DNA of 38,511 bases from Candidatus Peribacteria bacterium. Its GTDB lineage: Bacteria; Patescibacteriota; Gracilibacteria; Peribacterales; Peribacteraceae. The stretch is taken from NCBI GenBank assembly GCA_028286915.1, contig JAQBQQ010000020.1, positions 1 through 38,511 on the forward strand. Reading direction: 5' to 3'. How positions within the stretch are numbered: the first letter of the stretch is position 1; the number at the start of each line of letters is the position of its first letter. This document shows positions 1 to 38,511 of this stretch, piece after piece. Under the pieces are notes generated by a model. It was not told the DNA's origin, ran no database searches, and saw only the letters and a list, made by a program, of their open reading frames with translations. The position numbers were made by a program, and so were the translations under genes.

Positions 1-239
1 GTGAAGTGTTTCTTTAAGGTGATTCATAGAAAGAGCTGTACCAGATAATGGGAGCGGGAGTATGAGCCTGTAGAAAACCGTCAGCAAGGTGACAGACAGG
101 AAATTCTAGTGCAGGGTATCAGTAGTATGAAGAGTTGACCAGCCTTCGCCAACTCATTTTATTCCAGCCCTGTTTAGGGCTACGGCCCTGAAAGAGCCCC
201 TTTGGAGCTGGCGAGAAACTGAGAATTACAGGGCATTTA
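1..239. other. Non-coding stretch with possible structured RNA
   Basis: No open frame of useful length crosses this segment. On the + strand it holds a 5-bp hairpin at 176-189 with a UACG tetraloop closed by C-G, an UNCG-type loop typical of structured RNAs. TCGCCA at 146-151 can pair with TGGCGA at 209-214 around it. A second hairpin is possible near 91-110 (GTCA/TGAC). I do not recognise RNase P RNA, tmRNA, SRP RNA or a group I or II intron core. It may be the 3' part of an RNA starting before the window, or simply intergenic DNA. Confidence 0.3.
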
Positions 240-269
240 TTGGACGGATATATTTTTTTATAGTATAAT
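240..269 (+). promoter_or_regulatory. Promoter of the 276 gene (leaderless)
   Basis: TTGGAC at 240-245 and a perfect TATAAT at 264-269 are 18 nt apart. Transcription should begin about 7 nt after the -10, which is the ATG at 276, so the mRNA is expected to lack a 5' leader and a ribosome binding site. Confidence 0.7.
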
Positions 270-275
270 AATTAC

Positions 276-764
276 ATGATTACACCTGAAGCCCCACAAG
301 ATGATTTGGAACCGGTTGGTTTTGAACCTGATGTGAACATACCTACTGATGATACCTCAGCCGCCGTTCAGTTTCTTTTAAACTTAGAAACCATTGAAGA
401 TGCAACGAACAGGCAGGTTCTTGCAGACGCACTGGCAGTGTTGAATAATCCTCCTGATAATGTAAAGCTCATTCAATGGCACGCTGCCAATGTTTCGATG
501 ATCGATGCTGAGTATGGTATGGCAGGCGAGGAAACTCCATTGGAAGTAAACATTATTCATAGTCGTTTACTCACGCTCGAAGGCAGATATCTGATAGCTT
601 CGATTAAAGAAAAAATTGAAAGTGGTTCTTTCGATATGGCCGAAGTTCAGAAACTACTGGGCAAAGCTTTGCTTTACGGCAGACAGCTCGAGAGAGGACT
701 TGAAAAGGATGCTACGTTTTTGAAAGAGGCAGAAGAACTGGAACAGCGTATCAAGGCTCTTTAA
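276..764 (+). CDS. Hypothetical acidic protein, 162 aa
   Basis: I do not recognise a family. The N-terminal 30 residues are acidic and proline-rich and look disordered. The rest reads as amphipathic helix with many E, L, A and K residues and no signal peptide or membrane segment, so it is probably cytosolic. The ATG lies about 7 nt after a strong TATAAT box, which fixes the start and implies leaderless translation. It converges with the lipoprotein gene whose stop is only 7 nt away, with no obvious terminator between them. Confidence 0.75.
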   Translation: MITPEAPQDDLEPVGFEPDVNIPTDDTSAAVQFLLNLETIEDATNRQVLADALAVLNNPPDNVKLIQWHAANVSMIDAEYGMAGEETPLEVNIIHSRLLTLEGRYLIASIKEKIESGSFDMAEVQKLLGKALLYGRQLERGLEKDATFLKEAEELEQRIKAL

Positions 765-771
765 GTCGTGC

Positions 772-1452
772 CTACTTCACCGGCACATACTGCGTGTGCA
801 AACCTACATTCACGTCATCAGCAAAAATATTGGCAATGACCATGGAAGGCACGTTGGAAATAATAATGACATCTTCCGGTTTTACTTTATTGACAGCCAT
901 GCTGGACACGAGCTTGTTGCGGACGAAGATGCCGATTGTTTTCCCTTGGTTCTGTTTGAATACCATTGCCAGTATGTCGCGGCCGGCCTGGGTAAAGTCC
1001 AGGCGTACTTCTGCTTTGGCGGAACCGGGCATGGGGGCGGCTGTCACCCATTCCAGATCCTTCTCCGTAATACCCGTTTCGCGGAAACCGATGGAGCCGG
1101 CTTTTTGTTCTACGGTAATATCCGCCGTGGCTACCGGCGCCTCTTCCATAATACGAAACTTAAAACCGGATGTGAGCACATCATCCAATGTTTTTTTTGA
1201 TGCGGCGTCCGGCAATGTAAATGTAAGGACAGGATCGGCTTTTCCGGTATCCAGATTTTCTTTCTGTGCCGTTTTCCCCATGCTCTCCAAAACACGCTCA
1301 GCCACGCGTTTGCTGGCGCTTATGAGCTCGGTTTTTTTGGCAGCATCCTGTATGTCCAGCTTAAGGCTGTATTTTGCCATGTTATCGGCGGATTTTGCGC
1401 CGCATGCGACCAGAAAGACAGTGAGTGATGCGGCAATGAGGATTTTTTTCAT
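772..1452 (-). CDS. Lipoprotein with SecD P1-like head domain
   Basis: The N-terminus is a clear lipoprotein signal: a KK n-region, a hydrophobic core and the lipobox LVAC, giving lipidation at Cys17. The mature part resembles the periplasmic P1/head region of SecD. A segment of the type VRLDFTQAGRDI is followed by a GKTIGIFVRNKLVSS-like strand pair and an ISN..S...A..IFADDVNVG ending, matching the SecD pattern of substrate-binding head and final A..la..l..G helix. The SecD transmembrane part is absent; the protein is 226 aa. Known SecDF P1 heads bind emerging preproteins outside the membrane. A similar chaperone-like role for this free lipoprotein is inference. Confidence 0.65.
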   Translation of the reverse strand: MKKILIAASLTVFLVACGAKSADNMAKYSLKLDIQDAAKKTELISASKRVAERVLESMGKTAQKENLDTGKADPVLTFTLPDAASKKTLDDVLTSGFKFRIMEEAPVATADITVEQKAGSIGFRETGITEKDLEWVTAAPMPGSAKAEVRLDFTQAGRDILAMVFKQNQGKTIGIFVRNKLVSSMAVNKVKPEDVIIISNVPSMVIANIFADDVNVGLHTQYVPVK

Positions 1453-1533
1453 GGGTGGATGATACTGAATAAGGAATGGAAATCAAACCTTCCTTACGTT
1501 ATATGAATCATTGTACCGATCTATGTTTGTGAA

Positions 1534-1854
1534 TTAAGCTTTTGCATTGCCTCTTTTTTGAAGAAAAGAAACGACAAGGCAGGTAATTATAAATGGTAGT
1601 ACATACGCAAATCCATAGAATAACAAATAACCAATCACTGTTTGTAGACCATGAGTACATCTTACGGATAATCCACCTATTCCATCAATTGACGGCTGCT
1701 TATAAAGGCCTATCCATTTAATTAGTGGATCATAAAAGCAGTAACCTTGCTGGCCATGCTCAATAACGCTGAAACAAAGGGTCCGCCATATGATTGTTAT
1801 TATAACAGCCCAGACAATCATTAGGCTTGATGACTTTGATTTTGGCATGCTCAT
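1534..1854 (-). CDS. Small membrane protein, 106 aa
   Basis: Unrecognised. It has two likely membrane helices, around residues 11-31 and 72-97, separated by a loop with three cysteines, an aromatic-rich stretch and several glycines. The C-terminus is basic. It lies 33 nt downstream of the nucleotidyltransferase stop on the same strand, so it may be the last gene of that leftward transcript. No Shine-Dalgarno sequence is visible before the ATG. Its base composition is more A+T-rich than its neighbours. It could be a poorly conserved gene or a recent arrival. Confidence 0.5.
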   Translation of the reverse strand: MSMPKSKSSSLMIVWAVIITIIWRTLCFSVIEHGQQGYCFYDPLIKWIGLYKQPSIDGIGGLSVRCTHGLQTVIGYLLFYGFAYVLPFIITCLVVSFLQKRGNAKA

Positions 1855-1887
1855 AAGTTACTGGCTTCTTCGTTTATTATCAATTCA

Positions 1888-2847
1888 TCACATTTTTCTT
1901 TCCAGCATTGTCCCTTTGCGGATCATTTTCCCCTGCAAATCCACGTTTGTCAGCTGGCAGCCTTCGTCTATAACGCAGTTCCGCAGGACGCAGTTTTGTA
2001 TGCGGCAGTCTGTAAATATGACGCAGTCGTGCAGGTTACTGGCTGCCACGGTGCTTTTTTCATCAATAAATACGCAGCCGTATGTTTCGGACTCCGTGAG
2101 GCTGGCCGAATCGTGCGTTATTGTTTTGGTACCTATGAGCAGACGGTGTGCATCTAAATACGAAGAGAATGAGCCGATATCCAGCCATGGTTCCGTAAAC
2201 GTAAAACATTCAACGCGGAAATTTTTCTGCAGGAATTCTTCAAAAATACCGCCCACGTTATCCGGGTGCCGCTCGGCGTAATCAAGTAACAGCGGAATAT
2301 GAACTTTCGGAATAACGCAGCAGCCGGTGGAGACAATACTGGTCTTTGGTTCCTTTGGTTTTTCCTCGAACATCAGAATATTTTTCGTATCGTTCGGGTC
2401 CAGTATTACTGTACCAAATGCCGATGCCTTGGCCTTGTCGCCTATATCAAACGCGGCCAGCAGCGGAATATCAGTTGTATATTTTTCCAGAAAATCCTCC
2501 ATGGCAAAACCCAAATAGTTATCGCCGGTGAGAAGTAATATATCGTCATCTATTTTTTTATTGATAATCCATTCGCGGGTTGCACCCAGCGCGCCGAGTT
2601 TGTGGTCATCATGTCTGGTGTCTTCAATAAGTAATTCTACTTTTCTATCAAGCGTGGCAATCCAGTCCTCAAACTGTTTTTGGAATGCTGCATTGGTGCT
2701 GATGGTAACCGGAACGCCCGCCGGTATTTTTTCCACCAGATATTCCACTATCGGTTTACCGGCTATAGGCAGCAGCGGTTTGGCTCTGGTTTCCGTGAGT
2801 GGCCAGAGACGGGTGGCGAAACCGCCGGCGAGAATGAAGGCGTGCAC
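1888..2847 (-). CDS. Sugar-1-phosphate nucleotidyltransferase with LbH tail
   Basis: This enzyme family forms NDP-sugars from a sugar-1-phosphate and an NTP in the cytosol. The signature AFILAGG-ATRLWPLT...KPLLPIAGKP lies at the extreme N-terminus, and LLLTGDN carries the metal-binding Asp. The C-terminal 80 residues (TYGCVFIDEKSTV...NCVIDEGC) are a left-handed beta-helix of hexapeptide type, as in GlmU and mannose-1-phosphate guanylyltransferases. I chose the GTG at 2847, which puts the glycine loop six residues from the start. A TTG at 2907 would add a PNPNPNP tract that only translates the repeat upstream. It is the third gene of a leftward set with a membrane sugar-transferase-like protein, so a role in surface polysaccharide is likely. 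Exact sugar unknown. Confidence 0.8.
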   Translation of the reverse strand: MHAFILAGGFATRLWPLTETRAKPLLPIAGKPIVEYLVEKIPAGVPVTISTNAAFQKQFEDWIATLDRKVELLIEDTRHDDHKLGALGATREWIINKKIDDDILLLTGDNYLGFAMEDFLEKYTTDIPLLAAFDIGDKAKASAFGTVILDPNDTKNILMFEEKPKEPKTSIVSTGCCVIPKVHIPLLLDYAERHPDNVGGIFEEFLQKNFRVECFTFTEPWLDIGSFSSYLDAHRLLIGTKTITHDSASLTESETYGCVFIDEKSTVAASNLHDCVIFTDCRIQNCVLRNCVIDEGCQLTNVDLQGKMIRKGTMLERKM

Positions 2848-2851
2848 TGTA

Positions 2852-2871
2852 GGGTTGGGGTTAGGGTTGGG
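2852..2871 (+). repeat. Family A G-rich repeat (GGGTTGGGGTTA type)
   Basis: The 20-nt unit GGGTTGGGGTTAGGGTTGGG sits directly in front of the nucleotidyltransferase GTG start. It is identical to the reverse complement of 30516-30535, beside the four-helix-bundle gene. Four G-runs make it G-quadruplex-capable. Here it stands alone, without a second arm. Confidence 0.75.
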
Positions 2872-2916
2872 ATATAGCCCTTTTCCATTCTCAAAAATTA
2901 ATAACAAAAGGGAAAT

Positions 2917-3819
2917 TTACTGGAAAAACCAGCGCAGCATGTTGCTTTGCTTTGGGCTTACCATGGTCACGCCGCGGCCTTCCAGGGTTTCCAGCGTTTC
3001 GTTGCCTTCCACAATACCGAAGACCGATGGCAGAACCAGATAGTTGATATTGCGGTTTTTGCAGACGCTGATGAGATTGATAGTATGTTCCATATCCGAG
3101 CACTGGATAAGATGGGTGATTTTATAGGTGTCCAGTGTCTCCTCCAGCTTGTTCAGTTTGCCCAGTACCGGCACGCCGCATATATCTTTTTCTTTGGCGC
3201 CGGTGCCGTCCAGTATGGCAACCGGTTTTAGGGGATTCTTTTTGGCATAGAGCAGTTCAATCAGCTTTGTTGATTCTCTGGTGACGCCGACAATGAGTGT
3301 CGGGAACTGTGCCGGATCTTTCCAGAGAACGGAGCGAAGAATCTGCTCGTACGCTATATGCCACGCAATGGTAAGAACTGAGCTGATGAGGAGAGCCTGG
3401 AAGAGCAGCAGGCGGCTGAAGAAGAGGCCGAACAGAAAGTAATACGTAAGCGCAAAAAGCGCAGTGCCTACCAGACAGGCGTAGACAATATAGGCAATAC
3501 TGCGGATGCCGGCCTGGCGCCGGGTAATACTGAAGGAGCGCGTTGTTATAAGAACTATCAGCCAGAACGGGACGGTAAGAAGAGCAACGCTTAAGTGCGG
3601 CATCAGCGGGAAATCCGATGACAGAATCCAGCCGACACGGATGAAGTATGCCAGGACGTAGGCTGCCACAAAGACAACAGCATCGCTGATGAGCCAGAAA
3701 ATGAGGAGAGCCGTGTAGCGCATGGGGAGATTGTACAGCGTGTTGGGAGTGATGCCAGTATGGTAAAAGAGGAGAAAATCATATTGGTTTCTTATGCTTT
3801 GCCCGCCTTCGTTTCTCAC
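2917..3819 (-). CDS. Polyprenyl glycosylphosphotransferase-like protein lacking catalytic domain
   Basis: Four hydrophobic helices fill residues 34-160. They are followed by a Rossmann-like CoA_binding_3-type domain (PTLIVGVTRESTKLIELL..., then CGVPVLGKL and ITHLIQC), the arrangement found at the front of WbaP/CpsE-type initiating sugar-phosphate transferases and of CapD/PglF. Those proteins continue with a catalytic domain of about 200 residues; this one stops after NMLRWFFQ at 300 aa. The GTG at 3819 overlaps the upstream TGA as GTGA, favouring translational coupling; an ATG at 3723 would give 268 aa. It may be a scaffold or regulatory subunit, or a truncated gene. Function uncertain. Confidence 0.6.
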   Translation of the reverse strand: MRNEGGQSIRNQYDFLLFYHTGITPNTLYNLPMRYTALLIFWLISDAVVFVAAYVLAYFIRVGWILSSDFPLMPHLSVALLTVPFWLIVLITTRSFSITRRQAGIRSIAYIVYACLVGTALFALTYYFLFGLFFSRLLLFQALLISSVLTIAWHIAYEQILRSVLWKDPAQFPTLIVGVTRESTKLIELLYAKKNPLKPVAILDGTGAKEKDICGVPVLGKLNKLEETLDTYKITHLIQCSDMEHTINLISVCKNRNINYLVLPSVFGIVEGNETLETLEGRGVTMVSPKQSNMLRWFFQ

Positions 3820-4715
3820 AATAGTTTTTCCATTCGATGTATCATTGCTGCCAGCGATCCAATAGCTGTTGCCGGAATGCGCGTGGAATCCCAGGGCAGT
3901 TTTTTGCCGTCGTCTGGCATGGTGCCTTTGCCGATTTCTTCGGTGACGGGCATGTGCGCGTCCGCCCAGGCGAGCTGCTCGGCCAGAATAGGGTTGGTTT
4001 TGGCGCGCTCGCGGAATGCATCCCTCTGGAAGAGGCGGTAGTTGATGGTTTCGGCGGTGTATTCAAATACGTCGGTTTTGGCGTAGCCCGTCACAAAGTC
4101 GCTGTCTTTGCAGCGGCTGTTCCGGACATTCGCGCTCTGGAAACAAATGCGGTATAGGCCCAGGCTGGGGTCATCGTTGTAGACGGGGTCGCTGCCGTCG
4201 CTGAATTCGCTGGTGCCGCTGGCCGGCGTGCCGGTTAGGCAGCCGAGGTCATAAAAATGTCCCAGTAGTTCGTGGCCCAGGAGTTGCGCGAACTCCTGCA
4301 GCGTGCCGGCGCCCGAGATAATAACTGTGGATTTGCCGGCAAGGCCGCGCTGCGTCGGGTTATCGTACCGCACGTAGAAGCTTTTAAGGTTGGCTGCGCA
4401 GTTGTTTGGCATCAGGCGGAGTAGCGTATCGGCAATCATTTTCTGGTCTTCATGAATACCCGGCTGATTCACGACGGGTAATATGGCTGGCTCAACTGTT
4501 GCCATGGTGGCCTGCAGACTGAGTGTCGTCGTCTTCTTCCTGCCGGCAAGTGCCGGGGTAACCTGTATAGCTACCAATTTCTTCTTTACCGCAGCCTGAG
4601 TGGCATGAAACGAAGTATCTATTTGGCTGTTCCTGCTTGCCCTTTCGCCTGTGTCTGCTAGAATCCCGTGCAGTTGAAGGGAAATCGTCAAGACACCAAG
4701 GAGGAAGCCAGCCAA
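3816..4715 (-). CDS. Putative secreted or anchored zinc metallopeptidase
   Basis: A hydrophobic N-terminal segment (AGFLLGVLTISLQL) suggests export or anchoring. Residues 148-153 read HELLGH, a classic HExxH zinc site, and a helix with FEYTAETINYRL (Glu222) could give the third ligand, as in gluzincins. Four cysteines outside the site suggest disulfides and an extracellular location. The family is not recognised. The listed start is TTG with no Shine-Dalgarno; no ATG precedes it in frame, and upstream codons would supply a basic n-region, so the start is uncertain. It is the first gene of the leftward set and overlaps the next by 4 nt. Confidence 0.55.
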   Translation of the reverse strand: MAGFLLGVLTISLQLHGILADTGERASRNSQIDTSFHATQAAVKKKLVAIQVTPALAGRKKTTTLSLQATMATVEPAILPVVNQPGIHEDQKMIADTLLRLMPNNCAANLKSFYVRYDNPTQRGLAGKSTVIISGAGTLQEFAQLLGHELLGHFYDLGCLTGTPASGTSEFSDGSDPVYNDDPSLGLYRICFQSANVRNSRCKDSDFVTGYAKTDVFEYTAETINYRLFQRDAFRERAKTNPILAEQLAWADAHMPVTEEIGKGTMPDDGKKLPWDSTRIPATAIGSLAAMIHRMEKLL

Positions 4716-4763
4716 TGAAAGGTGAGGGCGTTTCAGGATCAGGTGTAATAAAAGTGTATATTT

Positions 4764-4769
4764 ATACTA
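4764..4769 (+). promoter_or_regulatory. Possible -10 box of the rlmD-type gene
   Basis: TATACT lies 13 nt before the ATG at 4783, which would give a leader of only about 7 nt. No convincing -35 was found. The site is in the 67-nt divergent gap with the 4715 gene. Confidence 0.35.
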
Positions 4770-4782
4770 TATCATTAACTAA

Positions 4783-6237
4783 ATGTCAACTATTCTTGCT
4801 CCGTCTGTCGCCCCCGGGCAGCAGCATACGGTTACTATCGAAAAATTAACGTTTGGCGGTTCCGGCTTGACCCATATTGGTACATTGCCTGTATTTGTGA
4901 CCGATTCCATTCCCGGCCAGCAGCTGGAAATTGTTATAACCAAATTCAAGGATTCCTACGCCGAGGCGAAGGTGAAAAAAGTCCTCAAGAAAGCCAAAGA
5001 TGAAATACAGCCGCGTTGTCCGCATTTCCACGACTGCGGCGGCTGCGTGTGGCAGAACCTGCCCTACGATAAGCAGATTTCCTACAAAGAGGACATTGTC
5101 CGTGAAACACTCATGCACGTAACGCCTGTTGATGAGTCCGAGCGTAAAACGCTTGGCGGCCGCGTGCTGAATATTGTCCCCAGCCCGCAGGTATTTTACT
5201 ACCGCAATAAAATGGAGCTGAGTTTCGGGTACCAGATTATGCGCAGCGAGGAGCAGAACGGACGACGTATTTACATTGATGAAAACCCGTCCGTCGGCCT
5301 GCATCAGCCGGGAGAGTGGAGTACGGTACTGCCTATTACGGAGTGTCATTTATACGATGAACAGATGAGTATGCTGCTGTCTGATGTCCGCCGTTTTATG
5401 GAGCAGACGCACTTGTCGGTGTACAACCCGAAAACCCAGAAGGGGATGCTGCGTACATTGCTGCTGCGGAGGGGCGTGCATACCGGCGAGCAGATGATCT
5501 GCTTTATGGTGAATGCGCGGAAGAAAGAACTGGAGCCGTTGTTCCAGAGCTTCATGCGTGCCTTCGGCGGCCGCCCGCACCTGGCATCACTGTTGATTGT
5601 GGAACATACCGGCGGTAGCGAGCGGCCGGAACTGCCAAAAATTCATACGCTTGTTGGCAAGCCGACCATTACCGAGCGTCTGTTCGATTTGAATTTTGAA
5701 ATTTCGCCGTTCTCATTCTTCCAGACCAATACGCTTGGAGCGGAGAAGCTCTACAGAGCCATTGCGGAGGCAGCGGATTTAACACAGCGCGATACGGTGC
5801 TGGATTTGTACTGCGGCATGGGGACTATTGGCCAGTATCTGGCTCGCTTCTGCCATAAAGTGGTGGGTGTGGAAAGTCATCCGTCGGCTATTGATGATGC
5901 GCTCAAGAGTGCCGGGCGGAACAAGGTGGCAAACATCAGCTTTTATAAAGGCCGCGCGGAGCAGGTACTGTTGCAGCAGCTCAAGCCGGGTGGAAAGTAT
6001 ACGTTTGATGTAATCATAGTGGATCCGCCACGCGCGGGTTTGCACCCGAAAGCCCGTGAGGCCGTTATTGCCCACGCGCCAAAGCGGATTGTGTATGTGT
6101 CCTGTAATACGGCTACCTTTGCCCGCGACCTGGGTGAATTCCTCAAGCAGGGCTATGAACTCCGCACGGTGCAGCCGGTGGACCTGTTCCCGCACACAGC
6201 GCATATAGAAACGGTGGCGTTGTTGCAGAAAAAGTAG
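4783..6237 (+). CDS. rlmD: 23S rRNA (uracil-C5)-methyltransferase, RlmD/RumA type
   Basis: The 484-aa protein has the full TrmA/RumA plan. An N-terminal TRAM-like domain covers residues 12-68. A 4Fe-4S cluster site has Cys79, Cys85 and Cys88 (CPHFHDCGGC), with Cys188 a likely fourth ligand. The SAM-binding DLYCGMGTIG is at 341-350, the catalytic DPPRAGL near 414, and the nucleophile Cys441 in YVSCNTATFARDL. It transfers a methyl group to C5 of a uracil in 23S rRNA. Whether it modifies U1939, U747 or both cannot be read from sequence. It is followed by a hairpin-forming repeat and then rlmH, a second 23S modification gene. Confidence 0.88.
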   Translation: MSTILAPSVAPGQQHTVTIEKLTFGGSGLTHIGTLPVFVTDSIPGQQLEIVITKFKDSYAEAKVKKVLKKAKDEIQPRCPHFHDCGGCVWQNLPYDKQISYKEDIVRETLMHVTPVDESERKTLGGRVLNIVPSPQVFYYRNKMELSFGYQIMRSEEQNGRRIYIDENPSVGLHQPGEWSTVLPITECHLYDEQMSMLLSDVRRFMEQTHLSVYNPKTQKGMLRTLLLRRGVHTGEQMICFMVNARKKELEPLFQSFMRAFGGRPHLASLLIVEHTGGSERPELPKIHTLVGKPTITERLFDLNFEISPFSFFQTNTLGAEKLYRAIAEAADLTQRDTVLDLYCGMGTIGQYLARFCHKVVGVESHPSAIDDALKSAGRNKVANISFYKGRAEQVLLQQLKPGGKYTFDVIIVDPPRAGLHPKAREAVIAHAPKRIVYVSCNTATFARDLGEFLKQGYELRTVQPVDLFPHTAHIETVALLQKK

Positions 6238-6245
6238 AACAGATG

Positions 6246-6320
6246 ATGAGTTTTGAATTTTGAGTCCTGAGTCTTGAATATTTTTATTTCAAAACTCAAA
6301 ATTCCAGACTCAAGACTCAT
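6246..6320. repeat. Family B inverted repeat (TTGAGT modules)
   Basis: Two 35-nt arms, 6246-6280 and 6286-6320, are inverted copies with 25 of 35 positions matching. They are built from modules such as GAGTTTTGAATTTTGAG and GAGTCCTGAGTCTTGA. The transcript would fold into one long imperfect hairpin just after the rlmD-type stop. A sister element is at 37698-37780. It may also act as a terminator. Confidence 0.75.
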
Positions 6321-6362
6321 TCTTGCTGGCTCTTTCTCTGTATACTGCGTAATCTCTGCGTT

Positions 6363-6827
6363 ATGCAGAAGATTGTTTTCCTCTCCCCCGGCCGCGTGAA
6401 AACTTCCTGGATTCAGGAGGGTTGTGACTTGTATATCAAACGCCTCAAGCATGATATTCAGCTGGAAGTAGTGGAAATTCCGCCAAGCAAACAGATAGAT
6501 CCGGTGAAACATGCGGATGATGAATCTGAGCGTTTGCTGGAGAAAGCCAGGAAGTTTGAAGGCGATATCTGGTTGCTCGATGAGCGCGGACAGGGCTTTA
6601 CGTCTTTGGAATTCTCGCAAAAGCTTACGAATGCCAAAGATATCGGCCGGACTATCGTATTTTTACTGGGTGGTGCGTATGGCGTAAATGATACGCTCAA
6701 GAAGGAAGTGAACAGTATTATCCGGCTTTCCGATATGACCTTCCCGCACGAGCTTTGCCAATTGATCTTCTTTGAGCAGCTGTATAGGGCGATTGAGATC
6801 CAAAAGGGAAGTGGCTATCATCACTGA
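6363..6827 (+). CDS. rlmH: 23S rRNA pseudouridine(1915)-N3-methyltransferase RlmH
   Basis: At 154 aa this is the usual RlmH length. It is a SPOUT methyltransferase that methylates pseudouridine 1915 in helix 69 when the 70S ribosome is assembled. Visible signatures are WLLDERGQGFTSLEFS, the SAM knot motif FLLGGAYGV, LSDMTFPHELCQLIFFEQLYRA and the terminal YHH. A TATACT at 6341-6346 is 16 nt before the ATG and could be its -10, giving a leader of about 10 nt; no Shine-Dalgarno is seen. Confidence 0.93.
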   Translation: MQKIVFLSPGRVKTSWIQEGCDLYIKRLKHDIQLEVVEIPPSKQIDPVKHADDESERLLEKARKFEGDIWLLDERGQGFTSLEFSQKLTNAKDIGRTIVFLLGGAYGVNDTLKKEVNSIIRLSDMTFPHELCQLIFFEQLYRAIEIQKGSGYHH

Positions 6828-6926
6828 TATTCTCGGTTATCTTCGTTTGAAAATGTGTTCGGAACGTTATAAAACAGCCACACATAGAGCATGACCGTTT
6901 TAATTTTTCATGATTGAAAATGCACT

Positions 6927-7361
6927 TCAGATGCGTTTCCAGTCTTGCCGGGTAGCGTCCATATTCTTAATTTCCACGAATCCCCATGTTTCTTTGCCGT
7001 TCCGGTTAACTTTCACAATGGTGCCAGCATGTAAGTTGCTTAAAAAATTCTGGTTACTGACCATTGTTACTTCGGTTCCTTTTAGCAGGCTGCCGTCTAT
7101 GTATCCTTTATCGGAAATGAATGGCACATCCCCTGTTACCGTTGTCTTGCAGGCATAATAAGCCGGTGACATGTCCAGTTTTTTCTGCACCCATTCCGGT
7201 ACAATGATGGGATTTTCTATAACGGAATTTATTCTGGCAGCCGTATCCACGCGCGATGTGTCTATGGTTTTTGCTGGTTTTTCTGAGGTAATACGAACTT
7301 CCGGATAGGATACTGGAAGTGCTTCTGCTACCTGGGCATAGGGTGCTCCTGTGTCTGGCAT
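6927..7361 (-). CDS. Hypothetical protein, 144 aa
   Basis: Unrecognised. There is no signal peptide or membrane helix. The first 55 residues are proline- and serine-rich and probably disordered. The C-terminal half (VTMVSNQNFLSNLHAGTIVKVNRNGKETWGFVEIKN) reads as a small all-beta fold, resembling an SH3-like or KOW-like barrel. A textbook promoter lies upstream, so the gene is likely real and well expressed. It stands alone between rlmH and the tRNA-Glu locus. Confidence 0.6.
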   Translation of the reverse strand: MPDTGAPYAQVAEALPVSYPEVRITSEKPAKTIDTSRVDTAARINSVIENPIIVPEWVQKKLDMSPAYYACKTTVTGDVPFISDKGYIDGSLLKGTEVTMVSNQNFLSNLHAGTIVKVNRNGKETWGFVEIKNMDATRQDWKRI

Positions 7362-7388
7362 AGCTGGATGTGGGTAATTATTTTTTAT

Positions 7389-7417
7389 ATTATAAACTAT
7401 TATCTATATATAGTCAA
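7389..7417 (-). promoter_or_regulatory. Sigma-70-type promoter for the 7361 gene
   Basis: On the minus strand TTGACT (7417-7412) and TATAAT (7394-7389) are exactly 17 nt apart. The start point would be near 7382, about 20 nt before the ATG, with no Shine-Dalgarno in the leader. Confidence 0.75.
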
Positions 7418-7526
7418 ATACACAAACGTACGGGTATGCTTCGAAACAGGTTGTCGGTCAGACTAATTATCGTATACTGACGCGGCTTTATGGCTTTATG
7501 GCCACTTGGCAGAGATGCTCATTTTA

Positions 7527-7571
7527 CACACGGCCTCATCGTCCTTCGTCGGGCTCAGGACGATGCTGAGG
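7527..7571 (+). repeat. Partial copy of tRNA-Glu 5' end joined to a hairpin
   Basis: Positions 7527-7543 match 7606-7622, the tRNA-Glu 5' end with 5 nt of flank, at 16 of 17 bases. The copy continues into a hairpin in which CATCGTCCT (7537-7545) pairs with AGGACGATG (7557-7565). The TCCTTCG...CTCAGGACGA hairpin type is a widely dispersed bacterial repeat. Confidence 0.55.
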
Positions 7572-7581
7572 AAGTTGTATC

Positions 7582-7587
7582 TATAAT
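7582..7587 (+). promoter_or_regulatory. -10 box of tRNA-Glu
   Basis: TATAAT lies 23 nt before the tRNA 5' end, so transcription would start about 17 nt upstream of the mature tRNA. No good -35 was seen at the expected distance. Confidence 0.45.
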
Positions 7588-7610
7588 CAGTTCGTTCTTT
7601 ATTATCACAC

Positions 7611-7685
7611 GGCCCCATCGTCTAACGGTTAGGACAGCAGGTTCTCATCCTGCAAATCGGGGTTCGATTCCCCGTGGGGCTGCCA
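7611..7685 (+). tRNA. tRNA-Glu (anticodon CTC)
   Basis: The cloverleaf is complete. The acceptor GGCCCCA pairs with TGGGGCT (one G-U), the anticodon stem is GCAGG/CCTGC with loop TTCTCAT and anticodon CTC, and the T-arm is CGGGG-TTCGATT-CCCCG. CCA is encoded at 7683-7685. The 3' end is repeated at 12142-12153 and the 5' end is partly copied at 7527-7543. Confidence 0.95.
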
Positions 7686-7842
7686 CATCATTATCACCAT
7701 TCTCAAGTTCAGTGATTGCCTCATGTACTGGCGATAATTTCGGAGTTTGTTTGCCTGCCAATGCGTCATACGAAATTCCTTCAGGGAATATAAGCGACTG
7801 CAGCCGGAATTGCTTTTCTGGCCGCGCCTTTGCTCCCAACAC
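7645..7842 (-). pseudogene. Remnant C-terminus of a site-specific recombinase (tentative)
   Basis: This 65-codon open stretch contains RPEKQFRLQSLIFPEGISYD followed by KQTPKLSPVHEAI. That resembles the extreme C-terminus of serine recombinases (resolvase/invertase family) common in CPR genomes, where an FPEGI.YD motif and a TP.LS tail occur. No catalytic or zinc-ribbon part remains, and an in-frame stop lies just upstream. The last codons run into the tRNA-Glu gene on the opposite strand (APRGIEPRF is the usual antisense tRNA reading). I take it as the decayed integration gene of the adjacent island. The family call rests on memory of the motif only. Confidence 0.4.
7674..7685 (+). repeat. 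attL-like site: 3' end of tRNA-Glu
   Basis: GTGGGGCTGCCA, the acceptor end and CCA of tRNA-Glu, is repeated exactly and in the same orientation at 12142-12153. Extending 14 nt leftward, including CGATT of the T-loop, the two sites match at 20 of 26 positions. Confidence 0.6.
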
Positions 7843-7966
7843 CGACGCGAGCGTCTTTCACACCTGCACTGTACATCAACTCTTTTTGCCTATGTTCAGA
7901 CGAACTCCTGGAAATAGGGAGACTGACTTACGGAAACGGAAACCCATGTGATACCTTTCATCACTT

Positions 7967-8494
7967 CTACATTTCGGGAAGATAGGTGCATTGCACCAAC
8001 CCCTTATCGAATGTTTTCACCTCTTGCAACGAAAGCAGGATCCTCATGTCGATGTTGTCCAAAAGCCGGATTCCTTCCCCGAGGATCACCGGCACGGTCG
8101 TCAGGATGAATTCGTCCACCAGGCCTTTCCGCAAGAATTCCTGCGCCACCTGCGCGCCACCGGTAATCCAAACATTCTTGTCGGTCTTTGCTTTCGCTTT
8201 CATCAAAACAGTTTCGATGTCGTCATTCGTGAAGACGGTGTCGGGATAGGCCGGCTCTTCGGCGGGTGGATTGTGCGTTAGTATGAACGTAGGGACGGGA
8301 TGAAAGTTCCCCCATCCTTGTTTCAGCCCCACATCGTAGGTTCTTTTCCCCTCGATGGCTGAGCCTATTGTTGCAAAAAATTCTTTATAACCGTAATCGA
8401 CATCATTGTAAGGAAACAACCATGAAATGTCATCGTCCTTCCCGGCCACGAAACCATCAAGGGACATTGCAAGGTAGAGGATGGATTTGTTCAT
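7967..8494 (-). CDS. Dihydrofolate reductase family protein (RibD C-terminal type)
   Basis: The 175-aa protein has the DHFR/RibD reductase fold: the N-terminal strand ILYLAMSLDGFVAGKDDDISWL, a nucleotide-binding strand with NVWITGGAQVAQEFLRKGLVDEFILTTVPVILGEGIRLL, and GKRTYDVG near the middle. This family typically binds NADPH, but the substrate is unknown; it is not a proven folate enzyme. It is the most downstream gene of the leftward ArsR/AHSA1 group, about 208 nt after the AHSA1 gene, a combination seen in many bacteria. It lies inside the proposed tRNA-Glu island. Confidence 0.85.
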   Translation of the reverse strand: MNKSILYLAMSLDGFVAGKDDDISWLFPYNDVDYGYKEFFATIGSAIEGKRTYDVGLKQGWGNFHPVPTFILTHNPPAEEPAYPDTVFTNDDIETVLMKAKAKTDKNVWITGGAQVAQEFLRKGLVDEFILTTVPVILGEGIRLLDNIDMRILLSLQEVKTFDKGLVQCTYLPEM

Positions 8495-8702
8495 AGAAAA
8501 GAATTTTAGTACGGATCAAGCCGTTGTGACAACTATGATGTTTTTCAGGACTTTGTACCAGTGGACCATTGCTTCGAAGATACTTGTTTGAGAAAGTCTT
8601 TGGCCTGCCAATTTTACTTCATCTCTTACACATATAGATAAGCTATTTCACCCTGTTCCACATCAGAATGCAAAACAGGATGAACGAATGTAAGAACAAC
8701 AA

Positions 8703-9128
8703 TTAGGCAAGAAATTTCTGCAGGTGCGCAAGGATGCCCTTCCAGCCTTCGTTGTGGCTTTTCATGGATTCTTCGGACTCGAAATCTTGATCCGTGAGTG
8801 TGAAGTCGGTGCCGCTTCCGTTTGGTTTTAGTTCGACGGTCACAAGGCTTGCGTCATGCGTCTCACCGCACGTCCAGACAATGACAATTTTTTCGTCGGG
8901 TACGATTTCTTTGTATTCGCCGTCAGTCACATGATTCGTTCCGTTGGCTTCCTTCATATCGAACTTGAAGGTTCCGCCAACGCGGAAGTCCACATGATGG
9001 ATGGTGGTTGTCATGTCATCCGACGCAACAAGCCACTGCAACATGGCTTCGGCATCGGACCAGGCATGGAACACATCCGCTGGTGATGCATCGAAATGCT
9101 GCTGAAATTGGAGAGAGAGTTTTTCCAT
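8703..9128 (-). CDS. SRPBCC/AHSA1 domain protein
   Basis: The protein has 141 aa of the START-like SRPBCC fold. The AHSA1 signature is plain: an FDASPADVFHAWSDAEAMLQWL opening, a GGTFKFDM strand, VTDGEYKEIVPDEKIVIVWT, and a final helix with HNEGWKGILAHLQKFL. AHSA1-domain proteins bind hydrophobic ligands in a deep cavity, and the role of the free bacterial ones is mostly unknown. The gene is 23 nt downstream of the ArsR repressor and in the same direction, so the pair is almost certainly co-transcribed and controlled by that repressor. Confidence 0.88.
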   Translation of the reverse strand: MEKLSLQFQQHFDASPADVFHAWSDAEAMLQWLVASDDMTTTIHHVDFRVGGTFKFDMKEANGTNHVTDGEYKEIVPDEKIVIVWTCGETHDASLVTVELKPNGSGTDFTLTDQDFESEESMKSHNEGWKGILAHLQKFLA

Positions 9129-9151
9129 AAAAAGAGAAAAAAGGGAGGAGT

Positions 9152-9487
9152 TTAAGAAGCAGATTTGTTCGCTTTCAGATATTTTTCCAGGCCAGCCAGA
9201 CGTTTTTGCCAGAATTTCGTGTGCGTTTCTATCCAGGCGGCCGCTTCATCAAGTGGTTCCACATTGATTGTAAAATAGTAATACCGTTGTACTTTTTCTC
9301 TCCGGATCAGTTTTGCTTGTTCTAAGATTTTAAGATGCTTGGTGACGGCCGGCAGCGATATATGCAAAGGTTTTGCCAAATCCCGAATTGGCTGCCGTTT
9401 AGCGGCAATACCCTGCAGTAGTTGTCTGCGAACAGGGCTTTCGAGCGCCCGGAAGACTAAGCCGATGGAATCCAGATCATTAACCAT
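9152..9487 (-). CDS. ArsR-family repressor (SdpR-like), autoregulated
   Basis: The 111-aa winged-helix protein reads LVFRALESPVRRQLLQGIAAKRQPIRDLAKPLHISLPAVTKHLKILEQAKLIRREKVQRYYYF. The recognition helix is SLPAVTKHLKIL. It has no cysteine metal site, as expected for the SdpR-type partners of AHSA1 genes. I chose the ATG at 9487 because an upstream frame to 9523 adds an unlikely N-terminus and because the start codon sits inside a perfect 16-bp palindrome. It is the first gene of the leftward repressor, AHSA1 and DHFR-like group. Confidence 0.88.
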   Translation of the reverse strand: MVNDLDSIGLVFRALESPVRRQLLQGIAAKRQPIRDLAKPLHISLPAVTKHLKILEQAKLIRREKVQRYYYFTINVEPLDEAAAWIETHTKFWQKRLAGLEKYLKANKSAS

Positions 9488-9495
9488 ATGGTTAA
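9480..9495. promoter_or_regulatory. Palindromic operator over the arsR start codon
   Basis: TTAACCATATGGTTAA is a perfect 16-bp palindrome whose centre contains the ArsR start codon. A dimeric winged-helix repressor bound here would block transcription entry or ribosome access. Autorepression is inferred. Confidence 0.65.
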
Positions 9496-9617
9496 GTATT
9501 TCATGCGAGCAGACGACTGTCAAGCATACGAATTGCGACAGTTTTCAGAACCTGGAACCAGTGTGTCGTTTCTACTGTTAAAAAGTTCGTAACTCGCGTC
9601 CTTTGGTCTGTTGCTAT

Positions 9618-9881
9618 CTACTCTATAAACAACTCATCAATATAGCACCATTTCCAGTCCTCTCCCGGCTGGAACGACTGGATGATGGGATGTTCTGTTT
9701 CGTAAAAATGCTTTGTTGCATGTTTGTTTTTTGAATTGTCGCAACAGCCGACGTGTCCGCAGGTAAGGCACAGCCTTAGGTGGACCCATGTATCTCCCAT
9801 GGCCAGGCATTCCTCGCAGCCGGCGGGGGTTTTGGGCTGTACGTTTCGTATCTGATCAAGATGTGTGCACTGGTTGGCCAT
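9618..9881 (-). CDS. UBP-type zinc finger protein, 87 aa
   Basis: This small protein is a single zf-UBP domain: CTHLDQI, then GCEECLAMGDTWVHLRLCLTCGHVGCCDNSKNKHATKHFYETEHPIIQSF, then WKWCYIDE. The Cys and His spacing fits a cross-braced zinc-binding fold. In eukaryotes this fold binds the free C-terminus of ubiquitin; bacterial copies have no known partner. The ATG at 9881 lies inside the end of the DUF5996 gene (26-nt overlap, different frame), so the two are translationally linked. Confidence 0.85.
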   Translation of the reverse strand: MANQCTHLDQIRNVQPKTPAGCEECLAMGDTWVHLRLCLTCGHVGCCDNSKNKHATKHFYETEHPIIQSFQPGEDWKWCYIDELFIE

Positions 9882-10839
9882 GGGGTAAAGGGGGAATGCG
9901 CGTCCGGAAAGATGAAATGTCCCACCCTGCCAGCTCCGCGCTCTTGGTGTATGTGGATTCAAGGAAATCCAGAATGGTTTGGTCCGGGTGCTCCGTGTTG
10001 CAGACAGCGTCGTAGGGCAAAATGCATTCGCCCAATTGCTCATGAAAAGAGGCGCCCTGCAGGAGCGTTGTAGTCCGTATGCCGGGTGGTTCGGGGTAGA
10101 GATACGAGAAGAATGCAGTATGCGGGAAACGGTTGTCACCCGGCCAGAAGCCGAACGCGAAGTTCTCCTCGTTTTCGGCAAACTCCATAATTCTTCCCAT
10201 GACACCTTCATAGCGGGGAGGGGTGGCCATCCTGCCCGAGAATCTTGTTCCGCTGAGGTCGAAGGATCCCCAGAAAAAATGAATAGGGCTGCTCTTACCC
10301 CGAAACGATGTCCGAAAACTCTCAAACACCGTCTGCGTCTGCCGGAGAATGCGCCACCACCTCGTCACGTAGTCTTTGTTGTAGGATGCATGGCTCGTGT
10401 CCTGCTCAAAAGGAATGGGATCGGATACTTCCACGGGAACCGGCCAAATGGTGACATGAATGCCGAGTTCCGTAAGGGCGTTCATGAATTCACGGTAGAA
10501 CGCTGCAACGGTTTTTGGCACGAGCGGCATGACTAGTGCCTTGCCGGTGCTGGTACGAATGGAAAGAGTGTGGTCCAGAAAATCAAAATCCACCTCAAAA
10601 GTCTTACCTTCATACGGAATGGGCCCTGTCGTCAGACCCGTTGCCGTAACGAAGAATGTTACTTCCCACCACTGGTTCAGAAACGGCGCGAGTGCAAGCT
10701 TCACCTTTCCCACGACTTGTGTCCACATGTGAAGCGTTGTCCGTGTGTCTTTCCATTTGTCATACGGGAGTTCCGGCCATGCAGTAGCAGGTGATTGTTC
10801 CGGGCGAGGCTGATGCTGACGGTTTGTCATCATAAACAT
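9856..10839 (-). CDS. DUF5996 family protein
   Basis: The 327-aa cytosolic protein begins, after a short Q/P-rich tail, with WPELPYDKWKDTRTTLHMWTQVVGKVKLAL, the usual opening of DUF5996. It continues with QWWEVTFFVTATGLTTGPIPY, HFFWGSFDLSGTRFSGR and FGFWPGD, all typical of the family. It is rich in Trp and aromatic residues. No biochemical function is established. Several ATG codons (10839, 10833, 10830) could serve as start. It overlaps the zinc-finger gene downstream and lies 46 nt from the LtrA gene stop upstream, suggesting a leftward three-gene transcript. Confidence 0.85.
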   Translation of the reverse strand: MFMMTNRQHQPRPEQSPATAWPELPYDKWKDTRTTLHMWTQVVGKVKLALAPFLNQWWEVTFFVTATGLTTGPIPYEGKTFEVDFDFLDHTLSIRTSTGKALVMPLVPKTVAAFYREFMNALTELGIHVTIWPVPVEVSDPIPFEQDTSHASYNKDYVTRWWRILRQTQTVFESFRTSFRGKSSPIHFFWGSFDLSGTRFSGRMATPPRYEGVMGRIMEFAENEENFAFGFWPGDNRFPHTAFFSYLYPEPPGIRTTTLLQGASFHEQLGECILPYDAVCNTEHPDQTILDFLESTYTKSAELAGWDISSFRTRIPPLPHGQPVHTS

Positions 10840-10885
10840 ACATTCTACGAGCGTGTGAAAGCTCTGTACATAATTATGTTCAGTA

Positions 10886-12049
10886 TTATTGGGCCGGATT
10901 CGCCTTAACTTTCACGTCCATGCTTTGGGTGCGTCCATGTATCCATCGTTCCTGGGCGCTAACGTGAAAGAAGAGGATGGTAATGAGGCTCAGCACGCAC
11001 GCGAATCCCGGGGCCTGGACCATGAGGAAACCGAGCAGCAGCGTAAGACCTGCTACTCCGAGCGAGAGCTGAGCGCGGCGCTTTTCGCTATCGCGAAGCG
11101 TGTGGTCCAGAGCGGCCAGTATGAAAAGCCACAATGCCACGCTGCCGAAAAGCATTCCCCGCACAATGAGAGGGATATCATCCCCGCCCCGCGGCAGCAG
11201 ATATTCCACGCTGATGATGTTTCCGAGCATTCCCATCCACAGGAGCAGATGCAGGTAAGCGAACGGCTGACCGCCCCGGATACACCGGTTGCCTTCCCAC
11301 TCCTGCAGATACAGAAAGTAGAGCCACCACATGAGCGCGACCAGACAGAACGATGCGACGGCGGTAAGAATGTCGAGAGGCGACCAGACTATGTTATCCA
11401 GCACATTGGTGGACGTAAGGAAGTGTTCACCGAGCAGTACGATGGTAAAGAGGCCGAATCGCTCGGGCAGGTGTCTGGTATCCACCGGATTTTGGGAGAG
11501 CAGTCTAATGCCCAGCCATGGCGTGATGAGATCCGCAGCAAGGCTGATGCCCCACAAAGCGAAGCGCAGTGGCGGGCTTACGAAAAAAGACGCTGTCCAA
11601 ATAAGGACGCCCAAAGTAAACCCGGAAAGATACAATGTCGTTATGCCGTGTACTTCGGGTATCCGCAGACGAGCACGAGTGTAGAGCGCAAGCAGGATCA
11701 GCCGCACGCTCAGGTAGGAGAGCCCGAACCCGACTGATAATTCTTCCAATGCACCGTGCACCGTGAGCGCCAGTCCCAGCGCAAAGAGCATTTGCAGCAG
11801 GGTAAGAATGCGGTGCAGGTAATCATCGGTATCAAAGCGGGTGGAGTAGAACGTATGTCCCATCCACGCCCACACGACGGGAAGAAACAGAAAGACGCTC
11901 TGGAATAACCCCATCATCGTCAGATTTCCCGTTGCCCGGCGGCTAATCTCCGTGAGCGCCACGACAAATGCGAGGTCATAAAAGAGTTCCAGCCATGTGG
12001 CGTGGCGAGTGCCTTGTTCATTGCGGGAGAAAAGGGTTTTCACTTCCAT
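10886..12049 (-). CDS. ltrA: Low temperature requirement protein A (LtrA) family
   Basis: This is an integral membrane protein with about ten hydrophobic helices. The family marks are WLELFYDLAFVVALTEISRR near the N-terminus, the central VWAWMGHTFYSTRFDTDD, and HLPERFGLFTIVLLGEHFL, containing the conserved ERFGLF and LGE. LtrA was named from a cold-growth phenotype in Listeria; its transport or enzymatic role is unknown. I chose the ATG at 12049, giving MEVKTLF and 387 aa, over a GTG at 12076. It is the outermost cargo gene, about 90 nt from the proposed attR. Confidence 0.85.
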   Translation of the reverse strand: MEVKTLFSRNEQGTRHATWLELFYDLAFVVALTEISRRATGNLTMMGLFQSVFLFLPVVWAWMGHTFYSTRFDTDDYLHRILTLLQMLFALGLALTVHGALEELSVGFGLSYLSVRLILLALYTRARLRIPEVHGITTLYLSGFTLGVLIWTASFFVSPPLRFALWGISLAADLITPWLGIRLLSQNPVDTRHLPERFGLFTIVLLGEHFLTSTNVLDNIVWSPLDILTAVASFCLVALMWWLYFLYLQEWEGNRCIRGGQPFAYLHLLLWMGMLGNIISVEYLLPRGGDDIPLIVRGMLFGSVALWLFILAALDHTLRDSEKRRAQLSLGVAGLTLLLGFLMVQAPGFACVLSLITILFFHVSAQERWIHGRTQSMDVKVKANPAQ

Positions 12050-12141
12050 GAGTAAGGCGGAATAGGGGATTTCCACTCATGATACCATCCTCAAGGAGCG
12101 AAGATATCAGATTCTTTCCTAAAAAGCGGAGTGCGATTTGG

Positions 12142-12153
12142 TGTGGGGCTGCC
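12142..12153 (+). repeat. attR-like copy of the tRNA-Glu 3' end
   Basis: GTGGGGCTGCCA is identical to 7674-7685. The 14 nt before it keep part of the tRNA T-loop (CGATT). No tRNA body is present, so this is a displaced 3' end. The 350 nt between the LtrA start and the lipoprotein start hold this site and no gene. Confidence 0.6.
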
Positions 12154-12399
12154 AGACAAAAGATAGTTAGCCAGCGATGCATTAAAATATATTATACCAT
12201 TTATTACCGGGCGTTCTACGAAGCTGTGGAACGTATTTTATATTTTTCAGTAAATGAAAAGACCGTGCATTGACTTTTATAATAAATAAATCCGTATCGG
12301 TCAACTATGAATCATCCATACACTGTTGTATCCCGCAACGACTCTGTTGTTCACAACTTTACGGAAACGTTCTACATTTCTATCCTTTCCTATCTCATC

Positions 12400-12903
12400 A
12401 TGAAAAAATACCTCGTTTTAACCTTTGTACTTCTTATGAGCGGCTGCAATGGCACCTCTCAGCAGACTGTTGGACATAGTTCTTCCCAGGCCATGAGCTC
12501 TTCGTCATCTCTTTCTTCTCCGTCCGTAAAAGAGCCAACTGTGTCCTTTTTTATACCGGAAGGTTATACCTATGTCCGGTTTACTTCTCATGGAAGGCTT
12601 GAGGGAAGTGGAATTGCTTACAGCGAAGTTGTTGCTTCGGTAGGTAATGAAGGTGAAACGGCGCAGATCTCAGTATTAAGAACTTCCGATCCGAAAATTT
12701 TAGCATTCTTGGGCCGTTATGCTCCGGGACAGAAAGTTACGATCGGGGGAATCAAGATGCAGAAATTTGTTCAGCAGAATATGCAACTGACACAAGATTA
12801 CGTTTATAAAGTCGAAGATGAGTATATTGTTATTTCTTTTGATGGTCCTCCTTCAGATGATATTCAGCGTAAAGTTATTGAGTCAGTACAAATTTTAAAT
12901 TAG
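12400..12903 (+). CDS. Hypothetical lipoprotein, 167 aa
   Basis: The N-terminus MKKYLVLTFVLLMSGC is a standard lipoprotein signal, with the lipidated Cys at residue 16. A serine-rich linker of about 25 residues follows, then a compact domain beginning VSFFIPEGYTYVRF that alternates strands and helices. The family is not recognised; the fold resembles small PsbP-like or DUF-type lipoprotein domains. The frame is open from 12307, but that start would bury the signal peptide. A weak promoter (TTTACG at 12358, TATCCT at 12381, 17-nt spacing) would give a leader of a few nt. The gene ends just before a strong terminator hairpin. Confidence 0.7.
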   Translation: MKKYLVLTFVLLMSGCNGTSQQTVGHSSSQAMSSSSSLSSPSVKEPTVSFFIPEGYTYVRFTSHGRLEGSGIAYSEVVASVGNEGETAQISVLRTSDPKILAFLGRYAPGQKVTIGGIKMQKFVQQNMQLTQDYVYKVEDEYIVISFDGPPSDDIQRKVIESVQILN

Positions 12904-12915
12904 ATACTTAAAAAC

Positions 12916-12941
12916 AGGGCCAACCGTTAGGTTGGCCCTTT
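12916..12941. terminator. Intrinsic terminator between convergent genes
   Basis: AGGGCCAACC (12916-12925) pairs perfectly with GGTTGGCCCT (12930-12939) around a GTTA loop. Ts follow on the + side and an A-rich run precedes it, so it can serve both the lipoprotein gene and the oncoming M23 gene. Confidence 0.85.
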
Positions 12942-12969
12942 GAGCATAGTTCCGTGTCGTTCAGGAGAG

Positions 12970-13644
12970 TCAGCGGTCAAAGGCAGTCCATGCACTGGTC
13001 TGGTCAGGCGACAACCAGCCGTAGAAATTGGGATGATAGGTTCCGCTGTAGCCCCACCATTGCTTCTTGTTGCTCGTTGGATAATACCACGGGTTCTGCA
13101 GTTCGCCCCCGGCGACGCCGTCGAATTTGGTCTCGAAGTGCAGGTGCCGGGAAGTGCCGGGATCTTTGGCATCAGCAGTGCTGCCCATGAGGCCGAGTGG
13201 TGTGCCGCCTTGCACTTTCTGGCCTTCGGCGAGTCCCGGGGCGAACGACTTCATGTGGCTGTACTGGGTAAAGACGTAGCGGTATTGGAACGCGTACGAA
13301 TCCCAGATGTAATGCCGGACAATGACAGAATTGCCTTCGCCGTGCTCGGCAGCATTGTTGGAGTTGTAGACGATTTTCCAGACCCTCCCGTAGGCTGAGG
13401 CGACGATGGTCGGGGGATTACTGACGGTGTTGGGGGAAACGATGTCCCAGCCAGTGTGCCACTCGTTGGGCCGAAGGGCTGGATTGGTGTTGAAGGTCAT
13501 CCCCTGCACGATGTTGCTGGTGTTGTGACCGGCAACCGGAAACCGAAAGCCCTGTGAGGCTGCTGCCACCTGTGCCTTGGCTGCCTGGGTAAAACCCAAC
13601 AGCCCGGCGAAGACGATGCAAAGCGAAGTAAGGCGACGAAACAT
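12970..13644 (-). CDS. Secreted M23 family metallopeptidase
   Basis: A Sec signal peptide (MFRR, hydrophobic core, AKA-Q near residue 24) precedes a LytM/M23 domain. The zinc and catalytic residues are all visible: His63 and Asp67 in EWHTGWDI, His130 in YSHM, and His167/His169 in HLHFE. Such enzymes cut glycine-containing or cross-linking peptides in peptidoglycan. At 224 aa it is a single-domain secreted form, with a Trp/Tyr-rich C-terminal tail of about 45 residues that may bind wall or glycan. AGGAGAG lies about 7 nt before the ATG, one of few clear Shine-Dalgarno sites in this window. Confidence 0.88.
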   Translation of the reverse strand: MFRRLTSLCIVFAGLLGFTQAAKAQVAAASQGFRFPVAGHNTSNIVQGMTFNTNPALRPNEWHTGWDIVSPNTVSNPPTIVASAYGRVWKIVYNSNNAAEHGEGNSVIVRHYIWDSYAFQYRYVFTQYSHMKSFAPGLAEGQKVQGGTPLGLMGSTADAKDPGTSRHLHFETKFDGVAGGELQNPWYYPTSNKKQWWGYSGTYHPNFYGWLSPDQTSAWTAFDR

Positions 13645-14075
13645 GACTGACTCTCCTATGCTTTCAGAGAACGACTTTCGAACGCGGAAACATTCACATT
13701 GAATGCTTCATGTGTATGGTAGATTCCGAATCTTGGGTTACATACACATGCTTCAACAGAAGGTATGTCAATAGCTGCAATCATGTGTTGTGCAAAACAA
13801 GAAAGACGTTCTTCGGTCTAAAAGAACGCTTGGGTATTTATGATGAAATAGTATTTATTCTTGCCTAAAAAACCCCGAGCACAAATGCTCGGGGCGGCCA
13901 ATGAGCGAACTCATTGGCGGTGATTCTTTCTGGTTTTGCCGTGAAATGATGTACAAAAACATCTACATGCTTATTTTTTATAATTCCTTTTGTGCTGCAG
14001 TAATTTTACGTAACCTGCAGCCATTATCGCAATATACCGCGTAAAATAGTTGTACCTTTTGCGCTACGTAGCAAA
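13645..14075. other. Intergenic region with paired hairpins, no gene
   Basis: I see no credible open frame in these 431 nt. The stretch holds a small hairpin near 13808-13830 (CGTTCTT/AAGAACG), two strong adjacent hairpins at 13873-13918, and an inverted repeat GCTGCAG/CTGCAGC around a TTACGTAA palindrome at 13994-14021 that may be an operator for the 14076 gene. Confidence 0.5.
13867..13918 (-). terminator. Leftward terminator plus adjacent hairpin
   Basis: CCCCGAGCA (13873-13881) pairs with TGCTCGGGG (13886-13894). Six A residues at 13867-13872 become a U-tract on the minus strand, so this is a classic leftward terminator. Next to it GCCAATGAG (13897-13905) pairs with CTCATTGGC (13910-13918) around CGAA. 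No minus-strand gene lies upstream of it to be terminated. Confidence 0.65.
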
Positions 14076-15137
14076 ATGCTGCCTATGCAGTATTCTTCTA
14101 TAGGTGAACCGGAGTTTCCCGTTCAGCTTTCGCGTCGACAGGCTTTGGGTGCGTTGGCGGGTTTGAGTGTATCTGCGTCGGGTTTAGCATCACGCGCAGC
14201 GGAGATATCACTTCCAAAGAATGTCTTTGTAACGGATCCTACGGTATTTCCGTATGATCTCTCTCCGCTCAGTTTTCATCTTTCGCTCCAGGAACGCTAT
14301 ATTCCTGCGAATACCAAAGCAAAACTGGTTTTGGATATTGCCAATAGCATTGCGGATAATGTGAAAGCCGCTATGTGTACGGAGGTACAAAGACAATTCC
14401 CGAATTTGCAGATTAATTCTGCCGTATCGTTACGGATTACCGCCGCATCTCAAGACCTTTTACGCGAGTACATGCGCATTATTTCGAAGCATATTTTAGA
14501 TGAAGGGTATGTCTATGGTCGTGATTGTTCGTATCACGATGGAATAGTGCAGAAAGAGCAAACGAATGTGTGGCCTTTGGACTGCGACTTAACTTCTCAT
14601 CTTGCCATGCATGTTGCAGAGAAACACGGTATGCCCATTGCTTATTGGCAACAGTGGGAGCATTTGTGCTTGTGTGCCGTGAGAGGAGACGATATCTACG
14701 AAATGACCGAGCTGGGGACGGCTGGTTTCATTCAGAGTAAAAAAACCAGACGGGAGCAGGGACAGCTGACGCCTCGGGCAAACGAGTTACTCGGTTTTTA
14801 TTATCCTATGTCCCAGGTTGAAGTAAAACAGGGGATAGCCGGAAATATTGTGTATGAAATGCACCGAAGTATAGGGAAGGAGCAGTATCCTCTCCCGGCC
14901 CTGGATCAGCTTTGTAAATCGGCTGAAGAGATACTCAGAGACTATGGTGAGAGTTTTCTGACGGTCTATAATCTTTGTTGGGCATTGGATCATACTGTCT
15001 GGCAGTATGGGGAAATTTTACATCCTGCTGCCGAGCACGTTCGTAAGGCTCAGCGTTATCGGGATCGAAAAGAACTGCTTGAGCGTACTTACGCACAACT
15101 TCTTCGCGCACCAAAAGAACGCAAGCCTATTCCTTAG
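14076..15137 (+). CDS. Tat-exported protein, transglutaminase-like (tentative)
   Basis: The N-terminus has a twin-arginine motif, SRRQAL (Arg20-Arg21), followed by the weakly hydrophobic stretch GALAGLSVSASGLA, which is typical of Tat signal peptides. The middle of the 353-aa protein reads VWPLDCDLTSHLAMHVAEKHGMPIAYWQQWEHLCLCAV. A Cys-Asp pair at a helix start followed by a Gly-x-Pro turn and a histidine resembles the transglutaminase-like Cys-His fold, but I cannot prove it. The C-terminal third is helical and highly charged. An alternative ATG at 14085 would also fit. It overlaps the convergent TipAS fragment by 11 nt. If truly Tat-exported, the protein folds before secretion. Confidence 0.55.
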   Translation: MLPMQYSSIGEPEFPVQLSRRQALGALAGLSVSASGLASRAAEISLPKNVFVTDPTVFPYDLSPLSFHLSLQERYIPANTKAKLVLDIANSIADNVKAAMCTEVQRQFPNLQINSAVSLRITAASQDLLREYMRIISKHILDEGYVYGRDCSYHDGIVQKEQTNVWPLDCDLTSHLAMHVAEKHGMPIAYWQQWEHLCLCAVRGDDIYEMTELGTAGFIQSKKTRREQGQLTPRANELLGFYYPMSQVEVKQGIAGNIVYEMHRSIGKEQYPLPALDQLCKSAEEILRDYGESFLTVYNLCWALDHTVWQYGEILHPAAEHVRKAQRYRDRKELLERTYAQLLRAPKERKPIP

Positions 15138-15390
15138 CTGGTAGATTTGCTTGTGTGTCGCAAAATGCCACCATGGCATTTTTCATAAAGAGGGCCAGAC
15201 CGGGTTTGTATTTGTCATAGTATGCCGCAAAGCGCGGGTCGGCTACGAATGTATCGGCAAGTCCGCGGTACATGTGCAGATTCGGATCGTAAAAATGCCG
15301 TAAGCCGTTGTAGTGCCGGGCGATGGGTTGCTGCACATGCGCGCCTGCAGGGTCTTCACTTGCTTCGGCCAAGGCGGTTATTTGCCGCAT
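15127..15390 (-). CDS. Stand-alone TipAS domain, N-terminally short
   Basis: Residues 20-80 (VQQPIARHYNGLRHFYDPNLHMYRG...FVADPRFAAYYDKYKPGLALFMKNAM) match the TipAS antibiotic-recognition domain of TipA-type MerR regulators. The domain is usually 110-140 aa and is preceded by a MerR DNA-binding domain; here 87 aa remain and the MerR part is gone. It follows the pilin/propeller stop after 9 nt in the same reading frame, so it is probably co-transcribed with that gene. It could be a small ligand-binding protein or a decaying regulator fragment. TipAS binds thiopeptides in Streptomyces; ligand binding here is unproven. Confidence 0.65.
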   Translation of the reverse strand: MRQITALAEASEDPAGAHVQQPIARHYNGLRHFYDPNLHMYRGLADTFVADPRFAAYYDKYKPGLALFMKNAMVAFCDTQANLPAKE

Positions 15391-15399
15391 CAGTACATC

Positions 15400-16920
15400 T
15401 TACGGTCCGACCTTTGCGTAGTACGTTTGTGCGGTTCCTCCGATAGTAGTAAATGAGCCGCCCAGGTAGGCATTGCCGGCGTTGGCAGAGATGGCAAAAA
15501 TATTATCGTTGGCGTTCGGGTTCCAGGCCAGTGCCGTTCCGGTAGTTGCGCTTAAGGCGGCGGCATTGTTTCTGTTGGCTCCGCCAATGGTATCAAATGT
15601 TCCACCCGCGTAGACCGTTGAGCCAAAGAAGGCTAATGCGTGAATTGTCCCGCTGACAGCCGGTGACCAGCCGGTTGCGGTGCCAGTGGAGGTGTTGTAA
15701 GCGGCTGCGGAATCGCCGCCTACGTAAATAGTGGAGCCGTTGATTGCCAGGGCGGACACGGGGTCGGTTACGGTTGGGTTCCAGCTGGTAACGGTTCCAT
15801 TGGTTAAGTCCGTAGATGCCAGGTAGTAACGGATGGGGCTGTTGTTGATTAAGAAGAAATTGCCACCCATGTACATATTTGTTCCATCGGTTGCCATGGC
15901 GTATATATCACTATTTGTATTGGGGTCCCATGCGGTAATGCTTCCATCTGCAATGCTTACGGCAGCTGCATGGTTACGCGTCTGGCTATCCACGGTGGTA
16001 AATGTTCCACCCATGTACAGATTGTTCCCGTCTTTCACGAGAGCGAAGACCGTGTTATCCGCACTGGCATTGAAAGACGTGGCAGTTCCGCAGTTGTCTA
16101 CTGCAGCAATGCGGCTATGTGCGCCGCCGCCGGCATTGGCGAATTCTCCGCCCATATAGACAGCTGATGGCGTGGTAACAAGAGCGTGGACAGGGGCATC
16201 CGGTGACGGGTTCCAGGACAACAGGTTTCCGGCACTGTCAAACGCAGCCGCATAATTTCTGGCCTGCGCCGCGCCGCCGCCAACCGGGCTGACCGATGTG
16301 AAGTTACCGCCTATATAGATAGTGCCTCCGCTCTGGGCAATGACGTAGACTGTTCCGTTCGGTACCCAGTTTCCGGCCATGGCGACAGCTGAACAAACGC
16401 TCGTGCCACCGCTGGAAGCTGAGTCGCCGGCTGCGATAGCAGCGGTCCCCAGTTCCCCAAGATGGGCCGGTACAATCCGTACGCGACTGTTTTCCGTGTA
16501 CACCAGGTATCCCGAGTAGCTAGCATTTTTTTCCGCCTGATCGGTGGGCAGGTCGGCCATATAGGCGGGAATGAGTGCATCCAGGTTTACGCATGTACCG
16601 TCGCTGGTGACTTGGAAACGACAGACAGGTTTGGCATTGGCGGAGCCATCGGGAATGGCCGTACTGTTTAAGAGCGAATAATTGTCTACCAGGTGCTGAT
16701 ACATGGCGCTCTCAAGCTCTGTGGCGTTATGGTGACGCTGCGTGTCCTGCGCCGAAATAATATTCTTCCATGGGTTGACGGCTACTATTACTCCGACAGC
16801 CAGAAGAGCGATAATAGCCATGACAATGAGCAGTTCAATGAGTGTGAACGCACGTAGCTCATGTGGTCTGCCTGAGTTTTTTCTGTGTATATACGACAGA
16901 ATTTTCTGCAGAAATTTCAT
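15400..16920 (-). CDS. Type IV pilin-like protein fused to a beta-propeller
   Basis: The 506-aa protein starts as a prepilin: a basic leader, the cleavage/methylation site A-FTLIELL (Phe25, Glu29), and a hydrophobic helix to residue 50. A pilin-like segment with two cysteines follows to about 150. From about 190 to the end there are seven or so repeats of the form IYIGGNFT..GG..RN.AAA....G....WNP, which is the DUF5122/delta-60-type beta-propeller blade. Pilin subunits are normally 130-200 aa. The fusion suggests a pseudopilin that displays a large propeller on a pilus or at the cell surface, probably for adhesion. I chose the ATG at 16920 over a TTG at 16938. Confidence 0.82.
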   Translation of the reverse strand: MKFLQKILSYIHRKNSGRPHELRAFTLIELLIVMAIIALLAVGVIVAVNPWKNIISAQDTQRHHNATELESAMYQHLVDNYSLLNSTAIPDGSANAKPVCRFQVTSDGTCVNLDALIPAYMADLPTDQAEKNASYSGYLVYTENSRVRIVPAHLGELGTAAIAAGDSASSGGTSVCSAVAMAGNWVPNGTVYVIAQSGGTIYIGGNFTSVSPVGGGAAQARNYAAAFDSAGNLLSWNPSPDAPVHALVTTPSAVYMGGEFANAGGGAHSRIAAVDNCGTATSFNASADNTVFALVKDGNNLYMGGTFTTVDSQTRNHAAAVSIADGSITAWDPNTNSDIYAMATDGTNMYMGGNFFLINNSPIRYYLASTDLTNGTVTSWNPTVTDPVSALAINGSTIYVGGDSAAAYNTSTGTATGWSPAVSGTIHALAFFGSTVYAGGTFDTIGGANRNNAAALSATTGTALAWNPNANDNIFAISANAGNAYLGGSFTTIGGTAQTYYAKVGP

Positions 16921-17081
16921 AAAGCTAAAGTAGGCCAAAATCGACTGTCATACAAATTCCGGTATCAAATTTTATTGACGGTCTCATTAAATATGAGGTC
17001 TGTACCATTGAACGCAACTTTATTATATGTAAGTGTGTAATACATTCATTTGGCTTATTTGCATATGGCACCCGGCGCGGA

Positions 17082-17663
17082 TTAGAGAGAATGCGTCAGT
17101 ACTGATTCTATGCGTGTGTCTGGTACAAGCCATAGAACGGCTACCAGTATAAAGATGGCAACAGACATCCAGGGATTCAGGAATGCCAGTGCGATAGCCA
17201 TGACATACAGCGCAATGGACAACCTGCCTTTCCGGTCTTTGCCTACCGCTTTTGCCAATGCGGAGCCTGGCTCCTGTTCGGCTATAATGGTAAGTTCCAA
17301 CACATAGTACGCCACGGCTGCTCCAAGCAGTATGAAACCGTAGATGGCTACCGGCAGCGGTGCGAACGTATTTTCGGACATCCAGGTGGTGACAAGCGGC
17401 ACCAGTGACAGCCAGAACAGCAGGTGCTGGTTCGCCCACAGGATTTTTCCGTTAATGTGATGCGTGGCCTGCAGCATATGGTGGTGATTGTTCCAGTAGA
17501 TGGCGATGTACATAAAGCTGAGCACATACGCCAAAAACGTAGGCAGCAGCGGGCGCAGCGCATTCCAGTCGGTACCGTGCGGCGCCCGTAGTTCCAGCAC
17601 CATAATGGTAATGAGGATGGCGATGACACCGTCACTAAAAGCTTCCAGGCGATTTTTTTGCAT
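17082..17663 (-). CDS. TMEM175/DUF1211 family potassium channel-like protein
   Basis: The 193-aa membrane protein has the family signature RLEAFSDGVIAILITIMVLEL in its first helix. The FSD motif is conserved in bacterial and lysosomal TMEM175 K+ channels, where hydrophobic residues of helix 1 line the pore. There are six predicted helices, and YWNNHHHML after helix 2 is also typical. Bacterial forms are tetramers of single six-helix units. An extended -10 box just upstream places transcription start within 2-4 nt of the ATG. Confidence 0.88.
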   Translation of the reverse strand: MQKNRLEAFSDGVIAILITIMVLELRAPHGTDWNALRPLLPTFLAYVLSFMYIAIYWNNHHHMLQATHHINGKILWANQHLLFWLSLVPLVTTWMSENTFAPLPVAIYGFILLGAAVAYYVLELTIIAEQEPGSALAKAVGKDRKGRLSIALYVMAIALAFLNPWMSVAIFILVAVLWLVPDTRIESVLTHSL

Positions 17664-17671
17664 ATATCAGC

Positions 17672-17680
17672 AGTATAGCA
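17672..17680 (-). promoter_or_regulatory. Extended -10 of TMEM175 gene (near-leaderless)
   Basis: On the minus strand TGC-TATACT forms an extended -10 ending at 17672. Expected transcription start is about 17665, beside the ATG at 17663. No -35 is needed for an extended -10, and none is seen. Confidence 0.5.
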
Positions 17681-17863
17681 AAGTTATGAGAAGTGGAAAT
17701 TATGCGAATGCCGATAGAAATAGCTGTATAAAACGTCATAAAGGGGCGATCCGGACAGACGACATTTCATACGCAATATTTTTGTAAGAAATGACCGTCT
17801 CAAACGACATATACACAGACCTCTACCTGATCTTTTTCTCTCATTTCTTTCCCTCATTTTTTT

Positions 17864-18136
17864 ATGATCAATTTTATTATATGGCTTATTATCGGCGGTG
17901 TCATCGGCTGGCTGGCCAGCATGGTGATGAATACTGATGCCAGACAGGGCGTTCTCATGAATATCATTGTTGGTATCGTGGGTGCGTATCTGGGTGGTCT
18001 GCTTATTTCCCCACTGCTTGGGGCAAGCACTATCAACCAGAACAACTTCAGTCTGGCCGGTCTGGTTGTCTCCTTTATTGGAGCAGTCATTCTCCTGGGC
18101 ATTGTAAACTTCTTCCGCAGAGGCACCGTCCGTTAA
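17864..18136 (+). CDS. GlsB/YeaQ/YmgE family membrane protein
   Basis: This 90-aa protein has three glycine-rich membrane helices: IIWLIIGGVIGWLASMVM, the family-defining MNIIVGIVGAYLGGLL, and GLVVSFIGAVILLGIV, followed by a short basic tail. It belongs to the so-called transglycosylase-associated or stress-response membrane proteins, whose molecular role is unknown. The gene is monocistronic: a 200-nt gap with a poly-T stretch precedes it and an intrinsic terminator follows 30 nt after its stop. Confidence 0.9.
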   Translation: MINFIIWLIIGGVIGWLASMVMNTDARQGVLMNIIVGIVGAYLGGLLISPLLGASTINQNNFSLAGLVVSFIGAVILLGIVNFFRRGTVR

Positions 18137-18167
18137 TGTACGTTGTATTTGTTTGGGTCTTGTACCG

Positions 18168-18196
18168 AGCCCGGCCACGTGAGTGACCGGGCTTTT
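18168..18196 (+). terminator. Intrinsic terminator after the GlsB-like gene
   Basis: AGCCCGG (18168-18174) pairs with CCGGGCT (18187-18193), extended by CAC/GTG after one mismatch, and is followed by TTTT. Confidence 0.85.
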
Positions 18197-18301
18197 GGTA
18201 TTTCTTCATCATTCATCGTTTCCAGATAATTGTCATATCCATCCTCTCTGTCCGTCATGGTACTGTCGGTTTTTCTTTGTCTGTTTCTATTTACTATTTT
18301 T

Positions 18302-19123
18302 ATGGTCCGCCCTGCTTTTATCGCTTTTCTGGTTGTCACTCTTGTCGGTTGCATGGCCAACGCGCCTGTTGACACAGCGAATACCAGTATGTCGGCTAGT
18401 GGCATTGGCGTGCAGACATTGGCTGGCAGCGGAACGACTCCGAGCGGCAGTGGCGGGACAGTGGCCATAAAAACGGAGCAGGTGAATTACGGTGCCGCAA
18501 ACGGGTACCTGGCCCTGCCGCAAACGGAAGGTACGCACCCTGCCGTTGTGCTCATTCATGAGTGGTGGGGTTTGAATGATAATATGCGCTGGTACGCCGA
18601 GCAGTTTGCCAAGCAGGGCTACGTGGCACTGGCGGTGGATTTGTATGGCGGACAATCAACCCAGGACCCGGCAAAGGCGCAGGAACTGGCTGGTGGCGTC
18701 CAGAAGAATATGACTGGTGCATTTATGAATTTGGAAAGTGCGGTGGCTTACCTTAAAACACGCCCGGAGGTGGACAGTTCCCGCATTGCATCTGTTGGCT
18801 GGTGTTTTGGCGGCGGCTGGAGCTACCAGATGGCCAAAAATAATATGGGCGTAAAAGCGACGGTTATGTACTACGGGCAGTTTTCCCCCAAAGATGATTT
18901 ATCTATGATGAAGGCGCATATCATCGGTCATTTTGGTGAGAAAGATACGAGCATTCCGGTAGATGACGTAAAGACATTCCGGGCAAAGCTGCAGACATTG
19001 TCCGGTGAAAATCAGGTGTTTATTTACCCGAATGAAGGCCATGGTTTTGCCCGTGAACTGAACACGCCGGCTGCCAAACTAGCCTGGGAGAGAACGTTGA
19101 AATTCCTTAAAGAGCAGCTCTAA
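18302..19123 (+). CDS. Dienelactone hydrolase family lipoprotein
   Basis: The ATG at 18302 gives a lipoprotein signal with lipobox LVGC (Cys17); the frame is open from 18230, but that would bury the signal. After a Ser/Gly/Thr linker comes a DLH alpha/beta-hydrolase domain. The triad is visible: Cys168 in GWCFGG, Asp215 in GEKDTSIP and His247 in NEGHGF. VVLIHEWWGLNDNMRW is the typical DLH N-terminal motif. Cysteine-type DLH enzymes hydrolyse lactones or esters; the substrate is unknown. A TACTAT at 18292-18297 would start transcription almost on the ATG. Surface anchoring is unusual for this mostly cytosolic family. Confidence 0.88.
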   Translation: MVRPAFIAFLVVTLVGCMANAPVDTANTSMSASGIGVQTLAGSGTTPSGSGGTVAIKTEQVNYGAANGYLALPQTEGTHPAVVLIHEWWGLNDNMRWYAEQFAKQGYVALAVDLYGGQSTQDPAKAQELAGGVQKNMTGAFMNLESAVAYLKTRPEVDSSRIASVGWCFGGGWSYQMAKNNMGVKATVMYYGQFSPKDDLSMMKAHIIGHFGEKDTSIPVDDVKTFRAKLQTLSGENQVFIYPNEGHGFARELNTPAAKLAWERTLKFLKEQL

Positions 19124-19195
19124 ATGCTGAGTACAAAAGTTATGATATACTTGTATAAAATTTGTATGCAGGTGTGAATGGTTGAGCGTTATGCG

Positions 19196-19483
19196 TCAAC
19201 TGGCTCTTAGTGCATCATTCGCTCTGTGAATGATGCCGTGAATAATAACGGCAAACGGTTGATACGCATCCAGTTGAATGATCTGCTCGAGTGATTGCCG
19301 GGGGTAATGTGCGGGATTTTTCAGTTTTTCATCCAACTCTTCGGATAAGTGCATGAGTTGAATAAGGCTTGTGTGAATGCCATCGTTTGCATCGCATATG
19401 AGCTGTCCAAAATATTCCAATGCCCGAACCCGCTTTCCAAAATGGCTGGCTTCTGTCCCGATGCTGTTTATGTCTAAAGACAT
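19196..19483 (-). CDS. Hypothetical helical protein, 95 aa
   Basis: Unrecognised. The sequence reads as three or four amphipathic helices (ASHFGKRVRALEYFGQLI, TSLIQLMHLSEELDEKL, FAVIIHGIIHRANDAL) with no signal peptide. It lies 31 nt downstream of the RlmI-type gene on the same strand and may be its co-transcribed partner. A perfect 9-bp hairpin (19212-19236) sits inside its last codons. Confidence 0.55.
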   Translation of the reverse strand: MSLDINSIGTEASHFGKRVRALEYFGQLICDANDGIHTSLIQLMHLSEELDEKLKNPAHYPRQSLEQIIQLDAYQPFAVIIHGIIHRANDALRAS

Positions 19484-19514
19484 GCGTGTAAGAGAATGAG
19501 TCAGAGACTTCTAT

Positions 19515-20699
19515 TTATTCTACCCATAAAAGCAAACTTTTCAGGTAATCCACTTCCGGGTGAAACAGATTAATCGGGTGATCGAAAGCGTGGCGGTGGC
19601 GCTGCAGGATCCGTACGTTACGGTTGGCCTGGCGTGCGGCATGGAACACGATTGTCTGGAACAGTTCCGCGTCTACCTGGTACGAGCACGAACAGGTGAG
19701 CAGCAGGCCGCCCGGAGGCAGTGCCTGCAGTGCCATGCGATTTAAGTCCGTATACGCGCCTTTGGCCTGATCAATGTCGCTGGAGCGCTTGGCAAAAGCC
19801 GGCGGGTCCAGAATAATAAAATCGTAGGCGTTCGGCATGGGCTTCTGGCGCAGGAAATCAAAGACATCCTGGGCGTATGTATTGAATTGCTGTTCTGGAA
19901 TAGCGTTGATACTCATGTGTTCCTTCGCGCGCTCCAGTGCGTCCGCATCGTAGTCCACGGCATCGGCATGTACCGCGCCGCCGGCCAATGCCGACAGCGA
20001 AAAGCCGCCGACGTAACTGCAGCAGTCAAGAACCGTGCGGCCGGGGGAGAGTTGCCGGACCAGTGACCGCATTTCGCGTTGATCCAGAAACAATCCTGTT
20101 TTCTGGCTGCCTTCCAGTTTTATTAAGTACTTGAGCCCGCGTTCCTTAATGGGAATAACGGCATCGCCTTCGCCGCGCAGCCAGCCTTCGCGTGGTTCCA
20201 GGCTTTCTTTCTTGCGGCTGGCGCCAATGGATTTTTCGTAGATGGCTTTGGGCTGTACCAGTTCCATGAGCGTATCGCCGATCCAGTCTTTGAGCCGTTC
20301 CATGCCGAGCGTGGTGATTTGTACCACCAGGATATCGGCGTACTGGTCCACAATGAGGCCGGGAATATTGTCGCCCTCGGCATTTATGAGGCGGAAACCG
20401 GTTGTATCTTCTCCGCTAAAGAACGATTGTCGCATTTCCACCGCGCGTTTTATGGCGCGACGCATACTTTGCAGCGGGTCGCCTTCTTCAAAGCTGATGA
20501 CACGGCCGCAGATAAAGGCCCGGACATTGAGCGTCGCATAGCAGAGGAACTGTCCTTCGTGGCTGCGTACTTCCACAATGGAGCCGTTTTTTACGGCATT
20601 CAGCGGCGTGGCGATGGCATGCTGATAAATGGCATGGTGCCGGTTTTTAAGGTGCACGTCGCGGCCGGGCTTAAGAGTAATGGAAGGGTAGTCGGACAT
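19515..20699 (-). CDS. rlmI: 23S rRNA (cytosine-C5)-methyltransferase, RlmI type
   Basis: The 394-aa protein has the three-part RlmI plan. An N-terminal PUA domain (ITLKPGRDVHLKNRHHAIYQHAI...) covers residues 1-75. A central EEHEH-type region contains GFRLINAEGDNIPGLIVDQYADILVVQ and EGSQKTGLFLDQRE. The Rossmann methyltransferase has VLDCCSYVGGFSL for SAM, FIILDPPAFAK as the catalytic DPPAF motif, and LLTCSCSY. It should form m5C in 23S rRNA (C1962 in E. coli). It is the third 23S methyltransferase in this window. No Shine-Dalgarno is seen. Confidence 0.9.
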   Translation of the reverse strand: MSDYPSITLKPGRDVHLKNRHHAIYQHAIATPLNAVKNGSIVEVRSHEGQFLCYATLNVRAFICGRVISFEEGDPLQSMRRAIKRAVEMRQSFFSGEDTTGFRLINAEGDNIPGLIVDQYADILVVQITTLGMERLKDWIGDTLMELVQPKAIYEKSIGASRKKESLEPREGWLRGEGDAVIPIKERGLKYLIKLEGSQKTGLFLDQREMRSLVRQLSPGRTVLDCCSYVGGFSLSALAGGAVHADAVDYDADALERAKEHMSINAIPEQQFNTYAQDVFDFLRQKPMPNAYDFIILDPPAFAKRSSDIDQAKGAYTDLNRMALQALPPGGLLLTCSCSYQVDAELFQTIVFHAARQANRNVRILQRHRHAFDHPINLFHPEVDYLKSLLLWVE

Positions 20700-20747
20700 A
20701 AGGCGGGCAGAGTATCAGAGTGTTCGTTGATAGTCATTAGTTTGTAT

Positions 20748-22166
20748 TTACAGGCTCATGGCAAAGAGCGCCATGTATTTTGCCGGGTTGCCGGAGAGAA
20801 TATCACGCTGGTCGGCTATATTTTCGCGCTGTTCCACGAGCAGGATGGATGCGTGCGTTGCATCGTGAATGCGGGTGGCGGTATCGGACAGGCCGTCCCA
20901 GGGCGCCCAAAGGAAACCGCCGGTATGTGTAAGATAGTTGTTCATTTCTTCAAATGAATGACATTCATAGGTGTGATCCTGCAGGCGCAGCGTGGCTTCT
21001 CTAAACATATTGCCCTGTATTTCGGCAAGGAGAGAATCCAGAAACGAACTACTGCACGACTCCATGCGTATAGTCTGTGTTTCGCCGGTATCCCGACGAA
21101 TAACAGCCAGAGTGTCTTGTTGCATGTTGTCTGCCGCTATCTCTATGCGGATAGGTACGCCCTTGCGTTCCCACTCGGCAGATTTTATTGCTTCCGTCAC
21201 ATTCTCACGGTTGTCGGTTGTTACGCGTAGTTGCGGCCACTTCTGGCGCAGTTCTACGCTTTTTTCCAGAATTTTATCGCGCATTACCGCATCCGAAGTC
21301 ATGGGTACAATGACAATTTGCACGGGCGCGACGGCAGGCGGCAGGCGCAAGCCGTTGTCATCGGCATGAACCATAATCACGGCTCCTATCAGACGCATGG
21401 ATGTGCTCCAGTTACTGAAAAACGGCTGCTCAGTCTGGCCTTCGGCATTCTGGAACCGAATGTCGTATGCCTGGGAAAAGCCGCGGCTAAGGAGGTGGCA
21501 CGCGCTGAGCTGTATGGCTTTGCCGTTTCTGGACAGTGCTTCATTGGTATAGGAGGTATCGGCACCCTGCCTTGTAGTATGGGCCGGCTTACGGCCGCTT
21601 ACGACCGGAATGGACAGAATTTCCTGCATAAAATCCTTGTAGAGAGACTGAACCAGATTGGCGGTATCGCTGGCTTCTTCTTCTGTGGTGTGAGCCGTAA
21701 GTCCTTCCTGAAACAGAAATTCAGTGTCGCGTAGAAAGGGGACGGGGCTTGTTTCCGGCCGGGTTTTGCCGGTCCATTGATTTATGCGGAGCGGTAAATC
21801 GCGGTATGTCCGGATCCATCCGGCGAAGCTGGTGCAGATGAGTGTCTCACCGGCAGATGCCTGGTGCAGCAGTTCGACGGTACCCGTGATGTTAGCGGTA
21901 TCCGCGGCGTCGGGAAGATTTTTGGTACCGGCATTTTTCTGTTCGGCAAGAAGAGCCGGCATGATGGACGGGAAATACATATTCTTCACATCAAGTTCTT
22001 GTATGCGCCGGTCCAGGTCGCGTTGCATAAACTCCCAAATGGCATAGCCGTAGGGTTTTACACTATTGCAGCCGGTTATTTCCGTCGGTTCCGCCAGTTC
22101 CGTCCGTATAACCAGGTCGTTGTACCATGTAAGAAAGTCATCGGCGGGTGTTTGTTCTGGTGGCAT
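20748..22166 (-). CDS. proS: Prolyl-tRNA synthetase, archaeal/eukaryotic-like type
   Basis: The class II aminoacyl-tRNA synthetase of 472 aa charges tRNA-Pro. The opening DFLTWYNDLVIRTELAEPTEITGCNSVKPYGYAIWEFMQRDLDRRI is characteristic of the shorter ProRS type lacking the bacterial INS editing domain. Motif 2 is seen in LPLRINQWTGKTRPETSPVPFLRDTEFLFQEG and motif 3 near NWSTSMRLIGAVIMVHADDNGLRLP. An anticodon-binding domain (VQIVIVPM) and a C-terminal domain ending in an aromatic residue region follow. It is 48 nt upstream of the RlmI-type gene on the same strand. Confidence 0.92.
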   Translation of the reverse strand: MPPEQTPADDFLTWYNDLVIRTELAEPTEITGCNSVKPYGYAIWEFMQRDLDRRIQELDVKNMYFPSIMPALLAEQKNAGTKNLPDAADTANITGTVELLHQASAGETLICTSFAGWIRTYRDLPLRINQWTGKTRPETSPVPFLRDTEFLFQEGLTAHTTEEEASDTANLVQSLYKDFMQEILSIPVVSGRKPAHTTRQGADTSYTNEALSRNGKAIQLSACHLLSRGFSQAYDIRFQNAEGQTEQPFFSNWSTSMRLIGAVIMVHADDNGLRLPPAVAPVQIVIVPMTSDAVMRDKILEKSVELRQKWPQLRVTTDNRENVTEAIKSAEWERKGVPIRIEIAADNMQQDTLAVIRRDTGETQTIRMESCSSSFLDSLLAEIQGNMFREATLRLQDHTYECHSFEEMNNYLTHTGGFLWAPWDGLSDTATRIHDATHASILLVEQRENIADQRDILSGNPAKYMALFAMSL

Positions 22167-22246
22167 GGGGAAACTGTAACCCGGCCGGGGTTACTTGTCA
22201 TGTTTCCAGGGAAAAGCAGAGCTATGAGTTTTCAGTATTGATAATT

Positions 22247-22270
22247 TCTGAATCAGGCTCTGAATCAGGC
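22247..22270 (+). repeat. Tandem 12-mer duplication
   Basis: TCTGAATCAGGC occurs twice head to tail (22247-22258 and 22259-22270) in the 137-nt gap between the ProRS start and the DUF212 stop. Confidence 0.8.
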
Positions 22271-22303
22271 GATGAGTGTTTTTGTAAGGTTGAAGCTTAC
22301 GTT

Positions 22304-22714
22304 TTATAAGAGCTTCATGCCTACGTACGTGACGACGAGGCCGAAGATAATGCCGACTATTACTTCTTTTAAGGAGTGGCCAAGCCGCTCCGTAAAGTGC
22401 TGCCAGTTCTGCAGCCGGTTGAGCACTTTTGCCTGCTCGCCAATTGCGCGGCGGCTGGACATGGCGTCATACCACATGACGCACGCGAATACGAAGGCAA
22501 TGGCGAATTCGGGTGATTCGGTACCGGTTTTGCGACCGATAACCATCAGCAGGCTGGTGACAAATGCCGAGTGCGTGCTTGGCATGCCGCCCGGGTGAAA
22601 CAGTTTCGCATGCCAGTTACCACTTTTGACAGCTTCAAACAAAGCTTTGGTCAGTTCTGCAAGGATAAGAACTGCGAGGGGAATGAGGAAGATGTGCGTG
22701 CGGAGGAATTCCAT
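22304..22714 (-). CDS. Divergent PAP2 family membrane protein (DUF212)
   Basis: The 136-aa protein has a helix-rich membrane layout and the DUF212 signature HPGGMPSTHSAFVTSLLMVIG, a variant of the PAP2 phosphatase motif, followed by CVMWYDAMSSRRAIGEQAKVLN and LGHSLKEVIVGIIFGLVV. The family is thought to be related to lipid-phosphate phosphatases; activity is undemonstrated. Its ATG directly follows the stop of the 1120-aa gene (TAAATG), so it is the last gene of that operon. Presence with membrane-structure proteins hints at envelope lipid work. Confidence 0.88.
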   Translation of the reverse strand: MEFLRTHIFLIPLAVLILAELTKALFEAVKSGNWHAKLFHPGGMPSTHSAFVTSLLMVIGRKTGTESPEFAIAFVFACVMWYDAMSSRRAIGEQAKVLNRLQNWQHFTERLGHSLKEVIVGIIFGLVVTYVGMKLL

Positions 22715-25700
22715 TTATACTTTTTTGGAAGCGGTAACAGGAGTGTCCAATGTCTGAATAAGATATTCAACAGAAAGGAGTTCCTGTTTGTCTTTAAATG
22801 ATGTGATATCAAATTTTAACTGAGTGCCCCGGTCATAATATTCCTGGGGACTGGTTGTCGTTTCCACTTTAATCCGGTCCAGACTTGCCTGTAAATCCGC
22901 TGCTTCCGCTTCGCCTTTCTTCGCGACTAAAGCGGTTGCCTCGCGTTCAACAGCATTACGGAATGCCAGACTGGCTGTATAACGGGCCATATCTGCGCCG
23001 TCCGCGAACCAATTTCCCTGATTATATTTTTCAATCTGTCCGTTCAGGCGGTTAAGGTCATGGGACAGTTCTGTAATCAATGTGGCTTTTGCTATTTTTT
23101 TTGCATCGGTGTCATTGAGAGCAATAAGCACATTCATTTGTACGACTTTTTCTTCCGTTTCCTGCTTCATAAAGGACTGCACAGCCTTGCGACGTTCCGG
23201 AGCATGTACGGGCAGCTTGGCGTACTCAGCATAGGTAAGAGTTTTCTTTACGCCGTTTAATTGAAATTCCACAGTTTCTTTTTCATTTCCTTTGGCTCGT
23301 TCGGCCAGTCGTGCTGTGGCTTCCGCTTCACGGAAAATATCCGGCTGGAACGTGTCATAACGGCTGAATGTAATGTTACCGATATAGGCGAGGGCTGTTT
23401 GTACGAAAGTGGACTTACGTGCGTCGTAAGCTGGCTGGAGTTCCCCGGGCCTTCCCTGGTCCAGTTTTTCAAAATGTTTTTGGATAAGAGCACGGCAAAT
23501 TTCGTTGCGCGTATGTGTATTGCCATCCGCGACAGTGTCATAGGCTTTCTGGCTGTCATCTATAACACGGGCGGCAATAATTTCATCACCATGATTATGG
23601 GAGCCCGGCTTGAATTCCTCCAGCTTCGCAAACAGTTGTGATTCCGGCATTTTTGCCCAGTCATTGGCATTCATGCTCCATTTTTCCCGTGAGTATTCCA
23701 TTTCCTTCATGGCCCAAGCCGTTCCGCCGATAACAAGCCCGACCGGAAGCATGGCGACCATCACGCTGCCACCACCACCACCACCTGTAAAAATAGCGTA
23801 GCCCGTTGCGCCCAGTCCCACGGCACCACTTGCAGCTTCTGCCGCATGCATTTTGTTCATTTCAGCATATAGTTCTTTCAATTCAGGGTTATTTGTATCC
23901 TGAATGCGCTGGGTATTGGCTTTCCATTCCACGATAGCCATGGCGATACCGAATGCATCGGCACCGGCACTGAGTGTTGTTCCGGCAACACGCAGGCCGC
24001 TGGCAATTTTGGCAGCACGCAGTATTGCTTTTTCTGCATCAGCGCCTTTTGCCATAGCTCTCAGTAATGAAGCGCGGGCAATAGTGCTTTTCATGATTTT
24101 TTCCACCAATGCAGGGTCGGTACCCTTAAGCATGTCTGCTACTTCATCGGCATTTTTGCCCAGTCTGGCAGCTGCCTCCAGGAATTTTTCGCTGGCTTCG
24201 CCACTAGGCTTTAACTTTGCCGCTTCTGTCGCCATGTCGGCAGCGGTTGTACCGGTTTTCGCTGCATTTCCCGCTGTATCAGCAGCGTCAGCGGCCTTTG
24301 CTCCTGTCTTTGCCGCATCCGCAGCATCGTCGGCTACACCGGCTGCTTTGGCTGCGTCATCAGCTGAGCTTGCCGCCTTTGCAGCATCATCCGCGGCTCC
24401 CGCTGCGTTTCCGGCATTTCCTGCTGCGCTTGCACTTTCAGAAGCGGTTTCCGTAGTATTTGGTATTAATTTTACAAATTCCTCTGCAAAGGATTTTTTA
24501 TCTCGCATTCCCTTTGCTGTATTAATAATCTTTTTCACATAATCCGGGGCATTATCTGGAATATCTTTCACGGCAGCGAATGCATCATGAAGTTTATCTG
24601 ATAATTTCGTAATTTGATTTTCGAGTGTGAGTAATTCACTCTTGGAAAATCCCATTTGCCTTATGAGTTCATCGGGGCGCATTTTCATTTGCTCCAATGT
24701 GTTTCTAAGGACTATGAGTTTTTCTGTGGCTTCTACCAGTTCATCGGCATTGCCGATTTTTACCAGCGTCATTGCCTGACGCATTTGCCTTGCACGTGAA
24801 CCAATAATCGGCCATCCGCCTAGTTTATTGATAAAGACGGATTTCCCATCGCCTGAAAGGATGCCAAGTGTTTTTACACCGTCTATAAGCAGCATAATGG
24901 GCCAGCCAGCTGTTTTTCCGACAATACGTAGCACACTGCCTTTCATTCCATGGGAGAGAAGACCGGGGCTTCCGCGTAACAGAATACTCAGTGCAGCACT
25001 GTCCAGAACATATAAAACGCCGGCAGCACCATATACTTTTAATAAACTGCGTCCTTTGTATTCCTCGCCAAGAATATTTGCTTTGGCATAATTTAAAAGA
25101 TCACCGGCAATTTCCAGATGTTTACCGCCATACACCATAAAGGTTTTTCCTCCTTCTGTTATCACTCCTCCGCCGTGTTGGAGCAATTGTTCGAACGCTC
25201 CGCCTACATCGCCATCTGCAATACGTTCCCCAAAATTCCAGCCAGCTTTTACTGCCTCACTTACGGTATTGACGGCAGGCTTTGCTATATCGGCACTTGT
25301 TTTAATAGCTTCTGTACCTGCTTCAGCTGCACCGCTTGCAAGTGGTTTAACTGCCGCAATTCCCGTACCTGCTGCCGATGCAGCATCAGCCACTTGTTGC
25401 TTTAGATCGTCCAGGCTTTTAATAGAGCCTTTTACATATTTATTATAGACATAATATAATCCATAGCTGCCTGCAGCCAGGAGTCCCACCCCTGGAATCC
25501 ACGGCAGCCATTTCTTCCAGCCGGTTTCTTTTGGCTGATCTTTGACTCCCTCCTCTTTACCGCCGAACATCCATTTGAGTGCTTTGTATCCCAAATACAA
25601 TCCACCGACGGTCGCAGTGGCAACCACGGCTTTTTTCTGCCAAGACCAGCTGTTTATATCTTCCACTATTTCTGATCCTTTTGTTTTGGTCTTTTCCCAC

Positions 25701-26077
25701 AGCGTTGGTTCGGGCTTGAGGGCAACTGGTGCATTGGGTATACCGGATGTTTTTATGAGTTTCTCTCTATCTTCGTGAGCTTTGCGTAAATTATCTGCTG
25801 TCTGCTTTGTAACAAAACGCTCTTCCAAGTGCTGAAGATTTTTCTGAATAGCTACACGCTCAGCGGCGCTTATTTTGTCCAAATCCACACTGCTTCGTAG
25901 AGATTTTACTTCTTCAGATCTTTTGCTTTCCTCAATTTCCAAAACAAGGTTTTCCAGAAAAACAGGCGTGTTATCAGCTGCATGCTCTTTTAATTGTTCG
26001 GCAATACTTTTGGATACTTCCGGTACCACTTCAGGGCTTTTTGCCGGCTTGCCGTAGATAAGTCTGTGTTCGCGCAT
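22715..26077 (-). CDS. Giant helical membrane protein, about 1120 aa, function unknown
   Basis: No family is recognised. A charged coiled-coil-like N-terminus (about 1-140) is followed by two likely membrane helices (AVVATATVGGLYLGYKALKWMF and WIPGVGLLAAGSYGLYYVYN). A long middle part has two more hydrophobic stretches around YGAAGVLYVLDSAALSILL and GWPIMLLIDGV. Then comes an Ala/Asp-rich block of AADDAAKAA-type repeats, encoded by 24217-24456. After it another membrane pair flanks a Gly6 run, and a helical C-terminal region of about 330 residues closes the protein. I chose the ATG at 26077, 10 nt after the upstream stop; a GTG at 26119 would overlap that gene. It is the fourth gene of a five-gene leftward operon. 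A structural envelope role is a guess. Confidence 0.8.
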   Translation of the reverse strand: MREHRLIYGKPAKSPEVVPEVSKSIAEQLKEHAADNTPVFLENLVLEIEESKRSEEVKSLRSSVDLDKISAAERVAIQKNLQHLEERFVTKQTADNLRKAHEDREKLIKTSGIPNAPVALKPEPTLWEKTKTKGSEIVEDINSWSWQKKAVVATATVGGLYLGYKALKWMFGGKEEGVKDQPKETGWKKWLPWIPGVGLLAAGSYGLYYVYNKYVKGSIKSLDDLKQQVADAASAAGTGIAAVKPLASGAAEAGTEAIKTSADIAKPAVNTVSEAVKAGWNFGERIADGDVGGAFEQLLQHGGGVITEGGKTFMVYGGKHLEIAGDLLNYAKANILGEEYKGRSLLKVYGAAGVLYVLDSAALSILLRGSPGLLSHGMKGSVLRIVGKTAGWPIMLLIDGVKTLGILSGDGKSVFINKLGGWPIIGSRARQMRQAMTLVKIGNADELVEATEKLIVLRNTLEQMKMRPDELIRQMGFSKSELLTLENQITKLSDKLHDAFAAVKDIPDNAPDYVKKIINTAKGMRDKKSFAEEFVKLIPNTTETASESASAAGNAGNAAGAADDAAKAASSADDAAKAAGVADDAADAAKTGAKAADAADTAGNAAKTGTTAADMATEAAKLKPSGEASEKFLEAAARLGKNADEVADMLKGTDPALVEKIMKSTIARASLLRAMAKGADAEKAILRAAKIASGLRVAGTTLSAGADAFGIAMAIVEWKANTQRIQDTNNPELKELYAEMNKMHAAEAASGAVGLGATGYAIFTGGGGGGSVMVAMLPVGLVIGGTAWAMKEMEYSREKWSMNANDWAKMPESQLFAKLEEFKPGSHNHGDEIIAARVIDDSQKAYDTVADGNTHTRNEICRALIQKHFEKLDQGRPGELQPAYDARKSTFVQTALAYIGNITFSRYDTFQPDIFREAEATARLAERAKGNEKETVEFQLNGVKKTLTYAEYAKLPVHAPERRKAVQSFMKQETEEKVVQMNVLIALNDTDAKKIAKATLITELSHDLNRLNGQIEKYNQGNWFADGADMARYTASLAFRNAVEREATALVAKKGEAEAADLQASLDRIKVETTTSPQEYYDRGTQLKFDITSFKDKQELLSVEYLIQTLDTPVTASKKV

Positions 26078-26087
26078 AAAAAGGGAA

Positions 26088-26498
26088 TTAGGCGGCTTTG
26101 GAAAATGCTTTTTTTGCACTCAGATAAATTGCCCGCAGAGTTTTAAGAATCACCTCCACTGTTTTGCCCGCCAATGGGGGAATAAAGTCCGCAACATCGC
26201 TTAGTACCTGGGCCGTGCCATGAGTGAGTGCCAAAATGGCCTTGCGCGTTCCGCTGCGCTTATAAGACAGTCGTTCATACACACCTTCCTGCTCCAGAAT
26301 AGTCATAATTTCCGCTTTCTGTTCGTCGGTAAAACCGGAAAACATTCTGATTAATTCCAAGTTCAGTGTTTCCTGTAGTTCTGAATTCTTTTCACGTACA
26401 GCAATGTCCATTTGCCTGGAAAGAGTCCAGAATTTCTGCAAAAATTCAGGTGTTTTTTCTGTACCAGAATCGGCCGAAACGGAAAGTGTAGCATCCAT
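26088..26498 (-). CDS. Hypothetical helical protein, 136 aa
   Basis: Unrecognised. The protein is predicted all-helical: an N-terminal region with LQKFWTLSRQMDIAVREKNSELQETLNLELI, and a middle YKRSGTRKAILALTHGTAQVLSDVADFIPPLAGKTVEVILKTLRAIYLSAKKAF that is weakly hydrophobic and may be a membrane-associated hairpin around the two prolines. The start is 2 nt after the preceding stop. It is the third gene of the operon and so probably acts with the giant protein encoded next. Confidence 0.7.
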   Translation of the reverse strand: MDATLSVSADSGTEKTPEFLQKFWTLSRQMDIAVREKNSELQETLNLELIRMFSGFTDEQKAEIMTILEQEGVYERLSYKRSGTRKAILALTHGTAQVLSDVADFIPPLAGKTVEVILKTLRAIYLSAKKAFSKAA

Positions 26499-26500
26499 AA

Positions 26501-26779
26501 TTACACGGCATGACGTAACGTTAATCCAAATGCAGAACTTTTGGTTTCTATTGTCTGTAAATCCTTCCGCTGGTCCGGTGTAAGCCAGCGCTTGTACAGC
26601 GATGCGCGGTATTCCAGATTTTTCAATTTTTTATTCAGCGTTTCCATATCATCAATTTTCCCGTCTGCTTCTGCCTTATTGAATGCGGCTTCCAGTTTGT
26701 CGATTTCCTGTTTTAAAAGATTATACATAACCACGTGATCATGTTGGGATGGAGCCAGAGAAAGAGATTTATTTTTCAT
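26501..26779 (-). CDS. Small coiled-coil protein, 92 aa
   Basis: Residues 18-60 (MYNLLKQEIDKLEAAFNKAEADGKIDDMETLNKKLKNLEYRASLYKRWL) form a strong two-helix coiled-coil pattern broken at GKID. No signal peptide or known domain is seen. It sits between the 423-aa and 136-aa genes with gaps of 6 and 2 nt, so it is surely co-translated with them. A scaffold or chaperone-like partner is possible. Confidence 0.7.
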   Translation of the reverse strand: MKNKSLSLAPSQHDHVVMYNLLKQEIDKLEAAFNKAEADGKIDDMETLNKKLKNLEYRASLYKRWLTPDQRKDLQTIETKSSAFGLTLRHAV

Positions 26780-26785
26780 TATATA

Positions 26786-28057
26786 TTAACCAATATGAAT
26801 AATGCGTCCGTTTTTCATGGTCTGTGAAAATTTCTCATGGTTCATTAATTTTTCCATTACTTTTTTAATATCACTTTCTTCCAGAGTGACCTCCTCATGA
26901 CTAGCGGCATTGCCAATATCCATAACAATCGTATTACCCTGCTTTTTTGCCGTGCGGATAGTAAGATTCCATCTGCCTTTCCCCATTCCATCTGTAATTT
27001 CCAAGGCAATAGATTTCAATTCTCTTTTGCTCTTACTGTCGATTACAATGCCTCCTTGTACAAAGTTTATTTTTCCATCGCCAATGTTTATTGGCTCTGT
27101 TCTTCCTACCAGTTCACCGTCTGGAAAACTGGCAATAGCTCCCGGAATAATACTTGGGGCAACAATAGGATTGATTGCCGGTGCCGTAGAAGAAGTAAGA
27201 GGAAATTTCTTTGCGTACTCACTGGCCCGTAGTTTTACATCCTCCATAGTCGTCATGTCCGCTGGCCGCTTTAATGCCGGTCTTAGCCGTTTTTCCATTA
27301 TTTCCTCCAGCGTTTCTTCGTTATAGGAGGCATCGAGCGTGCGTCCTTCCTTTTTGGCATTTTCACGCAGCTGGGTTTTATTGAATTCAATATTCTGGTA
27401 CGTCAGCATGATCTCCTGGCAAATATTCTTGTCATGATCTTTGGCTGGGTTTCTCTGGAATTTTAACTCCTTGTCTGCTTCCATTATTTTATAGACTTCA
27501 TGCAGCTTGGCGCCCGGTGTTTCTGCCAAAAGTGAGAGTTTGGCTGCCCACTCGCCAAAACCCATAAAGGTTAATGCTGTGGCAATTCCTTTAATGGAAG
27601 ATGCACTCATGGAATTTATCCAGTCCTGGACTTTTTCAGAGACTTCTCCGAATTTCTCTATTGCAGTACTGAAAAAATCGGTCGCTCCTTTTTGCACTGT
27701 GTTTCCAGCCTTTTGAGTTAAATTTAAAACATTTGCATATTGCCCTTTGAAGCCTTCTTGAAATACGGCAATTCTTTGTGCAGCTTCCTGAAGCGCAGGA
27801 TTTTCTTGTACACTTGTATGCAGCGCCTCAATTGTTTGATGCAGTTGTTGAATTTGCTCAGCTGTTCCTTTTGTTACACTTTCTTTTGCCGCAACAAGTG
27901 CCGGCATAATTTCATTATTTATTAAATTTTTTGCGGGTTCAATTGTGCCTTCTTTTACGGCTTTAGTTACTCTTGCTTGCAGCTCTTGCAATGTTTGTAT
28001 GGCAACCTGTGGCGTGTTAGGCGCACTTGGCCCGGTAGATGGAGCATTAATTCCCAT
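26786..28057 (-). CDS. Hypothetical protein, 423 aa, first gene of operon
   Basis: Unrecognised. The first 20 residues are Pro/Thr-rich. Residues 20-150 are long amphipathic helices (LQELQARVTKAVKEG, EQIQQLHQTIEALHTSVQENPALQEAAQRIAVFQEGF) resembling tail-fibre, apolipoprotein-like or toxin-type coiled coils. A short hydrophobic patch follows at about 150-175. The C-terminal third is mixed: a strand-rich segment (GDGKINFVQGGIVIDSKSKRELKSIALEI, then GRWNLTIRTAKKQGNTIVMDI) may form a small beta domain before a final helix pair. A near-perfect promoter lies 20-55 nt upstream, so this gene starts the operon. Confidence 0.75.
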   Translation of the reverse strand: MGINAPSTGPSAPNTPQVAIQTLQELQARVTKAVKEGTIEPAKNLINNEIMPALVAAKESVTKGTAEQIQQLHQTIEALHTSVQENPALQEAAQRIAVFQEGFKGQYANVLNLTQKAGNTVQKGATDFFSTAIEKFGEVSEKVQDWINSMSASSIKGIATALTFMGFGEWAAKLSLLAETPGAKLHEVYKIMEADKELKFQRNPAKDHDKNICQEIMLTYQNIEFNKTQLRENAKKEGRTLDASYNEETLEEIMEKRLRPALKRPADMTTMEDVKLRASEYAKKFPLTSSTAPAINPIVAPSIIPGAIASFPDGELVGRTEPINIGDGKINFVQGGIVIDSKSKRELKSIALEITDGMGKGRWNLTIRTAKKQGNTIVMDIGNAASHEEVTLEESDIKKVMEKLMNHEKFSQTMKNGRIIHIG

Positions 28058-28083
28058 AAAGTTTTTTGTGTAGGTTTCTCAAA

Positions 28084-28112
28084 ATTATAGCAGAAAACAC
28101 TGTTTTTCTCAA
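28084..28112 (-). promoter_or_regulatory. Strong promoter of the leftward five-gene operon
   Basis: On the minus strand TTGAGA (28112-28107) and TATAAT (28089-28084) are 17 nt apart, with an extended TGC before the -10. Start would be near 28077, leaving a leader of about 20 nt without a Shine-Dalgarno. Confidence 0.8.
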
Positions 28113-28157
28113 GGTATGGGTTATAAACAGAGTTTTGGCGTCTAAACGTCTACTATG

Positions 28158-28166
28158 TGCTATGAT
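28158..28166 (+). promoter_or_regulatory. Extended -10 promoter of the hpf operon
   Basis: TGC-TATGAT gives an extended -10. Transcription would start near 28173, about 19 nt before the hpf ATG at 28192. It is back to back with the leftward promoter. Confidence 0.55.
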
Positions 28167-28191
28167 TCTAACCCTCTTCTCCCTCCCGGTT

Positions 28192-28593
28192 ATGAATGTT
28201 CAGCATTTTGAAAAAGGTATGGATTATACTGCTGATGAATTCCTCATTATGGCCCGTAAAATAGGTAAAATGGCTACGTACTGTAAGAAACTCACGGATC
28301 CCTCGTCTTTTATCCGGGTGGAAGCTGAACGCAGGTCTACCAAAAAGGAGCGTGACCAGGTAAAGGTGATGGTGACGGTGGAATTGCCGAAAAAGACCCT
28401 CCGCGCCGAATCCCGTCGTCCAACCGCGCTCGATGCCATCGACCGTTGCATGGAGAAGCTGGAACCGCAGATTAAGCGCTATAAAGAGAAGATGTCCGAC
28501 GACAACCGAATCGGAAACGGAAGAAAAGGATTCGCGTTCGGACGGAAAAGCAGGCCGTTTGCCATTACAACGGTCACCGATCGTGCTTCATGA
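28192..28593 (+). CDS. HPF/RaiA-type ribosome hibernation factor
   Basis: The start at 28192 gives MNVQHFEKGMDYTADEFLIMARKIGKMATYCKKL, the usual beta-alpha opening of the S30AE fold. Then come RVEAERRSTKKERDQVKVMVTVELPKKTLRAESRRPTALDAIDRCMEKLEPQIKRYKEK, with the conserved second-helix pattern AIDxxxxKLxxQIxxYK. Short HPF/RaiA proteins bind the 30S decoding region and silence ribosomes under stress. The C-terminal 30 residues are basic and lack the long-HPF dimerisation domain. Its stop overlaps the 7TM gene start (ATGA), so translation of the two is coupled. Confidence 0.85.
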   Translation: MNVQHFEKGMDYTADEFLIMARKIGKMATYCKKLTDPSSFIRVEAERRSTKKERDQVKVMVTVELPKKTLRAESRRPTALDAIDRCMEKLEPQIKRYKEKMSDDNRIGNGRKGFAFGRKSRPFAITTVTDRAS

Positions 28594-30116
28594 CATACTT
28601 TCTCTCACTTCTTGCCATTTTGGTCGCGCTGCCCTGCACTCCTCTTGCCTATGCGGCAACGGGGGACACGCTGCCGGTACCGCCTGTACAAGCGGTCATA
28701 GAAAGTCCAACGGACATTGCCGTCGGGCGCACAATGATTTTGACGGCATCGCGTAGTATAGTGCCAGCCGGTTTTACTGGAAAAACAGAGTATGAATGGC
28801 ATGTGGCTGACCAGACGGCGCCTATTAGCAATGTGGTGGATGCGGTATACACGCCGGAAAAGCCGGGCCGCATTATGTTTACGTTAACGGTTCGCCTTGT
28901 GACAAATGACGCTATTATTTCCCAGTCTACCGTCACAAAGGAAGTAGTTGCCTACAGGCGCAAGCTGGTACTGGTGACAGATCCCACTGTCTCCGCGCAG
29001 ATGACCGGTTTTCAGCGCGATGCCGCCGAACAGGCCGGGACATATCTGCAGATTTTACGGCTGCCGGACCCTGTTCTTATGCAGCAGAATTATGAACGGA
29101 CTGTGGCGTTTTTCTCGCAAAATTCCGCATCGCTCACCGATGCCAATGCCGTCATTCTATGGATGGATGGCGTGACGGGTTTGCAGGCCTACATGCAGGC
29201 GGCGCGCGCCAATGCGGACTGGATGGCGGCGGTACGGAAGCAGAGCATTCTGGTGGTGTCTTCTACAAATCTGCATACGCTTGCCCGGGCTGCCAACGGT
29301 CCGTTTTCGGTGCTCCGGCCGCAGCGCATTGTTCTCATTCGTCCGGAGGCGCTGCAGCCGTTGCTTCTGGCGCCAAGCATTACCGACTTCCTGGTTATTT
29401 CCCGCGAGCGCGGCTTGGACTACCTGGTACTGGATACCACTACCGTGGGTGTTCGTCCGTGGAATCTGCTTTCGTGGCTGGTGAATTACATGCTGGTGCA
29501 GGGCGTATCGTCGCAGACTATTGTGCTGCTGCTCATGCTGTCTGTCATCGCCACTATTCTGGCGTTTCTTAAGCAGGTGATCGGCGTGATTACGTTCGGC
29601 CTGTTTGCGCCGTCTATTATTGCGCTCAGCATGTTGGCGCTCGGCTGGTGGGTGGGGCTGCTCTTTCTTGTATTTATTATTACAACCGGTTACCTCACAC
29701 GCGCGGCCATGCAGCGCTGGCATCTGCTGTATATTCCCAAGGTGGCCATTATTCTCTCGGTGGTCAGTATTACGCTGCTTCTGCTCCTTGGCATAGGCGC
29801 GGCATTCGGCATTGTGCTGTCGCGCGACAGCGTGTTTATTCTGCTGATCCTCTCCACTCTTGGTGAAAGTTTCCTGACAGCCAAGACCGAGCAAGGCTTA
29901 AAAGGCGCTATTTTAAGCGTATCGCAGACCATCGGTTCCGCTCTGCTCTGCGTTATTATCGTCCAGTGGCCGGCCTTTCAGGCACTCATTCTGGCGTACC
30001 CCGAACTTATTCTACTTACCTTGCCGGTGAACTTCTTTCTGGGCCGTTGGACAGGGTTGCGGCTGGTGGAATATTTCCGGTTCCAGGAAGTGTTTAGACA
30101 CCTGTATGAAGAATAG
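28590..30116 (+). CDS. 7TM membrane protein with PKD-like exterior (UUP1/7TM_transglut type)
   Basis: The 508-aa protein opens with a signal peptide (cleaved near AYA-AT). An Ig/PKD-like domain follows at about 35-115 (SPTDIAVGRTMILTASRSI...YEWHVAD...YTPEKPGRIMFTLTVRL), then an alpha/beta exterior region to about 280. The C-terminal half has seven hydrophobic helices beginning LLSWLVNYMLVQGVSSQTIVLLLMLSVIATILAFLKQVIGVITFGLFAPSIIALSMLALGWW; LVQGV, GVITFG..AP and GESF are hallmarks of the 7TM domain usually fused to an inactive transglutaminase. Here the transglutaminase is replaced by the PKD-like part. Known partners of this family are ATP-grasp ligase-like, retropepsin-like and DUF1704 proteins, and all three are fused in the next long gene. 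Confidence 0.8.
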   Translation: MTYFLSLLAILVALPCTPLAYAATGDTLPVPPVQAVIESPTDIAVGRTMILTASRSIVPAGFTGKTEYEWHVADQTAPISNVVDAVYTPEKPGRIMFTLTVRLVTNDAIISQSTVTKEVVAYRRKLVLVTDPTVSAQMTGFQRDAAEQAGTYLQILRLPDPVLMQQNYERTVAFFSQNSASLTDANAVILWMDGVTGLQAYMQAARANADWMAAVRKQSILVVSSTNLHTLARAANGPFSVLRPQRIVLIRPEALQPLLLAPSITDFLVISRERGLDYLVLDTTTVGVRPWNLLSWLVNYMLVQGVSSQTIVLLLMLSVIATILAFLKQVIGVITFGLFAPSIIALSMLALGWWVGLLFLVFIITTGYLTRAAMQRWHLLYIPKVAIILSVVSITLLLLLGIGAAFGIVLSRDSVFILLILSTLGESFLTAKTEQGLKGAILSVSQTIGSALLCVIIVQWPAFQALILAYPELILLTLPVNFFLGRWTGLRLVEYFRFQEVFRHLYEE

Positions 30117-30139
30117 GGTTGGGGTTGGGGTTGGGGTTA
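30114..30139 (+). repeat. Family A repeat, left arm of four-helix cassette
   Basis: The run of GGGTT/GGGGTT units starts at the TAG stop of the 7TM gene and is inverted relative to 30510-30535, with 22 of 23 bases matching. Four consecutive G-tracts make it quadruplex-prone. Confidence 0.85.
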
Positions 30140-30148
30140 CTTAGCTTA

Positions 30149-30526
30149 ATGCATACTATGGAATCATTTACGAATCTTGCGGCCTGGAAGGAAGGTATGA
30201 AACTTGTAAAAGAGGTCTATCGTTTGACAGGTAAATTTCCCAAAGAAGAGGTATACGGATTAACATCGCAAATGAGACGGTCATCCTCCAGTGTATTGGC
30301 TAATTTTGCTGAAGGGTTCAGTCGTACATCGACTCCGGACAAGGCATATAAATATACAATTGCCAGAGGTGAATGTTCGGAGACAAAAGCTTTCTTGCTC
30401 ATTGCTATTGAGCTTGGATTTCTTGAGCCTGAAGAGGCCAAAGTGCCTATTGAACTCACTGATCATGTTGGACGTTTGTTGAGTGGCTTGATCAGTCGAT
30501 ATACAGCTTCCCAACCCCAACCCTAA
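30149..30526 (+). CDS. Four-helix bundle protein (S23/23S rRNA intervening-sequence type)
   Basis: The 125-aa protein matches the four-helix-bundle S23 family: FTNLAAWKEGMKLVKEVYRLTGKFPKEEVYGLTSQMRRSSSSVLANFAEGFSR, where the LAAWK opening, LTSQMRR and ANFAEG are diagnostic, followed by an E/K helix with RGECSETKAFLLIAIELGFL. First found in 23S rRNA intervening sequences, the family is common in CPR genomes and related in fold to the Avd protein of diversity-generating retroelements; function unknown. Start is ATG 30149 or 30158. Its last codons and TAA stop are made from the right-arm repeat. It sits inside the operon between the 7TM gene and its fusion partner, flanked by inverted repeats. 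Confidence 0.85.
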   Translation: MHTMESFTNLAAWKEGMKLVKEVYRLTGKFPKEEVYGLTSQMRRSSSSVLANFAEGFSRTSTPDKAYKYTIARGECSETKAFLLIAIELGFLEPEEAKVPIELTDHVGRLLSGLISRYTASQPQP

Positions 30527-30535
30527 CCCCAACCC
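30510..30535 (-). repeat. Family A repeat, right arm of four-helix cassette
   Basis: The C-rich complement of the left arm. It contains the last codons and TAA stop of the four-helix-bundle gene and ends 3 nt before the GTG start of the fusion gene. Confidence 0.85.
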
Positions 30536-30538
30536 TTC

Positions 30539-32977
30539 GTGCGTTTTCCCTTCTTCTCCAACCACGGCATTCTGGGTCTTAATGCGCGCAACTTGCTCTA
30601 CATTCGCCCGCATAACCCGCGGAAAGCGGTGGCATTTGCCGATGACAAATTGAAGACGAAAGCGTTTTTGTCGGCGCGCGGTATTCCGGTGGCGAAAATT
30701 TATGCCCGTATAGATAACCGTGAGCAATTGCGATCATTCGATTTTAGTGCATTGCCGGATGAATGCGTGCTCAAGCCCAATAACGGATTCGGCGGCGAGG
30801 GAATTATTCTGCTTAAAGGCCGCAAGAAGGGGCTGTTTTTGGATAACGGCAAAGAGCCTATTTCCACCAAGCGTCTTATAGAACATATTGAAGATATTCT
30901 GGATGGGAAGTTCTCGGTAAACGGCCGTGCGGACACGGCATTTTTTGAGCGGATTTTAAAGCCACATGAAGGCTTTGCTCCGTTTCGTCCGGCTGGTCTG
31001 CCGGACATTCGTATTATTGTCTTCAATCTGGTCCCGGTTATGGCCATGCTCCGGGTGCCGACTGCGGAGAGCAATGGTAAGGCGAATGTTCATCAGGGGG
31101 GCATTGGTATTGGTATCGATATTGCCAAAGGTGTTACCACTCATGCCACTCAGTACAACCGTGTCATCCGCGAATTACCGCATGGTATGCCGCCATCCGG
31201 CATTACGCTGCCGTTTTGGGAAGACCTGCTGCTCATTGCCTCGCGCATTCAGTACACTACCAATATTGGTTACCTGGCAGTGGATTTAACGATTGATGAA
31301 GAGCAGGGGCCGGTGCTGCTGGAGGTAAATGCCCGCGCCGGGCTTATGGTACAGGTAGCCAACCTGGCGCCGTTGCGTACGCGGCTCAATCGCGTGGAAG
31401 GATTGACGGTCACGTCACCGGAAAAAGGCGTGCGTCTGGCCCAGGATTTGTTCGGCCAGAAGGTGCAACGAACAGTGTACAGCGAGACGCGTCCGCAGCT
31501 GGGTACGCGTGAAACACTGCTTGTTCATGGCAGCAAAGAAAGCGTGGAAGTCTCTGCTTTGCTGGCTCCCGGCATGTTGGAACGGACGGTCTTTGCGCCG
31601 GATCTCATTGCCGAGTTGCGCGAGCTGGGTGGCGTGGAACAGGACGGCGTGGAGTCTATGTACCGTGTCAAATTTACGCTGGGCGGCAAGCGTTTGCAGA
31701 CAGTCGTGTACGAAGAAGTTCCACCGTTGCCGGGCGTTCGTGCCGTTATCGGTCGCCGGGATTTAACCGGTTTTCTTATTGATCCGTCCAAAAAAGAGAT
31801 TGTGCCTGTTGTTTTGCGGCGTAAATTGGATGTCCGGGCAGCCGACCGTCTCATTGGCCAGATGGACAGAGAGCTGATGATCCTCCGGCACGTAAAACCG
31901 CTGAATCTGCGCGAGGAGCGCAGGCGCATTGCCGAGGACCCGTTGTATAATCCACTTTTTCTGTATGCCGAATCGTCGGCCAACCTGGATGACAGTACCA
32001 AAAAACTGGAAGCCATCAGCCTGGATGATTCGCCCATGGGAACACTGCTCCAGAAGAAGCGGCGTGAGCTTTTCCTGCGGATGGAACTCATTCGTGCCCG
32101 CGGTGATGCCGAGCGCTTTACGCGCGCGTCCATTGCACTCTTTGGCGAGCCGGGTGAAGCGCTCACACGTGTTGCAGGCGAGCATTTCTTCGGCCGCACA
32201 GCGTGTGATATACCGCCACCGGCTTCGGCCTGGATGACGGCGGAGGAAACGGTTCCGCTGTTTGAACAGAGCTTGAAAGCCTATGGCCTGCACGACTGGC
32301 AGATCAGCGTGCGTGATACGCTGGTTGCCGATTGCACCGTTGGCTGGAAGCGGTTATACCTGCGCAGCGGCGCCCGCTTCGCGCCGGATCATGTATCGTC
32401 ACTGGTCGCCCATGAAGTGGAAACGCATATTCTGACTCTCGAGAATGGCAACCATCAGCCGTATGATTTATTCCGGCGCGGTTTTGCCGGCTATCTGGAT
32501 ACGCAGGAGGGGCTGGCGGTCTTTAACCAGAATCGTGTCCTTTCGCCGTATCATGAAAAACGTATCGGGCCGGCGCGCAGCGTCCTTGCGGTTGTCTATA
32601 GTCTGCATCATTCATTTGCCCGGACCCGCGCATACCTTACGGATACATTGGATTACACGCCGGAAAAGGCCATTACCAAAGCCATTGAGCTCAAGCGCGG
32701 CCTGAGTGACACGTCTGTGCCGGGCAGCTTTACCAAGGGCATTGTGTATTTCCGCGGGCTGCGCGCCATTGAGCGGTTTGTGGAGGGCGGGGGAGACATA
32801 CGGCGCCTGTATGTGGGCAAGGTGGCGCTGGAGGATATTGATCTGGCCGAACAGATTCCAGACTTAAAACCGCCGCTGTTTTTGCCGTCTTTCATGCGAT
32901 TAGCGGCTGCCGATCAGGTTGTTCGTACCGGCTCCAAAAAACAAAAAGATGATGAAGACCATGATGCGCATGAATGA
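30539..32977 (+). CDS. Fusion: ATP-grasp ligase + retropepsin-like + DUF1704/MATCAP peptidase
   Basis: The 812-aa protein joins three domains. Residues 1-305 are a RimK-like ATP-grasp (alpha-L-glutamate ligase-like): glycine loop FGGEGIILL at 84-92, and metal ligands in YLAVDL (Asp249) and LLEVNARAG (Glu262, Asn264). Residues 310-425 match the retropepsin-like RimB/ATP-dependent zinc protease family (RETLLVHGSKESVEVSALLAPGMLERTVF...VIGRRDLTGFLIDP), though the usual catalytic DTG is not evident. Residues 440-800 are DUF1704 (QEGLP-motif, MATCAP-like), with zinc site HEVETH (625-630) and QEGLA (656-660, Glu657 third ligand). In most bacteria these are separate genes. It suggests peptide tagging and removal with the upstream 7TM protein. 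Starts at GTG 30539 in the repeat's shadow. Confidence 0.85.
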   Translation: MRFPFFSNHGILGLNARNLLYIRPHNPRKAVAFADDKLKTKAFLSARGIPVAKIYARIDNREQLRSFDFSALPDECVLKPNNGFGGEGIILLKGRKKGLFLDNGKEPISTKRLIEHIEDILDGKFSVNGRADTAFFERILKPHEGFAPFRPAGLPDIRIIVFNLVPVMAMLRVPTAESNGKANVHQGGIGIGIDIAKGVTTHATQYNRVIRELPHGMPPSGITLPFWEDLLLIASRIQYTTNIGYLAVDLTIDEEQGPVLLEVNARAGLMVQVANLAPLRTRLNRVEGLTVTSPEKGVRLAQDLFGQKVQRTVYSETRPQLGTRETLLVHGSKESVEVSALLAPGMLERTVFAPDLIAELRELGGVEQDGVESMYRVKFTLGGKRLQTVVYEEVPPLPGVRAVIGRRDLTGFLIDPSKKEIVPVVLRRKLDVRAADRLIGQMDRELMILRHVKPLNLREERRRIAEDPLYNPLFLYAESSANLDDSTKKLEAISLDDSPMGTLLQKKRRELFLRMELIRARGDAERFTRASIALFGEPGEALTRVAGEHFFGRTACDIPPPASAWMTAEETVPLFEQSLKAYGLHDWQISVRDTLVADCTVGWKRLYLRSGARFAPDHVSSLVAHEVETHILTLENGNHQPYDLFRRGFAGYLDTQEGLAVFNQNRVLSPYHEKRIGPARSVLAVVYSLHHSFARTRAYLTDTLDYTPEKAITKAIELKRGLSDTSVPGSFTKGIVYFRGLRAIERFVEGGGDIRRLYVGKVALEDIDLAEQIPDLKPPLFLPSFMRLAAADQVVRTGSKKQKDDEDHDAHE

Positions 32978-33167
32978 TCATGAGTAACAAAGTGCACGTT
33001 ATAATCAGCTGCATTGTCAGCGGCACGGCGAGACATATGAGCATGGCGCTTCGCTTACTTGTGAGATAGGTGGAAGCAGGCCTATCCAGCGCAGACGGGT
33101 GCACCGGTTTGCCTTAATTTCACACACAGCGAAAAAGTTCACGCAACATTTCCTTTGTTCCGCGTTA

Positions 33168-33812
33168 TTACTCAGCTTCTTTTGGCTCGCTTCCTGCGGC
33201 AGGAGCGCCTTCGGCAGGAACAGCGGCGGCATCAGCCACTACTTCCGGCTCCACCTCCTCTGCGCGGGCTTCCTGAACGGTTGCCAGCACTGCTTCGGCA
33301 TCGTCCGTTACTTCCACGCCCTTCGGCAGCTTGATATCGCTTACATAGACGCTGGTGTGCAATTCCGTAAGGGTACTAATATCCACCACCAGTTCATGCG
33401 GCAGGTTGGCAGGCAGACACCTCACCGTTACTTCTTCCTGGGAGGCAATGAAAATACCACCAAGATCCTTGACGGCAGGCGCTTCGCCTTCAAACCGGAC
33501 AGGAACAGTAGTCTCAATCTCCTCTTTCATGTTTACGGCGTAGAAATCGGCATGCATGGCATGGCTGCTGACCGGGTGGAAACTGATTGCCTTAAAGAGA
33601 ACGGGGATTTTCTGTCCGTCCATCTGCAATTCTACCAGTGTGCTTTCGCCGGCCTTGGCAAATGTCTTGTGTAACAGCTTCATTTCGCACTGGATAGGCG
33701 TGTTTGTAACACTATTACCGTATACAACACACGGAATATGCCCTGCCTTGCGGAGCTGCTTGGGACTCTTGGATGTGTCCCGGGCCGTTACTGTTAAAGG
33801 AATAATGTCCAT
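33168..33812 (-). CDS. rplY: 50S ribosomal protein L25/Ctc
   Basis: The 214-aa protein has the two-domain L25 (TL5/Ctc) form. An N-terminal 5S rRNA-binding domain reads LTVTARDTSKSPKQLRKAGHIPCVVYG...TNTPIQCEMKLLHKTF, and a C-terminal beta domain reads VPVRFEGEAPAVKDLGGIFIASQEEVTVRCLPANLPHELVVDISTL. The last 40 residues are an acidic, alanine-rich tail (EEVEPEVVADAAAV), as in many long L25 proteins. It binds 5S rRNA in the large subunit. It converges with the fusion gene, 190 nt away, with no clear terminator in that gap. Confidence 0.93.
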   Translation of the reverse strand: MDIIPLTVTARDTSKSPKQLRKAGHIPCVVYGNSVTNTPIQCEMKLLHKTFAKAGESTLVELQMDGQKIPVLFKAISFHPVSSHAMHADFYAVNMKEEIETTVPVRFEGEAPAVKDLGGIFIASQEEVTVRCLPANLPHELVVDISTLTELHTSVYVSDIKLPKGVEVTDDAEAVLATVQEARAEEVEPEVVADAAAVPAEGAPAAGSEPKEAE

Positions 33813-33886
33813 GACGGGTGCAAAGGGTAAGGGAGGAACGAATACAGGTCAAGAGGTTAATAGATACAAAATATAGCCACTAGATT

Positions 33887-33980
33887 CGTTTATGGTTAGT
33901 TCGTTGGTTTGTTTATGGTTAATGGTTCTGTAAAACTTTCTAAACGATAAACGAACAAACTATTAACGAACAAACGAACG
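33887..33980. repeat. Family D inverted repeat (GTTCGTT/TTTGTTTA modules)
   Basis: The left arm at 33887-33927 is built of TTCGTT, GTTTGTTTATGGTTA modules. The right arm at 33941-33980 has the complementary AACGAACAAAC modules. The arms can pair imperfectly. The right arm encodes the last residues and TAA stop of the glycosyltransferase gene. Confidence 0.7.
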
Positions 33981-34787
33981 TCGCCATTTCCAAAAATATC
34001 TGGCCGCGCTTTTTAGGTGCTCCCTCACGGTCCATTTGGTAAAAATAGTTACAAAACCACCCTGGCTCAGGCGTAATTTACGGTCCGTTGCCTGGACATG
34101 AGGAAAGTATACAACGCGTTTTCCTGTCTGCCAGATTCGGCGGCAAAGGTCGGCATCTTCAAAGAAGAGGAAAAAGCGTTCATCAAATCCCTGTAATTCT
34201 TTAAAGAGTGTCCGTCGCATAAGAAAGCAGGCACCCACCACCCAGTCCACATCACGGGTTTTGGTGGGGTCTTCTTTGGAATGCAGATAGCGTTCCACGG
34301 AATCCCGGAAGAAGTGGCGCAGCAGTGTCCGCTTGATGAAGACGCCCCACACCGTAGGGAAACTGCGGGCGGACTCGCGGATGGAGCCGTCTTCATGCAC
34401 CAGCTTTGGCGCAAGAATTCCTATGGTTTCATCAGCCTCCATGGCATGGATCATTTTTTCCAGACCGTCCGGTTCCAGTTTGTTATCGGGATTGATGATC
34501 AAAAGATATTTTCCTGTCGCGTAGTTTTCACCCTTATTATTGCCGGCGCCGTAGCCGGTATTCAGGGGTTTTTCGATCATTCGCACCTTCGGTTCCTGCG
34601 AGAATGTATTTCTGATAATGCCGATGGAATCATCATCTGAATAATTATCAATAATTAGCACTTCCAGCTGATCCGCAATTGTTTGAGCCAGCAACGCCCG
34701 CACGCAGCCGACCGTCTCGCGCGGCGAGCGATAGTTGAGGACGAGGGCGGAGGCGATGTAAGGGTGCAAGGGGGACAAGAGGTACAA
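33963..34787 (-). CDS. Family 2 glycosyltransferase, rhamnosyltransferase-like
   Basis: The GT-A fold enzyme of 274 aa reads ALVLNYRSPRETVGCVRALLAQ, then VLIIDNYSDDDSIGII, NTGYGAGNNKG, the metal-binding INPDN, VDWVVGACFLMRRTLF and GFDERFFLFFEDADLCRRIW. This set marks WbbL/rhamnosyltransferase-like GT2 members that build surface polysaccharides. No ATG exists before the first conserved strand; the only starts in frame are TTG codons at 34787, 34778 and 34769, all lying within a family C repeat, so the native start may have been replaced by the repeat. Its stop comes from a family D repeat. Confidence 0.85.
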   Translation of the reverse strand: MYLLSPLHPYIASALVLNYRSPRETVGCVRALLAQTIADQLEVLIIDNYSDDDSIGIIRNTFSQEPKVRMIEKPLNTGYGAGNNKGENYATGKYLLIINPDNKLEPDGLEKMIHAMEADETIGILAPKLVHEDGSIRESARSFPTVWGVFIKRTLLRHFFRDSVERYLHSKEDPTKTRDVDWVVGACFLMRRTLFKELQGFDERFFLFFEDADLCRRIWQTGKRVVYFPHVQATDRKLRLSQGGFVTIFTKWTVREHLKSAARYFWKWRRSFVR

Positions 34788-34804
34788 GGGAAGCAGGGGA
34801 TTTA
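34766..34804 (+). repeat. Family C repeat, copy 1
   Basis: This 39-nt unit (core GGTACAAGGGAAGCAGGGG) is identical to 34851-34889. It overlaps the N-terminal codons of the glycosyltransferase gene. Confidence 0.9.
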
Positions 34805-34850
34805 GAGGATGGATGGACGAGGGCAGGATAGAAGAGAGAAAGAAGAGGAA

Positions 34851-34889
34851 GCAAGGGGGACAAGAGGTACAAGGGAAGCAGGGGATTTA
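34851..34889 (+). repeat. Family C repeat, copy 2 (left arm of second cassette)
   Basis: An exact 39-nt direct copy of 34766-34804, offset by 85 nt. It supplies the TAA stop of the four-helix-bundle gene at 34887 and is inverted relative to 35389-35427. A purine-rich 46-nt spacer separates the copies. Confidence 0.9.
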
Positions 34890-35252
34890 AGAGATTTGCA
34901 TTATTGATGATCGTAATTTGTGAAGTAAGTAGCCTACCCTATGAATAAGATTAATAAGAGAATCTTTGTTATCAGCTGTTATATATTCGAGGTCTGAAGC
35001 TAGTCTGCATTGATAATGGAGTTCTTCCAGTGAGCCAATGGCGATTATAACATAATGAGCCTTTTCTTTTTTGGATTGCCTGCCGTTTCCTTCCGCCAGA
35101 TTCATGGGAATGCTATAGCTCGCTCTTCTCATCTGACTGATCAGCCCAAACCGTTCATCGGATGGGAATTTCTTTGTGCTGCTATAAATTTGTAAACAAA
35201 GTTCATGTGCCAGTTGCCAGACTATCAATTTTTCATACGGTCGTTGTCTCAT
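34887..35252 (-). CDS. Four-helix bundle protein (S23 type), second copy
   Basis: The 121-aa protein shows the S23 signature clearly: YEKLIVWQLAHELCLQIYSSTKKFPSDERFGLISQMRRASYSIPMNLAEGNGRQSKKEKAHYVIIAIGSLEELHYQCRLASDLEYI. It shares LISQMRR and LAEG with the 30149 gene but differs enough to be another subfamily, so the two are not recent duplicates. The gene lies between family C repeats in inverted orientation and its stop is within the left repeat. A 14-bp hairpin terminator stands between its start and the right repeat. Function unknown. Confidence 0.88.
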   Translation of the reverse strand: MRQRPYEKLIVWQLAHELCLQIYSSTKKFPSDERFGLISQMRRASYSIPMNLAEGNGRQSKKEKAHYVIIAIGSLEELHYQCRLASDLEYITADNKDSLINLIHRVGYLLHKLRSSIMQIS

Positions 35253-35340
35253 GGCTCCATACTAAGTTTATTTTTTGTATTCTCGATTGGAAATAAATAA
35301 AATGTTCTATTGGCGTTCTTTATATGTCTTCTGTTTAACA

Positions 35341-35376
35341 AAAAATACGTTCCATGGCATCGTGGAACGTATTTTT
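35341..35376. terminator. Strong palindromic hairpin
   Basis: AAAAATACGTTCCA (35341-35354) pairs perfectly with TGGAACGTATTTTT (35363-35376) around an 8-nt loop. A and T runs on both ends allow termination in either direction; leftward it would end the pyrophosphatase transcript. A partial look-alike of the right half occurs at 12226-12239. Confidence 0.75.
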
Positions 35377-35388
35377 AAATCTTTTGTT

Positions 35389-35427
35389 TCCCCTGTACCC
35401 CCTGCTTCCCTTGAATCTCCTGATTCC
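35389..35427 (-). repeat. Family C repeat, inverted copy (right arm)
   Basis: On the minus strand it reads CAAGGGAAGCAGGGG followed by a GGTACAGGGG module. The 15-nt core matches copies 1 and 2 exactly. It abuts the TAG stop of the pyrophosphatase gene. Confidence 0.8.
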
Positions 35428-37601
35428 TACATAAAGAGTGCCGCCAACGCCAAGGTCAGCGTACTGAACAATTTAATGAGCACATGCAAACTTGGTCCTG
35501 CCGTATCTTTGAATGGATCGCCAACGGTGTCTCCGGTAACAGCTGCCTGGTGCGCAGGGGATTTCTTGCCGCCGTGGTAGCCTGTTTCAATCAGCTTTTT
35601 GGCATTGTCCCACGCGCCGCCGGAGTTGTTGAGGAAGGCAGCGAGCAATACGCCGGCAATGGTGCCGACCATCAGCAAACCGGCAACGGCTTCGGCTCCC
35701 AGAATAGTTCCGACAAGAATAGGCGCGGCAACGGCCACAATGCCCGGTAGAATCATTTCGTGGAGCGCGGACTTGGTGGCAATGTCCACGGCTGCGGCGT
35801 AATCAGGCTGGTCTGTGCCATCCATAATGCCTGTCTTCTCGCGGAACTGGCGGCGGACTTCCTCCACAATGACACCGGCGGCTTTGCCAACGGCGCGGAT
35901 AGTAAGCGAGGTGAAAAAGAATACTACCATGGCGCCAAAGAATGCGCCGACGAAGACCGGAATGGATGCCAGGTTTACCACCGTTAAATGTACTTCTTTT
36001 AAGTACGCGGAGAAGAGCAGGAAGGCGGCCAATGCGGCTGAGCCGACAGCATAACCTTTGGTGAGTGCCTTGGTGGTGTTGCCTGTGGCATCCAGCTCAT
36101 CCGTTACCGTGCGCAGTTCCTCCGGTGCGCCGGACATTTCCACAATGCCACCGGCGTTATCCGTAATAGGCCCGAACATATCCATGGCCAGGATGTAGCC
36201 AACCGTAGAAAGCATTCCCATAGTGGCAACAGCGGTTCCAAAGAGTCCGCCGTTTTCCAAACCTGTTTGTGTGCCCAGCCAGTTGGATAAGTAAAGTGCG
36301 ACACAAATAGTAAGGACGGTAAGCCCGGTTGATTCCATACCAACGGCAACGCCGGCAATAACGTTTGTTCCGTGTCCCGTGGTGGATGCATCCGCAATAC
36401 TTTTGACGGGGCGGAACTGCTTGCCGGTGTAGTAATCGGTTAAGTAGACGAACGCAACCGAGGTGGCGATGCCGACGAGACCGGCGCGGAAGAACCAATA
36501 TGAATCAATGGGTTTAACGTTCATGTATCCAGCTGGAAATGAAACATTAGGAACCAATAAATATTTAGTAGCAAAATATAAAACAATCACCATCAGAAGT
36601 GTCGTCACCCAGTAGCCGTTTTGCATAGATCGCATGGGTGTCTTGCCCGGCTTGGCTTTGACAAAGTACACACCAATGATGGTGGCAAAGAGTCCGGCGG
36701 TGGCGAGTGCCAGTGGGAAGAGCACGCCGTTAATACCGAAGGTCGGGAATAAGACAGCCCCCAGAATCATGGCGCCGATGTTTTCGGCGGAGATGGATTC
36801 AAACAAATCCGCACCGCGGCCGGCGCAGTCGCCTACGTTATCACCAACTAAATCCGCAATAACGGCCGGGTTACGTGGATCATCTTCCGGAATACCGGCT
36901 TCTATCTTCCCTACAAGATCAGCACCAACATCCGCTGCTTTGGTGTAAATTCCACCACCTAGTTGGGCAAACAGTGCCACGAACGATGCGCCGAATCCGT
37001 AACCGACGATGAGTTCTGGAATTTGCTCCGGCGGGACACCAAGTCCGTAGACGTAGAATAAGTACATGCCGGAGACACCCAGGATAGAGAGCGATGTAAT
37101 GACCAGAGCCGAAACAGTTCCGGCGCGCAGCGACATTTTAAGTGCGGCATCCATTCCGTTTTTGGCGACGGCGGCTGTTTTTAAATTCGCTTTTGTCGCG
37201 ACGACCATCGAAACAACGCCGGAGAGACCGGAAAGGAAAGCGCCGAGGAGAAAGGCGAGACCGACTTCGAGACCTTTTATCCAACTATCCATCGGATTTA
37301 ACGGAATACACTTAAATTGCCCTTCGAAGTCACCCATGTCTAAACGACATCTAGAGTGAATCAGTCCGGGTAATCCATAAGCTAATATTATTCCAATTCC
37401 CACAATCAGAGATAAAATGGTAATGGTTCTATATTGGCGCTTCATAAATGCACGGGCGCCGGTAGAAATGGCGGCGGCTACCTTTTGCATTTCGGGTGTG
37501 CCGTTGGGCGCGCGTTTTACTTCGGCCCAGAAGACCAGACTGTAGAGCAGCCCGACAATGGATAAAACCGGAATGAGAAATTCAAGCGTTGTGGTATCCA
37601 T
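35427..37601 (-). CDS. hppA: Membrane-bound proton-pumping pyrophosphatase, K+-independent type
   Basis: This integral membrane pump (724 aa from the ATG at 37601, about 16 helices) couples PPi hydrolysis to ion export. Catalytic loops are complete: [57 protein letters not shown], and [15 protein letters not shown] at the C-terminus. The loop [21 protein letters not shown] has Lys where K+-dependent enzymes have Ala, so K+ independence is expected. Proton rather than sodium transport is probable, not proven. The frame is open to 37760, but the added residues only translate a family B repeat, so I trimmed them. In a small genome it would conserve energy from biosynthetic PPi. Confidence 0.93.
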
Positions 37602-37697
37602 AGATCGGGGGAAGAATAGAAAAGAAGAGACTTTGAAGAAAATCAGGTATGCCGGTAAGGGTAGTGGGGCGATAGTAAAAGTCAATTGCGTAGATGG

Positions 37698-37780
37698 TGA
37701 GTCCTGAGTGTTGAGTTTTGAATCTTGAGTACATCCGGATGAAACTGCATCAAAAATCAAAACTCAAAACTCAAGATTCA
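37698..37780. repeat. Family B inverted repeat between hppA and uvrC
   Basis: The left arm 37698-37728 and the right arm 37750-37780 are inverted copies with 26 of 31 matching, built from the same TTGAGT/TTTTGA modules as 6246-6320. It fills much of the divergent gap where both promoters should lie. Confidence 0.8.
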
Positions 37781-37796
37781 TGTACAGTTTGTCCAT

Positions 37797-38511
37797 ATGG
37801 CCGACCGTTCCAGCCTTCAACCATCAACCCTGGAGCTGCTCCGTAAGCGCGTAAAAACCGCACCCGATGGGCCGGGCGTGTACCGCTGGCTCAATAAAGA
37901 CGGGACGATATTGTACGTGGGAAAGGCCAAGAATCTGCGAAAGCGTCTGGCGTCGTATGTGGCGCCGGCTAAAGGAAATGTCGGTCCATGGAAGCAGAGT
38001 TTCCTGCTGCAGATTGCGGATTTTGATGTGACGGTGACAAATACAGAGTTGGAGGCGCTGATACTGGAGACGAATCTGATTAAGGAATTGAAGCCGAAGT
38101 ATAACGTGCTCATGAAGGACGATAAAAATTATGTTTATATCCGCATTAGTAAAGATACATTCCCGCGCATAGATGTTGTCCGGAAAATATTCCACGACGG
38201 CGCCAAGTATTTCGGACCCAAAACCACGGCCGAAGAGGCGCGGCAGGTGTTGACCATGTTGCGCAAAATATATCCGTTTCGGACGTGTAAGATGGAGATT
38301 GAGGTAGTTACAAGGGGTACAGGGGAAGCAGGTGGTACAGGGGATTCAGACGATGAACCCCGTAGAGACGACTTACCAAGGCGTCTTAACGACAATCAAA
38401 ACGAAAACCCGCCATTGGAAACGCAAGGCCCCGAATCCATCATTGTCAAAGATCCCGGCGTTCAGTATGAAAAACCCGAGACGGCCACATCCGTGGAAGG
38501 AGGGAATACGC
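37797..38511 (+). CDS. uvrC: UvrC, excinuclease ABC subunit C, N-terminal part (runs off window)
   Basis: The frame from ATG 37797 is open to the window end (238 codons). The GIY-YIG nuclease domain is clear: PDGPGVYRWLNKDGTILYVGKAKNLRKRLASYV, later TNTELEALILETNLIKELKPKYNVLMKDDKNYVYIRI, then the typical FPRIDVVRKI, YFGPKTTAEEARQVLTMLRKIYPFRTCKM. In ordinary UvrC the text after CKM leads within a few residues to RPCLYYHI. Here a low-complexity stretch of at least 60 residues intervenes, beginning VVTRGTGEAGGTGDSDD, which is the translation of a family C repeat. The UvrB-binding UVR motif and C-terminal nuclease are beyond the window. Confidence 0.92.
   Translation, partial: MADRSSLQPSTLELLRKRVKTAPDGPGVYRWLNKDGTILYVGKAKNLRKRLASYVAPAKGNVGPWKQSFLLQIADFDVTVTNTELEALILETNLIKELKPKYNVLMKDDKNYVYIRISKDTFPRIDVVRKIFHDGAKYFGPKTTAEEARQVLTMLRKIYPFRTCKMEIEVVTRGTGEAGGTGDSDDEPRRDDLPRRLNDNQNENPPLETQGPESIIVKDPGVQYEKPETATSVEGGNT
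38309..38350 (+). repeat. Family C repeat inside uvrC
   Basis: Modules GGTACAGGGG, GAAGCAGG and GGATTCAG repeat here in frame, matching those at 34766-34889 and, inverted, 35389-35427. No stop codon is introduced. Confidence 0.8.

Follow-up and report, generated by a model that had tools for sequence, protein, structure and literature searches.

A composite island at a tRNA-Glu gene of a Candidatus Peribacteria bacterium, probably left by large serine integrases whose genes appear to span attP

Among the closest described systems are the Dehalococcoides islands at ssrA, in which the gene of a large serine integrase, DsiB, lies beside attL with its 3' end overlapping the RNA gene and without a stop before it (PMC3146451). 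In that account islands lie adjacent to one another at one RNA gene, the DsiB ends are called divergent, a small partner, DsiA, is described, and a circle, or a neighbouring island with the 3' gene fragment, is put forward as a possible requirement for full function (PMC3146451). The locus described here, within a 38,511 nt stretch of DNA that was analysed as a whole (the window), is alike in having an RNA-gene-overlapping serine integrase without its own stop and islands stacked at one RNA gene. There are two departures from the DsiB islands as described. First, their target is tmRNA (ssrA), whereas that in the window is tRNA-Glu, with tmRNA in some distant relatives. Second, the DsiB ends are divergent there, whereas here the missing tail of the integrase is recovered, conserved, at the far end. 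A serine integrase overlapping its RNA-gene target is already known from DsiB, and the recovered tails and mini-units extend that.

Phage Mx8 IntP and SSV have been named as integrases with a gene that spans attP (PMC4383910). These are alike in that integration alters or splits the 3' part of the integrase gene. The Mx8 IntP and SSV integrases are tyrosine recombinases, however, and the integrase here is of the serine type. This locus resembles integrons in having a single docking site and small gene units, with a recombination site at the end of every unit; in contrast, the integron IntI is a tyrosine integrase and the integrase here a serine one, the site here is protein-coding, and mobility of the units is putative. 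Islander-type tRNA islands also have an intact tRNA gene, a distal fragment and the island between them; the paper on them states, in 2014, that tyrosine integrases were the only ones known to target tRNA or tmRNA genes (PMC4383910), whereas the integrase here is of the serine type. A literature search covering few subscription journals found no report of such tails in Patescibacteria.

The tRNA-Glu target, its distal copy and the genes between

Insertion at the tRNA-Glu 3' end, as in the original prediction, is supported. The outer limits of the island are formed by the following features:

7611-7685, plus strand: intact tRNA-Glu (CTC) gene, the attachment target (ARAGORN; Rfam RF00005, 60.3 bits; related integrases adjoin tRNA-Glu)
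7674-7685, plus strand: attachment core GTGGGGCTGCCA at the tRNA junction
12117-12154, plus strand: distal tRNA-like copy, with the exact 12-mer at 12143-12154 and a likeness to the T-arm that has decayed; it does not belong to the tail type described below

The 12-mer is repeated on the same strand, as predicted, although its distal coordinates had been placed one base low (12142-12153), and the 20/26 match reported on extension into the T-arm was confirmed by eye on the sequence. The segments 7648-7685 and 12117-12154 are 76% identical over 38 nt, with 17/26 positions left of the core equal to the tRNA; a likeness of at least 17/26 is found at one other plus-strand place among 38,386 positions, and nowhere on the minus strand. 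The 12-mer is not common in the genome, having three copies in the whole 1.43 Mb that are confined to both tRNA-Glu genes (the other, with anticodon TTC, is on contig C13) and 12143-12154; dinucleotide shuffles give a chance expectation of 0.01 in the window.

Between the two copies there are six ORFs, all on the minus strand and all accessory by domain, as had been described. They are listed here with the putative units discussed below:

7967-8494, minus strand: RibD_C / dihydrofolate-reductase-like gene, unit 1 (PF01872, 3.6e-19)
8703-9128, minus strand: AHSA1-type SRPBCC protein, unit 2 (PF08327, 1.8e-29)
9152-9523, minus strand: ArsR/SdpR-like regulator, unit 2 (PF12840, 4.7e-08; NF033789, 1.2e-15, below its cut-off)
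9618-9881, minus strand: UBP zinc-finger protein (zf-UBP), unit 3 (PF02148, 4.9e-14)
9856-10839, minus strand: DUF5996 protein, unit 3 (PF19459, 2.6e-117)
10886-12076, minus strand: LtrA-family membrane protein, unit 3 (PF06772, 1.3e-67)

An alternative ATG is possible for the ArsR/SdpR-like gene at 9490. Conserved synteny of the cargo behind tRNA-Glu is absent: among 40 tRNA-Glu loci of relatives in the family (a sample containing no other genome of the window's genus), none has any of the six genes on its downstream side, which for this sample refutes a chance repeat next to vertically inherited genes. DUF5996 is present in one of 379 genomes of the phylum, its own. Given this, the three genomic copies of the 12-mer and the expectation of 0.01, it is extremely improbable that a chance repeat happens to lie beside vertically inherited genes. 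GC content carries no foreign mark (0.477, 0.461 and 0.536 in units 1, 2 and 3; 0.482 and 0.496 in the flanks). The closest plasmid matches to the cargo are distant (DUF5996, 48.7%, Calothrix; LtrA, 35.8%, Nostoc; RibD, about 37%; AHSA1, about 36%), and we therefore name no donor. Right-flank synteny gave no empty site for the window: the gene there (12307-12903) has relatives in only two of 73 other family genomes, neither of them near a known tRNA-Glu.

Integrase remnant and tail-type right-end sites

Three further features belong to the island, two of which, end-type sites inside it, the earlier description had overlooked:

7645-7842, minus strand: 3'-terminal remnant of a large serine integrase gene, covering roughly the final 55 codons ahead of the core (similarity and profile)
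8528-8610, plus strand: right-end site 1, core GGCCTGCCA plus antisense in-frame tail AGQRLSQTSIFEAMVHWYKVLKNIIVVTTA and a stop (model R1, 3.4e-14)
9531-9613, plus strand: right-end site 2, decayed core and in-frame tail TDQRTRVTNFLTVETTHWFQVLKTVAIRMLDSRLLA and a stop (model R1, 4.0e-06)

Model R1 was built from 15 sites, including 8528-8610 but not 9531-9613, and E-values are per genome.

The recombinase-like remnant noted beside the tRNA is real, and is the C-terminal end of a large serine integrase: it is 67% identical over 57 aa to a 587-codon ORF (locus L072) and 60% over 55 aa to locus L089, and matches the integrase C-terminal profile at 1.3e-13. Its frame continues antisense into the tRNA (AAPRGIEPRFAG and a stop), the stop being supplied by tRNA bases 35-37. 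No integrase of this type is present in the whole genome at E≤1e-20, in keeping with the proposal that the island is apparently immobilised. Intact relatives (543-587 codons) are found at tRNA-Glu in other family genomes, which carry the name Ca. Peregrinibacteria, and these too end antisense inside the tRNA gene without a stop of their own; the intact tRNA with integrase sequence abutting its 3' end is seen in the window and, alike, in six intact relatives. The Resolvase domain (PF00239) is present in both of the intact relatives scanned and a zinc ribbon in one, whereas the window keeps only the C-terminal remnant. In all, 19 of 22 related integrase loci end antisense inside or at a tRNA or tmRNA gene (9 Glu, 2 Ala, 1 Lys, 1 Arg, 1 Ile and 5 tmRNA). 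The exceptions are G051, where a contig edge coinciding with the 3' end of tRNA-Glu cuts the integrase short, G035, where it is away from any tRNA and has two internal stops, and G430, where no tRNA was found.

At the far end of each element there is a conserved tail, TNSxIExMxxWYxVLK, in the integrase frame, and in none of 34 sites examined is it joined to an integrase body. Joining the frames yields the tail at all eight sites tested in five integrase-bearing elements (G038, G023 twice, G030, G104 three times, and G051), these sites having come from the tail search itself. Substitutions by codon position in the integrase frame are 0.406, 0.280 and 0.542 (1,170 codon comparisons, 13 sites), highest at the third. 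Among 12 elements located at various RNA genes, 8 carry a second, in-frame tail type with W at residue 8 (e.g. VDMIRQSWNQL), which none of 187 other frames shows, with the qualification that the pattern was picked after four of its eight matches were known and that 28 of 1,773 random-5-mer candidates also matched; the 12 elements exclude G105 (3.3 kb of sequence) and G430 (no tRNA). The tRNA-coded integrase ends, in contrast, vary in sequence and frame between integrase groups and are therefore unlikely to be functional themselves. This variation fits an accidental overlap of integrase and tRNA, in which the body is complete, the tail is functionless and translation merely runs on; however, the tail is kept at the protein level, in frame and at the far end, in many genera, and the second type is in frame at various RNA genes, and we regard an accident as quite unlikely.

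The sites cluster at tRNA-Glu. There are 44 in 32 of 74 family genomes, and all 30 on contigs with a known tRNA-Glu are downstream on its strand, 27 of them within 20 kb; the other 17 of the 44 are on contigs without one (14) or about 30 kb off (3). A site at E≤1e-3 is present in 30 of 74 family genomes versus 4 of 279 other genomes of the class. A further site in the window's own genome, on contig C11, is weak and without the conserved tail. In another pair of congeners, G104 and G027, the tRNA-Glu hotspot holds about 21.6 and 5.5 kb, respectively, before synteny resumes, a comparison that gives nothing on the window itself.

Assembly of the island

The likeness of tail-type sites to the tRNA lies mainly in the core, and a distal attR of this type is present at 8528-8610 and 9531-9613; the copy at 12154 has no tail and no match to the site model. 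A displaced host tRNA 3' end was considered as the source of all right ends, and fits only 12154 and perhaps a G104 copy at 20521. The proposal of a single 4.5-kb island with matching ends is thus supported as to insertion and not supported as to there being one element, with two inner right-end sites and a distal copy of another type. One element inserted once, its integrase lost later and the inner sites unrelated, would account for the same-direction 12-mer at both ends, otherwise only in tRNA-Glu genes, and for the T-arm likeness in register. Against it, both inner sites match the site model (3.4e-14 and 4.0e-6 per genome) and carry the tail in the integrase frame, a tail missing from the outer copy, and they separate the cargo groups. 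Because of the inner sites we reject this as the sole account, and think it improbable. The two tail markers indicate a composite of about three units, with 12143-12154 not the same kind of end; as the 12154 copy has no tail, the right end of unit 3 may derive from another integrase or an older event.

A likely explanation is that elements carrying a large serine integrase, the gene of which appears to span attP, inserted repeatedly at the 3' end of tRNA-Glu and that the island is what they left behind. On the free circle the integrase gene would cross attP and close with the conserved tail, some 24-49 codons long. The short core GGGGCTGCCA would be the point of recombination, which would rebuild the tRNA gene, because the element brings the same last bases, and would cut the integrase gene in two, the body staying beside the tRNA and reading antisense into it, where the complement of the anticodon region would give a stop. 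The tail would remain at the element's far end, and each insertion would thus leave a distal tail-plus-core site. The 4.5 kb would then fall into three parts, bounded by the sites at 8610 and about 9613 and by the copy at 12154: unit 1 (integrase remnant and reductase), unit 2 (AHSA1 and ArsR) and unit 3 (UBP, DUF5996 and LtrA), with the integrase bodies presumably lost by deletion and the pieces therefore stranded. The remnant, the sites with their frames and clustering, and the lack of the integrase in this genome are observed. We infer that the tailed protein is produced from the circle, that without its tail the integrase has altered or no activity, so that the element tends to remain integrated, and in what order insertions and deletions took place. 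No circular copy was found: scans of viral contigs turned up a single distant relative of the integrase, and nothing that matched across the junction.

Integrase-less units and wider meaning

Tail sites often delimit 0.5-2 kb units without an integrase, and these bear on a rival reading in which the units move as gene cassettes. A serine integrase, either resident or incoming, would insert them in trans, tRNA-Glu would be the docking site and tail-plus-core the cassette recombination site; such a system would be integron-like and unrelated to integrons. Fourteen tRNA-adjacent units of 489-2129 bp have no intact integrase, and most are occupied by between one and three genes, which differ in kind and are unrelated (HAD hydrolase, S9 peptidase, RNase III-like, DUF6166, DUF4357, RibD); this set leaves out G027's site (E 0.007) and those on contigs without a tRNA, except G035's. 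In three units (window unit 1, one in G103, and one on contig C39 of the same genome, not at a tRNA and added for the remnant scan) an integrase C-terminal stretch, cargo and a tail site at the opposite end are found together. However, no unit turned up more than once, within a genome or across genomes, protein matches across integrase-less units are only small ORFs and distant HAD-size proteins, gene orientation is mixed, and decay of whole elements would look alike; cassettes thus seem rather unlikely. No recombinase was found among 20 unit proteins scanned. In G023 and G104, two sites each are followed on the right by repeats (88 and 127 nt), which were considered as cassette left ends but are too few to support that claim. 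Integrase C-terminal remnants are detectable in only three of 25 integrase-less units, fewer than simple deletion within the integrase gene would suggest.

Integron-like cassettes are possible, and we offer only tentatively, as a doubtful extension, that in this Ca. Peregrinibacteria family tRNA-Glu docks serine-integrase cassettes, single-gene attP circles inserting serially and integration removing the C-terminal tail and locking the array. With the tail site, the far ends of serine-integrase insertions can be recognised by sequence in Patescibacteria, a phylum whose islands are difficult to delimit, and the split integrase gene marks such insertions across a poorly known bacterial group. 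The 2011 remark on DsiB, as given in that report, becomes testable as the claim that only the circle holds the complete gene. Should the tail control direction, these integrases would be locked by their own integration, which is of interest for stable gene insertion, and the insertions suggest a route by which very small genomes may gather foreign genes.

The tRNA-Glu repeat and the adjacent integrase remnant

The 12-mer at the 3′ end of tRNA-Glu recurs in the same direction as originally predicted, with the distal copy placed at 12143–12154, and the proposed extension of this likeness into the T-arm is borne out, with 76% identity over 38 nt and matches at 17 of the 26 positions to the left of the core. 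The commonness of the 12-mer was also checked; it is confined to both tRNA-Glu genes and the distal island copy in the whole genome, with ~0.17 occurrences expected by chance genome-wide at uniform composition. All six ORFs between the repeats are accessory and lie on one strand, as had been described. We note that, 79 nt upstream, a palindromic region includes a 17 nt segment (7527–7543) with 94% likeness to the tRNA-Glu 5′ end.

The recombinase-like remnant reported beside the tRNA matches the C-terminal end of large serine integrases, and is as follows:

7645–7842, reverse strand: integrase C-terminal remnant, similar to ORFs abutting tRNA-Glu in two relatives within the Peribacteraceae

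The similarity is 67% over 57 residues to the end of a 587-codon ORF and 60% over 55 residues to that of a 556-codon ORF. Both are large serine integrases, with PF00239 present in both and a zinc ribbon in one, and those relatives that carry names are Candidatus Peregrinibacteria. A search of the window's own genome at E≤1e-20 found no integrase of the remnant's type. The Islander paper gives tyrosine integrases as the only ones then known to target tRNA and tmRNA genes (PMC4383910).

A probable split of the integrase frame and its distal tail

Six tRNA-Glu-adjacent integrases of the remnant's type have a frame that runs antisense into the tRNA (AAPRGIEPR... or near variants) and stops there. 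If the frame is continued instead to the left of a distal core copy, it yields, in the same frame, a tail of the form xRITNSxIEAMxDWYKVLK. This form is given by one site each in genomes G038, G030 and G051, two in G023 and three in G104, with the G104 tail at 10740 being a divergent version, and variation in the tail is greatest at third codon positions. At none of 34 sites examined is the tail joined to the integrase body on the chromosome. Known systems offer similar arrangements: the paper on Dehalococcoides islands describes dsiB as always overlapping attL, without a stop before the island edge, and suggests that DsiB functions on the circle (PMC3146451), and the Islander paper names Mx8 and SSV as having integrases that extend across attP (PMC4383910).

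A sequence model of the distal site (R1; the core plus the antisense tail in the integrase frame) was built from 15 sites and at E≤0.01 finds 44 sites in 32 of the 74 Peribacteraceae genomes. Thirty of the 44 are on contigs with a known tRNA-Glu (that of G051 being a 22-nt piece at a contig edge), and all 30 are downstream of it and on its strand, 27 of them within 20 kb. Of the 279 genomes of the class sample that are outside the family, 4 give a match at E≤1e-3, each of them weak.

Units within the island and their possible origin

Two R1 sites are present inside the island, and three further ones elsewhere in the same genome:

8528–8610: first R1 site in the island (E 3.4e-14; part of the R1 training set)
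9531 to ~9610–9613: second R1 site in the island (E 4.0e-6; outside the training set)
767 nt past the other tRNA-Glu: R1 site in the training set
Contig C39, which is without a tRNA: R1 site
Contig C11, past tRNA-Val: weak R1 site

The copy ending at 12154 has no R1 match and no tail of the site type in frame. The repeat at both ends of the originally predicted island holds, but a single element with matching ends is not supported; given the internal R1 sites and the tail-less 12154 copy, we read the island as three putative units (7686–8610, 8611–9613 and 9614–12154). A mini-unit on C39 (L181:4222–5495), away from any tRNA, starts with an integrase C-terminal remnant and further contains a putative gene and a complete tail of 42 residues.

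Among tRNA-Glu-adjacent units, fourteen of 489–2129 bp are without an intact integrase, as by the same test are two larger ones of 6.9 and 15.2 kb, and six units of 5.0–10.0 kb have one. Cargo is diverse, and one integrase-bearing element includes a primase-like gene. The integrase C-terminus is detectable in three of 25 integrase-less units. It is possible, though less likely, that the small units are cassettes inserted in trans; the simpler reading is that the integrase-less units are whole elements reduced by deletion.

There are also several recurring sequences. Near-identical sequences follow two sites in each of G104 (127 nt; L133:13167–13293 and the L134 part after 20521 of L133+L134) and G023 (88 nt; L128:7881–7968 and 11054–11141), and the first 25 nt of the 127-nt sequence is also found 3′ of tRNA-Glu in L104. 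Small ORFs are repeatedly found directly downstream of tRNA-Glu or of a site (L176:411–677, L178:2243–2503, L103:11097–11375 and L128:7994–8269), and by motif we take these to resemble GIY-YIG proteins.

RNA genes as probable insertion sites

In 19 of 22 integrase loci (17 from the family and five from elsewhere in the phylum) the integrase terminates within, or at, a tRNA or tmRNA gene. A second tail type, VDxIRxSWNQL with W at residue 8, is in frame at the distal core copy in eight of the 12 loci with enough flank, one per element, the pattern having been fixed after four of these eight matches had been seen. The same pattern occurs in none of 187 open candidates in the two other frames, and in 28 of 1,773 with six unrelated 5-mers. 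Elements in loci L197–L208 with this tail in frame at their distal core copies are at tRNA-Lys, tRNA-Arg, tRNA-Ala, tRNA-Glu and tmRNA. Large serine integrases of another group (L074, L084 and L090, in G003, G028 and G008) likewise end antisense inside tRNA-Glu, which they enter in a different frame (WQPHGESNPD...).

Forty tRNA-Glu loci from family relatives, a part of the tRNA matches, were compared. RlmD and its neighbour are often upstream, as in the window, and the downstream sequence is different almost everywhere. One example is the pair of congeners G104 and G027, which have the tRNA in common and in which synteny returns only after ~21.6 and 5.5 kb, respectively. This downstream variability, together with the G104/G027 synteny gap, indicates that tRNA-Glu is a hotspot.

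Follow-up and report, generated by a model that had tools for sequence, protein, structure and literature searches.

Which protein is modified, and which domain would reverse the modification, when a ligase, a protease fold and a peptidase fold are joined in one polypeptide next to a membrane protein? The question is raised by a locus residing at 28192–32977 on the forward (+) strand of a 38,511 nt stretch, hereafter the window, from Candidatus Peribacteria bacterium (Patescibacteriota; Gracilibacteria; Peribacterales; Peribacteraceae; assembly GCA_028286915.1, contig JAQBQQ010000020.1, positions 1 to 38,511, forward strand). The locus hosts, all on the + strand, hpf, a 7TM gene, an IVS-like element carrying a 23S-IVP gene, and a triple-fusion gene. 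All the features named in an earlier sequence-only reading are present, as assessed by profile searches and a structure model.

The triple fusion

The fusion gene (30539..32977, GTG start) encodes an 812-aa protein with three domains: an ATP-grasp ligase resembling RimK and ArgX, a domain of retropepsin fold, and a MATCAP (DUF1704) domain; the mean pLDDT of its AlphaFold2 model is 90.9. No exported N-terminus is evident in the sequence. The fusion, previously read in the window, was found by a survey across genomes to be class-wide in Peregrini-/Peribacteria, which are ultra-small bacteria, and in their relatives. A second fusion arose independently, and thus the fusion originated twice.

The ligase domain (residues 8–308; 30560..31462) matches PF14397 at 1.5e-58 over residues 17–287, above the curated cut-off, while the score to TIGR02291 (249 bits) is below the curated 314. 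Fold searches with the model retrieved ArgX (Z 18.0) and RimK (Z 17.0). Conserved residues are K37, K41, K79, D156, R158, R172, K181, N183, D249, E262, N264 and R266. The ATP-grasp/amidoligases were reportedly surveyed earlier by Iyer et al. 2009.

The MATCAP (DUF1704/QEGLA) metallocarboxypeptidase-like domain (residues 438–790; 31850..32908) matches PF08014 at 2.9e-41 over residues 470–786, with 142 bits versus a cut-off of 27; the score to TIGR02421, 154 bits, is below the curated cut-off. In the model, this domain superimposes on human MATCAP over 284 residues with Z 27.5 and rmsd 2.7. The HExxxH peptidase signature reported earlier, HEVETH followed by QEGLA, lies at the named place: HEVETH spans residues 625–630 (32411..32428) and QEGLA residues 656–660. 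H625, E626, H630 and the predicted third zinc ligand E657 (32507..32509) are invariant in 49 aligned fusions. HEVETH aligns with HEIGTH of human MATCAP/KIAA0895L, and E657 with the Glu of TEEGLA in human MATCAP, taken as E316, a residue required for TMCP1 activity (PMC10499314). TMCP/MATCAP enzymes are deglutamylases, which shorten polyglutamate chains on tubulin (PMC10499314). Nothing relevant was found in the literature on MATCAP/QEGLA proteins together with ligases in Patescibacteria.

Both the ATP-grasp and the HExxxH residues are conserved in relatives, and the active-site residues of the two domains are near-invariant across a class. This conservation supports the proposal that a ligase and a candidate remover form one polypeptide.

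The middle domain

The sequence-only reading had called the middle domain (residues 309–426; 31463..31816) retropepsin-like. Direct searches did not sustain the assignment, as the domain of the window has no direct Pfam or PDB profile match, and the fold search with the whole fusion model is no test of it. The domain was therefore linked via intact relatives. Profile-profile comparison (hhalign) with intact Patescibacterial retropepsins placed it among them (prob 99.8, E 5.6e-28), and the latter match PF05618 in 42/42 cases, and PDB 9g59 at 8e-12.

Where the catalytic D[TS]G triplet would lie (residues 343–345; 31565..31573), the window has Ala-Pro-Gly, APG in place of DTG, a loss overlooked in the sequence-only reading. 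D[TS]G is kept in 6/61 triple fusions, and the retropepsin flap motif in none of the 61, including those six. The triplet is found in all of the 40 Patescibacterial ligase-retropepsin loci in which MATCAP is missing from the locus, in 7/7 loci with MATCAP elsewhere in the locus, and in 5/10 with adjacent MATCAP. Judging from these motifs, the retropepsin part of the fusion is almost certainly dead, a degenerate pseudoprotease, and the remover would thus be the MATCAP domain alone.

The 7TM partner

The 7TM gene (28590..30116) lies, as previously stated, just upstream of the fusion and encodes a 508-aa protein (PF14402 1.6e-21, residues 307–501; AF2 model pLDDT 89.8). The protein features a signal peptide-like N-terminus, a PKD domain (residues 30–123), a Rossmann-like domain (124–287), the 7TM region (about 293–486) and a cytosolic C-terminal tail. 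Fold searches with the model gave Z 12.9 to the ColG PKD domain 4tn9, and Z about 10 for the Rossmann-like domain, which adjoins the PKD domain and had escaped the first reading. PF14402 was found in 46/46 relatives; PF14400, the inactive transglutaminase exterior, is present at E<=0.01 in none of the 46 among the matches listed, but is matched by Legionella RloB at 1.1e-44. The view that a PKD-like exterior replaces the usual transglutaminase is upheld by these searches. Fusion and 7TM protein are inherited together even if unlinked, the 7TM protein being found in 8/8 fusion genomes checked versus 0/13 others.

The carboxyl end of the 7TM protein

The cytosolic tail of the window's 7TM protein contains RFQEVFRHLYEE, with HLYEE as native end; the two terminal Glu codons (GAA GAA, then TAG) are at 30108..30113 and would specify the acceptor end. 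The Glu-Glu terminus had been overlooked in the sequence-only reading. It is found in 58/61 fusion loci and in 8/9 loci with adjacent separate MATCAP and dead retropepsin, in 0/6 loci with adjacent MATCAP and intact retropepsin, and in 0/41 loci where MATCAP is missing; 1.3% of background ORFs end in this way. Glu is found at positions -1 and -2 in 31/31 loci of the family, and in 21/21 and 19/21 loci, respectively, of the other fused families. Among new loci from other classes, 4/5 cases with dead retropepsin and operonic or fused MATCAP agree. Exceptions include tails ending NE (L118) and QE (L070), L241 (HTG triplet, adjacent MATCAP, tail ER), L251 (NTG triplet, MATCAP elsewhere, tail ND) and L147, which has an EE tail and an intact DTG.

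The pattern suggests that the Glu-Glu tail, present where MATCAP has been fused or has replaced the protease, is the part that gets modified. In loci with intact retropepsin, which have no Glu-Glu tail, the substrate modified is probably something else. By count, the MATCAP associations are strong (Fisher 4e-23 and 5e-25), with about three independent origins underneath; with so few origins, no paired (sign) test on the tree could come out significant.

Proposed cycle and alternative explanations

The reading preferred here, for which we see close to an even chance, is that the locus carries out membrane-anchored, reversible C-terminal glutamylation and deglutamylation of the 7TM tail, MATCAP having replaced an aspartic protease. 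It draws on the domains found, the conservation and loss of active sites, the co-occurrence of the genes, and the Glu-Glu pattern, which holds whatever the distance between the genes. We infer that the ATP-grasp domain, of RimK/ArgX type, would extend the Glu-Glu carboxyl terminus by at least one amino acid. Glutamate is the likeliest residue to be added, but a different one is conceivable. The MATCAP domain, on the same chain, would trim the added residues, as TMCP/MATCAP do on tubulin polyglutamate. The retropepsin, the trimmer in RimB/RloA-type systems, would have been replaced by MATCAP and persist, without activity, as a linker or scaffold joining ligase and carboxypeptidase. The exterior, with its PKD and Rossmann-like domains, may sense or bind some factor at the cell surface and thereby set the tagging balance.

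Glu-Glu could also be a docking signal instead of an acceptor. The enzymes would then act on a different cytosolic protein or produce a free peptide, with the 7TM protein as anchor or exporter and Glu-Glu as docking tag. A conserved C-terminal Glu pair suits a docking motif as well; moreover, RimK produces free poly-alpha-Glu besides modifying a soluble protein (PMC11957791), and Pseudomonas RloB and RloC jointly make a product which RloA must remove, and whose acceptor is not known (PMC12239564). This explanation is doubtful, as it does not tell why Glu-Glu tracks the carboxypeptidase rather than the ligase, which is in every locus. In addition, no soluble acceptor candidate was found, S6 of relatives usually ending in a conserved motif of the ISDDxLxL type regardless of the system.

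Homology of PF14402 and ATP-grasp domains to RloB and RloC might alternatively denote an envelope-stress system of rlo type, the 7TM protein moving the ligase product across the membrane and MATCAP processing it before export; deletion of rloB or rloC suppresses loss of the secreted RloA (PMC12239564). Neither a secreted retropepsin nor a PF14400 exterior was found here, however, and the catalytic domains are all fused, and hence all on one side of the membrane. As the Glu-Glu tail is also left unexplained, this explanation is improbable.

Most fused loci come from one clade, and independent origins are about three, so that the pattern may reflect accidents of a lineage: a fusion inherited from one event, a retropepsin that drifted once out of use, and an acidic tail that descent has fixed. 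This is quite improbable, since the tail length after the RF motif ranges from 8 to 19, and the residues just before the tail vary widely, but the last two stay Glu. The two origins of the fusion, and the recurrence of the Glu-Glu tail in an unfused clade (L122/L123/L182-L184/L238-L240), also argue against it.

That the Glu-Glu codons (GAAGAA, GAGGAA), which look like GGAGG-type sites, are a mere Shine-Dalgarno site for a fusion gene starting in most loci within 12–35 nt of the 7TM stop, and play no role at the protein level, is very improbable and largely refuted, as the pair persists far from the fusion: of the nine 7TM genes located elsewhere than directly upstream of it, eight still end EE, as the pattern predicted (the ninth, the unlinked 7TM of L073, ends EEV), the pair is kept at gaps of 80–450 nt, IVP insertion included, and EE is missing in the 41 loci without MATCAP, though a ligase-retropepsin gene also directly follows the 7TM gene there.

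Modification of the 7TM tail, if correct, offers a concrete acceptor candidate for rlo-type 7TM/ATP-grasp systems, the 7TM protein's own cytosolic C-terminus, and suggests a route by which the protease partner was swapped during evolution. A broader formulation, which we hold as possible yet at rather less than even confidence, is that the locus does at a bacterial membrane what the glutamylation cycle does on tubulin, with a ligase and a MATCAP deglutamylase acting in one polypeptide on the tail of a 7TM surface sensor. The metallocarboxypeptidase would have replaced the aspartic protease at least twice, the acceptor tail evolving a Glu-Glu end each time. MATCAP proteins, which are known for acting on tubulin, would then also have a place in a bacterial cycle of addition and removal that may be self-contained.

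Relationship to known systems

The sequence-only reading had described ligase, retropepsin and MATCAP as separate genes beside a 7TM gene in other bacteria. This is correct for ligase and retropepsin, which are found in rloABC, but not for MATCAP in the proteobacterial example examined, where the QEGLA/MATCAP gene lies beside an N-formylglutamate amidohydrolase and a glutathione-synthetase-like ligase, with no 7TM gene. MATCAP as a separate gene adjoining the 7TM gene was found within Patescibacteria.

Pseudomonas aeruginosa rloABC (PMC12239564), whose gene order is repeated in Legionella adelaidensis, similarly encodes a PF14402 7TM protein, a PF14397 RimK-like ATP-grasp protein and a PF05618-family retropepsin. 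It differs in having a PF14400 inactive transglutaminase exterior in place of the PKD and Rossmann-like domains, and a separate secreted retropepsin with the catalytic Asp. In the window the retropepsin is inactive and fused to the ligase, and would hence be cytosolic, a MATCAP carboxypeptidase domain has been added by fusion, and the 7TM tail ends Glu-Glu. In Pseudomonas, systems of the rlo type influence osmotic tolerance, biofilms and the response to antibiotics (PMC12239564). RloA and RimB both cleave polyglutamate, which RimK attaches to a C-terminus (PMC12239564, PMC11957791, PMC10092738).

RimK/RimB likewise pair a RimK-fold ligase with a retropepsin, and an active RimB-RimK hybrid, RimBK, is a precedent for ligase and protease in one polypeptide (PMC11957791). 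RimBK, however, has an active N-terminal retropepsin and acts on ribosomal S6, whereas in the fusion the retropepsin comes after the ligase, is almost certainly dead and precedes a metallocarboxypeptidase, and the partner is a membrane protein. The tubulin carboxypeptidases MATCAP/TMCP (KIAA0895L, KIAA0895; PMC10499314) share the fold and the HExxxH...E metal site. They are known to act on C-terminal residues and on chains of polyglutamate; the activity of the window's domain, which is bacterial, fused to a ligase and with no tubulin partner known, is predicted from fold and site. Also related are unfused Patescibacterial operons (7TM / ligase-retropepsin / (MATCAP); L112-L114, L120, L122-L123, L139), in which the same three parts adjoin, but MATCAP is a separate gene and the retropepsin is intact except in the L122-type clade.

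Flanking hpf gene and ribosomal proteins

The hpf ORF (28192..28593) begins with ATG at 28192, encodes an HPF/YfiA-like ribosome hibernation factor (PF02482, E 5.8e-10) and overlaps the 7TM gene by the ATGA at 28590–28593, as earlier described. The neighbourhood is not unique to this contig: hpf is upstream, on the same strand, in 23/28 loci of the same family with at least 1.3 kb of upstream sequence. It was not found near the fusion in loci of other families, so the link is real within one family but does not extend to others. As the ATGA overlap is also present in just a few loci, the earlier hint of ribosome-linked tagging finds little support.

Two ribosomal proteins were considered as targets, and both look improbable from the C-termini compared. 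S6, the target of RimK, usually ends in relatives in the ISDDxLxL type with no Glu tail, of the same kind in compared genomes with and without the fusion system; the C-terminus of L25 is variable in sequence.

The IVS-like element

An IVS-like element (30115..30536), overlooked in the sequence-only reading along with its gene, separates the 7TM and fusion genes. It measures 420 nt, and its 24-nt terminal inverted repeats (GGGTTGGGG-type; arms 96% complementary) flank a four-helix-bundle/23S-IVP gene (PF05635 1.8e-32). Rfam searches of 26500–35500 gave no match. The predicted fold has an energy of -150.8 kcal/mol (z -3.4); the Coxiella IVS measures 444 nt, with 28 bp and -143 kcal/mol (PMC4990558). 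The element resembles 23S rRNA IVSs in having an IVP/S23 ORF inside terminal inverted repeats and a size (about 0.4 kb) as in Coxiella, but sits between two protein genes, and not in a 23S rRNA gene. The same insertion site is used in L038, L054 and L061.

Gene organization and protein domains

In the 1.43 Mb source genome of the window, hpf (28192-28593; PF02482), a 7TM gene (28590-30116; PF14402) and the gene for an 812-aa fusion (30539-32977; PF14397 and PF08014) lie on the same strand. All four family matches exceed curated cut-offs, TIGR matches fall below theirs. Together with a profile alignment for the middle domain, they bear out the set named in the sequence-only reading, an hpf, a 7TM protein and a fusion of ATP-grasp ligase, retropepsin-fold and MATCAP domains. 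Four neighbouring minus-strand genes (22715-28057) diverge from hpf and encode proteins of unassigned family (1134, 136, 92 and 423 aa); the last has no family match above curated cut-off.

AlphaFold2 modelled the fusion with 49 homologues at mean pLDDT 90.9; residues 11-291 match ArgX (Z 18.0) and RimK (Z 17.0), residues 449-791 human MATCAP (Z 27.5). In alignment with human MATCAP/TMCP1, in which E281 and E316 are required for activity (PMC10499314), H625, E626, H630 and E657 fall on its HEIGTH motif and the Glu of TEEGLA. When retention of the HExxxH residues, E657 and the ATP-grasp residues was checked in relatives (Candidatus Peribacteria/Peregrinibacteria, Patescibacteria), all proved near-invariant.

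In the model of the 7TM protein (pLDDT 89.8), the exterior comprises two domains, one PKD (Z 12.9) and one Rossmann-like (Z about 10). It had been described as PKD-like in place of the usual inactive transglutaminase; this stands, PF14400 being listed for none of 46 relatives, but the Rossmann-like domain has to be added. In contrast, Legionella RloB carries PF14400.

Distribution of the fusion

The fusion is matched in 47 of 59 relatives. In phylum-wide samples PF08014 was found in 86/380 genomes, PF14402 in 110/380. The usual Patescibacterial form is a 7TM gene followed by a ligase-retropepsin gene; in some Patescibacteria MATCAP is encoded next to these by a gene of its own, and it is part of the fusion in the class to which the window belongs and in a few others. 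Among 21 genomes checked, the 7TM protein occurs in 8/8 with the fusion, unlinked to it in most, and in 0/13 without. In the ligase-domain tree the L118/L119 fusion is separate from the main one, and a clade with adjacent MATCAP (L122/L123/L182-L184) features a separate Asp-to-Asn loss. Proteobacteria have ligase, 7TM and retropepsin as separate genes, as in the rloABC operon. The claim that the fused parts are elsewhere separate genes beside a 7TM gene thus holds for ligase and retropepsin, but not for the single proteobacterial QEGLA gene examined, which has another context.

Other arrangements were also observed. A 922-aa protein (L121, 7411-10176) joins ligase and intact retropepsin, and continues into an apparent second ATP-grasp domain, an alternative fusion route; an 856-aa protein (L169, from 3212) may be of the same type. 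In f38-type genomes (L185-L188, L259, L261) a short 7TM protein without exterior accompanies a ligase-retropepsin with an FMDTG[VI]-type active site, and MATCAP lies a few kb off on the opposite strand, a looser form of the link. In L074 (G013; 4926-7452) and L058 (near residues 490-508) the fusion gene is in two overlapping frames or broken within the MATCAP part, which may reflect a genuinely split gene, a frameshift or an error of sequencing.

Likely inactivation of the middle domain

The middle domain is the fastest-evolving part of the fusion. Profile searches with the window's domain found no direct family match, but profile alignment to the retropepsin part of Patescibacterial ligase-retropepsin proteins that lack the fusion gave probability 99.8 (E 5.6e-28). 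The latter carry PF05618 in 42/42, and match 9g59 (8e-12), a protein of PF05618 type with solved structure. The domain had been read as retropepsin-like; the fold is retained on this alignment, but APG stands at the catalytic D[TS]G position. Among 118 loci, D[TS]G is retained where MATCAP is absent from the locus (40/40) or lies elsewhere in it (7/7), in 5/10 where it is an adjacent gene, and in 6/61 where it is fused. The flap is found in none of the 61 fused proteins. Two arginines that never vary in intact retropepsins, R116 and R139, are missing from the positions conserved in the fused proteins; they seem to be the counterparts of RloA R114 and R137, which bind polyglutamate (PMC12239564). 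Given these losses, the middle domain is very likely a pseudoprotease.

The Glu-Glu terminus of the 7TM protein

The cytosolic C-terminus of the 7TM protein is Glu-Glu in 31/31 family loci and in 19/21 fused loci of other families, while preceding residues and tail length vary. In a census of 131 loci, this end marks 58/61 with fused MATCAP and 8/9 with adjacent MATCAP and dead retropepsin. It is found in 0/6 with adjacent MATCAP and intact retropepsin, 1/14 with MATCAP elsewhere and 0/41 with none in the locus; 1.3% of ordinary ORFs end in EE. Fisher tests gave 4e-23 and 5e-25, values unduly lowered by shared descent; with about three independent origins, a paired test is unable to reach significance. 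Loci drawn later from other classes followed the pattern in 4/5 cases in which the retropepsin is dead and MATCAP is fused or in the operon.

Glu codons look like a ribosome-binding site that could serve the following gene, and 7TM genes lacking the fusion immediately downstream were therefore taken as a test. Eight of nine end in EE, one in EEV, which argues against a simple ribosome-binding site and places the pattern at the protein level. The L230 (G042) tail ends Glu-Glu-Val, one residue beyond Glu-Glu, resembling alpha-tubulin, in which an extra Tyr after Glu-Glu is removed by carboxypeptidases.

RimK attaches Glu to the C-terminal end of a protein (PMC10092738), RimB/RloA retropepsins cut polyglutamate (PMC12239564, PMC11957791), and TMCP/MATCAP shortens polyglutamate chains (PMC10499314). 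With the fusion, the dead retropepsin and the Glu-Glu tail at hand, the simplest reading would have the ligase lengthening the tail of the 7TM protein and MATCAP shortening it again, in the place once held by the retropepsin. Precedents are RimBK for ligase-protease fusion (PMC11957791) and rlo for 7TM-ligase-retropepsin operons. The MATCAP fusion with an inactivated retropepsin, the PKD/Rossmann exterior and the Glu-Glu tail as candidate acceptor were not found in the literature searched, and are to our knowledge new.

Association with hpf

The hpf gene lies upstream on the same strand in 23/28 family loci with enough sequence, and is therefore not peculiar to this contig; the ATGA overlap with the 7TM gene is found in only a few, and in other families the fusion showed no neighbouring hpf. 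Ribosome-linked tagging had been suggested, but hpf accompanies the fusion within one family only and ribosomal S6, the RimK target, has no Glu tail in relatives: the link is weakly supported. S6 of this class (genes in L204-L228) carries a long, charged extension; its C-terminus is usually a conserved motif of the ISDDxLxL type.

An IVS-like element

Between the 7TM gene and the fusion lies a 420-nt IVS-like element (30115-30536), not mentioned in the sequence-only reading, in which a four-helix-bundle/23S-IVP gene (PF05635) is flanked by 24-nt GGGTTGGGG-type inverted repeats. The identical site is filled in four genomes (window, L038, L054, L061) with related repeats. The element folds at -150.8 kcal/mol, and is similar in size and fold to the Coxiella 23S IVS (PMC4990558), but resides between two protein genes rather than in rRNA. 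Additional copies of the GGGTTGGGGTTAGGG repeat, at 2852-2868 in the window and at C37:1864-1886, have no IVP gene seen alongside. All five 23S-IVP-type genes of the source genome (contigs C9, C14, C40 and C26, the window; L199-L203), including that at 34887-35252 in the window, are set between inverted repeats of 21-34 nt, unrelated in sequence and some only 79-81% complementary. A stricter scan scored at least 15 in 5/9 distinct IVP genes, against 2/600 random stretches. IVP genes within inverted repeats may represent a broader group of IVS-like elements that lie outside rRNA.
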